A model generated the notes under the pieces. It had not been told where the DNA came from. It saw nothing but the letters and a program-made list of their open reading frames with translations, and did not search any database. The position numbers were made by a program, and so were the translations under genes. DNA of 59,247 nt from a virus, in IMG/VR virus record IMGVR_UViG_3300021961_000105, positions 1 through 59,247 of that record; one strand, given 5' to 3'. This document shows, piece after piece, positions 1 to 59,247 of this stretch (position 1 is its first letter; each line of letters starts with the position of its first letter).

Positions 1-1243
1 CAAGTTGAACCCAACCAGGGGTGCCATCAGAAGCGCGACTCTTAGTAAACCAGTCACGCAAAGAACTATCACCACTCTTGTTTTCATCAATAGAATCCTC
101 CTTCACACAATTGGGAACTACTTTCTTTCCCTTCTTTTTCATTCCAAGTTGTTTATATCCGTCCCAACACTTTTCATCTAATTTTGCAGATTCATCATAA
201 ACCTTCTTACCATCTCTGATATAACCAGATCCTTTCTTATCGTAGAAACGGATTCCTTTAGTCATTCTCTCTGTAGCTAATTCATCTTTTCTTTTTTTAG
301 CCGATTGTCTCTTCTCACCTTCTTTCTCTTTCTTTTCTTTTTCCAATTGTTTCTGATCATCAGCACCAGAAACATCTCTGAACCTTCTACCAGTAACTGA
401 AGAAGTGGAGATCATTTCAGATAACTTCTTCTTTTTCTTTTTGGTTTCGTGTGTACCACCACAACCTTCTGCAACCCTTACACTAGGACTCTTCATTATC
501 TTAGTGTTTTTTGCAGACTCTCTTGCTTTTCGTATGGATTCTACACCATGCATCAACTGATTCTTTACATGTGGTGAATATGCATTTACAAGTTTATCAA
601 CATGCCTTTGACTCACGGGCATATCCCTCATCATGGGATTGGGATGATTTTTATGGGAAATAATGTCGCTATAATCAGCACCTTCGCTTACCCCGCCACC
701 ATTTGATTCCGAACCTTCACCATTTCCATTACCATTCTTATTCTCTTCTTCCTCCTCATGTTCCTTATCCTTCATAAGGTAACCACTCTTCATTACGTGC
801 CAACCCTTAGGGATTTTCTTGCACTTCTTATCTGTCATGCACCAGTATTTTCCATCTGGACATGACTTCATTTCTTTGGAGTCTTTCTCTTCCTTAATAT
901 CATGGTGACTCTTTCCACACTTTACGCATGGATCCTGTCCACAATCACAATCGCACTCGGACTTTTTTCCTTCCTTTACCTCCTTCTTCTTCTCAGTATC
1001 ATCTTCGCCACCATCCATGTGATCTGCTACAGTATCAAGATACTCAGATGCCTTAGTAATCTTGGACTGCACCCACGCTTCTAAATCACCTTCACCTTTG
1101 AGATGACGCATCAATCTATTGATTGCTGATTTAGCAGTCTTAAGTTCTCCACGAGCCATAGAAAACTCAAAGTCCTCTCCAAGAGGTGCAATGGTTTCTA
1201 GGTCAGAGAGAATAGACCACTCCTTAAAGGTGAGTTTATCCAT
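1..1243 (-). CDS. Cyanophage virion/prohead-associated protein, 3' end outside the window
   Basis: This is an open frame of 414 visible codons that starts at the ATG at 1243 and runs off the left edge. The N-terminal ~75 residues look like a folded helical domain (AWVQSKITKASEYLD around residues 56-70). Next comes a Cys-rich patch, CDCDCGQDPCVKC at about 97-109, and a second Cys cluster at about 128-141. A long low-complexity stretch follows, rich in Lys, Glu, Asn and Gly. The last visible residues carry RDWF-KS-ASDGTPGWVQ. From memory, this motif recurs in structural proteins of T4-like cyanophages. The gene lies just downstream of gp16, where cyanophages often carry a lineage-specific structural gene. 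The exact role is unknown. Capsid-associated or prohead-core functions are possible but not shown here. Confidence 0.75.
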   Translation of the reverse strand, partial: MDKLTFKEWSILSDLETIAPLGEDFEFSMARGELKTAKSAINRLMRHLKGEGDLEAWVQSKITKASEYLDTVADHMDGGEDDTEKKKEVKEGKKSECDCDCGQDPCVKCGKSHHDIKEEKDSKEMKSCPDGKYWCMTDKKCKKIPKGWHVMKSGYLMKDKEHEEEEENKNGNGNGEGSESNGGGVSEGADYSDIISHKNHPNPMMRDMPVSQRHVDKLVNAYSPHVKNQLMHGVESIRKARESAKNTKIMKSPSVRVAEGCGGTHETKKKKKKLSEMISTSSVTGRRFRDVSGADDQKQLEKEKKEKEGEKRQSAKKRKDELATERMTKGIRFYDKKGSGYIRDGKKVYDESAKLDEKCWDGYKQLGMKKKGKKVVPNCVKEDSIDENKSGDSSLRDWFTKSRASDGTPGWVQL

Positions 1244-1269
1244 TATTTTAGTAATACTTTTCCTATATT

Positions 1270-1701
1270 TTATTTAGGGAGATCTCCCTTCATTGATCCT
1301 TTTAGAAACTTTTGTAGTTCTGCTGTAGATCCTAAGAAAACAGCATTGTTGGTAACGCTGGTTGGCGCAACACCTTTTTCGTCTTTATTCACATCCTTCA
1401 GTTTCTTTTGAAGGTCCATCAATTTATCTGCAGTATCTGCAACGTTTTTAATTAATTGTCCTGCAACTTCATACGCTCTTGGTGAGTCAGATTCCTGTGC
1501 AAGTTCTAGGATACCATCAATAGCTTCCTGTCCCTTCTCAATGATTGAGTAGAGTTGTCCTCTAGAATACTCGTAATCTTTTTGAATTTGTTCTTCTTGT
1601 GTCTGAATCTTTTTTATTTTTGGTTCTTCTGATTCGACAATCTCCGATTTTATCGGAGTACTCTCAATATCTAATGCCTTATCAATATCTTCGAAACTCA
1701 T
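1270..1701 (-). CDS. 16: gp16-like small terminase subunit
   Basis: This is the small subunit of the DNA-packaging terminase. It recognises concatemeric DNA and regulates the large subunit (gp17) at the portal. The protein has 143 residues, against 164 for T4 gp16. The central part (YEYSRGQLYSIIEKGQEAID, then LELAQESDSPRAYEVAGQLIKNVAD) is the strongly helical core typical of cyanophage gp16 proteins. The C-terminus is a short basic tail. Its start overlaps the gp15 stop by four bases (ATGA), so translational coupling is likely. The order gp13-gp14-gp15-gp16 supports the call. The large subunit gp17 is not in the window and probably lies further left. Confidence 0.85.
   Translation of the reverse strand: MSFEDIDKALDIESTPIKSEIVESEEPKIKKIQTQEEQIQKDYEYSRGQLYSIIEKGQEAIDGILELAQESDSPRAYEVAGQLIKNVADTADKLMDLQKKLKDVNKDEKGVAPTSVTNNAVFLGSTAELQKFLKGSMKGDLPK
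1271..1277 (-). promoter_or_regulatory. Late-promoter-like CTAAATA
   Basis: CTAAATAA is read on the minus strand, overlapping the gp16 stop codon and 28 bases upstream of the next start at 1243. It resembles the relaxed T4/cyanophage late -10 element. There is no -35 element, as expected for gp55-type late promoters. Confidence 0.4.
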
Positions 1702-2747
1702 ATATCAGTTCCTTTTGTTGTACTATAAACTTTTCCATCGTTATATTCATAACGATATTCACTAAATCCAAAGTCATCATCTAGATCGATTAATTGATCA
1801 TCAGCACTGTTGATTACGTTAATTGTAGACCCTGATGTATGCTCCGCAGCTGTAGTATTATCTTGACCCCTATTTACCGTTAAAGTGTTTCCAGTAATCT
1901 TACGAATATACATTGACTCGGAATCAATCTGAATATATGAGTTTTCTACAAGTGGAGTTGCGTCACCAACAACAAATTCCGTAACTTCTGTAGAGATATT
2001 TTCTGAAAGTTGAGTAGTTGCATCATCGTTATAATCTTTAATAGCTCTAGGTTCAGCAACATATCTAAGTTGTCTAGATGCATTCACTCTATTTGTATCA
2101 GTATAATAATCAACTTGTACTTGTTTGATGAGAGCTTCATTTGGACTTCCAACAGGACCAAACAAATATGTTTTTGCGGTAAAATCTAAACTGTAAATCA
2201 AAACTCTTCTGGTTGTAAAGTCTCCCTCATATTGATCATCCATTTGAATGCCATTCAAAATCATTGGAATATCTCTTTTTTCTCCAATAGAAGAAACTAG
2301 ATCTACAGTCAAATTAAAGTGTGGTTGAAAATATGGAAGTATTTGTTCTATAACTTGCAAAGCATCTTCATTCAACTTAGCCATAATGGAAAGTTTGAAG
2401 TTTACATTGTATGGAACTGGCATAAAAACCTTTGTCACCTGATTACTGTCTTTGTCAACAGACTTGAAGGTTTGCATAGTAGAAGATTTTCTACCAGGAT
2501 CATATGATATACCCGTCATCTCAAATGACATTCTGGGTAAAGTTATTGCAACTTCTTTTCTAACTGTCGGAGATTGTTCGATTCTTGCCAAGAATTTTTG
2601 AATGGGACCATAGGCAATCGGAACTGTTATGATACTAAAATCCCCACCAGATTTATCTTTATGTTTTATCTGGATATTATTAAAAAGAGTACCAAAAGAT
2701 ATGATAGTCTTCCTCAATATCTCGTGGTAAAAATAATTAGATAACAT
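1698..2747 (-). CDS. 15: gp15-like proximal tail sheath stabiliser (tail completion protein)
   Basis: This protein caps the head-proximal end of the contractile tail and forms part of the head-tail joint. The N-terminus (YFYHEILRKTIISFGTLFNNI) and the motif LARIEQSPTVRKEVAITLPRM at about 54-74 are characteristic of cyanophage gp15. The region KTYLFGPVG near residue 193 is also typical. At 349 residues it is longer than T4 gp15 (272). The extra part is C-terminal, about residues 245-320, and has a beta-rich composition (EFVVGDATPLVENSYIQIDSE). A very similar turn-rich unit is found in fibres of this phage group, so it may be an inserted surface module. The start at 2747 is kept because the family N-terminus begins there. 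Confidence 0.88.
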   Translation of the reverse strand: MLSNYFYHEILRKTIISFGTLFNNIQIKHKDKSGGDFSIITVPIAYGPIQKFLARIEQSPTVRKEVAITLPRMSFEMTGISYDPGRKSSTMQTFKSVDKDSNQVTKVFMPVPYNVNFKLSIMAKLNEDALQVIEQILPYFQPHFNLTVDLVSSIGEKRDIPMILNGIQMDDQYEGDFTTRRVLIYSLDFTAKTYLFGPVGSPNEALIKQVQVDYYTDTNRVNASRQLRYVAEPRAIKDYNDDATTQLSENISTEVTEFVVGDATPLVENSYIQIDSESMYIRKITGNTLTVNRGQDNTTAAEHTSGSTINVINSADDQLIDLDDDFGFSEYRYEYNDGKVYSTTKGTDI

Positions 2748-2769
2748 TACAATACACCATTTTATACCT

Positions 2770-2785
2770 TATTTAAATTATTTAG
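2770..2785 (-). promoter_or_regulatory. Tandem late-promoter-like boxes upstream of gp15
   Basis: On the minus strand CTAAATA (2785-2779) and TTTAAATA (2777-2770) sit in the 34-base gap between gp14 and gp15. Both are close to the T4 late consensus TATAAATA, and either could drive gp15-gp16. Confidence 0.4.
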
Positions 2786-4212
2786 TATTCGCCAAAAGGA
2801 TTACTTTGACTAAAGTCAACGAATGAATCAGCCTCAGACTCAATATCATCATTACTTGCATACTCATCTAAGAATTGGTTTGTCTCTATTGTAGAAACTT
2901 TATAACTTGCTGCAGCACCAACAATTGATTCACCTCTTGCGAAGGTTCCATCAACTATTGCAAGTTTCAATACTCTATTTGTATAATCCCAGTCCTTCAC
3001 GTAACCAGTTGTACCAGTTCTTGTTCCAGTGACAACTTCATTATATTCGTAATCACCAAATGTATCAGATGTTGGATTTGTAAACTCTATGTTTGGAGTA
3101 AATGTATATCCAGCACCAGCGTTAGAATATCTAACTGCAACTACCACTCCATTGCTGTTTAGAATTGCCTCTGCCTGTGCATTGTTGATGTTTGAAGATA
3201 CTCCAACACTCGATGGTATAAAGATCCTATCAATAAACACTTGTGGAGTAGTACTATACCCAACACCACCAGTAGTAATTCCAATAACTCCAAGTACACC
3301 AGTGTTTATAACAGCAGTAGCAATTCCCCCAGAACCTCCGCCTCCACTGAAGGTAACCGTTGGTGGTAATGTATATCCAAATCCTGGATTTGTAATCAAT
3401 ACTTTATCAATAGCAAACCTTTGATTCGCTGATCTACTTGTCATTATTGCAACTGCAGTTGCGTTAGATCCTCCAGTTGGAGCCGTTGATATAGAAACAG
3501 TCGGAGCACTGGTATATCCAAATCCGTCGTTTATTAGATCAATGTATTGTACCGACTTCGAAGTTGGATCTGTCGATGCAAAACCAACAGTCGCAGTTGC
3601 AGTAGTTGCTGCACTACCAACCATTTGAATATTGTAGATATTTCCAAATTCTTTCAGGGACTCGTTTACTTCAATTCCAGTTTCATCTACATTTGGTACA
3701 TCAATAATTTCATCCTCAAATTCAAATCTTTCACATCTCAATTCGTAAACATATAATTGGTTTAACTGGTAAAATGGTTTTTTGAATTCTATAAATTTAA
3801 TTTCAAATAATGATTCATCTAGAGGGAACCAGATTAAGTCACCTTCTTGGGGTCTTTGTGCATTTTTTCTATCCCCTTCTGGCCACAACTTTAAAAGAGG
3901 CAATATAAAATCATCATATCGTTCTTTTGAAATAACTAAATTTATTTCATCACTATTTCTTATCCCAAATTTTGTTAACATTTCCCCATTTCCACTGAAT
4001 CCATCAGTGTTCATTAGATAAGCTTCTATACGATAACTGTCATCAAACTTTGATGCTGTTATCTCTTTAATGACATTATTTTCTCCAACAATCCTTCTAG
4101 GCATGTATAGAACATCTTGTCCATACATTTTAAGTTGTTCGTTTATTAAATCCTGAATGAGTCTTTGCTCACTCGGAGAACCTTGGAGAAAGTAAGAATT
4201 GAGTGGTGACAT
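2782..4212 (-). CDS. 14: gp14-like neck protein with an inserted GxGY beta-repeat domain
   Basis: This is a neck protein that, with gp13, bridges the portal vertex and the tail. Residues 1-190 (for example LYMPRRIVGENN and LIWFPLDESLFEIKFIE) and the C-terminal end (DEYASNDDIESEADSFVDFS, then NPFGEY) match the gp14 family. At 476 residues it is nearly twice T4 gp14 (256). The extra part, about residues 200-385, consists of repeats such as DGFGYTSAPTVSI, NPGFGYTLPPTVTF, TGGVGYSTTPQVFI and NAGAGYTFTPNIEF. The same repeat type occurs in gp8 and in the giant baseplate and fibre proteins of this window, so a shared surface module appears to have been inserted into a neck protein. It ends 34 bases before gp15. 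Confidence 0.87.
   Translation of the reverse strand: MSPLNSYFLQGSPSEQRLIQDLINEQLKMYGQDVLYMPRRIVGENNVIKEITASKFDDSYRIEAYLMNTDGFSGNGEMLTKFGIRNSDEINLVISKERYDDFILPLLKLWPEGDRKNAQRPQEGDLIWFPLDESLFEIKFIEFKKPFYQLNQLYVYELRCERFEFEDEIIDVPNVDETGIEVNESLKEFGNIYNIQMVGSAATTATATVGFASTDPTSKSVQYIDLINDGFGYTSAPTVSISTAPTGGSNATAVAIMTSRSANQRFAIDKVLITNPGFGYTLPPTVTFSGGGGSGGIATAVINTGVLGVIGITTGGVGYSTTPQVFIDRIFIPSSVGVSSNINNAQAEAILNSNGVVVAVRYSNAGAGYTFTPNIEFTNPTSDTFGDYEYNEVVTGTRTGTTGYVKDWDYTNRVLKLAIVDGTFARGESIVGAAASYKVSTIETNQFLDEYASNDDIESEADSFVDFSQSNPFGEY
3060..3560 (-). repeat. GxGYxxxPxV repeat block inside gp14
   Basis: About four units follow the pattern GxGYxxxPxVxI, each followed by a Gly/Ala/Thr-rich strand (for example TGGSNATAVA, GGSGGIATAVI). 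Unit spacing is roughly 40-50 residues. Similar units appear near 11030-11200, 27750-27900, 34440-34640, 39000-39250, 43620-43930 and 46600-46950. Confidence 0.7.
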
Positions 4213-4213
4213 A

Positions 4214-5038
4214 TCAACCTATTAGATCCATTGGTGGTAATTCATAATCAGTTCTAAGTTTTTGTTCTAACTTTTCTACCTCCTGAACACCATCGTCATA
4301 AATCTGTCTCCCATTGAGTTGAACTCCACCAGGAAGAAGAACTCCTTGGAACTTGATCATGTTCTGACCCCATTGTTTTTTGATCAGTGCAGTTAGATAT
4401 TTCTTCAACCAAGAATCATTATATAACTTCGGAGCATCTGCACCATCCAAAAGTCTATAACAATCAATAATTACATATTCATCTTGACCAACTTCACTCC
4501 AATCAATATCTAGATATAACTTATGATTTTTTTTATTAAAACGAATTTGTGCATTAGGATTTAAAAGAAAGTCCAGATCTTCAAGATATCTTTTTACCAT
4601 TGAATAGTTCAATAGATCCAATGCACCATAGTAGTACATGTCATTCAAGAACAACTGATATTTAATATTAAATAATCCATCAGAAACCGAACTTGAATTT
4701 ATTTTTAGAACGTTATTTACTCCTATAATTGTGTCAGGTAAAGGTAAGTAATTTACACCCTCGACATAATTGATAGAAGTCAATCCATCACCAACAACAG
4801 TTGCAGATGTCGTTGTAGATACTCCCAATTGACTTATTGTATCTTTTTCCGCTGGAGTTAGTTTATGTTTTAGAAAAACCCTGTCAATTCCATCATAATG
4901 GTGTTCATGGAAATATTGGATGGCATCATCCATCAAATTATCAATCTGATCGTCGTCTACATTTATCTCTAAAACTGGCTTTCCTAACTGTTTGAGGCAA
5001 TAGTCTTTCAACTCCGCTCTACTAGATGGCTGCGCCAT
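4214..5038 (-). CDS. 13: gp13-like neck protein
   Basis: This is a head-completion or neck protein that binds the portal after packaging and joins with gp14. The N-terminus (RAELKDYCLKQLGKPVLEIN, then VDDDQIDNLMDDAIQYFHEHHYDG) and the region WLKKYLTALIKKQWGQNMIKF near residue 210 are diagnostic of cyanophage gp13. Length is 274 residues, against 309 in T4. The stop lies one base before the gp14 start. No Shine-Dalgarno sequence is visible. Instead a seven-base U tract from a terminator hairpin runs directly into the ATG, so initiation may use a very short leader produced by the overlapping late promoter. Confidence 0.9.
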   Translation of the reverse strand: MAQPSSRAELKDYCLKQLGKPVLEINVDDDQIDNLMDDAIQYFHEHHYDGIDRVFLKHKLTPAEKDTISQLGVSTTTSATVVGDGLTSINYVEGVNYLPLPDTIIGVNNVLKINSSSVSDGLFNIKYQLFLNDMYYYGALDLLNYSMVKRYLEDLDFLLNPNAQIRFNKKNHKLYLDIDWSEVGQDEYVIIDCYRLLDGADAPKLYNDSWLKKYLTALIKKQWGQNMIKFQGVLLPGGVQLNGRQIYDDGVQEVEKLEQKLRTDYELPPMDLIG

Positions 5039-5068
5039 AAAAAAATACCCCTAGTCCTATAGAGGTAT
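5039..5068 (-). terminator. Intrinsic terminator between the oxygenase cassette and gp13
   Basis: On the minus strand ATACCTCTA (5068-5060) pairs with TAGGGGTAT (5053-5045), giving a 9-bp stem with one G-U wobble and the loop TAGGAC. A run of seven T follows (5045-5039) and abuts the gp13 start codon. It should stop read-through from the oxygenase genes upstream. Confidence 0.75.
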
Positions 5069-5073
5069 TTATA
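5066..5073 (-). promoter_or_regulatory. Late promoter TATAAATA for gp13
   Basis: An exact T4 late consensus TATAAATA reads leftward just after the oxygenase stop codon at 5076. The expected start, about 6-7 bases downstream (near 5060), falls inside the terminator stem. Confidence 0.65.
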
Positions 5074-5075
5074 AA

Positions 5076-5762
5076 TTAGTCGGCGAATTCTCCAAATCGT
5101 CGCATTAGTCTATTTACTGTGTTATCTATTTTAAATTTAATATCATTTAACCCTTCTTCCATAGTCTCTTGATATTCAATGGGTGTTTCATCAAATTTGA
5201 TACTTTTAAGTTCTCTATAACAATCTAAAATAGTTGAATCTCTAATAATGCATTTTACCCAAAATACAAATGCATATCTATCTCCAGAAGTAACCTTTTT
5301 TACTCTATGTGGAATTCCTGTTGGATAAACCACACAGTATCCAGGATTGAGTTTTAAGTTTTCTTCTCTTCCATTTATAAACAAAGATAATTCTCCACCT
5401 TCATAAGAATCTTTTTCGGATAAAAATACAGTTGTACTAAAATCTCCTACTTCAGCGCAATCAATATGTGTATTGTAATAACCACCTTCACTAGTTTTGT
5501 TAACTATACAGCCAGTATAACTTTTTGGAATAGTAAAATTATTATATTCTTCACATTTACTACAGGCATTTATTACTATTTCTCTTATCTTTTTTAGTGC
5601 CATTGGATTATAAAGTTCTACATTAGATTTTGTACCTTCTGCCCCCTTAAAAGTATCATTTCCATTAACCCAATCAGATGGTCTCTTACAAGAATCTAAA
5701 AGTCTTTGAACTTCTTTAATTTTATTTTCATCCAATAATTTTATTATTTTGAAAGTATACAT
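5076..5762 (-). CDS. 2-oxoglutarate/Fe(II) dioxygenase, PKHD/PiuC-like
   Basis: This is a 228-residue double-stranded beta-helix oxygenase that would couple oxidative decarboxylation of 2-oxoglutarate to hydroxylation of an unknown substrate. The Fe(II) ligands are visible as H99-I-D101 (THID) and distal H152 (GIPHRV). R162 (GDRYAFVFW) is the expected 2-oxoglutarate carboxylate ligand. The strand TVFLSEKDSYEGGELSLF and the turn LNPGYCVVYPTGIPHRV are typical of PKHD-type prolyl hydroxylase relatives. All catalytic residues are present, so it is probably active. It is the last of four consecutive oxygenase genes wedged between fibre genes and gp13. A terminator follows directly. The substrate cannot be read from the sequence; virion proteins or host targets are possible. 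Confidence 0.87.
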   Translation of the reverse strand: MYTFKIIKLLDENKIKEVQRLLDSCKRPSDWVNGNDTFKGAEGTKSNVELYNPMALKKIREIVINACSKCEEYNNFTIPKSYTGCIVNKTSEGGYYNTHIDCAEVGDFSTTVFLSEKDSYEGGELSLFINGREENLKLNPGYCVVYPTGIPHRVKKVTSGDRYAFVFWVKCIIRDSTILDCYRELKSIKFDETPIEYQETMEEGLNDIKFKIDNTVNRLMRRFGEFAD

Positions 5763-5786
5763 TATAAAAAAAAATTATTTTAGTAT

Positions 5787-6377
5787 TTAAACTCCATAGT
5801 TAAAGGATATGGATATTCGTTCTTCATTACTATTATTTGGTTCTACCAAATGTTCTAACCATGGTGGGAATAAAATCAAATCATTTTTTTCCGGAACTAC
5901 ATTCCATCCATGTGACAATATTGTAGTTGGTGAATAATCTTTTCCGACTTCAAAATGAAAATAACCAAGATAAGAATCTATTAGAGCTCCATTTGGATTT
6001 ATAAATTTTATTCTACCACTATTTTCTGGGACTTTTATGTAAAAAACTCCAGACATTAGAGATTTGGGGTGTCTGTGTGGAGTATTGTAATCTTTATGAT
6101 TATTTACATTTAACCAAAAATTATATAGTTTTAATTTTCTCTTAAATCCTATGTTTTGAGCAGTTTTATGTAAATGATGTTCTATTTCATTAAACAGAAA
6201 TAATATAGTATCATCTAACTCCAGATCATTAGTTTGATATCCTCCACAATTAGAACGAACTCTGTTATTATTATCAAAGGTAATATTTTTTAAATATCTT
6301 TCCAAATTATTTTCATCAATATCTAAAGTTGTATGATATAAAAAATCTGAAAATATTGGGATGATTGTATCTTTCAT
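5787..6377 (-). CDS. 2-oxoglutarate/Fe(II) oxygenase, short phage type
   Basis: The 196-residue protein resembles the putative 2OG-Fe(II) oxygenase family defined by an HxHpxSxxSGvyY signature. Here it reads TPHRHPKSLMSGVFYIKVP, with H101 and H103 as likely metal ligands. A distal H176 (WLEHLVEP) and R187 (ERISISFN) complete the site. The strand GRIKFINPNG and NDLILFPPWLEHLVEPN are family hallmarks. It lies 24 bases from the next oxygenase and 4 bases from the previous gene, consistent with one operon. A weak late-type sequence (TTTAAATA) follows the stop. It differs from its neighbours at 5076 and 6382 in using an H-x-H rather than an H-x-D motif. The substrate is unknown. Confidence 0.83.
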   Translation of the reverse strand: MKDTIIPIFSDFLYHTTLDIDENNLERYLKNITFDNNNRVRSNCGGYQTNDLELDDTILFLFNEIEHHLHKTAQNIGFKRKLKLYNFWLNVNNHKDYNTPHRHPKSLMSGVFYIKVPENSGRIKFINPNGALIDSYLGYFHFEVGKDYSPTTILSHGWNVVPEKNDLILFPPWLEHLVEPNNSNEERISISFNYGV

Positions 6378-6381
6378 AATT

Positions 6382-7560
6382 TTATTTAAAGTTTGGTCCT
6401 ATTAACCAAGTAACAATTGTTCTTCTTACGCCAGACAAAACTGGCTCTACACCATGAAGGAAGAAAGATGGAAATACTAGAACCGTACCTGGTTCTTGTG
6501 GTGGATAAATTTTTTCATGTCCTACTTTTATAAAGAATTTTCCACCTTCAAAATCATTGTTTAGAAAACATAAGATTGTTAGTTTTCTGCATTCGTTCTC
6601 TGATAAATTAAAGAATGTATCTATGTGTTCTTTATAATGCCCATTCTTTTCATACTTTAGATAATCTGACTGATCTACGTGCGTAATATCAAATTTCCAT
6701 GCATTATGATTTGCATCCAGTCCAATTCCAGAAAGAGCAGCATTTATTCCGCTGGATGGAATCATGTGGTAATGATTTACATCTCTTACTGAGGAATCAA
6801 TTATAGATTCTCCATCCCAATTGCCAATGCCCGCTTTTTCAAATTCTACACTACTCTCGACAGATTCAATCAGTTTTTTACAATCTTGAATTTCGAATGC
6901 ATTTTTATAAGACCAATAATGAACTGCTTCATAATCATCATGGTGGTGTGAAAGTTTTGGTCTGCCGTCATACTTCATCTTAGCGTGAGGACCATTTGCA
7001 TCCACATAATGAAGAAATACTTGAATTTGATTTTTTCCTTGGAACTCTTCTCTCCAATGAAAGATCTCTTTTCCTTTATAAACTACAGCATCACCAACTC
7101 CCATTTTTATTTTGGTTATATTTTTTAAGTATTTTACAACACTTTTTTCATCTTCATCAAAATACTCATGATCTTCTTTGGATCCTTCAAATCCAAATAA
7201 AATTGGCCATGGATTATCTTTATCCAAACGTAAAGTTATTGTAACACTTATTTCACAAGAATCCCTGTCACGATGAATCCTTAATTTTTCTCCAGGATTG
7301 TATATTCTAGCATATGAATAAGTTGGGTATAATTGTAATCCAGTGGCTTGTTCGACATATGGACAGAGTTGTTCCATCACACTATCAAACATTGGTTCAG
7401 CATATACCGAATGCGACTTTGGACATTGAGTATCTACTTTAGTTTTTCCTTCTGTACGCAGCCTTTCAAATTCATCGGACAATTCGCAACAGTTTATGTT
7501 ATCCAAAAAATCTGGTAGATATAAGAATTTTTGTTTGTGAAATTCTTGTGAATAATTCAT
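6382..7560 (-). CDS. Two-domain 2-oxoglutarate/Fe(II) oxygenase
   Basis: The 392-residue protein contains two tandem oxygenase domains. Domain one (about 1-190) has H96-R-D98 (RIHRDRDS) and distal H168 (KEIFHWR). The proposed 2-oxoglutarate Arg/Lys is less clear here, so this half may be a substrate-binding or divergent domain. Domain two (about 205-392) has H312-I-D314 (KEHIDTFF), the strand LCFLNNDFEGGKFFI, distal H369 (FFLHGVEP) and R379/R380 (SGVRRTIVTW), a complete prolyl-4-hydroxylase-like site. The linker contains a histidine run (LSHHHDDYE). Spacing to the next gene is 4 bases. Two-domain oxygenases occur in cyanophages. Whether both halves catalyse is not decidable from sequence. Confidence 0.84.
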   Translation of the reverse strand: MNYSQEFHKQKFLYLPDFLDNINCCELSDEFERLRTEGKTKVDTQCPKSHSVYAEPMFDSVMEQLCPYVEQATGLQLYPTYSYARIYNPGEKLRIHRDRDSCEISVTITLRLDKDNPWPILFGFEGSKEDHEYFDEDEKSVVKYLKNITKIKMGVGDAVVYKGKEIFHWREEFQGKNQIQVFLHYVDANGPHAKMKYDGRPKLSHHHDDYEAVHYWSYKNAFEIQDCKKLIESVESSVEFEKAGIGNWDGESIIDSSVRDVNHYHMIPSSGINAALSGIGLDANHNAWKFDITHVDQSDYLKYEKNGHYKEHIDTFFNLSENECRKLTILCFLNNDFEGGKFFIKVGHEKIYPPQEPGTVLVFPSFFLHGVEPVLSGVRRTIVTWLIGPNFK

Positions 7561-7609
7561 AATAGAAGAGACCTCAAATCAAAGTATGGTATTGTAATTT
7601 TTATTTTTT

Positions 7610-8254
7610 CTAAATTATGGATTGTAGAGAATCATTGGTATTTAGTTCTAGACTAATGGACGAATCTCCAAAACCAAACGTTCCGCAAGGCATTATATTA
7701 AAAGCCAAACAGTATCTTGGATCATCAAGGTTATGTCTTCCCATTCTGTGTTTTAAATAACTTGGGAAAAAAATAACCATGTTCTTTTTTGGTTTAAAAT
7801 TCCACCATGGAGAATTGTAAATATTATATTCCGTTGGCTTTGAAGGAGATATTGTTTGGGGAATTAATCCCATACTATCTATTTGAAAATCGCCAGCTTC
7901 TTCGTTATTATCAAAGTTTTGAAAATATAATACTCCAGCATAAAAACAATTTTGATGAGAGTGATATTCTGTCTGACAGTTTTTTAAGGCTTTACTTAAC
8001 CATGAAGTAGTTATATCAAATTTTGTACGCTCATATTTCAATATATCAGTAACAATACAATTAAATTTGTTCATTAACATATCCTTCAATTCAGGATATC
8101 TATTTAAAATTTTTTTATCCCTAGTAACATATAAATTATCAATTTCGCATTTTTGGTAATTTTCATTTTTTAATTGATCAAAAAATAAGTTTCCCTCCAC
8201 CGTAGAAACAAAAACGGCAGAGGGAAACAGAGGGAAAATATCAATGTATGACAT
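7610..8254 (-). CDS. 2-oxoglutarate/Fe(II) oxygenase, HxH phage type
   Basis: A 214-residue relative of the protein at 5787. The likely Fe(II) ligands are H98-S-H100 in EYHSHQNCFYAGVLYFQ and H169 in FPSYLKHRMGRHN. R180 (DDPRYCLAFNI) would bind 2-oxoglutarate. The first gene of the cassette is read about 27 bases after the small 82-residue gene. A GAGGTC purine patch precedes the next gene downstream. The four genes share a layout but not close sequence identity, which argues for separate acquisitions or old duplications rather than a recent tandem array. The substrate is unknown. Confidence 0.83.
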   Translation of the reverse strand: MSYIDIFPLFPSAVFVSTVEGNLFFDQLKNENYQKCEIDNLYVTRDKKILNRYPELKDMLMNKFNCIVTDILKYERTKFDITTSWLSKALKNCQTEYHSHQNCFYAGVLYFQNFDNNEEAGDFQIDSMGLIPQTISPSKPTEYNIYNSPWWNFKPKKNMVIFFPSYLKHRMGRHNLDDPRYCLAFNIMPCGTFGFGDSSISLELNTNDSLQSII

Positions 8255-8281
8255 AATAAAAAAATATAAATTTAATTATAA

Positions 8282-8530
8282 TTATTCAGATGGTGGTCCA
8301 TATGGATCGGTAAATACTCCAGTTTCTTCATCCATTACGGGTTGTGGCCAGATAACAACCTTACCGTCTTTGAAACAATGAGTTTCTTGAGTTACATCAT
8401 CTTCACAATCAACCCAATGACATGGTGGACACACATCATATGATTCATCTTTAACGTCTGCAATTCTTTGTGCATATACTTGATATGCATATGGAACTTC
8501 TTCCGTTGGTGATATTAAAGCTTTTTTCAT
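8282..8530 (-). CDS. Small acidic Cys-containing protein, conserved type
   Basis: This is an 82-residue acidic protein of unknown function. The sequence contains CPPCHWVDCEDD near residues 34-45 and a later Cys-His pair (ETHCFKDG), which might bind a metal. The C-terminus is rich in Asp, Pro and Gly (EETGVFTDPYGPPSE). The start is secured by a perfect Shine-Dalgarno sequence seven bases upstream. Small proteins beginning MKKALISPTEE are, from memory, frequent next to tail-fibre genes in T4-like cyanophages. It lies between the glycine-rich fibre protein and the oxygenase cassette. No enzymatic motif is visible. Confidence 0.72.
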   Translation of the reverse strand: MKKALISPTEEVPYAYQVYAQRIADVKDESYDVCPPCHWVDCEDDVTQETHCFKDGKVVIWPQPVMDEETGVFTDPYGPPSE

Positions 8531-8537
8531 GTTTGTT

Positions 8538-8545
8538 ACCTCCTT
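8538..8545 (-). promoter_or_regulatory. Perfect Shine-Dalgarno AAGGAGGT
   Basis: AAGGAGGT on the minus strand, seven bases before the ATG at 8530. It is the strongest ribosome-binding site seen in the window and implies high translation of the 82-residue protein. Confidence 0.75.
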
Positions 8546-8560
8546 TATTTTAGAATAATA

Positions 8561-9349
8561 TCAATAAAATTCTTCAACTATAATACATCCTCCAGCTCCA
8601 GCGCCGCCAGTGCCTTGAGAGGTTTGAGCTCTAGCCCCACCTGAACCGCCGCCACCATAGTTACGACCAGCCTCACCAGTAAAGTTGGCAACGTGTCCTC
8701 TAGCACCACCACCCATGCCTGATGATCCGCCATGGCCAGAACCCTGATCGCTTGGATAGGTTCCACCACCGCCACCACCTTGTCCTTGGAATACGATTCC
8801 TCCTGAAGCAGTGCCGCTTCCTCCATTACCACCACTCCAACCGCTATTATTTGTACCACCAGTTGCAGTGAGAAAAGTCCCAAAACTAGTGGTGCCGCCG
8901 CTAGTTCCATTAGTTACTCTACTATTTGATGGTGGTCCACTTCCGGCAGCGCCGCCACCGCCTACAGCATATGGTACAGTATTTCCAGGAATCGATGGAG
9001 CTGGAATCCACCTAATTGACATTCCACCACCGCCTCCGCCACCAGCTTGTCTGTGTGAACCTGGAGGATTACCTCTGACGCCACCGCCGCCAGCGCCGCC
9101 GCCAATGCAGGTTACCTTAATACCTTTAAGACCTGCTGGTTTTGTCCATGTGCCTGGTCCGGTGTAAATTCTAGGAGTTATCTCTCTATTCACATCAATC
9201 CAAGTTGTCCCTTGAGCATACTCAATTCTATTGTTGCTGGTGTTGTAGCGCATCATGCCATTTTGGCCACTTGGCCTTTGTGGACTTGTTCCCTGAGGAA
9301 GTCTCAGATACCCAGTATCATTAATAGTTGTGTTCTTAAACGTTGCCAT
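8561..9349 (-). CDS. Glycine-rich tail-fibre tip/adhesin-like protein
   Basis: The 262-residue protein has an N-terminal fibre motif (GYLRLPQGTSPQRPSGQNG, then MRYNTSNNRIEYAQGTTWID), then IYTGPGTWTKPAGLKGIKVT. Beyond residue 80 it has at least ten glycine-rich blocks (GGGAGGGG, GGGGGGG, GGNGGSG and so on) and ends in GGCIIVEEFY. Glycine-rich sandwiches of polyglycine-II helices are known in the gp38 adhesins of T-even-type phages, whose gene directly follows the long-fibre gene gp37. Here too the gene follows a fibre with an intramolecular chaperone domain. I infer a receptor-binding tip role, with moderate confidence. A good ribosome site (AAGGAGA, 9365-9359) supports the start. Local GC is well above the surroundings because of Gly codons. 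Confidence 0.75.
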   Translation of the reverse strand: MATFKNTTINDTGYLRLPQGTSPQRPSGQNGMMRYNTSNNRIEYAQGTTWIDVNREITPRIYTGPGTWTKPAGLKGIKVTCIGGGAGGGGVRGNPPGSHRQAGGGGGGGMSIRWIPAPSIPGNTVPYAVGGGGAAGSGPPSNSRVTNGTSGGTTSFGTFLTATGGTNNSGWSGGNGGSGTASGGIVFQGQGGGGGGTYPSDQGSGHGGSSGMGGGARGHVANFTGEAGRNYGGGGSGGARAQTSQGTGGAGAGGCIIVEEFY

Positions 9350-9371
9350 TACAGTACGTCTCCTTCTGTAT

Positions 9372-9379
9372 TATTTATG
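9372..9379 (-). promoter_or_regulatory. Late-promoter-like CATAAATA
   Basis: CATAAATA (one mismatch to TATAAATA) overlaps the stop of the 2367-aa fibre gene, 22 bases upstream of the glycine-rich gene start. Confidence 0.5.
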
Positions 9380-12300
9380 AATTTTTTAAAGAATCAATTT
9401 CAGCTTTGAGTTCTTTGATAGACTCGATTAACAATCCAATCAAGTTTCCATAAGAAACAGACTTCATTCCATCTTCATTTTCAAATACTGCCTCTGGAAT
9501 AATTGATTCAACTTCTTGAGCAATTAATCCAAGTTTTCTTGATCCATCAGAGATCAAGTTATATTCAACACCACGTAGGTTGCATACTTTATTTAGTGCA
9601 TTTGTAATAGTATCAACATTAGTCTTCAATCTAAGGTCAGAAGTTTCTGTCAGTGTTGTTGCACTTAATGTTGCGAGAACAGTTACGTTGCCTCTGAATG
9701 TTGGCGTTGTGGTCAAACTGTAAGCAGATCCATTACCAATGAGGATTGCACCGTTTGCTGGAACTCCAGTTTGTCCAGTACCACCTCTAGCAATAGGAAT
9801 TGTTCCTGTATGGTTTGCAGAGTTTGTATAGAATGCGGAGTTCTTAGTACCAAGAGTTGAAGCATCAACATCACCTGTTGAAGAATTCTTGATACTTACC
9901 GCACCATCAGCAGCAATTGAGAATGTAGATGTCTTGAACTTCGCAACACCAGTTGTCGAATAAGTATCTAGAGTTTGTGCAACTCTATTTGCAGTAATTT
10001 GAATTGCACCGTAGTGGGTTGCAAATCCAACTCCATAATCGGAACTTGAAGCAGTGATTCCAAATGGTTGTGTAGAACCGATTCCAACACTGGTTACAAC
10101 CTTCTGATAGGAAGAGTTACCATTGAGGAATGTGTCGGAGTTTGCGGGACCAGAACCAAGTCTGGAAGGCGATACAGTACCACTAACGATGTTAGCCGCA
10201 TCAATATCCGCGCTGGCGAGGAGTGACCAGTTATCAGGATCTGTGGATGAAGTATTAACGGTATCCTGGTATCTTACGTTCTGTTTGGTGAATGTAATGC
10301 TTCCAGTTCCAGTTTGGGCAATTCCAACTGCGTTGAATGTAACACCACTTGCAGATGAAGTTGCATCACTCTGGGTGGAGTGGAGTGTAAATCCGTTCTG
10401 AACAACAGAACCAACGTAGTAGAATCCACCAGTATCAATTCCAAGTGGAGTACTTCCGGAAACTCTTACTGGATCACCAGTTGTGTATCCGTGGTTGACG
10501 AAGTGAATCGTGTCCTTAGCGCTGGAAACACCACATCTAATAAATGCGTGTGTTCCGATTCCACTACCAGATAGATCCTGTCTAGAAACTAGTGCATATG
10601 TAGAGTGAAGTTCGACAGAAGAAACACCAACTCTCTTAACATAATATGTGGAATTTTCAATTAGACCAGTAATATTTGTTCCGCCATTTGTTGCATACTT
10701 AACAGCGTCTCCATTCTGGAAGGTATGTCCAACTCCAAGAACAACTCTATCTTCATCGAAGTCAACATCTCCTCCAGTTGCGATAGTAGTTGGATCAATT
10801 TCATACGAAAGATCAAGATCTAGTGTTGTTGTAATTCCAACTGCATTTCCATCAGCGATGTAGTCAGGTAGAGCTGCACTACCAGCAAATTTCTGGTTAT
10901 TTGTCAATGCAAGATATAGTCTTGTTTCAACATCATTAACTTGGACGGTAAATGCTCCGCCTCCAGATCTTCCACCAACATCTCCGTCATTTGCACTTAG
11001 AATATCTCCTCCCTGATAGTATCTACCACCAGTCTTGATATTTACGTTAGTTACGGTTCCAGATCCACCAACAGTAACCTCAGCAAGTGAAGCAGTACCA
11101 AGACCAGTTGTTGATGTTAAGTAACAAGTGTAGATACCTGGTGAAGAATATCCAGAACCACCATTGGTAATTGGAGCTCCTAGTAGAACACCCTTAACAA
11201 GACCTGTTAGACCATAACCAACATATGGAGCGATAGTTGTTCCAATTCCAACGCCTTGTGGAGGTGCAGTAACAACACCAATTGCACTTGCGGCTAGAGC
11301 ACTGACTACTGTATTTCCATTAGAGAACGCATAATCTCTGCTATCGTCGTCAAGGATCAAATACTGACTTACAACGTCCTGAACAAGTACGTAGGATAGT
11401 TCTGGTTCAACGATTGTGTCACCGTTGAGAATGTTAATTGCTGGAATTTCGTTAACGAGAACAGTTCTACCAGTAGAAACATTTGTTTTTGTGTAATTAA
11501 CGACCTTTGGTGGAATCAAGTCAGCATTAATTTGACCAGAAGAGTTCAACTGAACAACAGCATTTGGAACTGCGTTCTGTGATACGGTCTTATCAATGAA
11601 GGTTCCAAGTCTGTTAGACATGAAACTTCTGACAGCCAACTGGGTGGAAACTCTCTTATTGAGTGGTCCACCAAGTTCTCCTTCACCAAGGTTAGTATCA
11701 GTTGAGAATTCTTCAACAGCAACACCACCAGATAGAGATAGACGGATGGAATCCAGTTCTCCAATGGATACCTTGTTGTTAAAGACAATATTACCAGTTC
11801 TGTTGTATGCGGTAATTTGATCACCGATCTTGAAGTCACCAAGTTCGTTAGTACCAGAAGCATAAACACGACCACCAAGTTCGGAAACCTGCTCTGCGGT
11901 TGGATCTCCCTTACCACCATTCTGTGGTAGAGCGTTGTAATCAGTACCAGAACCAGCGAATTCCCAGGTGTGTGAGGAAGAGTTAACGATGGATGGTCTA
12001 TGTAAATGACATCTGTACTGAACTGGTAGGGCACCAATACCCTGGATTACGTTTCCAGTTTCAGTAGAATCTACTTTAAATTCGATCGTTCTGAAACTTG
12101 TAATTCCAGAAACTTCAGTAACTCCAACAGCAATTTGTGGGTCATTGTGGTCAACAATATTTCCACCAGTAGTAGAGAAGAAATATCTAGAACCACCAAC
12201 TTCTTCTACGGAAACAATAAGTTGTCTTGTTGATGAAGTGAAAGTTAGAGCAAAACCAGTAGCAGTTCCACCACTTACAGTTTGTGTAATTTGCTGACCA

Positions 12301-15300
12301 GAATTGAAGACAGCAGTAGAACCAACTCCAGCAAGAGTCAATAACTGATATTGAGAGTGAGAATCAATGATCTCATCAACAATAAATTCTTGGTTGTTCT
12401 TCTGGAAGGTGTTAATACCTGTTGGAGCAGAAGTTAAATCAACAGGTCTTCTTAGAGATTCATCTTCAAATAGTTTGAAGCTTCCAGAGTCAATATACTG
12501 CACATAGTAAGTGTTACCATTAACAAGACCGCCAATTACTACAGGAGGTTCTGCCTGTTCGTTACCAAGATAAACAACACTATCTGTATCAAGGAATGGA
12601 TGACCTGCAATTGAAATTACATCAGTATCCGTGTTAATACCAACTGCTGGGTTTATTACAGCTTCTTGAACAAGTGGCTTAAATAGACTTGTTCTATCTA
12701 CACCCTCGTTATCGAGGAATCTTAGAACGTATAGATCCTGTTCTGTTCTACCAACACCGATAACTCTTAAAGTCTGCAATCCACCAGAAGTACCAGTTGC
12801 AGCAACACGTCCCTTATCGAAAGTGAATGCATTTGGTGAGAATCCAGTTGCCCTTAGAGCAATTGATCCAAAGTTAGTTGCGGAGTTGGTGATGGATAGA
12901 TAACCACCAGACTGTGAGAGTGAACCATAACGACAGAAGATTTGGAAGCAAGAAACAACCTGTGCATAACCATCGTTAATTGTTCTCCAACCAATACCAT
13001 CAAAGGAGATCATGGTAAAGGTTGCAGCAACCATCGACTTACCAAACTCTGGAATGTCTCCTACTGGAGGATTCTCTGCGAGGAGTTGTACTGCAGGTAC
13101 GTTTGGAGAAATAACCTTGTCACCATCAACAAGGATACCATTACCACCAAGACTGGAAAGGATTGTGCAGTTTTGGATGTATGGTGACTTGAAGATTTGT
13201 GGCTTACTTAGAACTGCTGTTCCTCCAACACCAGCAACATAATAGTGTGGAATATCGGGTTTCTTCTCACCACGAATTGCAAATACAGTTGAAGAAGCAG
13301 CTGAAACAACACCGAAGTCTCTTACTCCACTTTGGTGCTGATCGGGGTAGAACTGAATTTTCTGTACTGTAGGAACTTTCTCAACAGTAGGAACTTTCTT
13401 CGATGTACCACCACTTACATAAGTATGTGCAATTGTAGAAATACCAGAGTTAATTACGAATGTATTTGGATCACTTACGCTGTCTACTAAGAATGTGAAT
13501 CCATAAGGAGAAGTGCCATCTGGGAAAATGGAAGTTGTTACGCCAGCATGTTCTACAGAACATGAGAATTCAAGACCAATGAGAGTTACATAATCACCAG
13601 CTGTGAGTCCGTGAGCACCTGAAGTGACACAAGTTGATACGCCAGTTGACTCAGTATAGAGGAAGTTGGTAACTCCCACTTCGCCATATCCATCATAGGT
13701 ATGTGCAATTGTAGAAATACCAGCATTGAAGGTAAATCCGTTTGTTGTTACACCGGTAATTGTAAATGTATATCCATCTACGTTATATGAGTTGATGGTT
13801 CCATCTGGGAATAGTGTGGTTGTTACTCCAGCATGTGCTACTGCACAAGAGAATGGAAGATCTCTTAGGGTAATCTTATCATTTACTTGATAACCATGAG
13901 TTTCTCTAGTTGTACCAGTACATACACCTGTAGATTCGGTGTATTGGAATGTATTAATACCTAGTTTTTGCCAACCAGTATAAATGTGTGGAATTGTCGA
14001 AATACCACCCTGAATTGTAACTGTCTTAGCAACAGTATTAACACCAATAATTGGGTAAATTGCTCCATAACCTTGATCATCCAATCCATTATATGGGAAG
14101 ATCGTTGTTGTAACACCTGCATGTTCCTCTGAACATGCAAATGGGAAGTTATAGAGGAATAGTTTTTCTCCAATAGTATATTCTCCACCATACTCTGATC
14201 TATCTGGTGAGGAACGGAAGGTGAGAGTAGATACACCAACTACATTATTATATCTAATACTTGCAATACCAGTTTCATCGTAACCACAAGTCCAACCAAG
14301 TCCAGCAAGTCTTACTGTATTTCCTGGATATAATTCATGTTGAGATGCACTGGTAATTGTCGTAACTCCGGTTGCACCATCATAAGTAGCACCAGTAATA
14401 TTAATTACCGCTGTTGCTGCATATCCAGTTCTATCCAAACTTGAGTTGAATGGTTCGTCAAATGAAATTGTATAATTCCAAGTGTGTTGAGGAATCTTTG
14501 TATTTGAATCAATAAAATCGGTAAAAGTTAGTCCAGTAATATAGTTACCGTTTCTTACCTTGAAGAAGTCAACCCCAGCATTTAGTGGTCTTACAACAAC
14601 GTTTCTAAGAGAATCCGCAATAATATTTACGTTATCATAGAGAATAATTGGGTTATCTTCAATATAATCACCAGATTCTACTAGGATTGTTGCACCAGTG
14701 TTAAAGAAGAATCCGAGGTATGATGCAATCTGAGCAGCCTTCTTAATTGTCTTGACAGGCTTAGTTCTTCCATCATTTGCATCATTACCAGTTGCCTGAG
14801 ATACCCTAACAAGAACTTGTGAACCAGATCCACCACCACCTGTTGCAAATCCGATATTTCCTTGACCATCAGTGATCAGAACTTGGCCATCTTGTCCATC
14901 TGCGGTTGGGAATGTTAATCCATTAATAGTTGCAATTCCAACTACTTCAAGATTTTTGAAAGAACCCTTTTCTACGTTGATGTTACTACCATCATTTTGA
15001 ATCCTTTCAATACTTACAGGGGTATTCAAAGGAACATCATATGTACTTACTGAACTATAACCAATCTGAACAGTGTTTGCACTTGTTGTTACAGTTGAAA
15101 TAGAAACTGTTGTTCCAGAGGAAAGTCCTACAGATAATGTGCTTCCAGCTCCAATTACCAAAGCTGGAGTTGTTGGGATAGTTGGATCAGTGAATGATAC
15201 ATCTTTACCTACTGTTAATCCAACACCAAGTACATTAGAAAGTATAACTGCTGCACTATCTGATCTAATTGTACTGATTGAAACTATAGATCCACTGGTT

Positions 15301-16478
15301 ATCTCTGACGCTGGAGCAAAAGATACGCCAATTTCTACAGAATCGACATTCACAGCAATAATTGGAACCAACTCCAGTATTGGACTTCCCCCTGTAGAAA
15401 CAGAAACTGAATTTCCAATAGAAACTCCTGTTGTATCAGTAACAGGTATTAGAGTTGAACCTATACTTACAGTTACTGAAAGTGTATCCTCTAAAAAGAT
15501 AGAATCATATGCAGCTACAGCTATTGTAGTAAATCCTACAACTGGGTTATATGAAACATCTCCATCAAATACTCCCTCTGTAACAGTACTTAAAGAACTT
15601 CCGATAGAAACTCCACCAGTACTAGCAACACCAACAATTGTCGCTCCAATACTTGCTAATGCACTTACTGTGGTATTTAATACAATAGTATTTTCTAAAG
15701 GAAGGTCAGTAACTCCAAATCCAGTAATTGGAACATTTGTAGCTACACCAGCAATGCTGAAGGAGTTTCCAATAGATACTCCATTAGTACTTGCAACAGC
15801 AATGAGTGTAGCTCCAATATTTACATTATTGGATAATGTTGTAGTTGTTCGTGGAGCATTAAATGGTGTAGAAACTATACTAGATCCAAAGCTAACAATT
15901 CTAGCAGCACTAATAAATGTTCCAATACTTACAAAATCACCAGTTTGTACGGAAGTAGTATCCGCTACAGCGAAAACAGTATTTCCAACACCAGAAAGTT
16001 GCGTTACGAATGTATCAAGAGTAAACGTAGTAACTCCATGACCAGTTACATTTAGTCTATTAAATGTAGCTGTTGTTCCATGAGTTGTAGTTACTGTCGA
16101 AATGCCAGTTACTAATTGATTTCCATTTACAATTAATCCAGTATTTCCATAACCAATTTTAACATCCCACGAAGGCATGTCTGTGGATGAATCCGTGGTA
16201 ATACCTGCGAACGTCGCTATACCAGCAACATTGAAATTACCAGTAAGTCCAGTTTGATAATCAGGATCTGTATTAAATCCTACCTGTAATGTCTCTGGAA
16301 ACTCGGCTTTTCTGACGTTAGCAAAATCTTTTCTCGCTAACTCAATTCCACCAACAGTACTCCCATCATGAGCTAGTAGAGTCTTTTTGTCGGTATCATA
16401 AGTAATCTCTCCAATTGCCCCAGTAAAAACGGTGTGCTGGGCGGTAGTACCCCTTCTTATCTGTACCTGCTTAGTCAT
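9375..16478 (-). CDS. Giant tail fibre (2367 aa) with C-terminal intramolecular chaperone
   Basis: The N-terminus (QVQIRRGTTAQHTVFTGAIG, then EITYDTDKKTLLAHDGST) is the small domain shared with major-tropism-determinant-type fibre proteins. Residues ~150-480 are repeats such as TTGVSIGNSVSV and ASIGATIVGVASTGGVSIG. Around 555-670 lies a right-handed beta-helix-like segment (ATGNDANDGRTKPVKTIKKA). About 725-1035 contains several HAGVTTxxFPDG modules. The end, ~2275-2367, is a peptidase S74 / endosialidase-type chaperone (SDLRLKTNVDTI, LGLIAQEVESIIPEAV, YGNLIGLLIESIKEL), which normally trimerises the fibre and is often self-cleaved. It is preceded by an exact late promoter and followed by a glycine-rich adhesin-like gene. 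The overall role is host attachment as a trimeric fibre; the receptor is unknown. Confidence 0.85.
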   Translation of the reverse strand: MTKQVQIRRGTTAQHTVFTGAIGEITYDTDKKTLLAHDGSTVGGIELARKDFANVRKAEFPETLQVGFNTDPDYQTGLTGNFNVAGIATFAGITTDSSTDMPSWDVKIGYGNTGLIVNGNQLVTGISTVTTTHGTTATFNRLNVTGHGVTTFTLDTFVTQLSGVGNTVFAVADTTSVQTGDFVSIGTFISAARIVSFGSSIVSTPFNAPRTTTTLSNNVNIGATLIAVASTNGVSIGNSFSIAGVATNVPITGFGVTDLPLENTIVLNTTVSALASIGATIVGVASTGGVSIGSSLSTVTEGVFDGDVSYNPVVGFTTIAVAAYDSIFLEDTLSVTVSIGSTLIPVTDTTGVSIGNSVSVSTGGSPILELVPIIAVNVDSVEIGVSFAPASEITSGSIVSISTIRSDSAAVILSNVLGVGLTVGKDVSFTDPTIPTTPALVIGAGSTLSVGLSSGTTVSISTVTTSANTVQIGYSSVSTYDVPLNTPVSIERIQNDGSNINVEKGSFKNLEVVGIATINGLTFPTADGQDGQVLITDGQGNIGFATGGGGSGSQVLVRVSQATGNDANDGRTKPVKTIKKAAQIASYLGFFFNTGATILVESGDYIEDNPIILYDNVNIIADSLRNVVVRPLNAGVDFFKVRNGNYITGLTFTDFIDSNTKIPQHTWNYTISFDEPFNSSLDRTGYAATAVINITGATYDGATGVTTITSASQHELYPGNTVRLAGLGWTCGYDETGIASIRYNNVVGVSTLTFRSSPDRSEYGGEYTIGEKLFLYNFPFACSEEHAGVTTTIFPYNGLDDQGYGAIYPIIGVNTVAKTVTIQGGISTIPHIYTGWQKLGINTFQYTESTGVCTGTTRETHGYQVNDKITLRDLPFSCAVAHAGVTTTLFPDGTINSYNVDGYTFTITGVTTNGFTFNAGISTIAHTYDGYGEVGVTNFLYTESTGVSTCVTSGAHGLTAGDYVTLIGLEFSCSVEHAGVTTSIFPDGTSPYGFTFLVDSVSDPNTFVINSGISTIAHTYVSGGTSKKVPTVEKVPTVQKIQFYPDQHQSGVRDFGVVSAASSTVFAIRGEKKPDIPHYYVAGVGGTAVLSKPQIFKSPYIQNCTILSSLGGNGILVDGDKVISPNVPAVQLLAENPPVGDIPEFGKSMVAATFTMISFDGIGWRTINDGYAQVVSCFQIFCRYGSLSQSGGYLSITNSATNFGSIALRATGFSPNAFTFDKGRVAATGTSGGLQTLRVIGVGRTEQDLYVLRFLDNEGVDRTSLFKPLVQEAVINPAVGINTDTDVISIAGHPFLDTDSVVYLGNEQAEPPVVIGGLVNGNTYYVQYIDSGSFKLFEDESLRRPVDLTSAPTGINTFQKNNQEFIVDEIIDSHSQYQLLTLAGVGSTAVFNSGQQITQTVSGGTATGFALTFTSSTRQLIVSVEEVGGSRYFFSTTGGNIVDHNDPQIAVGVTEVSGITSFRTIEFKVDSTETGNVIQGIGALPVQYRCHLHRPSIVNSSSHTWEFAGSGTDYNALPQNGGKGDPTAEQVSELGGRVYASGTNELGDFKIGDQITAYNRTGNIVFNNKVSIGELDSIRLSLSGGVAVEEFSTDTNLGEGELGGPLNKRVSTQLAVRSFMSNRLGTFIDKTVSQNAVPNAVVQLNSSGQINADLIPPKVVNYTKTNVSTGRTVLVNEIPAINILNGDTIVEPELSYVLVQDVVSQYLILDDDSRDYAFSNGNTVVSALAASAIGVVTAPPQGVGIGTTIAPYVGYGLTGLVKGVLLGAPITNGGSGYSSPGIYTCYLTSTTGLGTASLAEVTVGGSGTVTNVNIKTGGRYYQGGDILSANDGDVGGRSGGGAFTVQVNDVETRLYLALTNNQKFAGSAALPDYIADGNAVGITTTLDLDLSYEIDPTTIATGGDVDFDEDRVVLGVGHTFQNGDAVKYATNGGTNITGLIENSTYYVKRVGVSSVELHSTYALVSRQDLSGSGIGTHAFIRCGVSSAKDTIHFVNHGYTTGDPVRVSGSTPLGIDTGGFYYVGSVVQNGFTLHSTQSDATSSASGVTFNAVGIAQTGTGSITFTKQNVRYQDTVNTSSTDPDNWSLLASADIDAANIVSGTVSPSRLGSGPANSDTFLNGNSSYQKVVTSVGIGSTQPFGITASSSDYGVGFATHYGAIQITANRVAQTLDTYSTTGVAKFKTSTFSIAADGAVSIKNSSTGDVDASTLGTKNSAFYTNSANHTGTIPIARGGTGQTGVPANGAILIGNGSAYSLTTTPTFRGNVTVLATLSATTLTETSDLRLKTNVDTITNALNKVCNLRGVEYNLISDGSRKLGLIAQEVESIIPEAVFENEDGMKSVSYGNLIGLLIESIKELKAEIDSLKNS
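13380..14300 (-). repeat. HAGVTTxxFPDG modules in the 2367-aa fibre
   Basis: Three consecutive units of about 80-90 residues share the order: xSCxxEHAGVTTxxFPDG, then YGxxFxV, then a GISTIxHxY strand. The last unit ends in KKVPTV. Bases 14094-14126 match 38491-38523 of the 4902-aa gene at 32 of 33 positions. Confidence 0.8.
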
Positions 16479-16511
16479 GGAAATACTTAATGACGGTTTA
16501 TCTTCTTCATT

Positions 16512-16519
16512 TATTTATA
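16512..16519 (-). promoter_or_regulatory. Late promoter TATAAATA for the 2367-aa fibre
   Basis: An exact TATAAATA on the minus strand, in the 43-base gap between the 2283-aa and 2367-aa genes, 33 bases upstream of the ATG at 16478. Confidence 0.65.
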
Positions 16520-16521
16520 CT

Positions 16522-19500
16522 TTAAATGATGCAGACATAACTTCTTGGTATCTGATAAGGATTGTTGATAGTTGATGCAGGAATATCTTGGAAGTAAATT
16601 GTTCCAACGCCAATATAGGTGGATTTGCTGAAGGATTCGAATCCACCAGAGAAAGTGAAGAGAACTCCTGTAGTATCCCATACTTTTGTGAGAGAATCTG
16701 TAGAAGATCCAAGAATGTTGATCGTTCCGGATCCCTTCGGTGCTGGGAGGAAGATAACATCTGGATGAACAAGTTCTCCAGAAAGAGTAATTGTTCCAGA
16801 ACCAGATACTGGATAAGAATTGATCTCGCTGGTAACTGCGGATCCATTGAAGTTGAAGAGTCCAAGTCCAACTGCAAAGAAGTCGGACTCGACAGAAGTA
16901 ATTGCGGATCCAGAAATTTGCAGAATAACTGTATTTTCTGGAGTATTTGCGCTGTATAGACTGTCGGAACTGGAGATTGCAAATAGAGATCCAGATCCAA
17001 CATAAGCATCGCGCTCGCTCGAGGTTGATGCGTCTGCGAGGAATATTGTACCAATTCCAGATTCGGAGTTGGTAAGTTTGATATCTTGTAAAGTTCCAGA
17101 TAGGGTAAAGAGTCCTGTTGCAACTTTTGTATAGAGAGCAGTCTCTGCAGTTGTTGCACTTCCATCGATATTGAATAGAACAGTATCTTCTGGAGTATTT
17201 GCAGTGAAACTTTCACGAGCAGAACCAATTTCATCTGAGTAGATATCATCGGAATCACAAGTATCATAAGTTTGATCGCATGTGTGCTTGACGAATCTGA
17301 ATGTTCCACTTCCTACGTGAGAACCAGTACCTCTCTCGACTGAATCACCACTGATGAAGATAGTACCAGAACCATCTGGTGAAGGAATATATCGTTCCGA
17401 ACCGCCACCAGAGAATGTATAAAGAACAGTATCCTCTGGAGTCTGAGCAACGAATGACTCTTGAGCACTTCCAGAGATTTGGAGAGTTGCAGTATCTTCT
17501 GGAGTTTGTGCTGAGTATGAATCAGCACCACCGGATATTGCAAGTATAGTGCCAGTTCCATTATAAGCTTCAGTATTTCTCTCAATAATGGTGTCAGAAA
17601 TTGTCAGATTTCCACTTCCAACTTCGGAGAATGTAGTCTTCTCAATAACCTGAGTAGTCTCGGAAGAAATTACGATACCACCAGTTGTTCCATAATCTTG
17701 GAATACATCTATTTCTCGTGTGGATGCAATTCCAGATATTGTTACCTGACCAGAAGCGATGTGTGTTGCAGGTGTGAAGCTTTCATCTGCACCAACATCA
17801 AATTGACCTTCAGAACCAACACCAACAATATAAATCGTACCATCAGCGAAGATAGGTAGAGTCGCTCTGTAGAATGTAAGTTCTTTATCGTCATTGATTC
17901 TGATTAGTCCTTTACCGGAACCAGGATCAGTAATGAGAGCGTTTCTTGGATATACTGGCGAATAAGTACGTGTTGGAACTCCAGTAGATAGAGTGATAGA
18001 ACCATCGCCAATGTAGGTTGTTCTTGTGAAACTCCAAGACTTTCCAACACCTGGTCCACCAGGATAAGCTTCGGTTTCTTGTGGGCTGAGTCCATTGACA
18101 ATAAAGACCGTTCCAAGACCAACATAAGACTCAGATTCAGATTCAAGTGCAGTACCGGATAGTTGAATTCCAGTCGTCCCAACACCAATGTTCTTCTCAA
18201 TACCATAGTGTGGGGTGAGGTCAATATCTGGGTGATTGAGTTCACCGTAGATTGTGAAGAGTTGAGTTCCTTCTGGAGTTTGTGCAGAGTAGGCTTCTAG
18301 AGCTGTTCCAGAGAATGTCGCTGTTCCAAGTCCAACGTAAGATTCTGCATCTCTTTCAATAGCACTATCAGAAACAAATATTGTACCAATACCAAGATAT
18401 GCATCAGTTTGTCTTTCAACAAGAGTTCCAGAAAGTGTAATCTCTGTTGCAACTCCAACAAATACATCCGTTTCACTATAAAGGGCATCACCACAGAATC
18501 TGATATTGCCACCACGTCTACGGCCACTACCAAAGTCATCTGTCTCACTTTCAAGAGCAGATCCAGAAATGGTAATAGTTCCACTGCCAGTATATTCTGG
18601 AGTATAATCAATATCTGGATGTCCAAGGTCACCAGAAATCGTGATAGTTCCAAACGGATAAATGTCTGAGGTTATATCACTACTTACTGAACCAAGTTCT
18701 ATAGTATTTGATCCAGCAATTTCACCAACAGATCCATAATCTGCAGAAACTTCCGTAGTTGCAGAAAGAGATCCATATTCAAGAAGTTGTTCACCAATGG
18801 TAAGAATTGAACTTTCGTTATAACTCTTAGTTCTTCTTTCAATCTTGGTTCCAGAAACAACACCAATTCCCGACTTAACTTCAGATGAAGTGAACTTGAC
18901 GATAGAAGTTCCAGAAATATTGAGAGTTCCACCAACAGAAGTATATTTTGGAGTATAGTCTGTAAGTGCAGAACCATATATATCGAGATTTCCAATAAAA
19001 ACTTCGTCGAATGTCGCTTCTACAGATGCGGATCCAAGAACATTGAGTGTTCCGAATGGATATACATCTACAGAAGAAACGAAATCTATTAAGGATAGAT
19101 AGTCCTCAGACTGAGTATGGATTTCATTAATAAATCCATTATCTTCAGTAATAGAAGTAACATCATCAACAGATCCACTGTCAGGAATTCCGGCGAAGAA
19201 TATAGACTCTTCATTGTAATCGAAGGAGAAGGACTCAAGTTTTTCGCCAAATCCAAACAGAGTTCCAGTTGTATCATCTGGACTAAAGGTACGTCTTACT
19301 ACGGCCTCTGCATAGACATTAACGTTTCTGTACTCAACGTTAGCAGATCCAGAAAGAGTAAATAATCCAAATGGAACTGATCCTTCAAGAGTTTCATCAT
19401 TTAATCCATAGTCATCAAACGCTGTTGGTGTAGAGCTTATCAGTCCATAATCATCTACTACAGTTACTCCAGAACCAACAGAATCCGAATCTTCTAGTGC

Positions 19501-22500
19501 AAACTCTCTTATAGAATCTATGTTGTAATCATAAACAACACTTTCAGATCCACCATTAATTGTGAATAGAGTTCCAGTCGTGTCATCTGGGCTGTATGCA
19601 ACTCTTACCTTAGACTCTACATTAACATCATCATAGAACTTAGCATCGATGAATACAAGACCTGCAGATCCACTGAGACTTAAGGTTCCAAATGGAGGTA
19701 CTGGTGCGGAAGGATCATAGACATTTCCATAATCAAGTTCTCCATCATCGATTATCTCACTAACAAATCCATAATCTGTAAGTGGATAGGTAACATAGTC
19801 ATATCCAACAGTGGTTATGCCATAATTATCCCAATTGGTTCCATTATGATTTGTTTGTATTAGTCTGTATAGAGTTCCGGAAGACCTAGCTTCTGAAGGA
19901 ACTGCAATCGATACAGATTTTAGACTATTAAACGATGTATCATTGTATGCGACTACGGTATCGATCCTTGTCCAACTTGATCCACCATTTAGAGAATAAT
20001 CTAGATTTAGATTTTCATTTGTATTATCTGGATCTTCGCCGCCGTTAAGATCACTTCCTCTAATTACTTCAAAGGTTAATTCGGATTCTACATCTCTTGG
20101 TAGACTAAATTCTACAATTCTTGGAACTAAAGCACCATTAAATCTAATGTGTCTACCGATATTAAATCCACCTGTAGAACCACTTCCGGTGCCAGAATCT
20201 GACAGTAAAATATTTGTAAGAACTCCATTATATTCAGATCCAAGAAGTTCATCAGGTAATATTGTCTCAGTCAGAGTTACTGTTTCTACAGTATCAATAG
20301 ATGAAGAATCAACTATTTCAAATGGTAAGATGGAAGATTCATTATAAGCATAAGTTAGTGAATCATCTACTTCACCAATACTGAACAGTGATCCACCGCC
20401 AATTTCACGATAAACAACTGGCGCAAATTCACTAGATTCTGAAAGTGAAATAGATGCCTGAGTTGTTGGTGGTACTGCAATAGTTCTCTCGACACCACCA
20501 CCAGAATAAGTGAATAGTCTAGGTGTATCTACACGAGGCGTTAGAACATATTGAGTTATAGCATAGTTATCAAATTGAGCTCCACTGCTATTTTGCTGGA
20601 AGAATCTTAGGGTAGTTTCGCCAGTTTGTGCTCCTTCTGGAATGGTCAGTGTTACATCATTTAAAGTTTGGTAATCTGGAGCATTTTCAGCAACAATAGT
20701 TCCAATTGTTATCCAAGTTGGATCACTTGCGGTATTGTATTGTAGTAATAGATTCTCATTTGGTTCTGGATCTTCTCCACCATTTCCACCGTTACCTCTA
20801 ACAGCGGAGATAGTTATTGATTCATATCTTGCAAGATCTAACGTTGGTAGTTCTGCCCATCTTGGGCCACCAGCACCAATGAAGTTGATGTGTCTGTCAA
20901 TATTAAATCCACCGTAAGCACCAACACCAGTTCCTCTATCTGAGAATGCAACACCAACAAAGGAACTTGTGTTGAGACCAATTTGTGGATAGTCTTCCAG
21001 GAATCTGTAGATCTTGACCAGAGGAGTGTCATAGATCTTAATCTCTCTAGGATCTGCAGATCCAACAATAGAGATGGTGCCGAATGCTCCTGTTTCCTCA
21101 CCAAGAACAACACCTGAATAATCCTCTTGTCCCTGAGTTACAACGTCAAAGACATAACCATAATCAAGAGAAAGTGTGATTGGATCGGATACTGCTCCAC
21201 TAGTTTCACTTACAAATCCAACTACAGAATCTAAAGTATAGTCATAAGTTACACTTTCTAGTTTTTCACCAAAGTTGAATAGTGATCCAGTTCCAACTTC
21301 ACTGAATCCTAGAAGTGTTATTCCAGATGTTCCAGAAAGTGTAAGAATTCCACTTCCAATTTCTGTTTGTGGAATAAAGGATTCAAGTCCATTTCCTGTA
21401 ATTACAATATTGACGGTATTTTCTGGAGTCTGGGCATCTAGTTTTTCTATGGCCGATCCAGAAATTGTTAGAATTCCAAACGGATATATGTCCTCACTAG
21501 CGGAGAATCCAAGAATAGTTCCAACATCTTCAGATTGAACATGAACCTCACTTATTATTCCATAATCATCAGTAATAGTTGCAGCAGCACCAATTGCTCC
21601 GTAATTTGGAACACCAACCGAAAGAATAGAGTCTTCGTTGTAATCATATGCAATCGATTCAAGTTTCTGGCCAAATCCGAATAGAGTTCCTTCTGTATTA
21701 TCTGGACTGTAGACAAATTTAACTTCAGCACCAGTTACTGATCCATAGAAGTTTAGATCCGTATATTCTACATCAGCGGATCCACTAATATTAAACAATC
21801 CGAATGGAACTGATCCAACAAATGATTCATCAATTGCTGCATAATCTTCAAATGTCGTTGGAGTATCGGTTATTAAACCATAGTTGTCAACTATTGTTGG
21901 TGATCCAGATACTGAGTCTGAATCTTCGAATACAAATTCTCTTATTGAGTCTTCATTATAACTAAAGATGATATTTTCGGATATTCCACCAACACCAAAG
22001 AGACTGCCATTTCCTTCTGCTGGACTGTAAACAACCTTTACTTCAGCTCCAGGAGTGTCACTGTAGAAGTTTAGATCTGTATATTCTACATCAGCAGATC
22101 CAGAAACAGTAAATAGTCCAAATGGAATTCCTTGTTCAACACTGTTGAATGTTACATCAAGATAATCTACAAAGACAACTGGTAAATCCTCAGTCGAACC
22201 ATAATCATCACTTTCTGTAATAGGTCCAGAAACATCTCCAGTATCTTCAGTTATAAATGGAACAATAGAATCTGCGTTGTAATCATATACTACATGTTCT
22301 TCAATATTACCAACTTTGAAGAGATGAACCGTATTTTCTGGAGGATTATAAGATACAGCATAATCTGCTCCAGTATCATACGTTTTAATATCAGCCGGAG
22401 GTCTAACAAATGCAGATCCACTAAATGAAGCATTACCAAATGGAACAATGGTTTCTGCAAATACTACAGATCCTTGATCCTCATTTCCTTGACTTGTAGA

Positions 22501-23373
22501 ACTTGAAATGAATCCATAATCAAGAGTTCCTGTTGTTGAATCAGATATTCCCCCATAAGGATCAGATTCAAAAAGGTCTACAGAACTTTCATTGTAATGA
22601 ATTGTCCTCTTATCAATTCCTTGACCCGAGGATATTAAATTTATTTCTTCTTCTGGTGGATTACTTATAAACGAATATAAAGCACTACCACTTATTTGAA
22701 CATCTAGAGTATTTTCTGGAGTATCCCAAGAAACTTTCTCAACAAGATTACCAGATACTATTACTAAAATAGTGTTTATTTCGTCACTTATTGCAGAATA
22801 AGAAGCACTACCATTAAAAATAATATTTCCTATAGCGGAAGAAGTTTCTGAAAGTATTTCTGTACTTCCATAATCTTCTTGGCCTTGAATTGCTGGATCG
22901 AGAATATTACCGTAGTCATTAAATTCATCAATAACTGCAGATATTGTTCCATCACTATCTGAAGAGAAAGGAACTACCGAATCTAAATTATAATCATAAG
23001 TAACTCTTTCAGTGCTAGAAATCTCAGATTCTAAAGATCCGGCAACGATATCATCACTAGATACAAACTTCTCTACAGCAGAACCAGAAAGACTGATTGT
23101 AGAGTCGCCAGAGTATGAATACGTTCTATTTTCTGCTAGTTGGCCACTAACAATATATGTTGCAGTTCCTGACCAAGCAGCCTTTACTATAAATGCTCCA
23201 TAAATCGAAATGATTCCAGTTGCAGAGTTGGGAATCGAAATCGAATTATTATAAATTCTTGAAAAACTTTCGTTAAGGTTTGAGGCTAATACTAACGGAC
23301 CACCTGCTGCGCCGCCGCCCCAAATTTCTGGATCTGGTTGTTTACAATCTGCGTTATAATGGAAGGTACTCAT
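16522..23373 (-). CDS. Giant repetitive virion protein (2283 aa)
   Basis: No known family is recognised over the full length. The protein is almost entirely built of short beta-type repeats. One kind is FGxxxISGSAxxxxxxY, with TPENTVxLxISGSA variants; the other is YDYNxDSIxxF followed by xDDYGxI. Near residues 805-940 and 1060-1195 there are two copies of a larger domain (NGGEDPxPNENLxLxY, W-x-I-x-T-I/V, then a RxxQxNxxGxxxDNYxIT end) that resemble reelin-type carbohydrate-binding or beta-sandwich folds. Tyr, Asp, Ser and Gly dominate. The start overlaps the previous gene by four bases (ATGA). I infer a surface or tail-decoration fibre. Mosaic internal duplication is the main visible feature. 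No signal peptide or membrane segment is seen. Confidence 0.75.
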   Translation of the reverse strand: MSTFHYNADCKQPDPEIWGGGAAGGPLVLASNLNESFSRIYNNSISIPNSATGIISIYGAFIVKAAWSGTATYIVSGQLAENRTYSYSGDSTISLSGSAVEKFVSSDDIVAGSLESEISSTERVTYDYNLDSVVPFSSDSDGTISAVIDEFNDYGNILDPAIQGQEDYGSTEILSETSSAIGNIIFNGSASYSAISDEINTILVIVSGNLVEKVSWDTPENTLDVQISGSALYSFISNPPEEEINLISSGQGIDKRTIHYNESSVDLFESDPYGGISDSTTGTLDYGFISSSTSQGNEDQGSVVFAETIVPFGNASFSGSAFVRPPADIKTYDTGADYAVSYNPPENTVHLFKVGNIEEHVVYDYNADSIVPFITEDTGDVSGPITESDDYGSTEDLPVVFVDYLDVTFNSVEQGIPFGLFTVSGSADVEYTDLNFYSDTPGAEVKVVYSPAEGNGSLFGVGGISENIIFSYNEDSIREFVFEDSDSVSGSPTIVDNYGLITDTPTTFEDYAAIDESFVGSVPFGLFNISGSADVEYTDLNFYGSVTGAEVKFVYSPDNTEGTLFGFGQKLESIAYDYNEDSILSVGVPNYGAIGAAATITDDYGIISEVHVQSEDVGTILGFSASEDIYPFGILTISGSAIEKLDAQTPENTVNIVITGNGLESFIPQTEIGSGILTLSGTSGITLLGFSEVGTGSLFNFGEKLESVTYDYTLDSVVGFVSETSGAVSDPITLSLDYGYVFDVVTQGQEDYSGVVLGEETGAFGTISIVGSADPREIKIYDTPLVKIYRFLEDYPQIGLNTSSFVGVAFSDRGTGVGAYGGFNIDRHINFIGAGGPRWAELPTLDLARYESITISAVRGNGGNGGEDPEPNENLLLQYNTASDPTWITIGTIVAENAPDYQTLNDVTLTIPEGAQTGETTLRFFQQNSSGAQFDNYAITQYVLTPRVDTPRLFTYSGGGVERTIAVPPTTQASISLSESSEFAPVVYREIGGGSLFSIGEVDDSLTYAYNESSILPFEIVDSSSIDTVETVTLTETILPDELLGSEYNGVLTNILLSDSGTGSGSTGGFNIGRHIRFNGALVPRIVEFSLPRDVESELTFEVIRGSDLNGGEDPDNTNENLNLDYSLNGGSSWTRIDTVVAYNDTSFNSLKSVSIAVPSEARSSGTLYRLIQTNHNGTNWDNYGITTVGYDYVTYPLTDYGFVSEIIDDGELDYGNVYDPSAPVPPFGTLSLSGSAGLVFIDAKFYDDVNVESKVRVAYSPDDTTGTLFTINGGSESVVYDYNIDSIREFALEDSDSVGSGVTVVDDYGLISSTPTAFDDYGLNDETLEGSVPFGLFTLSGSANVEYRNVNVYAEAVVRRTFSPDDTTGTLFGFGEKLESFSFDYNEESIFFAGIPDSGSVDDVTSITEDNGFINEIHTQSEDYLSLIDFVSSVDVYPFGTLNVLGSASVEATFDEVFIGNLDIYGSALTDYTPKYTSVGGTLNISGTSIVKFTSSEVKSGIGVVSGTKIERRTKSYNESSILTIGEQLLEYGSLSATTEVSADYGSVGEIAGSNTIELGSVSSDITSDIYPFGTITISGDLGHPDIDYTPEYTGSGTITISGSALESETDDFGSGRRRGGNIRFCGDALYSETDVFVGVATEITLSGTLVERQTDAYLGIGTIFVSDSAIERDAESYVGLGTATFSGTALEAYSAQTPEGTQLFTIYGELNHPDIDLTPHYGIEKNIGVGTTGIQLSGTALESESESYVGLGTVFIVNGLSPQETEAYPGGPGVGKSWSFTRTTYIGDGSITLSTGVPTRTYSPVYPRNALITDPGSGKGLIRINDDKELTFYRATLPIFADGTIYIVGVGSEGQFDVGADESFTPATHIASGQVTISGIASTREIDVFQDYGTTGGIVISSETTQVIEKTTFSEVGSGNLTISDTIIERNTEAYNGTGTILAISGGADSYSAQTPEDTATLQISGSAQESFVAQTPEDTVLYTFSGGGSERYIPSPDGSGTIFISGDSVERGTGSHVGSGTFRFVKHTCDQTYDTCDSDDIYSDEIGSARESFTANTPEDTVLFNIDGSATTAETALYTKVATGLFTLSGTLQDIKLTNSESGIGTIFLADASTSSERDAYVGSGSLFAISSSDSLYSANTPENTVILQISGSAITSVESDFFAVGLGLFNFNGSAVTSEINSYPVSGSGTITLSGELVHPDVIFLPAPKGSGTINILGSSTDSLTKVWDTTGVLFTFSGGFESFSKSTYIGVGTIYFQDIPASTINNPYQIPRSYVCII

Positions 23374-23738
23374 AACATACCTCCACCTGAAACATCAGGT
23401 ATTACCTCTCTCTTCATATCATTAGAGAGTTGGAAAAGAACGCTGAATCCAATCCAACGAAGAACAATTCCATTAAAGATAATTGATTTGGAGTTAAGAT
23501 CAAGATATCTCTTGAATATAGAATTGTTCTTCTTATACTTAGTCTTACCACCAATTTTAACGCCACCAAAAGGAGTTAAAGTTTCATTGCAATTGATATT
23601 ATAAAAATCTTCTTTGTTATCAGTACCATCACATAAATTTCCACAGTCAATTACTTCCCAAGAAGAGTCTGTTAAAAAACCAGAGTCATCTTGGGAATAT
23701 TCGTTAATAGTAGATGAATTATATACGTAGATATTCAT
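23370..23738 (-). CDS. Hypothetical protein coupled to the 2283-aa giant
   Basis: The 122-residue protein is not recognised. It has a short Cys-containing segment (CGNLCDGTDNKEDFYNINC, about 32-50) and the end motif SNDMKREVIPDVSGGGML. The middle contains FNGIVLRWIGFSVLFQ. It overlaps the giant gene by four bases (ATGA), so translation is probably coupled and the two products may work in the same structure. A GAAGG ribosome site precedes the ATG. It could be a small assembly or connector protein for the giant fibre. Confidence 0.65.
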   Translation of the reverse strand: MNIYVYNSSTINEYSQDDSGFLTDSSWEVIDCGNLCDGTDNKEDFYNINCNETLTPFGGVKIGGKTKYKKNNSIFKRYLDLNSKSIIFNGIVLRWIGFSVLFQLSNDMKREVIPDVSGGGML

Positions 23739-23767
23739 CCTTCACTACGATAAAAGACCTATTAATG

Positions 23768-23797
23768 AAAAAGGGGATTGCAGTTATTACAATCCCC
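23768..23797 (-). terminator. Strong intrinsic terminator after the 335-aa virion gene
   Basis: On the minus strand GGGGATTG (23797-23790) pairs perfectly with CAATCCCC (23780-23773), an 8-bp stem with a 9-base loop, followed by TTTTT (23772-23768). It separates the 335-aa gene from the 122-aa/2283-aa pair. Confidence 0.85.
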
Positions 23798-23816
23798 AAA
23801 AAATCAATTATGTATT

Positions 23817-23824
23817 TATTTATG
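23817..23824 (-). promoter_or_regulatory. Late-promoter-like CATAAATA upstream of a terminator
   Basis: CATAAATAAATA reads leftward just after the stop of the 335-aa gene. A start near 23811 would transcribe straight into the terminator at 23797-23768, so it is either weak, a source of a short RNA, or not a promoter. Confidence 0.3.
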
Positions 23825-23826
23825 AA

Positions 23827-24834
23827 TCAGTCAAGAGCGACGTTTAGAGTGATCTTGATTTGGTCTCCGTTGTTCTGAATGCTGTAAGGACCATTTGTGA
23901 ATCTTTCAGCATACATGATTGAACTGTAGAGGGTACAAGTGTCAAGTCCGACAATAGAGTTCATTGTTGGATTTAGAGCTGGTGAAGTATAGAACTCGTC
24001 AGCATTTGGAACACTGAATACGGTGTAAGTTGCACTTTCGGTAACGGTGTTTCCTGTACCAGCAGCAACGTAAAGAACATCTCCAGCAACTAGTTGGTGG
24101 CCAACTGCACTGATCTTACCATAACTGAAGCTGACTTCTGGTGAAGTAGCAACCTGAATGTTATCGATTAGTGGTAGGTCTAGGTAGACAACCTTGAGTG
24201 CTCTGTCGATACCAATAACGGTTGTTCCTGTTTGGATACCAGCGTTACCGCCAACAACCATTCCAAGAGTTAGGTCATCAACACTTTGATCTGGGTCAAT
24301 AGTGATGTACTGGTTTCCAACGACTCCGATTACTGGGTCGGTGTTATCTCCTTTAACAACAGTTGTTCCAACACCAACGTTTGCTCCGTGTACAACACCC
24401 TGAACGGCAACAGGCATGTTGTTTGCACGGGTTACATAGTAACCATAAACATCACCTGCGTCACCAGTGAATGTGAAGGTCTGTTCTGGATAGGTTGCGG
24501 TTGTACCTGAACCAACGTTATTGATTCTCCAACGTGATCCGTTTAGAAGAATACCTGTTTGTGATGTGTAATTTTGATCGGTTCTGTTATTTACACAATA
24601 TGGATAACCAGTGGAAGGTGCATATCCATATGAATTAGTATTACCAACTCCATAAGGCTCATAATATTGGGTAAAGGAAGGTACATCCGATTCCGCTGGA
24701 GTCGTATTACTAGTGAAGAGTTTGAGAACGAGATTTCTTGGTGACTGGTCAGCCAAGGCGGCAGTATGATTATTCTGTGCAATCAAATACCTTAGTGACT
24801 CAATTTCCCCAATATTAGGAACTAATAGTGCCAT
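23827..24834 (-). CDS. Conserved cyanophage virion structural protein (335 aa)
   Basis: The N-terminus (LVPNIGEIESLRYLIAQNNH) and the segment SPRNLVLKLFTSNTTPAESD are, from memory, typical of a small structural protein in T4-like cyanophages. Later motifs include GDVYGYYVTRAN, then VVKGDNTDPVIGVVG, and the C-terminal LYSSIMYAERFTNGPYSIQN. The fold looks all-beta. Strong expression is suggested by an exact late promoter 46 bases upstream, a clear ribosome site (AAGGAG, 24848-24843), and a strong terminator immediately after the gene. It lies among baseplate and fibre genes. Its position in the particle is not known to me. Confidence 0.78.
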   Translation of the reverse strand: MALLVPNIGEIESLRYLIAQNNHTAALADQSPRNLVLKLFTSNTTPAESDVPSFTQYYEPYGVGNTNSYGYAPSTGYPYCVNNRTDQNYTSQTGILLNGSRWRINNVGSGTTATYPEQTFTFTGDAGDVYGYYVTRANNMPVAVQGVVHGANVGVGTTVVKGDNTDPVIGVVGNQYITIDPDQSVDDLTLGMVVGGNAGIQTGTTVIGIDRALKVVYLDLPLIDNIQVATSPEVSFSYGKISAVGHQLVAGDVLYVAAGTGNTVTESATYTVFSVPNADEFYTSPALNPTMNSIVGLDTCTLYSSIMYAERFTNGPYSIQNNGDQIKITLNVALD

Positions 24835-24880
24835 TTAAACAACTCCTTACAACTTTGGTGACGTTTGATTTAACTATCTT

Positions 24881-24888
24881 TATTTATA
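24881..24888 (-). promoter_or_regulatory. Late promoter TATAAATA for the 335-aa gene
   Basis: An exact TATAAATA on the minus strand, overlapping the stop of the preceding 225-aa gene. It lies 46 bases before the start at 24834. Confidence 0.65.
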
Positions 24889-25561
24889 ATTTTAATTTTA
24901 AAGAGATTAGAAACCTATTAATGTTGTTTACTGCAATGACATCAAAAGTCAAGATATCACCAGCAACGATTGTCTTATCCCAACTATTTAGTACATCATC
25001 TTTGACCTTTCTTGCATTTGAAAACTGAGGATACACTCCCCCGACTATTGATGTAAATGTTGGAAAATCAGCATAATTGGACTTTTTAATGTCTAAAATT
25101 AAATCACCTTCTTGATCAGAAAATATAGTGAGAGATTCAATAATTCCACTAACATCTATAGTAATTGACCCCTTATTACCAGATAACATTGCGATAGATC
25201 CGCTATCTACAATATAATTAACTGTTCTTGTTAGATCTGCAGTTGTAGCTAAAGCAACAATAGTATTGTCTGTACCCGAAGTAGGTGCTGTAGAAAATAT
25301 GATATTCGCACCAGAAATAGTAAAATCTTTTCCTGGTTTTAATATCTGACCATCAGACATAACTAGAAGTTGTTGGTCATTGATAGGTACATAAGATGTA
25401 CCATTTTTAGCTAAAGCAAATGTGGTTTCAACTCCATCAAACTGAGAACTAATATCATCTAGAATGATATTGCCATATTGTATGGATTTTGTTGGAATTT
25501 CATAATCAACACCAATCCTATATGGACCCGGTTCATTTAATTGAACTACGTAATCTGTCAT
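24884..25561 (-). CDS. Two-module tail/fibre protein (225 aa)
   Basis: The first half (about 25-110) is a DISSQFDGVETTFALAKNG... ISGANIIFSTAPTSGTDN unit, a beta-module that recurs several times in the 4902-aa protein. The second half (about 120-225) reads SGSIAMLSGNKGSI... PTFTSIVGGVYPQFSNARKV... IVAGDILTFDVIAVNNINRF, a beta-sandwich type common at the tips or stems of phage tail fibres. The start shares one base with the upstream 110-aa stop (TAATG). It is probably a small fibre, baseplate decoration or receptor-contact protein. There are no catalytic motifs. Confidence 0.7.
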   Translation of the reverse strand: MTDYVVQLNEPGPYRIGVDYEIPTKSIQYGNIILDDISSQFDGVETTFALAKNGTSYVPINDQQLLVMSDGQILKPGKDFTISGANIIFSTAPTSGTDNTIVALATTADLTRTVNYIVDSGSIAMLSGNKGSITIDVSGIIESLTIFSDQEGDLILDIKKSNYADFPTFTSIVGGVYPQFSNARKVKDDVLNSWDKTIVAGDILTFDVIAVNNINRFLISLKLKL

Positions 25562-25893
25562 TATGATACTCCTGGAGTTACTAGAACATTACCTTGTACT
25601 GCTCTACTTCTATAGGCATTTGGAGAAATCAATACGACATCATAGACATATCTACCACCTTCCATTGCATCGGTAGCAGTATATCCCATAGAAATTCTAA
25701 CCTTACCGTTAAGTCTGTCTGGAAATTCTAGTGTTAATGGATACGCAGTGGATGATTCTGGGTGTTTTCTAATAGAAGAAATTCCAGTATATCCAGTCAA
25801 ATTCAATGGAGCATTGTTAGTATTATTGATAGTAAAGGTTGCTTGGAAATCAACCCCCTGTTCAAGAACTAAGTTTACATTCCTTGCCGCCAT
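25561..25893 (-). CDS. Ig-like/BppU-type small virion protein (110 aa)
   Basis: The compact all-beta protein reads VNLVLEQGVDFQATFTINNT, then NLTGYTGISSIRKHPES, and MEGGRYVYDVVLISPN. The order QGxDFxxxFTI...PLxLTGYTxxxxIRK is typical of BppU-N or Ig-like domains in phage baseplate and fibre proteins. It overlaps the next gene by one base, so the two products are probably made together. A late-type promoter lies 21 bases upstream. A baseplate or fibre attachment role is inferred. Confidence 0.7.
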   Translation of the reverse strand: MAARNVNLVLEQGVDFQATFTINNTNNAPLNLTGYTGISSIRKHPESSTAYPLTLEFPDRLNGKVRISMGYTATDAMEGGRYVYDVVLISPNAYRSRAVQGNVLVTPGVS

Positions 25894-25913
25894 TATTAGA
25901 ACCTGTTTTTAAG

Positions 25914-25921
25914 TATTTATG
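25914..25921 (-). promoter_or_regulatory. Late-promoter-like CATAAATA upstream of the 110-aa gene
   Basis: CATAAATA on the minus strand overlaps the end of the coiled-coil gene, 21 bases before the start at 25893. It has one mismatch to the T4 consensus. Confidence 0.45.
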
Positions 25922-26162
25922 AATTTGACTCCAGCTTTTGAATAATGAGTCTCATCATATCTTTCATTTCACTTACATCAGATTTTAACTGATCAATTTC
26001 ACTTATTTTTTCTTTCATATCATTGAGTTTGGAAACTTCTTTCAGTTTTTGACTTTTCAATTCAAGATATCCTTGATATTCCGAATCAGAACAATTTAAT
26101 ATGGCTTTTGTATTTTCATCACGAAACAATCCTCGGTTTCCTTCTACTGGTATTAAACTCAT
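25917..26162 (-). CDS. Small coiled-coil protein (81 aa)
   Basis: The start is set at the internal ATG at 26162 (SLIPVEGNRGLFRDENTKAI), because a longer frame would overlap the upstream gene by 44 bases and this N-terminus matches a small protein I recall in cyanophages. After residue 35 a charged helix begins (LELKSQKLKEVSKLNDMKEK), followed by ISEIDQLKSDVSEMKDMMRL. The hydrophobic heptad pattern predicts a parallel coiled coil, so the protein probably oligomerises. It follows the 2507-aa gene by four bases. A fibre or baseplate chaperone or trimerisation role is plausible. No enzyme motif is present. Confidence 0.7.
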   Translation of the reverse strand: MSLIPVEGNRGLFRDENTKAILNCSDSEYQGYLELKSQKLKEVSKLNDMKEKISEIDQLKSDVSEMKDMMRLIIQKLESNS

Positions 26163-26166
26163 GGTC

Positions 26167-29100
26167 TTAGATAGTTGCAATAACTCGGAAATCTCTAATT
26201 TTTGGTACAAATGCTGAATTAGTACCAGTCATCAGAATTTTTATTTGGAATCCATTAAACTGTGGTAAATTAGATGCGGTAAATTCATAAGAATTGAAGT
26301 CATCTTCGGCTATAGAATTTGCAACTCTCCTATCTGGCCTTCCATTATTATTTGAAGGATTAATAACCTGAGAATTTGTATCCAGATTATCATATCCAGG
26401 GAATAGTTGCCAAAGTTGTGCTTGTTGTGGAGTATCTGATCTAAAAATTCTATAACATACTCTGATATCACTAGATGCGTGTTTAAAAGCATCAAAGAAT
26501 ACTTTCAAATTATCAGACACTTTATCAAGAGTAACGATGTTACTCAAATAAGTTGCCGCTGTAGGATCGTTTGCCAGTGAGTTTACTCTTGCATCAGTTG
26601 CATAATTTGTAACTTTGGAATTAATTCTATTGGCAACCGTAATAAGGCTTACTCTATCCAAATCAATCATTGGAGAAACTTTACTATCACTAGTGTCCAT
26701 TGCGATTTCCATTGTAAATGATTTCTTACCTGGAAAATCTGCAAGATATGTTTCTTCATTTATTTGAGAAGCAATAATTCTTGGAGAAGAAAATTCCGTA
26801 TTATCATTTAATGAAATATCTACAAATCCTTGGTCTACATATGAAGTCAAGTTACCGTCAGGAGAAGACCCACTGAAAGTTCTCACTTTTGCAGATATTG
26901 ATGTTTGTTGGGGTATCATTGTTGCAATATTTGGTCTAATAAGACTATATGGTATATTTTGAGTTGCTTTTGGTCCTTTTGGTGAACCAGTTAATGGAAC
27001 AGTGTCATATGATCCACAAGACTTATTGGAGTTAAAATATAGAGCTGGGTATCCAGCTCCATTTCCAGGAGTCCTATCAATACCAATACTACCAGTAGCA
27101 CTCATATCGACTTTAATATAATAATGATCCAAATCAGTTGGATAAGTTACCAAATCAGTGTCTGCAAAACTATGGGTTTTGTTTATTCTTCTTAGAGATA
27201 CTCCATTTAGTTCATATTTGAAGACCGAAGTCTCCAAAGAGTAACTTCCGGAATCAGTATTATCAATATTTCTAGTTATTCCTGTCAGACTATTAGTTGA
27301 CGTTACAATACCAGTATATTTTATAACTTCACTATCAATTAAAATATATCCTGGGTTTACAGAAGAAACTGGAACATTTTCAAAGCTCGTAAAGATTCCA
27401 ACATTGCTTACAGTAATACTGTTTGTAGATGTCGAGTTATATGATGCTTTGAGAGTTTGTGGTTTCTGATCTGGTTCAATACCAGTTATCGTAACCTTAT
27501 CAACCAAAGAATACATTCCATGATTATTATGACTTACTTTAAAGTGAAGTCCATCAGAAAGGTCTGTTATTGTGTTTACAGTCGCACCAGTAAGAAGAGA
27601 TGTTCCACTAGTACCAACATAGAATAGACTATCTGTATTATTTTGAGTTAGAGATCCTTGAACTCTATCAACTAACAATGAATTAAAGGATGAAATTACG
27701 CCAACGTTATTTGGAATACTCAGAATCAAGTTAGTTCCAAGTCCATCAGTTTGAGTATAATTTATTTCTAGGGAATCGCCATATGCATATCCAGTGCCAC
27801 CAATAGAAACAGTTGCAGCAATTGCAACACCATTATCAACACTTAGGTTGACTTTTCCGCCAAAACCACTACCTGTAATAGAAACCAAATCCACATTAGA
27901 ATAAGTTTTAAATGTAGAAGTGAATCCAATACCTGGTGATGTCACTGATAGTGTGCTACCAATTCCAATGGCTCCGACTACACTTCTTAAATTAGATTTA
28001 AATACTGAATTGTTACTTTGGAGTATTGGGCTTCCAGGAGTTAATCCAGTAACTTCTGAAGATGTCAAACTCTTTGCTAAACCAACCAAGGTTGACTTGG
28101 AAATAGTATCTAATGGATTAGCTCTTAAAGTTACAATTTGGTTATTACCAATATCAAGTTTAGGATTATAGAATCTAGCCGTGGATGGCTCTGTGACAAA
28201 ATCTGCTCTATAAAGAGTTAGTTTTAAGTCCTCTAATTGGCTAGGATCCCACGTAGCACCGTTTTGAGATTTAAAGAGAGATCCCAATAAAGGTTGTTGG
28301 GACACAACTACCTTCTGGGATTCGGGCAGATCTAATGTGGTTACATCTTCTTCGCCCATTCTTGATATCCATACTTTATATTCATTGGATGCAGAAAGAA
28401 GAACTACACAATATGAATTTCCAGTTTCAAGATATACTGGAGATGGGAAAGTGAATGTCGTTGGCGTCTTACCATCAGCAGATACTTTAACTTCACTTGG
28501 ATCTAAGATTACTTCACCGAATGGAATGATTGTTGTAGTTGGTAGACCAGTTTGCATAGTTCTGATTTGCATCGTAACTGGCAAATCATTGGTATCTTTT
28601 GCTTGGAAGAATATATCACACTTAGTTATAAAGACACCATTTTCATCTGGAACTTCAAAAGATTGTGCAAGGGGGTCAACCCATCTTGTTTGAGTTACGC
28701 TACGATTAGAGAATGAAGTTCCAGCCTGAAGTCTGGTATTTGTACTTGTCAGAGTTCTTTCTTCAGAACGATCTCGTCTTTCTACATCTGCATTTCTAGT
28801 TCGTAAAGTAACTTCTTCAGTATTGTTTAGTGTTCCCGATGATGTAAACTTAACATCAGCAGTACTGTCTGTAGAACCGACAATGGTCTCATTAGTCGAA
28901 CTTGTTGTGAGGACAAACGTTTTGGTTCCTGTTTCAAATGACGGTGTAGATTGTAGTTTGGAATCAGGAATAAAGATTGAACCAATCAAAGTACCAGAAG
29001 AATCGGTAATAAGTCTCACATTTTTTACTTTTGCAATTGCCTTAGAAGTTTTGCCTCTAAGTTGCATATTCTTAACAATATGTCCATAGTATCCAGAAGC

Positions 29101-32100
29101 AGATTGCAATTCTAAAGATGCAGTATCAACATTCAATATTGAAGATGTTGTGGAATATGATGCAGGAATCGTTTGATTGGGTTTATATGGATTTGATTTG
29201 TAGGTTTGTGTGGCTCTCTTATACGGACCATACTTATGATTTGGTGAAGCCAATCTGAATCGAATGGAAGTTGTACCAAGAGTTCCGGTTACAGTTTCCC
29301 CTACCTGGAACGTACCACTTTGCATTTCAATTTCAATAAGTTTGGGTACAACATACTTAGACATCATGACATCATCAAAGAACGGATAAAGTCGCGTCTT
29401 TGGCTTTAGTCTTCTTGCTATAAATTCAATATTTCTAGACCTCATCGTATGAATAATTTCAGTAGACACAACATTTTTACCAAGATATGCTGTATCAAAT
29501 CTTTCACCTACCTTATATTGAATACCATCTCTGGATTGTTTTGTAGTAGTTAATGTTGTTACATTCGTAAAATTAGTATATTGATCTCTAAACGTTGTTC
29601 TTGTTGTAATTGGAACTCCTCTTCCATGTTGGAATCCACCTCTACTTTCACTTCTACCAATTACTTTTGTGCCAACATGGATTCTTCCCATGTTTTGTCT
29701 GGCGACTACTCTCGTACCCGTCCAAGTGGTTTCCCAAGAGTTCCAATCAATTGGCGATAATCCAGTATTAGTATCAACGCCCAATTGTTTAATCGTTGAG
29801 TTATAGTTTCCTTCTTGATCTACGGTTCTCTTGGTATTTTTAGTTTCAACCCAAGTATCAGTACCTGGATTCAATTCTATATTACCAATCCAATTTACAA
29901 CGGCAAATGGATTGACATTTTCAATCCTGGTCGCAAATGTATTTTTAAGGAATACTTTATTAGTGTATTTCAAACAAACAACATCACCAACTTTAACAGT
30001 GTTTGGATTGCCCAAATCTTCGACAAATCTCAAATCTGCATCTGGATTTGAAGAATTGGAAGCACCAATTACAGCTTCAGATCCCAAAAGAAGATCTATT
30101 GAAGTAGTATAGTGTTGGGGTCGAAGTATACCATCTTTCGTATCAATACTACATTTATGTTGTGGGTCACCTAGAGATCCAGCATCGACAGATTTAAAAT
30201 TATCTACCAAGAAACCACACTTAAATCTATCCAGTTGAGTCTGAGAATCTCTTATTTTTAAATTCTTAGTGTCAGTTTCTAATAGAGATAGTGAAGTATA
30301 ATATTCCACATTTCTCAATCTATCTTCCAGTCTGGCAATATCTTGCATTCTATAACGTTTATGTGCAGATAATTGCACAGTCACATCATCTATACTATAA
30401 ACATAAGGTCTCATAGTAATAGTAGCCACCTCTAAAGCATTATCAACACCTGGAGGTTCAACTGGTGACAGAGATGGAACACCTTTTGATACAAAAAATT
30501 CTCCATATCTATTGAGATATAATTTATCCGTTCTTGCAAGATAATAATCATAAGATAAGAATAAATTTTTGTCTTTAGCAAAATTATATGGACTGGAATT
30601 AGTTGAAGCTAAAAACTGCCTTGCATTAAATTCAAATGGAGAGTATGGAGTTGTTGAACTATCATATGGAGCAACTCTAGGTCTAAGGTCAATAATATCA
30701 CTTCCTCTATAAATTCCAATCTGAGGAAGTTCTGTTGCATATCTATCCGCATCATAAGAGTTAACAGTTACAAAATCTCCATCATCATTAGGATCTATGT
30801 AATAATGATTATATACTATTTTTAATCTTTTCGATGGTGCGGTTACTCCACTTTTTCTCCTTAAAGAAGAAAAATCTGCTATTTCTTCCGTTTGTCCACT
30901 ATCAAAAATATAATCACCAATTATATTCCTATCACCCTCAATTAGTAAACTTATTTCAGCACTAATATTTGACTCATATAAACGAATCCTCTCTCCAACT
31001 TGGAAAGTGTTTTCATTAAAATATACAAACTCTATTTGATTTGTTCCATTAGTTGTAACAAATATTGCCATTGCCTCACTTGTTTCGCCATAAATGATTT
31101 CACCCTTGATAGCGTTTAAAATATTTGCATTTAGGTCAATGACTTCTATTTTTGGCAAATCTGCATCATTTTCATCAGAGGATTCATAAATTCCCGCAAC
31201 GTAAATTACATCTGGAACATTTAAAGATATTCTTTCATCTTGAACTCTTGTTCCATAATAAGGACTGTATGTTAATCCATCGGAAATAGTAGTGCTTCCT
31301 ATTCCAGAAGAAGTAGAACTAGAGTTTGCAATATTTAAAACTGAAGCCCTGTTGTAGATTTTTTTTCTAGACTTCAATCTTCTTTTCTTCAAAGTGGCTG
31401 TTAAAGTTGCTGGGCCATTTTGACTTAGATTTGTAAGTGTTAAAGTCCTTCCAGAAGTAATAGTAAATTGACCAGAAGTTAAAGTCTCAATAGTTCCATC
31501 ATTGAAAACTAAAGAATAGTCTTCTTCATCAAATTGTTCCAAAGTAATATCGGTATCACTTTCTAAAGTTGCTGTTAAACCATTAGAAGCAACTGTAACT
31601 GAATATGATTTTCTAAAAACTATTTCTCCCTCAGATACATCAACACTAGCAACATTGGAATTGTCGAGTTCCGTAAAATAATAAGCCTCTCTAGTGTTTA
31701 TTAATGCAGAAATACCTTTATACAAATTAGTAGTTTCTACTTCACTAGTTGGCAGAGCACCAATACTAACGCCAGATACAGTTGTAGTCGCTTCAAGTTT
31801 TATAGATCTTCCAGAAGCATTTACTTCTGTTACTCTATTATAAGTTGGTCTAACTTGTCCACGTTTTGTATAAACAAAAATATCACCAGTATTAATTCCA
31901 ACACCAAAAGTAGAAACCGATGTGGTTACTGTACTTATTCCACCAGAGGCCGCAGAAATTGTATATTCAGAGTTTTGTGGCCCAAGTGCAATTCCTTGAT
32001 TAATTATAGTGTCGGATGTAAATGATGTGGTGGCTCCAACATAGCCAACGAGTTGTCTTACATCACCTAGAGTATAATCTCTAACTGCAGTAATAGTTCT

Positions 32101-33690
32101 AGAAATATCTTCTCCGTCTACTTGCAACTGTTCGCCAACAGTGAAATTTCCTACTCCTTGATATAATACTAATTGATTACTATTAGTAACATTAGAAACT
32201 AGGAATCCAGATGCAGAACTATTTTTTCCTTCAATGAAAGCTGGTGCAGTCAAAGATATAGTTGCATTTAACTGTACATAAGTATATGTCTGTAAATCAA
32301 ATGCAGATAGTTCAAAGATAGTGCTAGCATCTTCATATTCTGCATTTTTTAATTTAAGATCATAGACTCTACCAATTCCAATAGGAATTCCTGATGGAAG
32401 TCCTGGGGTTACTGTTCTTTCAGAATATAAGGTTACCTGACTGCTGGCACCAAATCCAACAGGCAAAGTTCCATAAACATTGTTTATTTCTACTTGATTT
32501 CCAAGACTAAATGGAACTGTCGTGTCTTTAACACTTTCAGTTGTTCTTGGTTTTTCTAAGTCTGCGTTTATTGTTAAAAGAGTCTCTACTTCATATCCTT
32601 TTACATATGCCTTTCCTGGAGATATTTGCAGTGCCAATAGATCATTAGATGGAGTATTTCCTTCTCTAGTTAACTGTCCTAGACTATATACGCCATTATT
32701 TCCTACTTTATCATTTAAAGATTCTTTAGCGACTACCTGAAATGGTTTTACATAATAATCTCCAGATTCATCATTAGTTCTTCTCGCTAATTCATCTGTT
32801 ATTAAAGTAGATACTTGTTCTTTTTTTGGAATTCTTTTAATGATACCATTTTCAATTCTGAGCAATTCTACAAAATTTTCATCATTAAAATCTTCCAGTG
32901 ACTTTTTAATTAGAGTTGCAGTAATTCTTAATCTGTCAGCACCAGGAGCTGCAAAGTTAGAAAATCCTCTTGCATTATCAAACAAATCTTCATTTGATTG
33001 AGATGGTACAGCAATATCTTCAAAAATAGAAAGTCCAACCCTGTAAGAAGGAGTATTGCTATATTGATCTAATATTACAGCTTGTGAGAATACATCTACA
33101 AAAAATCCTCGTATAAAATATACACCTTCTTCTATTTTTACAGCAGATCCAGTAGCTATAGAACCTTCAATGACAGAAGTAGCAAATGAAGATTCTGTCC
33201 TGATAACACCAAGACCATAATCTACATCTTCCAATACAATGAGATTTTCACCATCCACAAAAGTACTTGTGGAAAAATTTTCTTCACTTGCACTCTGATA
33301 CTTTATATACAAAGTATAATTATCTTTTTCAGACGTTTCGCTATCAATATATCTTTCTACCTTAGCAAAAACTCCACTTGTTTCACCCTTAATTCTTTTT
33401 CCTATCAAATATTCCAGATATGTAGATACTGGAATGCCCAAGTGGGTTGGATCAATTTGGACACATGTGTACTCAGAATCATAAGCAGTATTTCCTGGAA
33501 TTACTACTTGACCCTCTTTAAAAAAGTGTTTACCAAATTTTTCAACTTGATTTTGGAGAATTGACTGTAATGTTGTCAATTCTCTGGCTTGAATTGGAGT
33601 TCCTGGCTTAAATAAGACTCGTTGATAATTTCTAGTTACATCAAAATCGTCAAAATATGGGGATGTGTTTAGATTTGTATTTTGTGCCAT
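26167..33690 (-). CDS. Giant DUF4815-type baseplate/fibre protein (2507 aa)
   Basis: The N-terminal part begins TSPYFDDFDVTRNYQRVLFK, then PGTPIQARELTTLQSILQNQ, VEKFGKHFFKEGQVV. It is the DUF4815-type domain found in large baseplate-associated proteins of myoviruses. The middle contains APSKRLKIVYNHYYIDPNDD, then YRGSDIIDLRPRVAPYD. A later jelly-roll-like unit (around 1690-1800) contains DPLAQSFEVPDENGVFITKC and YLETGNSYCVVLLSASNEYKVWIS. A GTGYAYGDSLEI repeat is near residue 1960. By position, immediately after gp8, it may replace the T4 gp9/gp10 functions (linking baseplate and fibres). Spacing is six bases after gp8. A GGAG ribosome site precedes the ATG. No peptidase or glycosidase signature is seen. 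Confidence 0.82.
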   Translation of the reverse strand: MAQNTNLNTSPYFDDFDVTRNYQRVLFKPGTPIQARELTTLQSILQNQVEKFGKHFFKEGQVVIPGNTAYDSEYTCVQIDPTHLGIPVSTYLEYLIGKRIKGETSGVFAKVERYIDSETSEKDNYTLYIKYQSASEENFSTSTFVDGENLIVLEDVDYGLGVIRTESSFATSVIEGSIATGSAVKIEEGVYFIRGFFVDVFSQAVILDQYSNTPSYRVGLSIFEDIAVPSQSNEDLFDNARGFSNFAAPGADRLRITATLIKKSLEDFNDENFVELLRIENGIIKRIPKKEQVSTLITDELARRTNDESGDYYVKPFQVVAKESLNDKVGNNGVYSLGQLTREGNTPSNDLLALQISPGKAYVKGYEVETLLTINADLEKPRTTESVKDTTVPFSLGNQVEINNVYGTLPVGFGASSQVTLYSERTVTPGLPSGIPIGIGRVYDLKLKNAEYEDASTIFELSAFDLQTYTYVQLNATISLTAPAFIEGKNSSASGFLVSNVTNSNQLVLYQGVGNFTVGEQLQVDGEDISRTITAVRDYTLGDVRQLVGYVGATTSFTSDTIINQGIALGPQNSEYTISAASGGISTVTTSVSTFGVGINTGDIFVYTKRGQVRPTYNRVTEVNASGRSIKLEATTTVSGVSIGALPTSEVETTNLYKGISALINTREAYYFTELDNSNVASVDVSEGEIVFRKSYSVTVASNGLTATLESDTDITLEQFDEEDYSLVFNDGTIETLTSGQFTITSGRTLTLTNLSQNGPATLTATLKKRRLKSRKKIYNRASVLNIANSSSTSSGIGSTTISDGLTYSPYYGTRVQDERISLNVPDVIYVAGIYESSDENDADLPKIEVIDLNANILNAIKGEIIYGETSEAMAIFVTTNGTNQIEFVYFNENTFQVGERIRLYESNISAEISLLIEGDRNIIGDYIFDSGQTEEIADFSSLRRKSGVTAPSKRLKIVYNHYYIDPNDDGDFVTVNSYDADRYATELPQIGIYRGSDIIDLRPRVAPYDSSTTPYSPFEFNARQFLASTNSSPYNFAKDKNLFLSYDYYLARTDKLYLNRYGEFFVSKGVPSLSPVEPPGVDNALEVATITMRPYVYSIDDVTVQLSAHKRYRMQDIARLEDRLRNVEYYTSLSLLETDTKNLKIRDSQTQLDRFKCGFLVDNFKSVDAGSLGDPQHKCSIDTKDGILRPQHYTTSIDLLLGSEAVIGASNSSNPDADLRFVEDLGNPNTVKVGDVVCLKYTNKVFLKNTFATRIENVNPFAVVNWIGNIELNPGTDTWVETKNTKRTVDQEGNYNSTIKQLGVDTNTGLSPIDWNSWETTWTGTRVVARQNMGRIHVGTKVIGRSESRGGFQHGRGVPITTRTTFRDQYTNFTNVTTLTTTKQSRDGIQYKVGERFDTAYLGKNVVSTEIIHTMRSRNIEFIARRLKPKTRLYPFFDDVMMSKYVVPKLIEIEMQSGTFQVGETVTGTLGTTSIRFRLASPNHKYGPYKRATQTYKSNPYKPNQTIPASYSTTSSILNVDTASLELQSASGYYGHIVKNMQLRGKTSKAIAKVKNVRLITDSSGTLIGSIFIPDSKLQSTPSFETGTKTFVLTTSSTNETIVGSTDSTADVKFTSSGTLNNTEEVTLRTRNADVERRDRSEERTLTSTNTRLQAGTSFSNRSVTQTRWVDPLAQSFEVPDENGVFITKCDIFFQAKDTNDLPVTMQIRTMQTGLPTTTIIPFGEVILDPSEVKVSADGKTPTTFTFPSPVYLETGNSYCVVLLSASNEYKVWISRMGEEDVTTLDLPESQKVVVSQQPLLGSLFKSQNGATWDPSQLEDLKLTLYRADFVTEPSTARFYNPKLDIGNNQIVTLRANPLDTISKSTLVGLAKSLTSSEVTGLTPGSPILQSNNSVFKSNLRSVVGAIGIGSTLSVTSPGIGFTSTFKTYSNVDLVSITGSGFGGKVNLSVDNGVAIAATVSIGGTGYAYGDSLEINYTQTDGLGTNLILSIPNNVGVISSFNSLLVDRVQGSLTQNNTDSLFYVGTSGTSLLTGATVNTITDLSDGLHFKVSHNNHGMYSLVDKVTITGIEPDQKPQTLKASYNSTSTNSITVSNVGIFTSFENVPVSSVNPGYILIDSEVIKYTGIVTSTNSLTGITRNIDNTDSGSYSLETSVFKYELNGVSLRRINKTHSFADTDLVTYPTDLDHYYIKVDMSATGSIGIDRTPGNGAGYPALYFNSNKSCGSYDTVPLTGSPKGPKATQNIPYSLIRPNIATMIPQQTSISAKVRTFSGSSPDGNLTSYVDQGFVDISLNDNTEFSSPRIIASQINEETYLADFPGKKSFTMEIAMDTSDSKVSPMIDLDRVSLITVANRINSKVTNYATDARVNSLANDPTAATYLSNIVTLDKVSDNLKVFFDAFKHASSDIRVCYRIFRSDTPQQAQLWQLFPGYDNLDTNSQVINPSNNNGRPDRRVANSIAEDDFNSYEFTASNLPQFNGFQIKILMTGTNSAFVPKIRDFRVIATI

Positions 33691-33696
33691 TTTTAT

Positions 33697-35292
33697 TTAA
33701 AACTCCAATACAATTTTAATGTCTTCTTTTTGGTTGGCAGATCTCGGAATAGGTTGTCTATTATCCAAGTAAATAACATCCCCAGATTTTTTCTCATACT
33801 CAGCGGTAGAAATTCCAGATACGAAATCTTGTCCTAACTGGTATATTCTATTATTTATTGTCGTAGTGACACCACTAAAACCTGTGTTAATTTGCAATGT
33901 TGGACCGATTATGGAAGAACAATTGATTGTTACTCCATATCCAACGTCTGGAGTTGAAGTAAATGGAATAATTTTAAATCCAGTTTCACTTGAAGCTAGT
34001 CCTGTTGGTTGATAATATTTTAATACTCCAGTTATTGGATCCCAGGATGCAACATATCCAATAGCAGTTGATCCTAAACCTACAGTCTGTTTGATTACCG
34101 AATCAACACCATAAGTTGTATTTGTAGTAACACCAGCTAATTTCAGAGCATTCAATCCACTTACAACTGATGCATCTAAAAGTTGGACGTTACTTCCCAC
34201 CACTGTTGGATTTTTTAATATTCCAACCCTAGCAAAATCATTACCCAAAATAATATCTGGATTACTTTCCAATGTTTCATATCTGGAATACAACAATACT
34301 CTATATGCACCAAGTTCCCTATAAACATCATAGCCATGGCCACCTTTTGGTGGAATGATAACATTAAAGGATGATATGGAAGTAGTTCCAATTCCAGTAT
34401 TACTTAACTGACTTAATGGACCATTAATATCAGATCCTGGAGCTCCTGGATAGAATTCTACAGTTCCATAAGTATAACCCTTACCCCCATCCGTGACAAA
34501 AACTTCAGATACTTTACCAAAAGAATCAATTGTAATAGTGGCCTTTCCCCCAGTTCCATCACCAAGAATCGGAACATTTGAGAACGACGTAGAAATTGGC
34601 TGATAATTTGAACCTCTATTATTAATCAGAACAACTTCTATCTTTCCATCAACAGCGTTATTTTTTGTTGCAATCGATTCTCCAGAATCTCCCCAACTAT
34701 CTGGAACTGGAATATATTCAATAGAATCAAATTTTACAATCTCAGATGGTTTAATAGTATACAAGTACTTCCAAATATATCCATCACCACTAGCACCAGC
34801 AGCTCTTGCCTCTAAATCAATAAAAGTTGGTTGGTCAAAAGACGGTCTTCCTTTAGGATTTTCTGGGTCTGTTCCATTCTGCAAACAAATATAAACTCTC
34901 AGATCTTCATTTATGACATAATAATTTGCTTCATAAAGTCCGGTCTGTGAAGTAACTGGAGTTACATTAAAAACATTATAGTCATGTCTATACATTTCAT
35001 AAGTATTTCCTGCAACCCAGTTTACTTTTCTAACTAATCTCCGTACATCTTGACTTGTTATTTGTTTCAGAGATATAATACTTTCTTTAACTTGATACTC
35101 CTCTCTAAATCCATCCACTGGAGATGGAGTATTAGAGGACCACGTTGGTGATCCACCAGCAGCTGGTTGGTTGCTGTTCGGAAGTCCAATAAAAGTATAA
35201 TACCTATTTGATGTGTCACCTACTCCAGAAACACTTTTTACAAAGTTTTCTGCATTTAAAATTCTAAATTGGTCGGATATTATAGCGGGCAT
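33697..35292 (-). CDS. 8: gp8-like baseplate wedge subunit
   Basis: gp8 forms part of the wedge of the contractile-tail baseplate. The N-terminus (AIISDQFRILNAENFVKSVS) and blocks VNWVAGNTYEMYRHDYNVF (about 93-112), YYVINEDLRVYICLQNGTDP and DGYIWKYLYTIKPSEIVKFD match cyanophage gp8. At 531 residues it is well above T4 gp8 (334). Extra sequence around 225-300 contains NNRGSNYQPISTSF and TDGGKGYTYGTVEFYPG, which are members of the GxGY beta-repeat type seen in other virion proteins here. A CTAAATA box lies 20 bases upstream. Order gp25-gp6-(gp7)-gp8 supports the call. Confidence 0.88.
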   Translation of the reverse strand: MPAIISDQFRILNAENFVKSVSGVGDTSNRYYTFIGLPNSNQPAAGGSPTWSSNTPSPVDGFREEYQVKESIISLKQITSQDVRRLVRKVNWVAGNTYEMYRHDYNVFNVTPVTSQTGLYEANYYVINEDLRVYICLQNGTDPENPKGRPSFDQPTFIDLEARAAGASGDGYIWKYLYTIKPSEIVKFDSIEYIPVPDSWGDSGESIATKNNAVDGKIEVVLINNRGSNYQPISTSFSNVPILGDGTGGKATITIDSFGKVSEVFVTDGGKGYTYGTVEFYPGAPGSDINGPLSQLSNTGIGTTSISSFNVIIPPKGGHGYDVYRELGAYRVLLYSRYETLESNPDIILGNDFARVGILKNPTVVGSNVQLLDASVVSGLNALKLAGVTTNTTYGVDSVIKQTVGLGSTAIGYVASWDPITGVLKYYQPTGLASSETGFKIIPFTSTPDVGYGVTINCSSIIGPTLQINTGFSGVTTTINNRIYQLGQDFVSGISTAEYEKKSGDVIYLDNRQPIPRSANQKEDIKIVLEF

Positions 35293-35311
35293 TGTTAAAT
35301 AGACTTTTTTT

Positions 35312-35318
35312 TATTTAG
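35312..35318 (-). promoter_or_regulatory. Late-promoter-like CTAAATA upstream of gp8
   Basis: CTAAATAA on the minus strand in the 33-base gap between the 4902-aa gene and gp8, followed by a run of A. Relaxed match to the late consensus. Confidence 0.4.
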
Positions 35319-35325
35319 TCACCTT

Positions 35326-38300
35326 TTATTGACTAACCACATTTCTTGTTCTCATAATCTTAGGAGATGTGGATAATCCTGTAAGTCCATTGTCGGTAAA
35401 GACATCAAAAGTTTTTGGATTTCCTAAAATTCTATTTTGGTAATCATAAATTTTAGCCCAACTATATCTTCCATAATATCCATTTGTATTAATTCCAGTT
35501 TCATTTTCACCTCTAGAATAGACTTTGACATAGTTATCTACCATAGGAGCAAAGTTACATGTCACAGTAACTATACCAATAGAAGGTGTGGTGACATCTT
35601 CTACTCTATAAACACCATCTATGAATTGTGTAGCAACTCCAATAACGGAATCTGGGTAACTGGCCATTCCCCCAAGTAATGTAGATATTCCGATTAGATT
35701 TCCACCAGTTTCAACGTTACTATCTGTAATGACAAAATAATCACCCTTGGACAATTGACTGTTCGTAACTCCTAAAACATTGAGTGATGAATATCCAATA
35801 CCTAGAGTACTATTATCATATTGTTCAGATTTCAAGGTAAAGGAAATTTTTGGAGATGTTGTTCCAATTCCTGGTGTTCCACTTAGATATGTTTGAATGC
35901 CAATAATAGTTCCAAAATCTCCCACAACTTTAAATGATTTAACAGTTTCTGTCTTATAAGTGTCCAATTCCACCAAAGTTGGAGGTGGGTTGGTTGGATC
36001 ATAACCAAATCCTGGATTATCAATTTGGATAGAAGTGACAACTCCAGAAGTAACACTGGAAGTAGCAGTTGCTCTATTAAGAACAGGTTCTGCATATATT
36101 GATGTTGCACCAGCTCCAACAGCTACATATCTACCATCTGATCCAAGATTGTCTACAAAAGCAAAATCATTTAATAAATTGGATTGATTTGTTGATCTGT
36201 AAATCCAATCAGATAAATCGAAGGAATAATATAAATCTCCACTGGAGAGTGTAATAATATAGAATCCATAAGCATAGTGAATATTTGTAATATCGGAAAC
36301 TCCAAGATTGTTTGTAATAATTTCATAGGTATCTCTCGTGAGATTGCGTATAACTTTTCCATTATTGCCAACTGCGACGAACTTCCCATTAGCGTAAATT
36401 ACTTTATTTAAATTGGTGACAACTGGAGAAGATGCAGTTTCCCAAATAAAACCATTATTGGAAGTTCTAATAACACCATCTGCACCAACTGCAACAAAAT
36501 ATTCTGCACCAAATGCAACACTATTAAGATCAGAAAGAGTGGAGGAGAATCTGCTTGTAAATGCGTCAGTAGTAACTCCAGTAGCAACAAATATAGATCC
36601 TGCAGCTCCAACAGCTACCCAACTATCCGTAACACTAGAATATGCAATTTCATTAAATGATCCAGTGTACCCACTACCTACTTGACCAACAACACCAAAA
36701 CCAGGAAGAGCAACATCTTCTTTCAGAGGAATTTGTTCCCAAACTGAAGTAGAAGTATTGTAGTCTGTTGCTTTTACAATTTTTCCAAGACTGCCAACAG
36801 AAACCAATAAATTACTTGTACCGATGCCAACAGATTCAATAGAATTGAAGTCCAAACTTTCAGTTTGGCCAAATCCAACCGTACCTAATTGCCAATTTAT
36901 TCCATCATAACTTGTTGCATAGATAGCACTGGCTCCAACAGAAACAAATCTATCATTAAATTTAACAGATTTTAAATCATAAGTTGTTGTTAATCCAACT
37001 CCACCATTCCAGTTAAAGATAGGATCTTTTTGGGTAATGGAGGTTTCAGAAATTACGACTTTTGGTGATAATGTATTTGCATAACCAATTCCACCATCTA
37101 AAATATTGATAGAAGTAACTGTGGATGAGGAAGAAACTACGGACTCAACAACACATTGTTCAACTGTTTTATTTTCTAGTATCAATAAATCTCTAATATC
37201 TTCAGAGAGATTATCAACATCAGAAAATAGTGGATAAGCGTTATCAACATAAATTGATGTATCATCCGGTTGAATCTTTTTAATTACTGTAGCAAAAGGT
37301 TTAACTCCACTCTGCAAACTTGGTCTAGACTTAGAATAAAGTGTTCCATTGATAACGGTATCGTTAAGTTGTTTTTTCCATGTCAATGGTCTCACTCTTG
37401 TTGGATCAGTAATAATACCAACAGAATAATAATTGAAAGTTTCTAGTTGATCTGAGGTAACAATCTTTTTAACAACTCTATCAAACTGTGAAATATCATA
37501 GGGGTCTAGTGGATTCTCCTGAATGGTAATGTTATCACCTGTTTTAATTGTCTTTGGTGGATCGACCAACTCAACGTCAACTGAAGATCCCCTATAGTAA
37601 AGGATAACACACTTTGATCCAGCTTTTGGAGCCTCAGTGAAAGTTATTCTACTTCCAGAGAATGAATATGATGTACCAGGAACCTGAAGTACGTCATTAA
37701 TGTATATAAAGATGTTATTAGTTATATCTAAATCAGTTCCATCCGGAACTTTAAGTCCTATAACAGTTCTTACGCCATTAAGAGTAGTTGCAAGTGTAAA
37801 CTTCTTCCTAAATCCATTAAAGAATGAAGAAATATCATCGAATTGTATAAACTGACCTGGATAGAAACCAGCAAATGTATCGGTTTGTACCTCTTCAACT
37901 GTCAAAATGAAAGGTTCATATTGTTTGAATGTTACTATTCCACCTTGAGTGTAATAGTGTGGTATTGTTGAAATAGAACCAGCTAGAACAGTAAATTGAT
38001 TAGTAGATCCAATAGAAACTACTCTAAAGTCTCTAGCTCCATCAGTGCTATCATCAGTATATTTTAAAACTCTTTGAACCGTTGGAACTTTCTTGGTATA
38101 TCCACCACCAGTGTAATAATGTACAATAGTGGATATTCCAGCAAGGAATTCAAATTCTGTTGCACTATTAACAGCGGTAACGGTGAAAGTGTAACCATAT
38201 TCGGAGGTTCCATCTGGGAAAATCGTTGTAGTTAGTCCAACATATGCCGAATCACAAGTAAATGCAAGTCCAGCTAGAGTTACCTTATCGCCAACCGCAA

Positions 38301-41300
38301 ACTCATGATTTGCGGATGTTGTTACAGTTGATAATCCAGTAACTTCGTAATATGCAAATGTACTAATTCCAATTTCTGACCAACCTTCAAATACATGAGG
38401 AATAGTTGAAATTCCAGCATTCATAGTGAAACTGGTAGAACTTATAGAAGTTAGAACTGGGAATACTCTTCCATAAGAAGATGTGCCATCTGGGAAGATT
38501 GTTGTTGTAACACCTGCATGTTCTGCAGCACATGAGAAAGGTAAGTTAAATAAGAATACTTCATCACTAGTTTGATTTGCAGGTACATCATCTCGCAATA
38601 ATCCATGAGGAGAATAAGTAACAACTGTACAAATTCCACTAGCCTCATCATAAGAGAAGGTTTGAATACCAACTTCATCATAACCACAAGTAAATGCTAT
38701 GCCAGTGAGAGTTACAAGATCATCTTCACTAAGATTGTGAACAGAATCTGTAGTAATAGTAGTGACTCCGGTTATGTTATTATATAAAACGTTAGAAATA
38801 TTTAAAGAATCATATCTAATTGAGGTATCCGTGTATATTCCCACTGGAGTAAGTTTATCTCCAAGTTTGTATCCAATACCTGGGCGATCAAATTTAAAGT
38901 TTATGACACTGGATCCCATACCGATCTGAACAGAAAGTCTTGCATCCTGACCAACACCAGAAGATCCATCAGCGTAATCAAGTGATAGAGCACTATATCC
39001 AGTAGGCAAACCAATTACTGCGACTGGTAGGGAAGTTGTTGTGTATCCACTTCCAGCATTTACAACAGTATATCCTGTGATTGTTCCACCAGCACCGACA
39101 GAAGCGGTAATACTAGCACCAGTTCCAATAGTGGATGCAATGCTTACTACTGGAGCACTTCTATAACCAGAACCACCACCAGTAACAACAACATCACTAA
39201 TTGTTCCAGCAGCAGAAACAACTACAGTAGCCGCGGCACCAAGTAATGGTATGTAACCAAAACTGGTAGAAATGGAGACTTTCGATATTCTTCCAGCGTT
39301 TGGAGTACCACTTAAGAACCTCAGAACGTTTGTTCCACTACCATCTACAGTATAATCGACAGATGGGTTTTGGAAAACATTGTTGATTAGAACTATTGGA
39401 TTGTTACTAATTTCTGTTGCACTATTAACATCGTTGAAAACTGTGTCTGTTGTCTGGCCATTAGATTTTAAAGTAAATTCTGTCGCTGCAATACCAGTGA
39501 ATGACAACGATATATCATCGAATAGAATGTTCTTGTCCTCTGGAACACCAGCATCAAATCTTCTACTAAATGCTCTACCACCAAATATAGATCCGGTTTC
39601 TAATCCAACAGGACCTATTTGACCATATGGAGCAGTATCAAAATAAATTACATCACCAACAATATTGAAGCTACCGTTTAATACTGTAGCCGCAACACCA
39701 ACAGTATGTGCAGTTGAAACTGTTCCAAAGTAACCTCTCTCAACTTCCACATGATTTTCTGAAGAAACTCCAATCTTTTTGATTGAAACAAGTTCATTAT
39801 CAAGATTAATAATGTCACGAACATTTAATGAAGAAATTCCAGAAGAAACACTCAATATGTTTGTAGAAGCCGTAGAAACACTTGATGCAAGAACAACTTC
39901 AAGAGATTTTCTTGAGAGTGGTTTTTGTATTACTCCATCAATTGTTATTATTACACTAGCATTAGGATCTTTGTATTCTAGAGAATGTGTTGCAGTACCA
40001 ACACCAGTAAGATTCAAGAAAACACTGGTTGACAATCCAGCGAGTTTGAATTGATTATCATTTAGTTTAAATACGAAAAGATTAGATGGCAAAGAATCTG
40101 TGCCAAGTTCAAGTGGTCTGAAAGATAAATCATCATTTGATCCAGACCCACCGATATAAGTACCAGCAATTGAAATCACTGAATTGGAATCATATCCAGA
40201 TCCACCATTTAAAACATCGACAGAAGCAATTTCCCCATCATTATTTCTAAACACATTGAAAGTGGCTCCAGTTGCATCCGAAGAAGGAACTTCCAAATAA
40301 CTTTGATTTGCTTCTGCATCCAGTACTGTTGGACCTGTTGCGGAAACAACAAAACTCAAGTCATTTGTTGGAGTCGTTCCTCCCATGTATGTACCTGCGA
40401 TAGACACAGTTTCTCCAATCGAATATCCACTTCCACCCTTGATTAGAGTTATAGATGTTGAAAGTGGTTGTCCAGTAGATACACTATAAGTAATTGTAAC
40501 AGTGAATTCTGCATCAGTTCCTGTTGTTCCATTACCGACAGTTTGAACATACTGTTTGAAAGACGGTCCTACAGGAGACAGTACTGTAGATACACCTGTT
40601 ATAGAAGTTGTTAATGCGGATGTATATCCATTTTCAAGTATTGCAGTCCCATCAAACTCATGAACGTTCAATAGACTATCAACAGTTCCCGAAACATATG
40701 AAGTAGTTGCAATTCCAATAGGACTTCCATTTGTGTAAGAGTATATTAATTCTTGACCGGACTGGAAATTGTGGTTAAGAATAGTAAATGTATCTGTTGC
40801 AACATCAACACTAGAACCAGTAAATTCATGTTTGAATAGAGAAATTCCTTTATTTTTTAACTTAAAGGTACTCAATCCAACTACGGAACCACCTCTCGTT
40901 AATGATGGGAATGTTAAATCTGGTGCAAAATTTGTACCCAATCCAATAATTGTGGTTATAATTCCAACATAGTTACCGAGAGAAGCTCTGACATCTGCAC
41001 AATCTGCAGTTCCATAGAATTCTGTTGGAATACCGGCAAGACTACTATTTCCTACAGCAACCGTTAGAATTCCAACCAAGGTATCAATATTAGTTTGAAC
41101 ATCAGCACATGAAGATGGATCAGTATTAAATCCTGTAAGTGGGTCTGCTGTAATTGTAAGGTCCTTGGAATACAGTTGGTTTGTAACCGCCTGTTTCATG
41201 TATCCTTTTGCACTTTCAAATGCATAAATTGATTCAGATTCTTCGCCAATAAGTCCATCTGTTCTGGCAACCCCAGCACCATCAAAATACTTTTTAGTGT

Positions 41301-44300
41301 TGTATATTGTGTGTTGATTTGTTCCATAAGACAAGTCCTGTGCGACACCATCAACAATATAACTAAGATCACGATAACACTTATTACCACCAGTGGTATA
41401 GGTTCCAACATTAAGCGCTGGCAGAGTTGCCGTGGACCCTAGAGAGATGATTGACGTTATAATACCTACCAAGGTTATAACATTAGATTGAACGTCGGTA
41501 CAGGCGCTAGGATCTGTATTAGAAACTATGCTTCCTACACCATAAGTTGGTGGACCGGAAGTGATACCAACATCCTGAACAGAAAGTCCATTCCTAATGG
41601 CAATCTTCATCAAATCTCTGGACTGAACAAAGCCATAAATTGACTCCGATTTTCCTCCAGTCAATTTTCCAGAAATAATAATGTCATTACTAAAGTATTG
41701 AGCTGTAAATTCTCTAGAATATGTATTTCCTCCAGTAAATACGTCAACAGAGACTGCATCAACAAATTGACCCAAATCGGTCTTGAATTGAGAAATTACA
41801 GTAGAAATTCCTGGATAAACTGAAACAGTATTAGAATAAGAAGTATCAATAATTTCTTGTCTGTTTAATTGAATCAATCTATATCCATCATAATATCTCG
41901 ATCTCGCATTTGTTTGAGTATCTCCTGGGAAATAGAAATCCGGGAAGCCAATTCCAATGGAAGCAAGAGATCTATCTAGAATTTCTCTTCTATTTGCAAG
42001 AATAAGGTTTCTCGAATCCTTATACCTATTAACATCATCATTAAGTGGATCTGGGGTTACAGTGAAATTAAACTGTTGTTCTACTGATGATTGGTATAAG
42101 GTTGGTGGAGTTTGGTTATTAATTACATATTGTCCAATAAACTTTACATAGTTGTATGCAAATAATGTTTCATCGGTTTCATTTGTAACATATGAAGAAC
42201 CAGCATCCCAATATGCCAAACCAGCTTCAACAGACTTATTATTAGAATTATACTTAAGGTCGTGCGAAACAGCATCAACAATAAAACCAGTATCTCTGAG
42301 GCACTTTTCTTTACTATAAGTTGTACTCAATCCAATATTTGGATAATTAAATTCAACAAATGCAACTACCTCTTCTTTAATAAATTCTTTGTTTAAATCT
42401 AACAAATCAGAAGCGTCTGCATATCTTCCTCTCAGATATTGTTCGGAAGTTCCATTAAATTGACTAGAAATGTCATCAATACTTATAACCTTATTTGTTC
42501 TGTTCAATATGTAAGGTGCCAAATCAACTCCTTCATCAAAGAAAACATTTTGAGTTGATCCATTTTCTAATAATTCTTCCTCATAAACTTTAGCAAAATT
42601 TCTCCTAGTGTTCATTGATGTCACTTCATCAATATTGAGGAAAGTAAAAGAGTCAGTCGCAGCCAATATTGGTTTCATATTGGAAGACTTGGCTATTCCA
42701 ACAGAAACCTCATTTAATGTTGGACTTGTGACAATTTCCAAATCAGAAAATTCTTTAAATCCAGATGGGTGGACAATAGATCTTACAGATTCCCTCCAAG
42801 TAGAATATGGAATATTTCCTTTAATTGAATATGAGAACTTCTGGTAGTAGAAGTTATCAGATATTCTCTGAGAATATTCATTCAAAATACCGGAGGAAAG
42901 ATCTACCGAGGCAGTTTTGTCTCTGGAAACACCAAGAGTTGCAAATAAATTAAATTTATCAAAATATTCTACAGTACCAGTAATTTTAGATGTTTCTCCA
43001 TAAATCTTATCACCTACAGTTATATCGCCAGAAACATTTTTTAATCTCATTTGATTGAGAGTTCCATCCCAACCCCTCTCCATAATTCTACCGGAAAATC
43101 TTGGTGATGTAACAACTTCATTTGAAGAATAATTTACATCATCTTTCAAGATCATTTCAAAAACTGGCATATCATTTTTGTTAACTACGATACCCAGATT
43201 AAATTCATCACTATAATCACCAAAAGTGCCGGTAGATATACCAGTCATATCATAAGTGACAGTGTTGTTAACTGAATTTATTCCAGTAACAGTAAAGAAT
43301 GCATAGTCATATGAAGAAGAATTGAAATTAGCATTACCAAGAGCTCTTGTCTCATCTGTAAGTCTGCAGTTTTCAATAAAAATTTCATCTCCGACTTTAA
43401 AAGGATATACAAAATCAGTACTACCAAATCCAGTAGGTATAAATGGCGTCAGACCTGCAACGTTTGATAATTCCAGAGTTACAGAATCACCTACGACACT
43501 TATATTATCAATCTCATATCCATTTGAATTGAATATTGTTATCACTTCAAGTGGTTTAGCTATAGAGGTGGAGTTTTTATTGATAGTTACATTAGTTACT
43601 GATCCCCCAGAAATAACTGCACCGAGTTCTATTCCCAAATCACTATTTTTTACAAGTAATTTTGGTGGACTATTATATCTTCTACCGCCTGTTATTATTC
43701 CAACATAATCTATAGTTCTTATATCTTTTACACCAATAATCGTAGGAACACTCAAAGATGGTGATAATGTTGCGTCTGTTGGATAGTCAAATCCATCCTT
43801 CACTCTTGTAAAAGTTTCAACTCTACCAATAGTTGGAGATATTAACTTTACAACTGCATTTGTACCAGAATCACTCTTAATTTCTCTAACTTTAGGAACT
43901 TTGGAATATCCTCTTCCTGGGAAGTTTATTTTTAATTTAGATATTGGACCTAATGCAGTTGTGGATGTAGTTTTATAAGAAAAAGTTGTTAGATTTTCAT
44001 TTATAATCTGATTTTCAATAAATGTTGGTTTCTTGTTATTAAAGAAACTAAATGATTTATCAGTTACATTAGAAATAACAAAATCAGCATTAAGTCTGTG
44101 ATTTACAATACTAATTTTATTATTTGACAATACATCATAATCTGTAGATATTTGATTTTTACTTTGTTCGGAAGTTCCTTTAGTAAATAGTCCATAATAA
44201 ATTGGGAAAAACTGGCCAGATAGATCCAAAATTACTTTAGCACCAGGATCTCCGGAAATACCCTCTCTTTGCACAAAGAAACCTGTTCTTTCATTAATTT

Positions 44301-47300
44301 TTTCAACAAAATTAACATCAAAATAAAATTGTAAATCTAAACTTGAAAGACTAGAATCAGATAAATCAAATTCTATCTTTGTTGTTCTTATGCAAGTTAT
44401 TTGTGGATTTATAAAATGTAATTTTTGATCCGAACCACCAATAGAAGTGAAATTAACAAAATTAGAGTCTTCAATATCACTTCTATACTTACATAGTTTT
44501 ATTGCATTATAATCTGTTTTTAAAACATAATAAGTACCATAGTTTTCAAGACCATTTATTGGGTATTGAGCCACATAAACAACTTTATCGCCGGTTTCTA
44601 TATTACCATTATATGAAGAAACATCAATAGAATTATCAGATAATGAAACATCGGAATCAGAGAAAGAAACTTCTCTCATTAAAACTTTTCTATTTACAGG
44701 GTCAAAGAAAACTTTTACAACTTCATTATAGTCAGTGGTTATATTAAATTTAATAATATCATCAACTTGAAGATTATGATTGGATGTTGTAGTTACAACA
44801 CCTAAAGTTTTTCCTATAACTCCAGTAAGTTTAGGATATAAAGTAGTCAGAGAATGAGCTGCACCAATCACACCGTATGATTTTACCTGATCCCAAAATT
44901 CTACAGAATTGTTGTTAGTTCCAATACCATTGGAAGATGATGTTGTAAATCCAACCGTTGACAATCCGATAAAATCTCTACCCAGATTTACAGCGTAAAC
45001 TGTTTGATCATTCTCTAGTTGAATGGATTGAGCAACACCAACATTATTAACATATAAAGATGTTCCAGCAACACCGGATCCAGAATTGTATTTTAGTGGT
45101 TGACCTGTGTAGAATTTGTGACCAGGTAAATAGATACTTCTTGGTGGAATAAATCGGTTTTGCGCTGAGCTAGAACCAAAAGAAATAACACTTCTAATTG
45201 AACCTGTACTTCCAATTCCCACATCACTTCTAGGATCAAAAAATACACTATAGTTCTGTAATGAGTAGTCTTTTACCTCTCCAGTGGGAATTTCAAATTC
45301 TCTCGGAAGAAGAACTACATTGCCACCAGATACTGTATGAATTCCAGTATTTTCTAGTCTGTTTACATAAAAACCAGATCTCTTAAAATCAATACCAGTA
45401 ATTAATAATTTTTCTGTTCCAATTCCTATAAAATCATTGGTATTGAATCCATTAACATCTTTAACTTTTATAAAGGTAAACTTACTTGTTGTTGCTTCAT
45501 CTGCAATATCTTCGGATAATTGTACTTCTTTCTCCTGAACATTCGTTATTTTAACGCCTTGGAAAGCTGCTGCAGTAATAGTGGAGATTCCAGAAATTGT
45601 AATTGGTTGTTGATTTTTAATGCCATGAGGTCCTGAAGTTTTTATCAGAGTATTTGGTTGTCTTACAAAAAATTCTGCTTCAAGTACCTCTTCAACTATA
45701 GAAAAGTTCTCAACTTGTCTTCCTTCTAATTCACTTACAACAATATTTGGTTGTATTCCACCAGTTCCAGATATGTCTACATCTACCGGATCATTTACTT
45801 TATAGTTATCACCACTAGAGAATATTGAAACATCTTCTATTTTACCAGAATTTATTGATGTGACTGAAAATTCCTGTTTATACTCATCTAATACCGTATC
45901 AATTAAATCATAAGAAGAACTAGATCTATTCAAATAATATGGTCCAATATTTCTAGTTAGTTTTGTATCAAAAACATTAAAGTCTTGGTTAAATGCTGGT
46001 AAGAAGTTTTCTGCTGTTGGTTTATTGTAGAAATATGGACCAACAACATATGGATATTTTGGAATAGACTCATTTGATGCACTAACATCTATCGTTGAAA
46101 AATAAGCATATACACCATTAGGGTATTCTGGAGTTATTGCAAATCTACCATTATGAATGTCCAGATCTCCAGATCCATCATACTTATAATCATTGACAAA
46201 GAATCCCCCCTCAAAAGAAGGTGGTCTCTTACCACTAGTAGTATCAACATCTAAGACATAACCAGGATTCATTCTTCTTATGAATCCGCCGGTTGTAGTA
46301 TTATATGCATATGGTCCATAAATTGGATTACCATCATAAGCATAACCCAAAATGGGGGAGTGGTTTACCGTTCCCGTACTCTCCTTATTGTCTTCAGTAA
46401 AATTATCAGACAACTGATATCTCAATATCTTCGGTACGTAGAAAGAAATAAACTGTAGTCCCAGATTCGTATTTTTACTGGAATACAATATTCCATCGTC
46501 ATCTTTATTAATAACTTCTTTACTTTTAGATACTTGATTTATCTTCCATTCAGTTATATTAGCCAAGAATTTGGCATTTTGTCCCCTATTTTTTAAAGTC
46601 AACGTAGTATCTGATGATCCATAACCAACTCCACCAAAAACAATATTAACAGATTGAATAGATCCATCTGATATAATTGGTTCTAGTTGTGCAAAGTTTC
46701 CAGATCCACCTACTATTATTTCACAATTTTTTCTAAATCCCTTTCCTCTATTGATAATTTGAACGTCTACTATTGATCCATCTATAATAATAGGTTTCAA
46801 AATGGCATTGGAAGTTATACTTGAAACTCCAACATTAGGCCTTCTATGGAAATTAATAATATCAGTACATCCAAATCCAATTCCACCATCTTCAAGATAA
46901 ACATCATCAATTGATCCCAATACAATGGGAACCAATTCAGAGGTAATTATCGTTGTAGCTCCAGTACCAGACTTAGATTCCACTTTTATCTCAATAGGTG
47001 GATATCCAAAAGTATGGGTTCCTACTCCCAAAGACTCAAATTTAACAAATTTATTTTTATCGTAATTTTCGGAACTTAATTGAGTACTAACTCCAGCACT
47101 GTATAGTCTAAATTTGTTGTTATTTATTACTTTTACTTGATAATATAAAGATGTCGATAATCCACTAATAGGAGTATCTGATGATTGATAAACTACAAAT
47201 TCTTCATTAGAGAATCCGTGATTTCTTGCATAAACATATGAATCAAAAGTATTAATGCCCGCGATATTATCGTTTGAAGAAAGTAGTGAGGGAACTTTTA

Positions 47301-50034
47301 CCTTTCTATTAGAATAACCTCTTCCTGGATCTTTAACATAGATTTTAGTAAAAGTATTTTTGTTTTTTAAAGTTGTTATAAAGTGGAATCCAGAAGACAC
47401 CCCAACAATGTCAATTTCATTTTCTTTGCGAAGAGCGTCTTGTTGGGTATTGAATAATTTAATTTTATTATCAGTCAGAATTCCAACAAAATATATTGAA
47501 CTGTCTACAATACCAGGAAGATTTGAGTTTTTATTTGAATCGTATACAACTTCTTCACCATCTTCAAATGGAATAGTAGTAAGAAATTGTATAGTATTTG
47601 TTGGAGTGTCTACATTTAAATCTGCCTTAAATCCAACAGAAACTCTAGTACTAACAAAGTTAGATTCTAGAGCACAACCCTCTCCATTGCCACCGGTAAT
47701 TGTAACTTTTGGTTTTTCTTGATAACCATATCCAGCGCTTAATATTTTAACTTCTCTAACTGTACCGCTGAGATTTAGGTGGGCTTTAACTCCAGTTCCA
47801 ACTTCGTCTCTTACTTCTATCGGTGGAGATTCAATAACATCATATTCTTCTCCAGGATTAGTAACTTCAATAGAAGACAAACCACCATAATAAATGTTTT
47901 CATCAAATAGAGTTGGTGATAATAATTCAACACCATTTATTAATATTCCAAGTTCTCTGTTGAATGTAGTCCTCTCGTTCAAATCATCAAATAAAGACTT
48001 GGTAGCATTAAATGGGAATTTCTTTAAAAGTTTTTGGTGTTTTAAAGTTTTTTCTTCATATCCAGATTTGTAAAAAACATCACCTGATATTCCCGGATTA
48101 ACATCAATATACTTTTCGGAAAAAATATCAGATTTACTATATGATAATTTTATATTATTCTTATCAACTCTGGTTGCATAATAAATTCCTGTTGAAAGTC
48201 CAGAAGTTCCGGTATCATTACCATAATATAACAATTCTCCACTTAAGTAATTGTGGTTTGGGATATTAAAAATGTTTGTTTTAGAAGAACCAACATTAGT
48301 TGTTGCTATTTTCCTATTATCGGTTGAAAAAACTGTATAATTAGGCAATCCCGAAGATGTTACATAGAAAAACTTTTCATCAGAATCAATATATGTGTTT
48401 TGGACTCCTGCTGAAACATTTCCAAGATCTTGGAAATAGTTGCTGTAGTGATTTACTTTGTAAATCTTTTTCCTCAATACGGAGGATGTTAAAACAGTAA
48501 ATGATCCAGGATTTAACACCTGAATTAGAACTGTATTTGCATATTTTTTAATTAAATCAGAAGATGAGTATTCTACATCAATAATTTTAGCTTCTGTATT
48601 ATTACCAAACGGATCTACTAAAAGAATGGACTCTCCAACATAAAAATAAACTTTATCAAATAATTGAACTCTATATTTTGTACTGTCAACTTGATTTATT
48701 ACTTGAATATTATGGTTAGTTGGTAAGTTATACATCCAACTATTAAATTCGTATTCATCAAACAAATCTTTACCAAAACCAGATAAAGAAATAGAATCTC
48801 CGACTCTTAGATTAGACGTTTTGGAAAAATCAATAGTATCAATTACATTAACAACTCTAAATTCAACTTTAGATGTATTACCTACACCAATATAACTAAA
48901 AGCAAATTTTTCTTCAATTAAGTCTAAACCAAAGTCAAGAGGTTTAGATACATTTGTGACTCCTGTAAATTGATTTATATTTTTTCCAGTATAATTTATT
49001 GTAATAAAATCAGAATTTCTGGGTTTTACCAGAATCGCTCCAGAGTTAGCAAATCCAACTGTAGAGTCAACTAAAATATTATCAGCATTTTCCGAAACAC
49101 TCTCCAAAATTCTAGTTTTACCAGATACTTCAAAATTTCCACTAAATGAAGTACTATCTAGAGAAATCTCGTAAAAATTTTTATTTGAGACAGGTCTATA
49201 TTCTACATTAAAAATAGAAGCACTTACAGTTCCAATGCCAGTTATATTTTGGAATAAAAAATTACCTTTAGTGTCTATTGGATCTCCACCAGAAATTTTT
49301 TCTACAAGAATATTTTTTGTAGTAAAATATGAGTTTGAAGATGGACTTAGGGTATAATCCTGTGGTTTGATTATCTCAATATCAGAACCATATAAAATTT
49401 TGAAGAGTAGTTTATATGACTGATCAGTTCCCTTAGATGAATATAAATCCTTTATTTTATAGGCTATATTTTCTACAGAAATATTTTCATAAAAATCTCT
49501 GGACTCAAATCCGGGTAAAAATTCATACTTGAATTTTTCAAAAAACTCAACTAAAAATAAATTACTTAAATTAAAAACTACATCTCCACTTGAGTGTTCT
49601 TCAGAGTTGGTAGATGTAAATACAGCAAATTCTGGATTATCTAATGCTCTTAAATTTTCAATTCCACTAAACCCTCTTACACAGTTTTTGAACGATGTTG
49701 AGGTTTTTGATGTATATGTAATAATTTCATTGTTTATCTTTAGTAATCCATAAGTATCGGGCCAACCCTTCGTTGAAGTTACATTTATAGTTGTATCAAA
49801 ACTCAAGACATCAGAAGTCAGTGAAGTTTCTTCAATTAGGTCAATATTATTGAACTTTTTAGTATTTTTATACTTAGATATATTTGAAATAATATCAATG
49901 GAACCAGACTGGCTTTCCATTGATTTATAATACTGTTCAAGAAACTCTACAAGAAGAGGTGATTCTACAGATAGAAACTCTGGAATTTGTGATTCTATGA
50001 TAGAACCAATTTTTACCCTTTTGATTTCTGACAT
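35326..50034 (-). CDS. 7: Giant gp7-position baseplate wedge protein (4902 aa)
   Basis: It lies exactly between gp6 and gp8, where T4 encodes gp7 (1032 aa). The N-terminus (IGSIIESQIPEFLSVESPLL, then VEFLEQYYKSMESQSGSIDI) matches what I recall of cyanophage gp7-type proteins. The rest is a mosaic: GxGY beta repeats; a YHYH-type domain near 1225-1335 (SPILGYAYDGNPIYGPYAYN); Cys-containing helical repeats near 2580-3020 (NKCYRDLSYIVDGVAQDLSY); DISSxFxG units; HAGVTTxxFPDG modules near 3780-4045; and a beta-propeller near 4350-4650 (for example FVAVGADGVIRTSNNGFIW). The C-terminus is ARGENETGINTNGYYGRYSW, then AKIYDYQNRILGNPKTFDVF. The call as gp7 is positional plus N-terminal. It spans 14.7 kb as one uninterrupted frame and probably extends far outside the baseplate as a host-contact structure. 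Confidence 0.82.
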   Translation of the reverse strand: MSEIKRVKIGSIIESQIPEFLSVESPLLVEFLEQYYKSMESQSGSIDIISNISKYKNTKKFNNIDLIEETSLTSDVLSFDTTINVTSTKGWPDTYGLLKINNEIITYTSKTSTSFKNCVRGFSGIENLRALDNPEFAVFTSTNSEEHSSGDVVFNLSNLFLVEFFEKFKYEFLPGFESRDFYENISVENIAYKIKDLYSSKGTDQSYKLLFKILYGSDIEIIKPQDYTLSPSSNSYFTTKNILVEKISGGDPIDTKGNFLFQNITGIGTVSASIFNVEYRPVSNKNFYEISLDSTSFSGNFEVSGKTRILESVSENADNILVDSTVGFANSGAILVKPRNSDFITINYTGKNINQFTGVTNVSKPLDFGLDLIEEKFAFSYIGVGNTSKVEFRVVNVIDTIDFSKTSNLRVGDSISLSGFGKDLFDEYEFNSWMYNLPTNHNIQVINQVDSTKYRVQLFDKVYFYVGESILLVDPFGNNTEAKIIDVEYSSSDLIKKYANTVLIQVLNPGSFTVLTSSVLRKKIYKVNHYSNYFQDLGNVSAGVQNTYIDSDEKFFYVTSSGLPNYTVFSTDNRKIATTNVGSSKTNIFNIPNHNYLSGELLYYGNDTGTSGLSTGIYYATRVDKNNIKLSYSKSDIFSEKYIDVNPGISGDVFYKSGYEEKTLKHQKLLKKFPFNATKSLFDDLNERTTFNRELGILINGVELLSPTLFDENIYYGGLSSIEVTNPGEEYDVIESPPIEVRDEVGTGVKAHLNLSGTVREVKILSAGYGYQEKPKVTITGGNGEGCALESNFVSTRVSVGFKADLNVDTPTNTIQFLTTIPFEDGEEVVYDSNKNSNLPGIVDSSIYFVGILTDNKIKLFNTQQDALRKENEIDIVGVSSGFHFITTLKNKNTFTKIYVKDPGRGYSNRKVKVPSLLSSNDNIAGINTFDSYVYARNHGFSNEEFVVYQSSDTPISGLSTSLYYQVKVINNNKFRLYSAGVSTQLSSENYDKNKFVKFESLGVGTHTFGYPPIEIKVESKSGTGATTIITSELVPIVLGSIDDVYLEDGGIGFGCTDIINFHRRPNVGVSSITSNAILKPIIIDGSIVDVQIINRGKGFRKNCEIIVGGSGNFAQLEPIISDGSIQSVNIVFGGVGYGSSDTTLTLKNRGQNAKFLANITEWKINQVSKSKEVINKDDDGILYSSKNTNLGLQFISFYVPKILRYQLSDNFTEDNKESTGTVNHSPILGYAYDGNPIYGPYAYNTTTGGFIRRMNPGYVLDVDTTSGKRPPSFEGGFFVNDYKYDGSGDLDIHNGRFAITPEYPNGVYAYFSTIDVSASNESIPKYPYVVGPYFYNKPTAENFLPAFNQDFNVFDTKLTRNIGPYYLNRSSSSYDLIDTVLDEYKQEFSVTSINSGKIEDVSIFSSGDNYKVNDPVDVDISGTGGIQPNIVVSELEGRQVENFSIVEEVLEAEFFVRQPNTLIKTSGPHGIKNQQPITISGISTITAAAFQGVKITNVQEKEVQLSEDIADEATTSKFTFIKVKDVNGFNTNDFIGIGTEKLLITGIDFKRSGFYVNRLENTGIHTVSGGNVVLLPREFEIPTGEVKDYSLQNYSVFFDPRSDVGIGSTGSIRSVISFGSSSAQNRFIPPRSIYLPGHKFYTGQPLKYNSGSGVAGTSLYVNNVGVAQSIQLENDQTVYAVNLGRDFIGLSTVGFTTSSSNGIGTNNNSVEFWDQVKSYGVIGAAHSLTTLYPKLTGVIGKTLGVVTTTSNHNLQVDDIIKFNITTDYNEVVKVFFDPVNRKVLMREVSFSDSDVSLSDNSIDVSSYNGNIETGDKVVYVAQYPINGLENYGTYYVLKTDYNAIKLCKYRSDIEDSNFVNFTSIGGSDQKLHFINPQITCIRTTKIEFDLSDSSLSSLDLQFYFDVNFVEKINERTGFFVQREGISGDPGAKVILDLSGQFFPIYYGLFTKGTSEQSKNQISTDYDVLSNNKISIVNHRLNADFVISNVTDKSFSFFNNKKPTFIENQIINENLTTFSYKTTSTTALGPISKLKINFPGRGYSKVPKVREIKSDSGTNAVVKLISPTIGRVETFTRVKDGFDYPTDATLSPSLSVPTIIGVKDIRTIDYVGIITGGRRYNSPPKLLVKNSDLGIELGAVISGGSVTNVTINKNSTSIAKPLEVITIFNSNGYEIDNISVVGDSVTLELSNVAGLTPFIPTGFGSTDFVYPFKVGDEIFIENCRLTDETRALGNANFNSSSYDYAFFTVTGINSVNNTVTYDMTGISTGTFGDYSDEFNLGIVVNKNDMPVFEMILKDDVNYSSNEVVTSPRFSGRIMERGWDGTLNQMRLKNVSGDITVGDKIYGETSKITGTVEYFDKFNLFATLGVSRDKTASVDLSSGILNEYSQRISDNFYYQKFSYSIKGNIPYSTWRESVRSIVHPSGFKEFSDLEIVTSPTLNEVSVGIAKSSNMKPILAATDSFTFLNIDEVTSMNTRRNFAKVYEEELLENGSTQNVFFDEGVDLAPYILNRTNKVISIDDISSQFNGTSEQYLRGRYADASDLLDLNKEFIKEEVVAFVEFNYPNIGLSTTYSKEKCLRDTGFIVDAVSHDLKYNSNNKSVEAGLAYWDAGSSYVTNETDETLFAYNYVKFIGQYVINNQTPPTLYQSSVEQQFNFTVTPDPLNDDVNRYKDSRNLILANRREILDRSLASIGIGFPDFYFPGDTQTNARSRYYDGYRLIQLNRQEIIDTSYSNTVSVYPGISTVISQFKTDLGQFVDAVSVDVFTGGNTYSREFTAQYFSNDIIISGKLTGGKSESIYGFVQSRDLMKIAIRNGLSVQDVGITSGPPTYGVGSIVSNTDPSACTDVQSNVITLVGIITSIISLGSTATLPALNVGTYTTGGNKCYRDLSYIVDGVAQDLSYGTNQHTIYNTKKYFDGAGVARTDGLIGEESESIYAFESAKGYMKQAVTNQLYSKDLTITADPLTGFNTDPSSCADVQTNIDTLVGILTVAVGNSSLAGIPTEFYGTADCADVRASLGNYVGIITTIIGLGTNFAPDLTFPSLTRGGSVVGLSTFKLKNKGISLFKHEFTGSSVDVATDTFTILNHNFQSGQELIYSYTNGSPIGIATTSYVSGTVDSLLNVHEFDGTAILENGYTSALTTSITGVSTVLSPVGPSFKQYVQTVGNGTTGTDAEFTVTITYSVSTGQPLSTSITLIKGGSGYSIGETVSIAGTYMGGTTPTNDLSFVVSATGPTVLDAEANQSYLEVPSSDATGATFNVFRNNDGEIASVDVLNGGSGYDSNSVISIAGTYIGGSGSNDDLSFRPLELGTDSLPSNLFVFKLNDNQFKLAGLSTSVFLNLTGVGTATHSLEYKDPNASVIITIDGVIQKPLSRKSLEVVLASSVSTASTNILSVSSGISSLNVRDIINLDNELVSIKKIGVSSENHVEVERGYFGTVSTAHTVGVAATVLNGSFNIVGDVIYFDTAPYGQIGPVGLETGSIFGGRAFSRRFDAGVPEDKNILFDDISLSFTGIAATEFTLKSNGQTTDTVFNDVNSATEISNNPIVLINNVFQNPSVDYTVDGSGTNVLRFLSGTPNAGRISKVSISTSFGYIPLLGAAATVVVSAAGTISDVVVTGGGSGYRSAPVVSIASTIGTGASITASVGAGGTITGYTVVNAGSGYTTTSLPVAVIGLPTGYSALSLDYADGSSGVGQDARLSVQIGMGSSVINFKFDRPGIGYKLGDKLTPVGIYTDTSIRYDSLNISNVLYNNITGVTTITTDSVHNLSEDDLVTLTGIAFTCGYDEVGIQTFSYDEASGICTVVTYSPHGLLRDDVPANQTSDEVFLFNLPFSCAAEHAGVTTTIFPDGTSSYGRVFPVLTSISSTSFTMNAGISTIPHVFEGWSEIGISTFAYYEVTGLSTVTTSANHEFAVGDKVTLAGLAFTCDSAYVGLTTTIFPDGTSEYGYTFTVTAVNSATEFEFLAGISTIVHYYTGGGYTKKVPTVQRVLKYTDDSTDGARDFRVVSIGSTNQFTVLAGSISTIPHYYTQGGIVTFKQYEPFILTVEEVQTDTFAGFYPGQFIQFDDISSFFNGFRKKFTLATTLNGVRTVIGLKVPDGTDLDITNNIFIYINDVLQVPGTSYSFSGSRITFTEAPKAGSKCVILYYRGSSVDVELVDPPKTIKTGDNITIQENPLDPYDISQFDRVVKKIVTSDQLETFNYYSVGIITDPTRVRPLTWKKQLNDTVINGTLYSKSRPSLQSGVKPFATVIKKIQPDDTSIYVDNAYPLFSDVDNLSEDIRDLLILENKTVEQCVVESVVSSSSTVTSINILDGGIGYANTLSPKVVISETSITQKDPIFNWNGGVGLTTTYDLKSVKFNDRFVSVGASAIYATSYDGINWQLGTVGFGQTESLDFNSIESVGIGTSNLLVSVGSLGKIVKATDYNTSTSVWEQIPLKEDVALPGFGVVGQVGSGYTGSFNEIAYSSVTDSWVAVGAAGSIFVATGVTTDAFTSRFSSTLSDLNSVAFGAEYFVAVGADGVIRTSNNGFIWETASSPVVTNLNKVIYANGKFVAVGNNGKVIRNLTRDTYEIITNNLGVSDITNIHYAYGFYIITLSSGDLYYSFDLSDWIYRSTNQSNLLNDFAFVDNLGSDGRYVAVGAGATSIYAEPVLNRATATSSVTSGVVTSIQIDNPGFGYDPTNPPPTLVELDTYKTETVKSFKVVGDFGTIIGIQTYLSGTPGIGTTSPKISFTLKSEQYDNSTLGIGYSSLNVLGVTNSQLSKGDYFVITDSNVETGGNLIGISTLLGGMASYPDSVIGVATQFIDGVYRVEDVTTPSIGIVTVTCNFAPMVDNYVKVYSRGENETGINTNGYYGRYSWAKIYDYQNRILGNPKTFDVFTDNGLTGLSTSPKIMRTRNVVSQ
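36080..36980 (-). other. Beta-propeller domain of the 4902-aa protein
   Basis: Six or so units of about 45 residues follow the pattern F-x-S-V-G-x-x-G-x-I-x-x-S-x-D/N-G-x-x-W. Examples are ATSYDGINWQLGTVGF, WVAVGAAGSIFVATG, YFVAVGADGVIRTSNNGFIW, FVAVGNNGKVIRN and YFYSFDLSDWIYR-like turns. This is typical of BNR/Asp-box or Ycf48-like propellers. It covers about residues 4350-4650 of the protein. Confidence 0.65.
37930..38760 (-). repeat. HAGVTTxxFPDG modules in the 4902-aa protein
   Basis: Two full units (LFNLPFSCAAEHAGVTTTIF and LAGLAFTCDSAYVGLTTTIF) plus a third GSISTIPHYY end and a KKVPTV linker. The order and sequence match the block at 13380-14300 in the 2367-aa fibre, including near-identical DNA at 38491-38523. 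Confidence 0.8.
46030..46360 (-). other. YHYH-type domain of the 4902-aa protein
   Basis: The motif LGYAYDGNPIYGPYAY and the later NGVYAYFSTID and KYPYVVGPYFYN fit the YHYH-domain pattern (G-x-A-x-D-G-x-P-I-Y-G-P). It covers about residues 1225-1335. The family's biochemical role is not established. Confidence 0.65.
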
Positions 50035-50035
50035 T

Positions 50036-51910
50036 TTATCTCGTATACTTTCCGTTTAGGTAGCTAGATGTAGTTACATAATTTGTTGCAGAAGAATTTT
50101 CGCCAGAACTGACAACATCTTCTACAATATTTACCACAGTATTTTGAACGTCCAATTGCAAATACAAATCTTGCAATCCAATAATATCATTTGATTCTGG
50201 AATTGCTTGAACCTCAATAAATCCATTGGCCAAAGAAGCAGATGTTATATTGACAACATCTAATCGTATTTCACCCCTAACATAATCAACAGTTCCTGCA
50301 ATATTTTTTACATTCACAGGCAAATTATTGACCAACTTGAAGAAGAAAATTGTTCCAGTTTTTGCATTTGTGGATACTGGTCGGTCTGCCATATAAAGTG
50401 TTTCAGTCACCCCATCAATAGTAAATCCTGTAGATTTTATCGAATATCCAGAATCTCTAGTATGTATTTGATTTCCAAAGCAAAGTTCATAAGTTGCAAA
50501 AGAGTTGATTTCTGGATTCAAGTCTCTTCTCATTTTAACTTTAGTTATGTTTGAAGTTATAGACTTGTCACAATCATCGATGAGACCAACTATCTTACTA
50601 TATTTGAATCTACCACCAAAACTATTTACATCTTTTGAATTAGAATATTCAGTTAAAGTGTTCGTTACTTTTGTTTTTGCTTTTTCTGGATTACTTAGTA
50701 AATTTGCATTATAATAAGCGGAAACATCCAATTCAATATAAAGATATGACAAATCAACGATCTCTGGTCTAATTCCAGCAATAGAATATTTTCTAATTGT
50801 ACTTAAAATATTCTGTTTTGTGATTTGAGACAAAAATGTACCATTTCTGGGTTTAATGGATATGAAAACTTTTCCATATTCTGGGGGATCCAATTCGTCA
50901 CCACCGTATGCATTTACCGACTCTACATTTGGGTAAATATATGGAACTAAAGCTTTGTAGTCATTTGATGTTACAGCACGATACTGCGAGGCATACACTT
51001 TTGGTGAAAAATACTTAATAGAATCTACAGATTCTATCTCATCACCACTTTCAGATTTTGACTGAGTTAATAGTAGAGAAATTCCAGTTGTAATATCAAG
51101 TAAATTGTTATCCTTTAATCTTCCAGAAAAAGTAAAGTTTGTAGCTCCATTTCCAAAAGATCCGTTTGTAACAATATAACTAACTTCTATCCTACTACCA
51201 TTAGTTGGTTTTTTACCAATAATATTATCTCCAAATCTAATTTCATATTTTGTTCCTTCAACTTCTTGAATCAAGAATAATCTAGTTTCTTTACCAACAT
51301 CCAACAGAGTATCATACGCAGTATAAGTCTCAGTTACAGCATCAGTTACTTTTACTCTAATAGAAGTTGTGTCAATATTACTATTTGGTAATACAAATCT
51401 CTGATTTGGTTGAGATTCATCTACAATAAATGTACTGGTAAGGAATATTCCTTCATAAATGGGTAAATTATCGAAAATGGCTATTCCATCACTATTAACA
51501 GGTGTTGTAATATCCTCTGGGATTGAAAAAATATAATTACCATTTACTACTGCACCAAGAGCAACTTGACCTGCTAATAATTTAACTGTTCTAGCATCAG
51601 TTGCGCTCATATCAACAGTGAAACTTACTGTTGCTCTAGAAGATCTTTTTGATCTTGGTAAATATCCAATATTTCTAGAAAGTGAAACTACATTCTCCCG
51701 CAAAGTTGCACTTTCCAAAAATACTTCATTAACCGCCATGTTTGAGTTGAAGGCAGTTATATAACTGTTATAGGCTAGTAAATCTATTAGAACCGAAAAG
51801 TTAGACCCTTCAAAATCAAAATCTGTAAAATTTTGATTTGCACGTAAATAGTCCTTGATCTGAGTCCTTAGATCACTGAAATCTAAATTTGTAAATTGAT
51901 TGAATGACAT
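50036..51910 (-). CDS. 6: gp6-like baseplate wedge protein
   Basis: gp6 forms the wedge ring connecting gp25/gp53 to the inner baseplate and is required for tail assembly. The N-terminus reads NQFTNLDFSDLRTQIKDYLR, then FDFEGSNFSVLIDLLAYNSY and VNEVFLESATLRENVVSLSR. The NIGYLPRSKRSSRATVSFTV motif follows (residues ~85-104). All are hallmark gp6/J-like baseplate wedge sequences. The middle contains EIRFGDNIIGKKPTNGSRIEV and SQYRAVTSNDYKALVPYIYP. Length is 624, against 660 in T4. The start shares bases with the gp25 stop (TGATG), and the stop lies one base before the gp7-position giant, so gp25-gp6-gp7 are tightly coupled. Confidence 0.92.
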   Translation of the reverse strand: MSFNQFTNLDFSDLRTQIKDYLRANQNFTDFDFEGSNFSVLIDLLAYNSYITAFNSNMAVNEVFLESATLRENVVSLSRNIGYLPRSKRSSRATVSFTVDMSATDARTVKLLAGQVALGAVVNGNYIFSIPEDITTPVNSDGIAIFDNLPIYEGIFLTSTFIVDESQPNQRFVLPNSNIDTTSIRVKVTDAVTETYTAYDTLLDVGKETRLFLIQEVEGTKYEIRFGDNIIGKKPTNGSRIEVSYIVTNGSFGNGATNFTFSGRLKDNNLLDITTGISLLLTQSKSESGDEIESVDSIKYFSPKVYASQYRAVTSNDYKALVPYIYPNVESVNAYGGDELDPPEYGKVFISIKPRNGTFLSQITKQNILSTIRKYSIAGIRPEIVDLSYLYIELDVSAYYNANLLSNPEKAKTKVTNTLTEYSNSKDVNSFGGRFKYSKIVGLIDDCDKSITSNITKVKMRRDLNPEINSFATYELCFGNQIHTRDSGYSIKSTGFTIDGVTETLYMADRPVSTNAKTGTIFFFKLVNNLPVNVKNIAGTVDYVRGEIRLDVVNITSASLANGFIEVQAIPESNDIIGLQDLYLQLDVQNTVVNIVEDVVSSGENSSATNYVTTSSYLNGKYTR

Positions 51911-52308
51911 CAGATTCTGGTTGGTTGTAGTAGGAACTCTACAGTTTGAGTTGGAACTGGAATACCAATAATATCATATGAAATTTTTATGTTAAGATCA
52001 TTGGATTCATCAGGATAAGTTACTAAAACTGATGAAACTTTTACTCTCCTCTCAAAGTTTTTAAGAAGAGTCCTAATATCCAACTCCAAAGAGTAAGCTA
52101 TCTCTGGAGTTTGTATTTCAAACATCGAATCTTCAACTTTAGATCCGAGTTGTTGATTAAAAAATCTTTCACCAGTCTTAGTTCTTACCAAATTTATAAC
52201 TGATTTTTTAATTGCATCAGCATCATTAATTGCAAGAATATCATTAGTTACAGGATTTCTCACAAAAGAGAGACTAATATCTTTAAATTTGCGAGAAATC
52301 CTAGTCAT
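51910..52308 (-). CDS. 25: gp25-like baseplate wedge protein
   Basis: This is a 132-residue protein with the gp25/lysozyme-like baseplate fold, a core element of all contractile injection systems. It contains FKDISLSFVRNPVTNDILAI, then DADAIKKSVINLVRTKTGER and FFNQQLGSKVEDSMFE. These are the classic gp25 motifs (loop R-T-x-x-G-E-R-x-F). Length equals T4 gp25 (132). No catalytic Glu of a true lysozyme is expected in this family. It overlaps gp6 by one base, and a late-type box precedes the start by 16 bases. Confidence 0.93.
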   Translation of the reverse strand: MTRISRKFKDISLSFVRNPVTNDILAINDADAIKKSVINLVRTKTGERFFNQQLGSKVEDSMFEIQTPEIAYSLELDIRTLLKNFERRVKVSSVLVTYPDESNDLNIKISYDIIGIPVPTQTVEFLLQPTRI

Positions 52309-52323
52309 TACTCAAACTAAGGG

Positions 52324-52331
52324 TATTTATT
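52324..52331 (-). promoter_or_regulatory. Late-promoter-like AATAAATA upstream of gp25
   Basis: AATAAATA on the minus strand, one mismatch to TATAAATA, 16 bases before the gp25 start. Confidence 0.4.
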
Positions 52332-52348
52332 ATATGTATAAGACATTT

Positions 52349-52576
52349 TTACCACTTTTTTCCATAGACTGGTTCAGTACCATATTCCCAATCATCATAA
52401 TCATCATCATTTCTGATTTTTTCATGAAGTTTTGTTTGTCTTTTAATGTCATTGATGTGGTCATATGCAACTTCACGAAGCATATTCATATACTTGTCTG
52501 ATCTGGGATCAGTAATTAGAGTCATTCCCGAATTAATAAAGTCCTTTCCTTGGTCTGGAATTGGATGATTTGACAT
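52349..52576 (-). CDS. Small conserved hypothetical protein (75 aa)
   Basis: The protein reads MSNHPIPDQGKDFINSGMTL, then DPRSDKYMNMLREVAYDHIN and a highly charged C-terminus (DDDYDDWEYGTEPVYGKKW). No family is recognised. It lies immediately upstream of gp25 with a 40-base gap that holds a late-type box. The AGGAGC ribosome site a few bases before the ATG supports the start. It is small, helical and acidic, and may be a baseplate assembly factor, but this is only context. Confidence 0.68.
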   Translation of the reverse strand: MSNHPIPDQGKDFINSGMTLITDPRSDKYMNMLREVAYDHINDIKRQTKLHEKIRNDDDYDDWEYGTEPVYGKKW

Positions 52577-52627
52577 TTTTAGCTCCTGATTTGTTAGATC
52601 AGAACTTTTTACGGGGTTGCTATCCCG

Positions 52628-53227
52628 TTAATCAATAAAAAACCCTCTTCTCAAGTAATCTGCATCCTCAACAAAAGTTAAATTTTCTATTTTTTGAGGC
52701 CGGTCTCCCCTCCAAACTGGTATTGCTACACTGTTATTATATCTAAAGTCTGGATTTTGTCTAAAATGAACTTCTATGAGTCTATTTTCAATAAATTCGC
52801 AATTTATCCATTCATAGTTACCAACTAATCTATTTAATATTGCTGGAAATTCTATAAAATTGTCAACCTTACTCCATTTTTTCCACTTATACAAATCATC
52901 ATCCCCATCACGTTCACCTAAAACAGTTAATTTTGGAATTTTATTTTGATAATCAACACTAAAATGTCTTCCTTTAAAAATTTCACACCAAAATTCTGCA
53001 GGATGAAAATGATCTGTACTGTTTTCTATCCATTCTATTCTGGCAAAACGTCCCATACCCAGTAAGTTAATACTAGGTCGAACTATATAATTACCCGAAC
53101 ATGAAACAGACACCCCTGTAGGTCCACAGAGGTGTCTTAGACGTGTATTTAAAATAAGTTTGTTATAGACCCAAAGATCTTCTGGATGTATATTACTCCA
53201 TTCTTCCTTCGAGTCCAAAAAATACAT
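52628..53227 (-). CDS. Hypothetical cyanophage protein (199 aa)
   Basis: No enzyme family is recognised. The sequence begins YFLDSKEEWSNIHPEDLWVY, followed by NTRLRHLCGPTGVSVSCSGN and a beta-rich stretch with GRFARIEWIENSTDHFHPAE. It ends with FRYNNSVAIPVWRGDRPQKI, then EDADYLRRGFFID. Similar proteins may occur next to gp25 in other cyanophages. The WRGDRPQ and Trp/Phe-rich composition suggest a compact globular protein. An ATP-grasp-like annotation has been used for distantly similar phage proteins, but I see no nucleotide-binding motif here. A short hairpin (52611-52628) overlaps the stop region. Confidence 0.65.
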   Translation of the reverse strand: MYFLDSKEEWSNIHPEDLWVYNKLILNTRLRHLCGPTGVSVSCSGNYIVRPSINLLGMGRFARIEWIENSTDHFHPAEFWCEIFKGRHFSVDYQNKIPKLTVLGERDGDDDLYKWKKWSKVDNFIEFPAILNRLVGNYEWINCEFIENRLIEVHFRQNPDFRYNNSVAIPVWRGDRPQKIENLTFVEDADYLRRGFFID

Positions 53228-53234
53228 ATTGAAA

Positions 53235-53405
53235 TTAGTTTTCTTCAGTTAGTTCTTTAATTTTATCATCGATAGAAGCTTGTTTTAGATGTGGCATATA
53301 GTTCATAGCAATACTGTATAATTGTTTCTCAACATCATACAGATATTTTTCTGAAACTCCGTCGCTACCTTTTTTATGAGTGTCTGGTTTACTATTAAAG
53401 TCCAT
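53235..53405 (-). CDS. Small hypothetical protein (56 aa)
   Basis: This is a 56-residue protein running from ATG at 53405 to TAA at 53235. It reads MDFNSKPDTHKKGSDGVSEK, then LYDVEKQLYSIAMNYMPHLK and SIDDKIKELTEEN. It is helical and charged, with no recognised family. It is separated by seven bases from the next gene and by 20 bases from the previous one. Compact packing in a run of short minus-strand genes supports it as real. Confidence 0.55.
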   Translation of the reverse strand: MDFNSKPDTHKKGSDGVSEKYLYDVEKQLYSIAMNYMPHLKQASIDDKIKELTEEN

Positions 53406-53425
53406 TTTTTTAACTTATGGAATTA

Positions 53426-53581
53426 TCAACCTGCTGCTAAAGGAGAAGCAGGATTTGGTTTTGCAGGAACTACTTTTCTTGCATTTGCAGATACATCATA
53501 ACCAAAAACTTTTGCACTTTCTGGAGCAGATGCTGGTGCATCTGCTGCTGATGGTCCTACTTTTGGGGTTGTTTCTGACAT
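53426..53581 (-). CDS. Small Ala/Pro-rich protein (51 aa)
   Basis: The product (SETTPKVGPSAADAPASAPE, then SAKVFGYDVSANARKVVPAK, ending in SPLAAG) is a short, low-complexity Ala/Pro/Ser peptide from ATG at 53581 to TGA. It has an exact late promoter 25 bases upstream, so it is probably expressed with the virion genes. Alternatively it may be a leader or linker peptide. No family is recognised. Confidence 0.6.
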   Translation of the reverse strand: MSETTPKVGPSAADAPASAPESAKVFGYDVSANARKVVPAKPNPASPLAAG

Positions 53582-53605
53582 CTTTTTAAATTAATAATTT
53601 AAAAT

Positions 53606-53613
53606 TATTTATA
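53606..53613 (-). promoter_or_regulatory. Late promoter TATAAATA for the 51-aa gene
   Basis: An exact TATAAATA reads leftward, just beyond the stop of the basic 50-aa gene and 25 bases before the start at 53581. Confidence 0.65.
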
Positions 53614-53615
53614 AA

Positions 53616-53768
53616 TCAACCTTTGCCTTGACCACGATATGCTTTACGAGCCTTGTTGCGACTCGTTGCAGCATACTTAGTTCCTTTTCCATTACCCTGA
53701 CGGGTTTTCTTAGGAGGGCCGGGAACATGAGCCTTTTTACTAAGTCCACCTTTTGCTTTTACTGCCAT
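53616..53768 (-). CDS. Small basic protein (50 aa), possible DNA-binding or virion protein
   Basis: The 50-residue product reads MAVKAKGGLSKKAHVPGPPK, then KTRQGNGKGTKYAATSRNKA and RKAYRGQGKG. It is strongly basic (18 Lys/Arg), with Gly and Pro but no acidic residues. Very similar short proteins (KAKGGLSKKAHVxGPPKKTRQG) are, from memory, widespread in T4-like cyanophages. The composition suits nucleic-acid binding or packaging with DNA. A perfect hairpin lies 33 bases upstream of the start. The ATG start is unambiguous and the frame closes at TGA 53616. Confidence 0.72.
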   Translation of the reverse strand: MAVKAKGGLSKKAHVPGPPKKTRQGNGKGTKYAATSRNKARKAYRGQGKG

Positions 53769-53800
53769 TTTTTAGTACCTCAAGATTGTTTTTTTATTTT

Positions 53801-53825
53801 GCGCTTTAGTCAATAACTAAAGCGC
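53801..53825. other. Perfect 10-bp inverted repeat with adjacent A/T tract
   Basis: GCGCTTTAGT and ACTAAAGCGC form a perfect 10-bp stem with the loop CAATA. On the minus strand the stem is followed by AAAATAAAAAAA rather than T. On the plus strand the T run comes before it. It is therefore not a canonical terminator in either direction. It sits in the 93-base gap between the GT-A gene and the basic 50-aa gene. Confidence 0.65.
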
Positions 53826-53861
53826 GCCGAAAGTCCATTTGTCGGGGTTTTAAGACCTATA

Positions 53862-54614
53862 TCAGATGATACGAGTCTTCTCGTGTCCAACACGAATTTG
53901 GGGGTCACACCAGATCTCATAACCCGCAGCCTTGGCATCAAGACAGAAAGATACGTCTTCACCACACATATCTTGAACTTCACCAGAATCAAAGACTTGC
54001 ATCTTAGGAGCGAACCAGGGATACTCTAGAGACTCGAAGACACCATGTTTGATCAGAGTCCAACCAAAACCAGTGTAGTCAACAGTGAATGGTTTACGAC
54101 GCTTACTCATCGTTTCACCAGTTTCATGATTCATGACACCACCGTTGTTCTTGAAGTCATCTTCTTCAAGCCAGTGTGCAACAGAGGTGGTATGACCATC
54201 TTCAGTCATGTACCAACCACATGCAATGTCCTTATCCATTGCAACTAGACGATAGAATCCTTCAGTGCTGAAGACAATATCGTTGTCAATCCAGAGTTGA
54301 TAGTCATATTTCAGTTTACCATCCCAGGGAATCTGTTTGGGCCCACGGAGAACGTTTGCACCAAGAACTTTACAACGTGCAAAGTTAACCATGGAGGAAT
54401 AATCTTGTGAAATTTGAATGGCTGCACCATTCTGAACAAGATCAAAACAAAGTTGGACAAAATTCTTTAGAAAAATATAAGAACACCCACGACCGGGAAG
54501 CATGAATACGATACTCTTACCGCGAATCATCTCTTTTGCAGCGGCTAGATCGAAATCTCCTTCTTTCTTTTTTGGGGTGGGTGCGTTAGCTTTAATTGTA
54601 AATCCTTTAGACAT
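53862..54614 (-). CDS. GT-A-type glycosyltransferase (250 aa)
   Basis: The Rossmann-like N-terminal half (IVFMLPGRGCSYIFLKNFVQ at about 35-54) leads to a D-x-D metal site, DND at residues 110-112 (YDYQLWIDNDIVFS). C-terminal catalytic-type elements follow: TGFGWTLIKHGVFES (about 181-195), GED at 218-220 (CGEDVSFCLDAKAAGY) and H244. This layout is that of retaining or inverting GT-A enzymes using a nucleotide sugar and a divalent metal. The acceptor cannot be read. A host-sigma70-like promoter and a CTAAATA box both lie upstream. It is part of a block with an acyltransferase, another glycosyltransferase-like gene and a 2OG-type protein, implying glycan modification of virions or of the host surface. 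Confidence 0.78.
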   Translation of the reverse strand: MSKGFTIKANAPTPKKKEGDFDLAAAKEMIRGKSIVFMLPGRGCSYIFLKNFVQLCFDLVQNGAAIQISQDYSSMVNFARCKVLGANVLRGPKQIPWDGKLKYDYQLWIDNDIVFSTEGFYRLVAMDKDIACGWYMTEDGHTTSVAHWLEEDDFKNNGGVMNHETGETMSKRRKPFTVDYTGFGWTLIKHGVFESLEYPWFAPKMQVFDSGEVQDMCGEDVSFCLDAKAAGYEIWCDPQIRVGHEKTRII

Positions 54615-54637
54615 AAAATTAGAATAGCGACGTGTTC

Positions 54638-54666
54638 ATTCTACCACCACAAGTCAATTCATGCAA
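54638..54666 (-). promoter_or_regulatory. Sigma70-like promoter upstream of the GT-A gene
   Basis: TTGCAT (54666-54661), a 17-base spacer and TAGAAT (54643-54638), 24 bases before the start at 54614. A CTAAATA box at 54685-54679 is an alternative late promoter. The -35 match is weak. Confidence 0.35.
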
Positions 54667-54692
54667 TGGTTTCTGGTTTATTTAGAAGAAAA

Positions 54693-54842
54693 TTAAATGC
54701 ATTCTTCTTCGACTTTTTCAAGTAAATCTTCAATCTCATTTCTGAGAGAATCGTTAATAACCAAAACTTTATCTGTATATAAACGATGTTGAAGACACTC
54801 GATTAATAGATCTTTTTCTTGGTAATCCAACTTGAGTTCCAT
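54693..54842 (-). CDS. Small helical acidic protein (49 aa)
   Basis: A 49-residue product from ATG 54842 to TAA 54693, reading ELKLDYQEKDLLIECLQHRL, then NDSLRNEIEDLLEKVEEECI. The spacing of Leu and Ile predicts one long amphipathic helix. It is too short for a family call. It lies between the acyltransferase and the GT-A gene in the same direction. Confidence 0.55.
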   Translation of the reverse strand: MELKLDYQEKDLLIECLQHRLYTDKVLVINDSLRNEIEDLLEKVEEECI

Positions 54843-54885
54843 ATATTTTACTAGATCACTTTCAAAAATTATATATGAGTTTTAA

Positions 54886-55485
54886 TTATTCACCGATATA
54901 TCTAGCAATAGACCCGACATATCGACCTGGTTTAGTAATATTTTTAGTGACATTACTAAAAGCACCAACTGTAACATTATCAGTCATAGTTACATTATTA
55001 ATCATCGATGATTTAAAGTTAAAAGTGCAAAATTCTCCTATTGTAGTTCTACCTGCAATTAAAGTTCCTGCATGGATCACCGAACCTCTTCCAAGATTAA
55101 CGTGATGGGTGATTAAAGAGTTACATTCTATCCAACAATGGTCTTGAATATTGGAATAATATGCAACTGTACAAAAAGAACCGATAAAAACTCCTTTGCC
55201 AATTTTAGAAGAGTCAAAAGTTACACAAGAATCATGTACATAAGTAACACACTCTAGGTCTAACTCATCAATTTTATCACAAATAACCCGTTTAAGCGAC
55301 ATATCGAGAGAAAATCCGACAAAATATTGATAATCAGACTTATTTTTGAGGTCTAAAAACGCTTCCGGCGTGATAATTTCGATTTCATTCTTACTTTCGA
55401 GTAAAAACCACTGTAAAGCCCCATCAGTTAATGAGGATTCTGGGTAACCAATGATTTTGATTGGTTTATTGTTTTCAATAATCAT
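54886..55485 (-). CDS. NeuD/PglD-like hexapeptide-repeat acyltransferase (199 aa)
   Basis: Residues 1-80 form a PglD_N-like Rossmann domain (KIIGYPESSLTDGALQWFLL). From about residue 85 the sequence becomes the left-handed beta-helix of hexapeptide acyltransferases (IGKGVFIGSFCTVAYYSNIQ, HHVNLGRGSVIHAGTLIAGR, TTIGEFCTFNFKSSMINNVT, MTDNVTVGAFSNVTKNI). The end (PGRYVGSIARYIGE) is typical. His in LITHHVN is a likely catalytic base. Such enzymes transfer acetyl or other acyl groups to amino sugars or sialic acid. The gene overlaps the upstream glycosyltransferase-like gene by four bases, so the pair is coupled. Sugar acylation on a phage or host glycan is inferred. Confidence 0.85.
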   Translation of the reverse strand: MIIENNKPIKIIGYPESSLTDGALQWFLLESKNEIEIITPEAFLDLKNKSDYQYFVGFSLDMSLKRVICDKIDELDLECVTYVHDSCVTFDSSKIGKGVFIGSFCTVAYYSNIQDHCWIECNSLITHHVNLGRGSVIHAGTLIAGRTTIGEFCTFNFKSSMINNVTMTDNVTVGAFSNVTKNITKPGRYVGSIARYIGE

Positions 55486-56621
55486 AATTCAAGAGAAATA
55501 TTGAAATGATGCAAAGATTGTTTAATTTTATTGTGATTAAACAGTGTTTGATAGGTGCGATCATATAAAAGTGACTCCATTTTCTCACAATTTGACTCAA
55601 ATCGATGTTTATGAGTGGTCCATAACTTATGAATATCGGTTGAACCGTCTAATAAGTGTTTATTTCTATCAATTGCTGCAGCCATTCTTTCGAAATGATT
55701 TTCAATTTCATCATAACTATGATCAATGACACCATCAAACAAGTCAAGACCAAAAAAACTTTTAAGTTCTCTGACTATTCCTACACCATTAAGAAAGATT
55801 GGAAAGACCATACCCCAGACAGACTGCATTTCTTTTTCACTTAAGAGAGGAGTTTGTTCAAAAAATGATGTTCCAGTTATAATTTCGACACCATAGTTGG
55901 AATAAACTGATGACAGTACATCATTGTAGTTAGCTGCAGGTGCAAGATTACTTGCATCAAATTGACTAATCTTTATTCGATTAAACTCTTTGTTCTTAAA
56001 CTTCTTGTGTCCTTTTGCAAAACTAGTCTTAAGTTCAGGAGAAGGTGGTTTAAAGTTTTTATATTGATATGGTTGTTTATAGATCTTATGACGAAAGTCA
56101 AAAGTGAAGTCACCATTGTCTCCATAGTCCTTTGATAGGAGATAGGACATCGCCATCACCCTATGCAATTTGGTACTTGAATTGAACGATACCCACCTAT
56201 TGGATAGTTCACCCTTCTCGCAACGTTTAAACCTCTCAGAGAAGGTTGTAGGTATCCATGAAGTAAGATATAGGTTCGGAATGTTTATACCTCTTTTATC
56301 TAACTCACGTTGGAGATTTAAATGAGGGGACGATATAATAAAACTATTTTCAGGGTGTTTCGCGCAAAATTTTCGAAGCCCATGAATATCAGTATTATCA
56401 TCATTATCAATAATAGAATCAATGATATTAAAAATGACAACTCTACTCTGAAAATTGAGTTTATTTAAATTATTAAATGAAATCCCAGTACCAGTTTCAT
56501 AAGGACAAAAAATAAACTGATAACACTCAACGTCTTCACTTAGTTTATACTTATCAAAAAAACTTTCGAAAGTATCATTAAATGGAAGACCAGGATAGGA
56601 AAATAAAGTATCAATCTTCAT
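55482..56621 (-). CDS. Glycosyltransferase-like protein (379 aa)
   Basis: The protein has the layout of a group of phage and bacterial glycosyltransferase-like proteins: a middle motif W-x-S-F-N-x-x-x-K-L-H-R (RWVSFNSSTKLHRVMAMSYL, about 142-161), then TGTSFFEQTPLLSEKEMQSV (about 250-269), VFPIFLNGVGIVRELKSFFG and GVIDHSYDEIENHFERM (about 297-313). The order LSEK...P-F...L-x-x-x-F-G...F-D...IDxSYD resembles the donor-binding half of fucosyltransferase/exostosin-like enzymes. The N-terminal 130 residues are less clear. It overlaps the acyltransferase by four bases and follows a 2OG-type gene by two bases. The substrate is unknown, but a glycan-modification role fits the neighbourhood. Confidence 0.68.
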   Translation of the reverse strand: MKIDTLFSYPGLPFNDTFESFFDKYKLSEDVECYQFIFCPYETGTGISFNNLNKLNFQSRVVIFNIIDSIIDNDDNTDIHGLRKFCAKHPENSFIISSPHLNLQRELDKRGINIPNLYLTSWIPTTFSERFKRCEKGELSNRWVSFNSSTKLHRVMAMSYLLSKDYGDNGDFTFDFRHKIYKQPYQYKNFKPPSPELKTSFAKGHKKFKNKEFNRIKISQFDASNLAPAANYNDVLSSVYSNYGVEIITGTSFFEQTPLLSEKEMQSVWGMVFPIFLNGVGIVRELKSFFGLDLFDGVIDHSYDEIENHFERMAAAIDRNKHLLDGSTDIHKLWTTHKHRFESNCEKMESLLYDRTYQTLFNHNKIKQSLHHFNISLEL

Positions 56622-56623
56622 TG

Positions 56624-57211
56624 TTAAAAATATCTTTGGTAAACTTCTTCCTCATTTGACAATCTCATAGTCAATAAAATTCTAGGTAGATTATCATTTA
56701 AGATATCAACACCATGAATCTCTTTGACATTATTCAAAGTAGGAACATCTAGAATATATCTATCAACTTCAGTCAAATCATTAATATCAAAAACGCGCCC
56801 AGATACACCAGACTTATAAGAATGCGCTGTTGATTCTACATCCTTATTATTTCTCTTATAATAAACCGTTGAAGCACTCGTCTCATTTAAGATGGGCCAA
56901 TGAAGTCTTATTCTTCTCTTGATTGAATCATCACCATCAGTATGAATCGGAATACTATCGATACCATCAATGTATACAAATGCCATGTAGATCACTTCAC
57001 TCCCAAGTTCTCTACGGATACATTCGAATAGTATAGGAATATCTCTCTTAAATCTTATAAGGTCTTCGTCAGAGATAAAGTTAAAAGAAACCTTTTCAGA
57101 AAATTTATTCTCAGACTCTCTTACGTCATTAGTTACAAAATCAATTACATAAGGGACGATTTGATCTTGTACTTCTCTAAAGGTATCAATATCAAGTTTC
57201 TTATAAAACAT
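56624..57211 (-). CDS. 2-oxoglutarate/cupin-type oxygenase-like protein (195 aa)
   Basis: The ATG at 57211 is preferred to an upstream TTG. The sequence contains H90-T-D92 (IPIHTDGDD), R99-R100 and the strand RLHWPILNETSASTVYYKRN. A distal H166 (VKEIHGVDI) and R177 (LPRILLTMR) follow. The H-x-D...H...R spacing is that of cupin-fold Fe(II)/2-oxoglutarate or aspartyl-hydroxylase-like proteins. It is the first gene after the leader at 57212-57539 and leads the glycosyl/acyl-transferase block. It would be the sixth oxygenase-like domain of the window. An early or middle expression time is suggested by the host-type promoter upstream. The substrate is unknown. Confidence 0.72.
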   Translation of the reverse strand: MFYKKLDIDTFREVQDQIVPYVIDFVTNDVRESENKFSEKVSFNFISDEDLIRFKRDIPILFECIRRELGSEVIYMAFVYIDGIDSIPIHTDGDDSIKRRIRLHWPILNETSASTVYYKRNNKDVESTAHSYKSGVSGRVFDINDLTEVDRYILDVPTLNNVKEIHGVDILNDNLPRILLTMRLSNEEEVYQRYF

Positions 57212-57243
57212 CACAACCAACTTAAAATGATATTTATGGCCAC

Positions 57244-57306
57244 GAAAAAAATTTTGATGGTCCTATGAACCTTATGGGTGTTTTTGGCCTAAGAAAAAAA
57301 TTTTGA
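57244..57306. repeat. Direct repeat GAAAAAAATTTTGA (two copies)
   Basis: Perfect 14-base copies at 57244-57257 and 57293-57306. Each is preceded by GGCC plus 2-3 variable bases, making units of about 20 bases spaced 49 bases apart. On the minus strand each reads TCAAAATTTTTTTC, a T-rich run that could act as a pause or weak termination site. Confidence 0.6.
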
Positions 57307-57376
57307 AATGCGTTTAATATTTCGAGCGCTTATTGGGTTCGTTATAGATTAGGGTAGTTAGCGTTTTTTAATAAGG

Positions 57377-57392
57377 GGGGCCACCGCGCCCC
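57377..57392. other. GC-rich hairpin in an AT-rich leader
   Basis: GGGGC (57377-57381) pairs with GCCCC (57388-57392) around a CACCGC loop, inside the GC island GGGGGGCCACCGCGCCCCGCGC. No T run follows on the minus strand, so it is not an obvious terminator. It may be an RNA structural element. Confidence 0.45.
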
Positions 57393-57404
57393 GCGCTATA
57401 ACAT

Positions 57405-57460
57405 AAGACCGCACAATTAACTGCTCAAACTGCCGCTGAGTTTGCTGCTCATAAGGTCTT
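57405..57460. other. Nested inverted repeats, candidate structured RNA
   Basis: An outer stem AAGACC (57405-57410) / GGTCTT (57455-57460) encloses an inner stem CAAACT (57426-57431) / AGTTTG (57439-57444) with a seven-base loop. CTGCT/AGCAG words flank the inner stem. Both strands could fold. Confidence 0.45.
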
Positions 57461-57490
57461 CGTGAATCTTGTCGTGTATATTTAAGCTAG

Positions 57491-57521
57491 CCCTCCTTGA
57501 GTATTATAAACTCTCGGAGGG
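57491..57521. repeat. 12-bp-arm palindrome centred on a -10 box
   Basis: Arms CCCTCCTTGAGT (57491-57502) and ACTCTCGGAGGG (57510-57521) match at 10 of 12 positions, with seven central bases, ATTATAA. On the minus strand the centre is TTATAAT, the -10 element. It may be an operator. On the plus strand it could act as a weak terminator (TTTCTGT follows). Confidence 0.65.
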
Positions 57522-57531
57522 TTTCTGTCAA
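57503..57531 (-). promoter_or_regulatory. Consensus sigma70 promoter TTGACA-17-TATAAT
   Basis: On the minus strand TTGACA (57531-57526), a 17-base spacer and TATAAT (57508-57503). This is a full match to both host-type hexamers with ideal spacing. It points leftward to the 195-aa 2OG-type gene and the glyco-modification block. The start should be near 57496. Confidence 0.8.
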
Positions 57532-57539
57532 CTTATCCC

Positions 57540-57785
57540 TCAGCCACTGGTCTTGAAGTAAGCACCTGCATTGCCCTCGATAACACTGTTCTGTGCATGA
57601 GTTGCGTGACCGCTATAAGCTTGACCCTTACGGTTAGTGTTAGTCCGAACCCCATTTGTGCGGCTCATGATCAACTCAGACTTACGAGCTTTCCGAGTGG
57701 GTAACACAGTGTACTTAATCTGCCCTTGAGTGTCAGCAATCAGGAGATCCAGTTTGCTTGCTTTGGAGATGTCGATGTTGGTCAT
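57540..57785 (-). CDS. Small basic hypothetical protein (81 aa)
   Basis: The start is taken as ATG at 57785; an upstream TTG is less likely. The product begins TNIDISKASKLDLLIADTQG, then QIKYTVLPTRKARKSELIMS and a basic, Asn/Gly/His-rich tail (NRKGQAYSGHATHAQNSVIE). It is net basic, with no family recognised. It might bind nucleic acid. It is followed at once by the consensus promoter of the next block. Confidence 0.62.
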   Translation of the reverse strand: MTNIDISKASKLDLLIADTQGQIKYTVLPTRKARKSELIMSRTNGVRTNTNRKGQAYSGHATHAQNSVIEGNAGAYFKTSG

Positions 57786-57827
57786 GAGTGTCAAGAATAA
57801 ACGAACAGTTAGTGTAAACGAATCAGG

Positions 57828-58106
57828 TCAAAGTTCAGTCATCATCTCTAGCATTTCCTCCTCATTGATTGCTTCATCATCCCAACGAACTCCGTCACGA
57901 GTCTGAACCAAATGACGACCAATCTGCCCATCAGTCATACAACGAACAAACTTAGCCCAAGGGGTCTCGTCATCACTGCAGAACTCAACACATGCCTTTG
58001 CAGTGTTATAGAGAAACTCATCATTTCCAATCCACAGAGCAGCATTCCAGGTCTCGTAGTTAGTCCAGCCGTTGTAGGTCTCTTTGATGGTTTGAGTGTT
58101 GCTCAT
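57828..58106 (-). CDS. Small acidic protein with NGWTNYETW motif (92 aa)
   Basis: The start at 58106 follows an AGAGGA ribosome site. The N-terminal motif YNGWTNYETWNAALWIGNDE (about 11-30) is one I recall in many small phage and cyanobacterial proteins of unknown function. The middle contains CVEFCSDDETPWAKFV, then DGQIGRHLVQTRDGVRWDDE. The C-terminus is acidic and Met-rich (EEEMLEMMTEL). It is likely cytoplasmic and early. Function unknown. Confidence 0.75.
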   Translation of the reverse strand: MSNTQTIKETYNGWTNYETWNAALWIGNDEFLYNTAKACVEFCSDDETPWAKFVRCMTDGQIGRHLVQTRDGVRWDDEAINEEEMLEMMTEL

Positions 58107-58391
58107 GTGTGTTCCTCTCAACATGGCTAAGATACCAGGCCTGAGCCCCCTCTGGCATCATCTGTGGCCACTTGTAGGACTGTCCACTATTCTCTCTGTT
58201 GTCAAGGTTCTATGGTAAGCTCATGAGTCTTTGTCCCTTGAGCTTAACTGGAGCTGGCTTAGTGGCTTAAGCATTCAAAGCATACTTATGAAACTCCACA
58301 GAGTAATTGTACACCACATGAGTAGGCTATGGCAACTCTTGAAGATGTGTCCCCTTGGAGTGCTCATAAGACTGCGGAGAAACTATAAAAG

Positions 58392-58657
58392 TTTTCCACA
58401 ATTTCCACAGGGATGCTGTGGAAAACTCAGAGGACTTATGTGTAGCAAACTGTGTGGGTTCTGAGACTTATGTGGGGGGGTCTCTTGACATTTATGCGAT
58501 CGTGTGATAGCCTGCACGCTAAGACAACAAGAACTCAGAGGCTTTTCAGAGAACATAAACACTCGAAAGCTTTCACACAGCTACATTTTTTTAGCCATTT
58601 TTTAAAGCTTAACTTTTCCACAGCTTTTTCCACAAGTTATCAGAAACCTGTGAAAAA
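58392..58657. promoter_or_regulatory. Cluster of cyanobacterial-type DnaA boxes (origin-like)
   Basis: Exact TTTTCCACA at 58392-58400 (+), 58614-58622 (+) and 58626-58634 (+), and on the minus strand at 58425-58417. One-mismatch copies are at 58401-58409 (+) and 58657-58649 (-). TTTTCCACA is the box reported for cyanobacterial chromosome origins. The spacing gives two groups about 190 bases apart, flanking an AT-rich stretch. Confidence 0.65.
58485..58513 (+). promoter_or_regulatory. Possible rightward promoter inside the DnaA-box region
   Basis: TTGACA (58485-58490), a 17-base spacer ending in TGA, then TAGCCT (58508-58513). The -35 is perfect and an extended -10 TG is present. The -10 keeps T, A and the final T only. 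It would transcribe between the two DnaA-box groups, towards the right group. Confidence 0.35.
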
Positions 58658-58732
58658 CTCATGCTAACTAACTCTTTGAGGACTAGGAGAATATAACTCC
58701 ACTCCTCTTTAGGTGTTGTTTCGGTAGAGAGC

Positions 58733-58858
58733 TTAGGGGTCATAAGACTCAGCATCTATAGACCCCTGAGAGTAATCATCCCAATCAATTACGTTCTCTT
58801 CAGTGTTACTTTGTTCGAGAAGTTCTTGATAGAAATCGAACTCTTCTTGTCCCATCAT
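58733..58858 (-). CDS. Small acidic protein (41 aa)
   Basis: From ATG 58858 (or 58855) to TAA 58733, reading MMGQEEFDFYQELLEQSNTE, then ENVIDWDDYSQGSIDAESYD. The ATGA overlap with the stop of the upstream 61-aa gene and an AGAGGAACAA ribosome site support it as real. It is strongly acidic, with no family recognised. Acidic micro-proteins of phages often mimic DNA or bind host factors, but that is not shown here. Confidence 0.6.
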   Translation of the reverse strand: MMGQEEFDFYQELLEQSNTEENVIDWDDYSQGSIDAESYDP

Positions 58859-59040
58859 TTGTTCCTCTTAGTGTTGTATTCTCCGAGGTTCTCTACATAA
58901 ACCTCATTAACACTTTCATTACTTTGGAGTTCTAGAAGTTCTTTCCAATTCCATTCCTTAGGACTTACACAGTTAGATGCATCAACTGTAAAGTCTAATG
59001 TAACTCGATACCTTGTAACTTTGTTGTTGATTGTTTGCAT
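58855..59040 (-). CDS. Small hypothetical protein (61 aa)
   Basis: The product reads QTINNKVTRYRVTLDFTVDA, then SNCVSPKEWNWKELLELQSN and SVNEVYVENLGEYNTKRNK. The pattern of strand-helix-strand (YRVTLDFTVDA...EWNWKELLEL...NEVYVENL) suggests a small alpha/beta fold. An AAGGACAAAC ribosome site precedes the ATG. It overlaps the next gene by four bases (ATGA), so they are translationally coupled. No family is recognised. Confidence 0.65.
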   Translation of the reverse strand: MQTINNKVTRYRVTLDFTVDASNCVSPKEWNWKELLELQSNESVNEVYVENLGEYNTKRNK

Positions 59041-59081
59041 TGGTGGTTTGTCCTTAAATGAGAAGAAACGACTAAGATATT

Positions 59082-59247
59082 TTATACGTTTTTATATTTC
59101 AAGGCAATCGGTTTGTTATACTTTTCCAACACATCAATCTTAACTTGTTCAGCAAAAAAGTTCACCACTTCATTATAGTAATGATCTTGTTCTTCGGGTG
59201 TAAGATTGTTCACCCAATTTCCACTGATAAAGTTCACGTTTGCTTGT
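59082..59247 (-). CDS. Hypothetical protein, 5' part outside the window
   Basis: The last 54 residues of a gene run off the right edge. The visible part reads NVNFISGNWVNNLTPEEQDH, then YYNEVVNFFAEQVKIDVLEK and YNKPIALKYKNV, ending at TAA 59082. It is helical, with Trp and Asn in the first part. The frame is open to the window edge and the spacing to the next gene is 41 bases. No family is recognised; the start and true length are not visible. Confidence 0.6.
   Translation of the reverse strand, partial: QANVNFISGNWVNNLTPEEQDHYYNEVVNFFAEQVKIDVLEKYNKPIALKYKNV

Follow-up and report, generated by a model that had tools for sequence, protein, structure and literature searches.

The window, that is the whole stretch of DNA analysed (59,247 nucleotides), represents a 59-kb piece of a T4-like cyanomyovirus genome and carries gp25 and gp6. 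Giant ORFs of 4902, 2507, 2367 and 2283 aa occupy the minus strand downstream of gp6 (35326-50034 and 9375-33690) and are probably structural. Between the gene of a 98-aa conserved hypothetical protein and a 41-aa ORF on the minus strand (approximately 58733-58858) there is a gap of about 608 bp; it is gene-free, as stated in the preliminary description of this DNA, and shorter than the 626 bp given there. Two plus-strand ORFs within the gap (58231-58464 and 58452-58667) are open frames with nothing further in their favour. The landmarks and the features of the gap are the following:

50036-51910, minus strand: gp6, a T4-like marker; gp6 and gp25 together span 50036-52308.
51910-52308, minus strand: gp25, encoding the baseplate wedge; it served as the positional landmark and is 6.1 kb away from the array.
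57828-58124, minus strand: gene of the 98-aa conserved hypothetical protein, located downstream of the module; a marker for finding relatives, outside the proposed mechanism.
58306-58335, minus strand: sigma70-like promoter TTGCCA-N18-TACAAT, directed at the 98-aa gene and gp25.
58392-58425: DnaA-box array 1, with TTTTCCACA at 58392-58400 (plus), ATTTCCACA at 58401-58409 (plus, one mismatch) and TTTTCCACA at 58417-58425 (minus).
58480-58532, plus strand: conserved block with a divergent sigma70-like promoter, TTGACA-N17-TAGCCT (58485-58513), toward the AT tract and array 2.
58580-58612, plus strand: AT-rich tract, a candidate unwinding element, adjoining array 2 and downstream of the divergent promoter.
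58614-58657: DnaA-box array 2, with TTTTCCACA at 58614-58622 (plus), TTTTCCACA at 58626-58634 (plus) and TTTTTCACA at 58649-58657 (minus, one mismatch).

The four exact TTTTCCACA boxes and the two one-mismatch sites, all of the host type, were recovered at the same positions as in the preliminary description, and the AT-rich tract reported amid the boxes was located as well. The density of the boxes had been claimed to be far above chance, and this was borne out: the order-1 model predicted 0.0115 exact boxes in the gap, and the maximum in 20,000 simulations was 1. Only one further exact box, at 33268, was present outside the gap in the 59-kb window. One-mismatch sites were not in excess over the whole window (29 observed vs 31.8 expected); therefore, the signal is the cluster. 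The two exact boxes of array 2 (58614 and 58626) are spaced by 12 bp. Another 9-mer, ACTGTCCAC, was also present in the window near 58179.

The 9-mer TTTTCCACA is the published cyanobacterial DnaA box (PMC4674748; see also PMC3480399). The domain IV of Cyanothece DnaA binds paired TTTTCCACA boxes cooperatively, with a preference for two perfect boxes separated by 2 nt over two imperfect boxes separated by 10 nt (PMC4674748). In the phage arrays, the gap between neighbouring boxes was often 2-3 nt. The spacings of boxes in the same orientation were 11-12 or 21-22 bp, phased near 10.5 bp, where the p-values are only indicative as the phasing test counts related loci as independent. Directly repeated boxes within 30 bp were found in 13 of 81 Cyanobiaceae genomes and, with the reversed control motif, in 0 of 81. 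The array was situated upstream of dnaN in only two of the 13 (G059 and G060), and its 12/22-bp spacing in G060 matched the phage arrays. WH7803 has a normal DnaA, the domain IV of which contains DHTTV, and only two near-match boxes (TTTTCCACG and TTTTCCCCA) upstream of dnaN. The phage arrays thus resemble the dnaN-proximal oriC of cyanobacteria in the 9-mer, in the intergenic placement and, in one host, in the spacing. In contrast to oriC, they have fewer boxes than that of S. elongatus (11) and belong to lytic phages with their own T4-type replisome, with no dnaN or dnaA adjacent. A bacterial oriC was rejected as an identity of the locus, given that neither dnaA nor dnaN is annotated next to the phage arrays and that no DnaA domain IV (DnaA_C) was encoded in 11 phage records.

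The conservation of the cluster was determined with 80 IMG/VR relatives collected via the neighbouring 98-aa protein. The preliminary description had named the absence of boxes from close relatives as evidence against its reading; the closest relatives (L002-L006) retained the array, with 3-6 exact boxes upstream of the 98-aa gene, several of them at identical offsets. In many other relatives, the box clusters were 1.4-4 kb away from the 98-aa gene. When no motif was preset, TTTTCCACA ranked first among all 9-mers, forming pairs in 19 and triples in 13 of 55 non-redundant loci (total 83). Across ten complete Kyanoviridae genomes, it again led all 9-mers in pairing, with clusters in eight of them, always 4.5-7.6 kb upstream of gp25. 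IMG/VR scans using paired boxes alone resulted in 211 loci; at least two cyanomyovirus proteins were encoded at 116 of these vs 13 of 120 reversed-motif control loci. The 120 are a lower bound on the control matches, so that the total numbers of loci from the two scans are not comparable. At the 71 IMG/VR loci including gp25, 274 boxes were upstream and 2 downstream of this gene, the sequence in the gp25-bearing loci plus the window amounting to 459 kb upstream and 247 kb downstream. Among isolates, the cluster was detected in S-PM2, S-RIM32, Syn9, P-SSM7, S-RIM2, P-TIM68, S-CAM8, S-RIM14, ACG-2014a, ACG-2014d, DSL-LC02 and Syn30. The array is at about 19.2 kb in S-PM2 and at about 52.6 kb in Syn9.

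Clustered boxes were absent from the isolates P-SSM2, ACG-2014f, S-H34, P-RSM6, S-WAM2, ACG-2014i, S-PRM1 and S-SCSM2R, and no box cluster was found in the tested Pelagibacter and Methylophilales Kyanoviridae, in T4 or in Aeromonas phage 25. With at least eight sampled relatives lacking clustered boxes, host DnaA is not required family-wide. In S-WAM2 and S-SCSM2R, the conserved block was retained (E 9e-5 and 1.4e-6, respectively) and the boxes were absent, therefore the boxes are not indispensable. At the box position, S-WAM2 and several IMG/VR relatives have another repeat, TTGAGAATCAATAA / TTGATAATCAATAA, and one relative (L059) has both kinds. The replacement repeat is distributed as follows:

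L028, L059, L065, L069, L072 and L075; S-WAM2 at 53.47-53.61 kb: TTGAGAATCAATAA / TTGATAATCAATAA / GGTTCTCAATAAG, about three copies, adjoining the conserved promoter block.

Judging from these repeats, the recruiting protein seems to be exchangeable at the module.

Several other elements were noted in the relatives. The 9-mers ACTGTCCAC (71 copies) and ACTGGCACA (60 copies) were strongly over-represented in the non-redundant relatives L001-L082, and a conserved inverted repeat, ATTCTCAATAGACTTTCTTATTGAGAATCGCGG, was present about 1 kb upstream of the 98-aa gene in the cyanophages L017, L018, L028 and L044. In S-PM2 14000-31000 (L082), several tRNAs are annotated, two of them over the box array; these were not found by ARAGORN on that stretch and are probably annotation errors. 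On the downstream side of the origin-like module, a long inverted repeat of AAATCTCAAAA-type units immediately precedes a small conserved gene:

S-PM2, 19031-19931.
S-RIM32, 60607-61507.
S-WAM2, 53300-54100.

Intergenic arrays were detected also in three T4-like phages of Vibrio, F86, nt-1 and R10Z. They contain 5-8 boxes of the type used by their own hosts, TTATCCACA and its one-mismatch variants, within about 100-120 bp. The positions of these TTATCCACA-type (gammaproteobacterial) arrays are:

nt-1 (L645), 541-649.
R10Z (L646), 596-704.
F86 (L642), 1975-2092.

No exact TTATCCACA was found in KVP40 and Aeh1. The Vibrio phages carry TTATCCACA and the cyanophages TTTTCCACA, so that, among the examined phages with boxes, the type of box goes with the host. 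A designed cluster of cyanobacterial-type DnaA boxes, as the preliminary description had proposed, is strongly supported by the motif, the phasing, the conserved position, the dnaN-side arrays of hosts and the Vibrio phages, and host DnaA very likely binds the array.

The usual order of the elements in the gp25 orientation is the box array, the AT-rich tract, the conserved block of about 50 bp and a strong promoter toward gp25. The AT content beside the boxes was modestly elevated, 73% vs 62% (mean of 55 loci). A profile of the conserved block, trained on IMG/VR loci of other phages only, matched the window at 58480-58532 with an E value of 3.6e-7. It also matched eight of eight box-bearing isolate genomes, adjoining the boxes, and further isolates likewise. 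The opposite strand of the block reads as a sigma70-like promoter, mostly TTGACA-N17-TAnnnn, oriented toward both the AT tract and the boxes; TTGACA, allowing one mismatch, was present at 45 of 49 loci, and the -10 element was frequently poor (TAAGAC).

Judged from its sequence, the region is on balance probably a replication-initiation site of a T4-like cyanophage which uses host DnaA and resembles T4 oriE and oriF. Early after infection, host DnaA would bind cooperatively to the phased boxes, which in this reading substitute for the 12-nt oriE iterons of T4, and would destabilise the adjoining AT tract. The opening would be helped by host RNA polymerase transcribing across the AT tract from the divergent promoter, and the divergent transcript could form an R-loop primer, as at T4 oriF. 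The forks would be built by the phage gp59/gp41/gp61/gp43, and later replication would switch to recombination.

At T4 oriF, the transcript of a promoter is trapped as an R-loop primer by an AT-rich unwinding element (DUE) downstream of it, and oriE combines iterons with an early promoter, the iterons being conserved in syntenic regions of relatives (PMC3016281). The arrangement of a promoter transcript entering an AT-rich unwinding element is present in the cyanophage module at the sequence level, with the often weak -10, and the box arrays with the sigma70 promoter correspond to the phased repeats near an early promoter in oriE. Several host-clade boxes and helically phased spacing, as expected of a DnaA binding region, were both found. 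The module is thus similar to oriE as a repeat array adjoining an early promoter in a T4-like phage; it differs in that the 12-mers of oriE are directly repeated, whereas here a 9-bp host DnaA box occurs in both orientations. With oriF (ori uvsY), which adjoins gene 25, it shares the promoter followed by an AT-rich unwinding tract. However, oriF is annotated on the downstream side of gene 25 and the cyanophage module is 2-10 kb upstream of gp25, therefore only adjacency is claimed. A further difference is that oriF has a MotA middle promoter and no DnaA-box cluster, and the cyanophage module has sigma70-like promoters. As in the phage module, host DnaA boxes adjoin an AT-rich region at the origins of P1 (oriR), F and pSC101, but initiation there depends on a Rep protein of the replicon itself and on the loading of DnaB. 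T4-like phages supply a helicase and a loader of their own, and the search for homologous plasmid sequence was negative. A plasmid-like maintenance element, one of the suggestions of the preliminary description, gained no support: there was no plasmid match and no rep gene was seen, and the annotated neighbours in relatives are short hypotheticals.

For Syn9, a single theta origin has been predicted according to a review (PMC2984593), which does not extend the prediction to other cyanomyoviruses. A compositional skew shift has been seen at some T4 origins (PMC3016281). The GC-skew check suggested earlier for this DNA was run and gave no support for an origin, as the skew did not switch globally at the cluster and a shallow dip there was shared by phages without boxes. 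A skew shift is not a required feature of an origin; its absence lowers the claim.

The main rival explanation is that the boxes are operators by which host DnaA, acting as a transcription factor, times or tunes early transcription from the two sigma70 promoters with no origin involved. DnaA is a known promoter regulator, the locus is upstream of small early-type genes, and the boxes co-occur with the divergent promoter block and with a near-consensus sigma70 promoter toward gp25, which was found within 350 bp of the array at 52 of 70 loci. The corresponding figures were 8 of 70 for the divergent direction and 12.7% for the same-strand background in the remaining sequence upstream of gp25. The distance from the array to the gp25-ward promoter, however, varies widely, from 3 to 307 bp, unlike that of a simple operator. 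Moreover, the first genes after the module belong to at least five unrelated families, and the annotated genes faced by the divergent promoter are nearly all on the opposite strand. As the module is kept while the downstream genes change, a genome-level cis function is more likely than service to one gene, and the sequence comparison is pointing to such a function. We regard the operator explanation as rather unlikely.

Less probable still, and quite doubtful, is a DnaA sponge, in which the array titrates host DnaA and blocks the initiation of the host chromosome as phage copies build up. The compact array of high-quality consensus boxes and the increase of the phage copy number during infection are in agreement with titration. 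On the other hand, the clusters contain only 2-8 exact boxes at a single locus, neither spread nor amplified, and titration would become effective only once the phage had replicated. Nor would a sponge require that the array be fixed in place upstream of gp25, be helically phased or be accompanied by an AT tract and promoters. Among the functions suggested in the preliminary description, the DnaA-assisted origin therefore fits best and the sponge is a possible but worse fit.

It is very unlikely that another protein, encoded by the phage or a host factor besides DnaA, recognises TTTTCCACA here. The repeats TTGAGAATCAATAA / TTGATAATCAATAA at the same place in S-WAM2-like phages are in its favour, as the site may have more than one binding protein; the identity of the motif with the published cyanobacterial box, the array spacing equal to that of the host array beside dnaN and the host-matched box types of the Vibrio phages argue against it. 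An incidental likeness to DnaA boxes of inverted pairs forming RNA hairpins (a terminator or processing site) is hardly credible: such pairs could give a 9-11 bp stem in many arrays, but the explanation is rejected because several arrays (L241, L211, L252, L275 and others) have a single orientation, and in addition no U-run was present in the flanks examined, Rfam gave nothing above threshold and merely a chance microRNA match below it, and the Vibrio phages carry the TTATCCACA form, as the specificity of host DnaA predicts.

To our knowledge, T4-like phages are usually regarded as independent of host initiators, and the limited set of papers searched contained no account of DnaA boxes in either cyanophages or T4-like phages. 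A phage origin using host DnaA is of a known kind; what is new here is its occurrence in a group thought not to need DnaA. A wider proposal, to which we give slightly less than even chances, is that T4-like phages repeatedly build origins that recruit host DnaA, the box sequence being adapted to the host clade (cyanophages having TTTTCCACA and Vibrio phages TTATCCACA) and the box module being exchangeable for other repeats at the same site. For the marine T4-like cyanophages, which are abundant, the work offers a precise, conserved candidate start site together with a mechanism that can be tested, and it suggests a role of host DnaA in T4-like infections. If host DnaA has this role, the timing of phage replication would be tied to the level of host DnaA, and the host-matched box type could act as a host-range signal in metagenomes.
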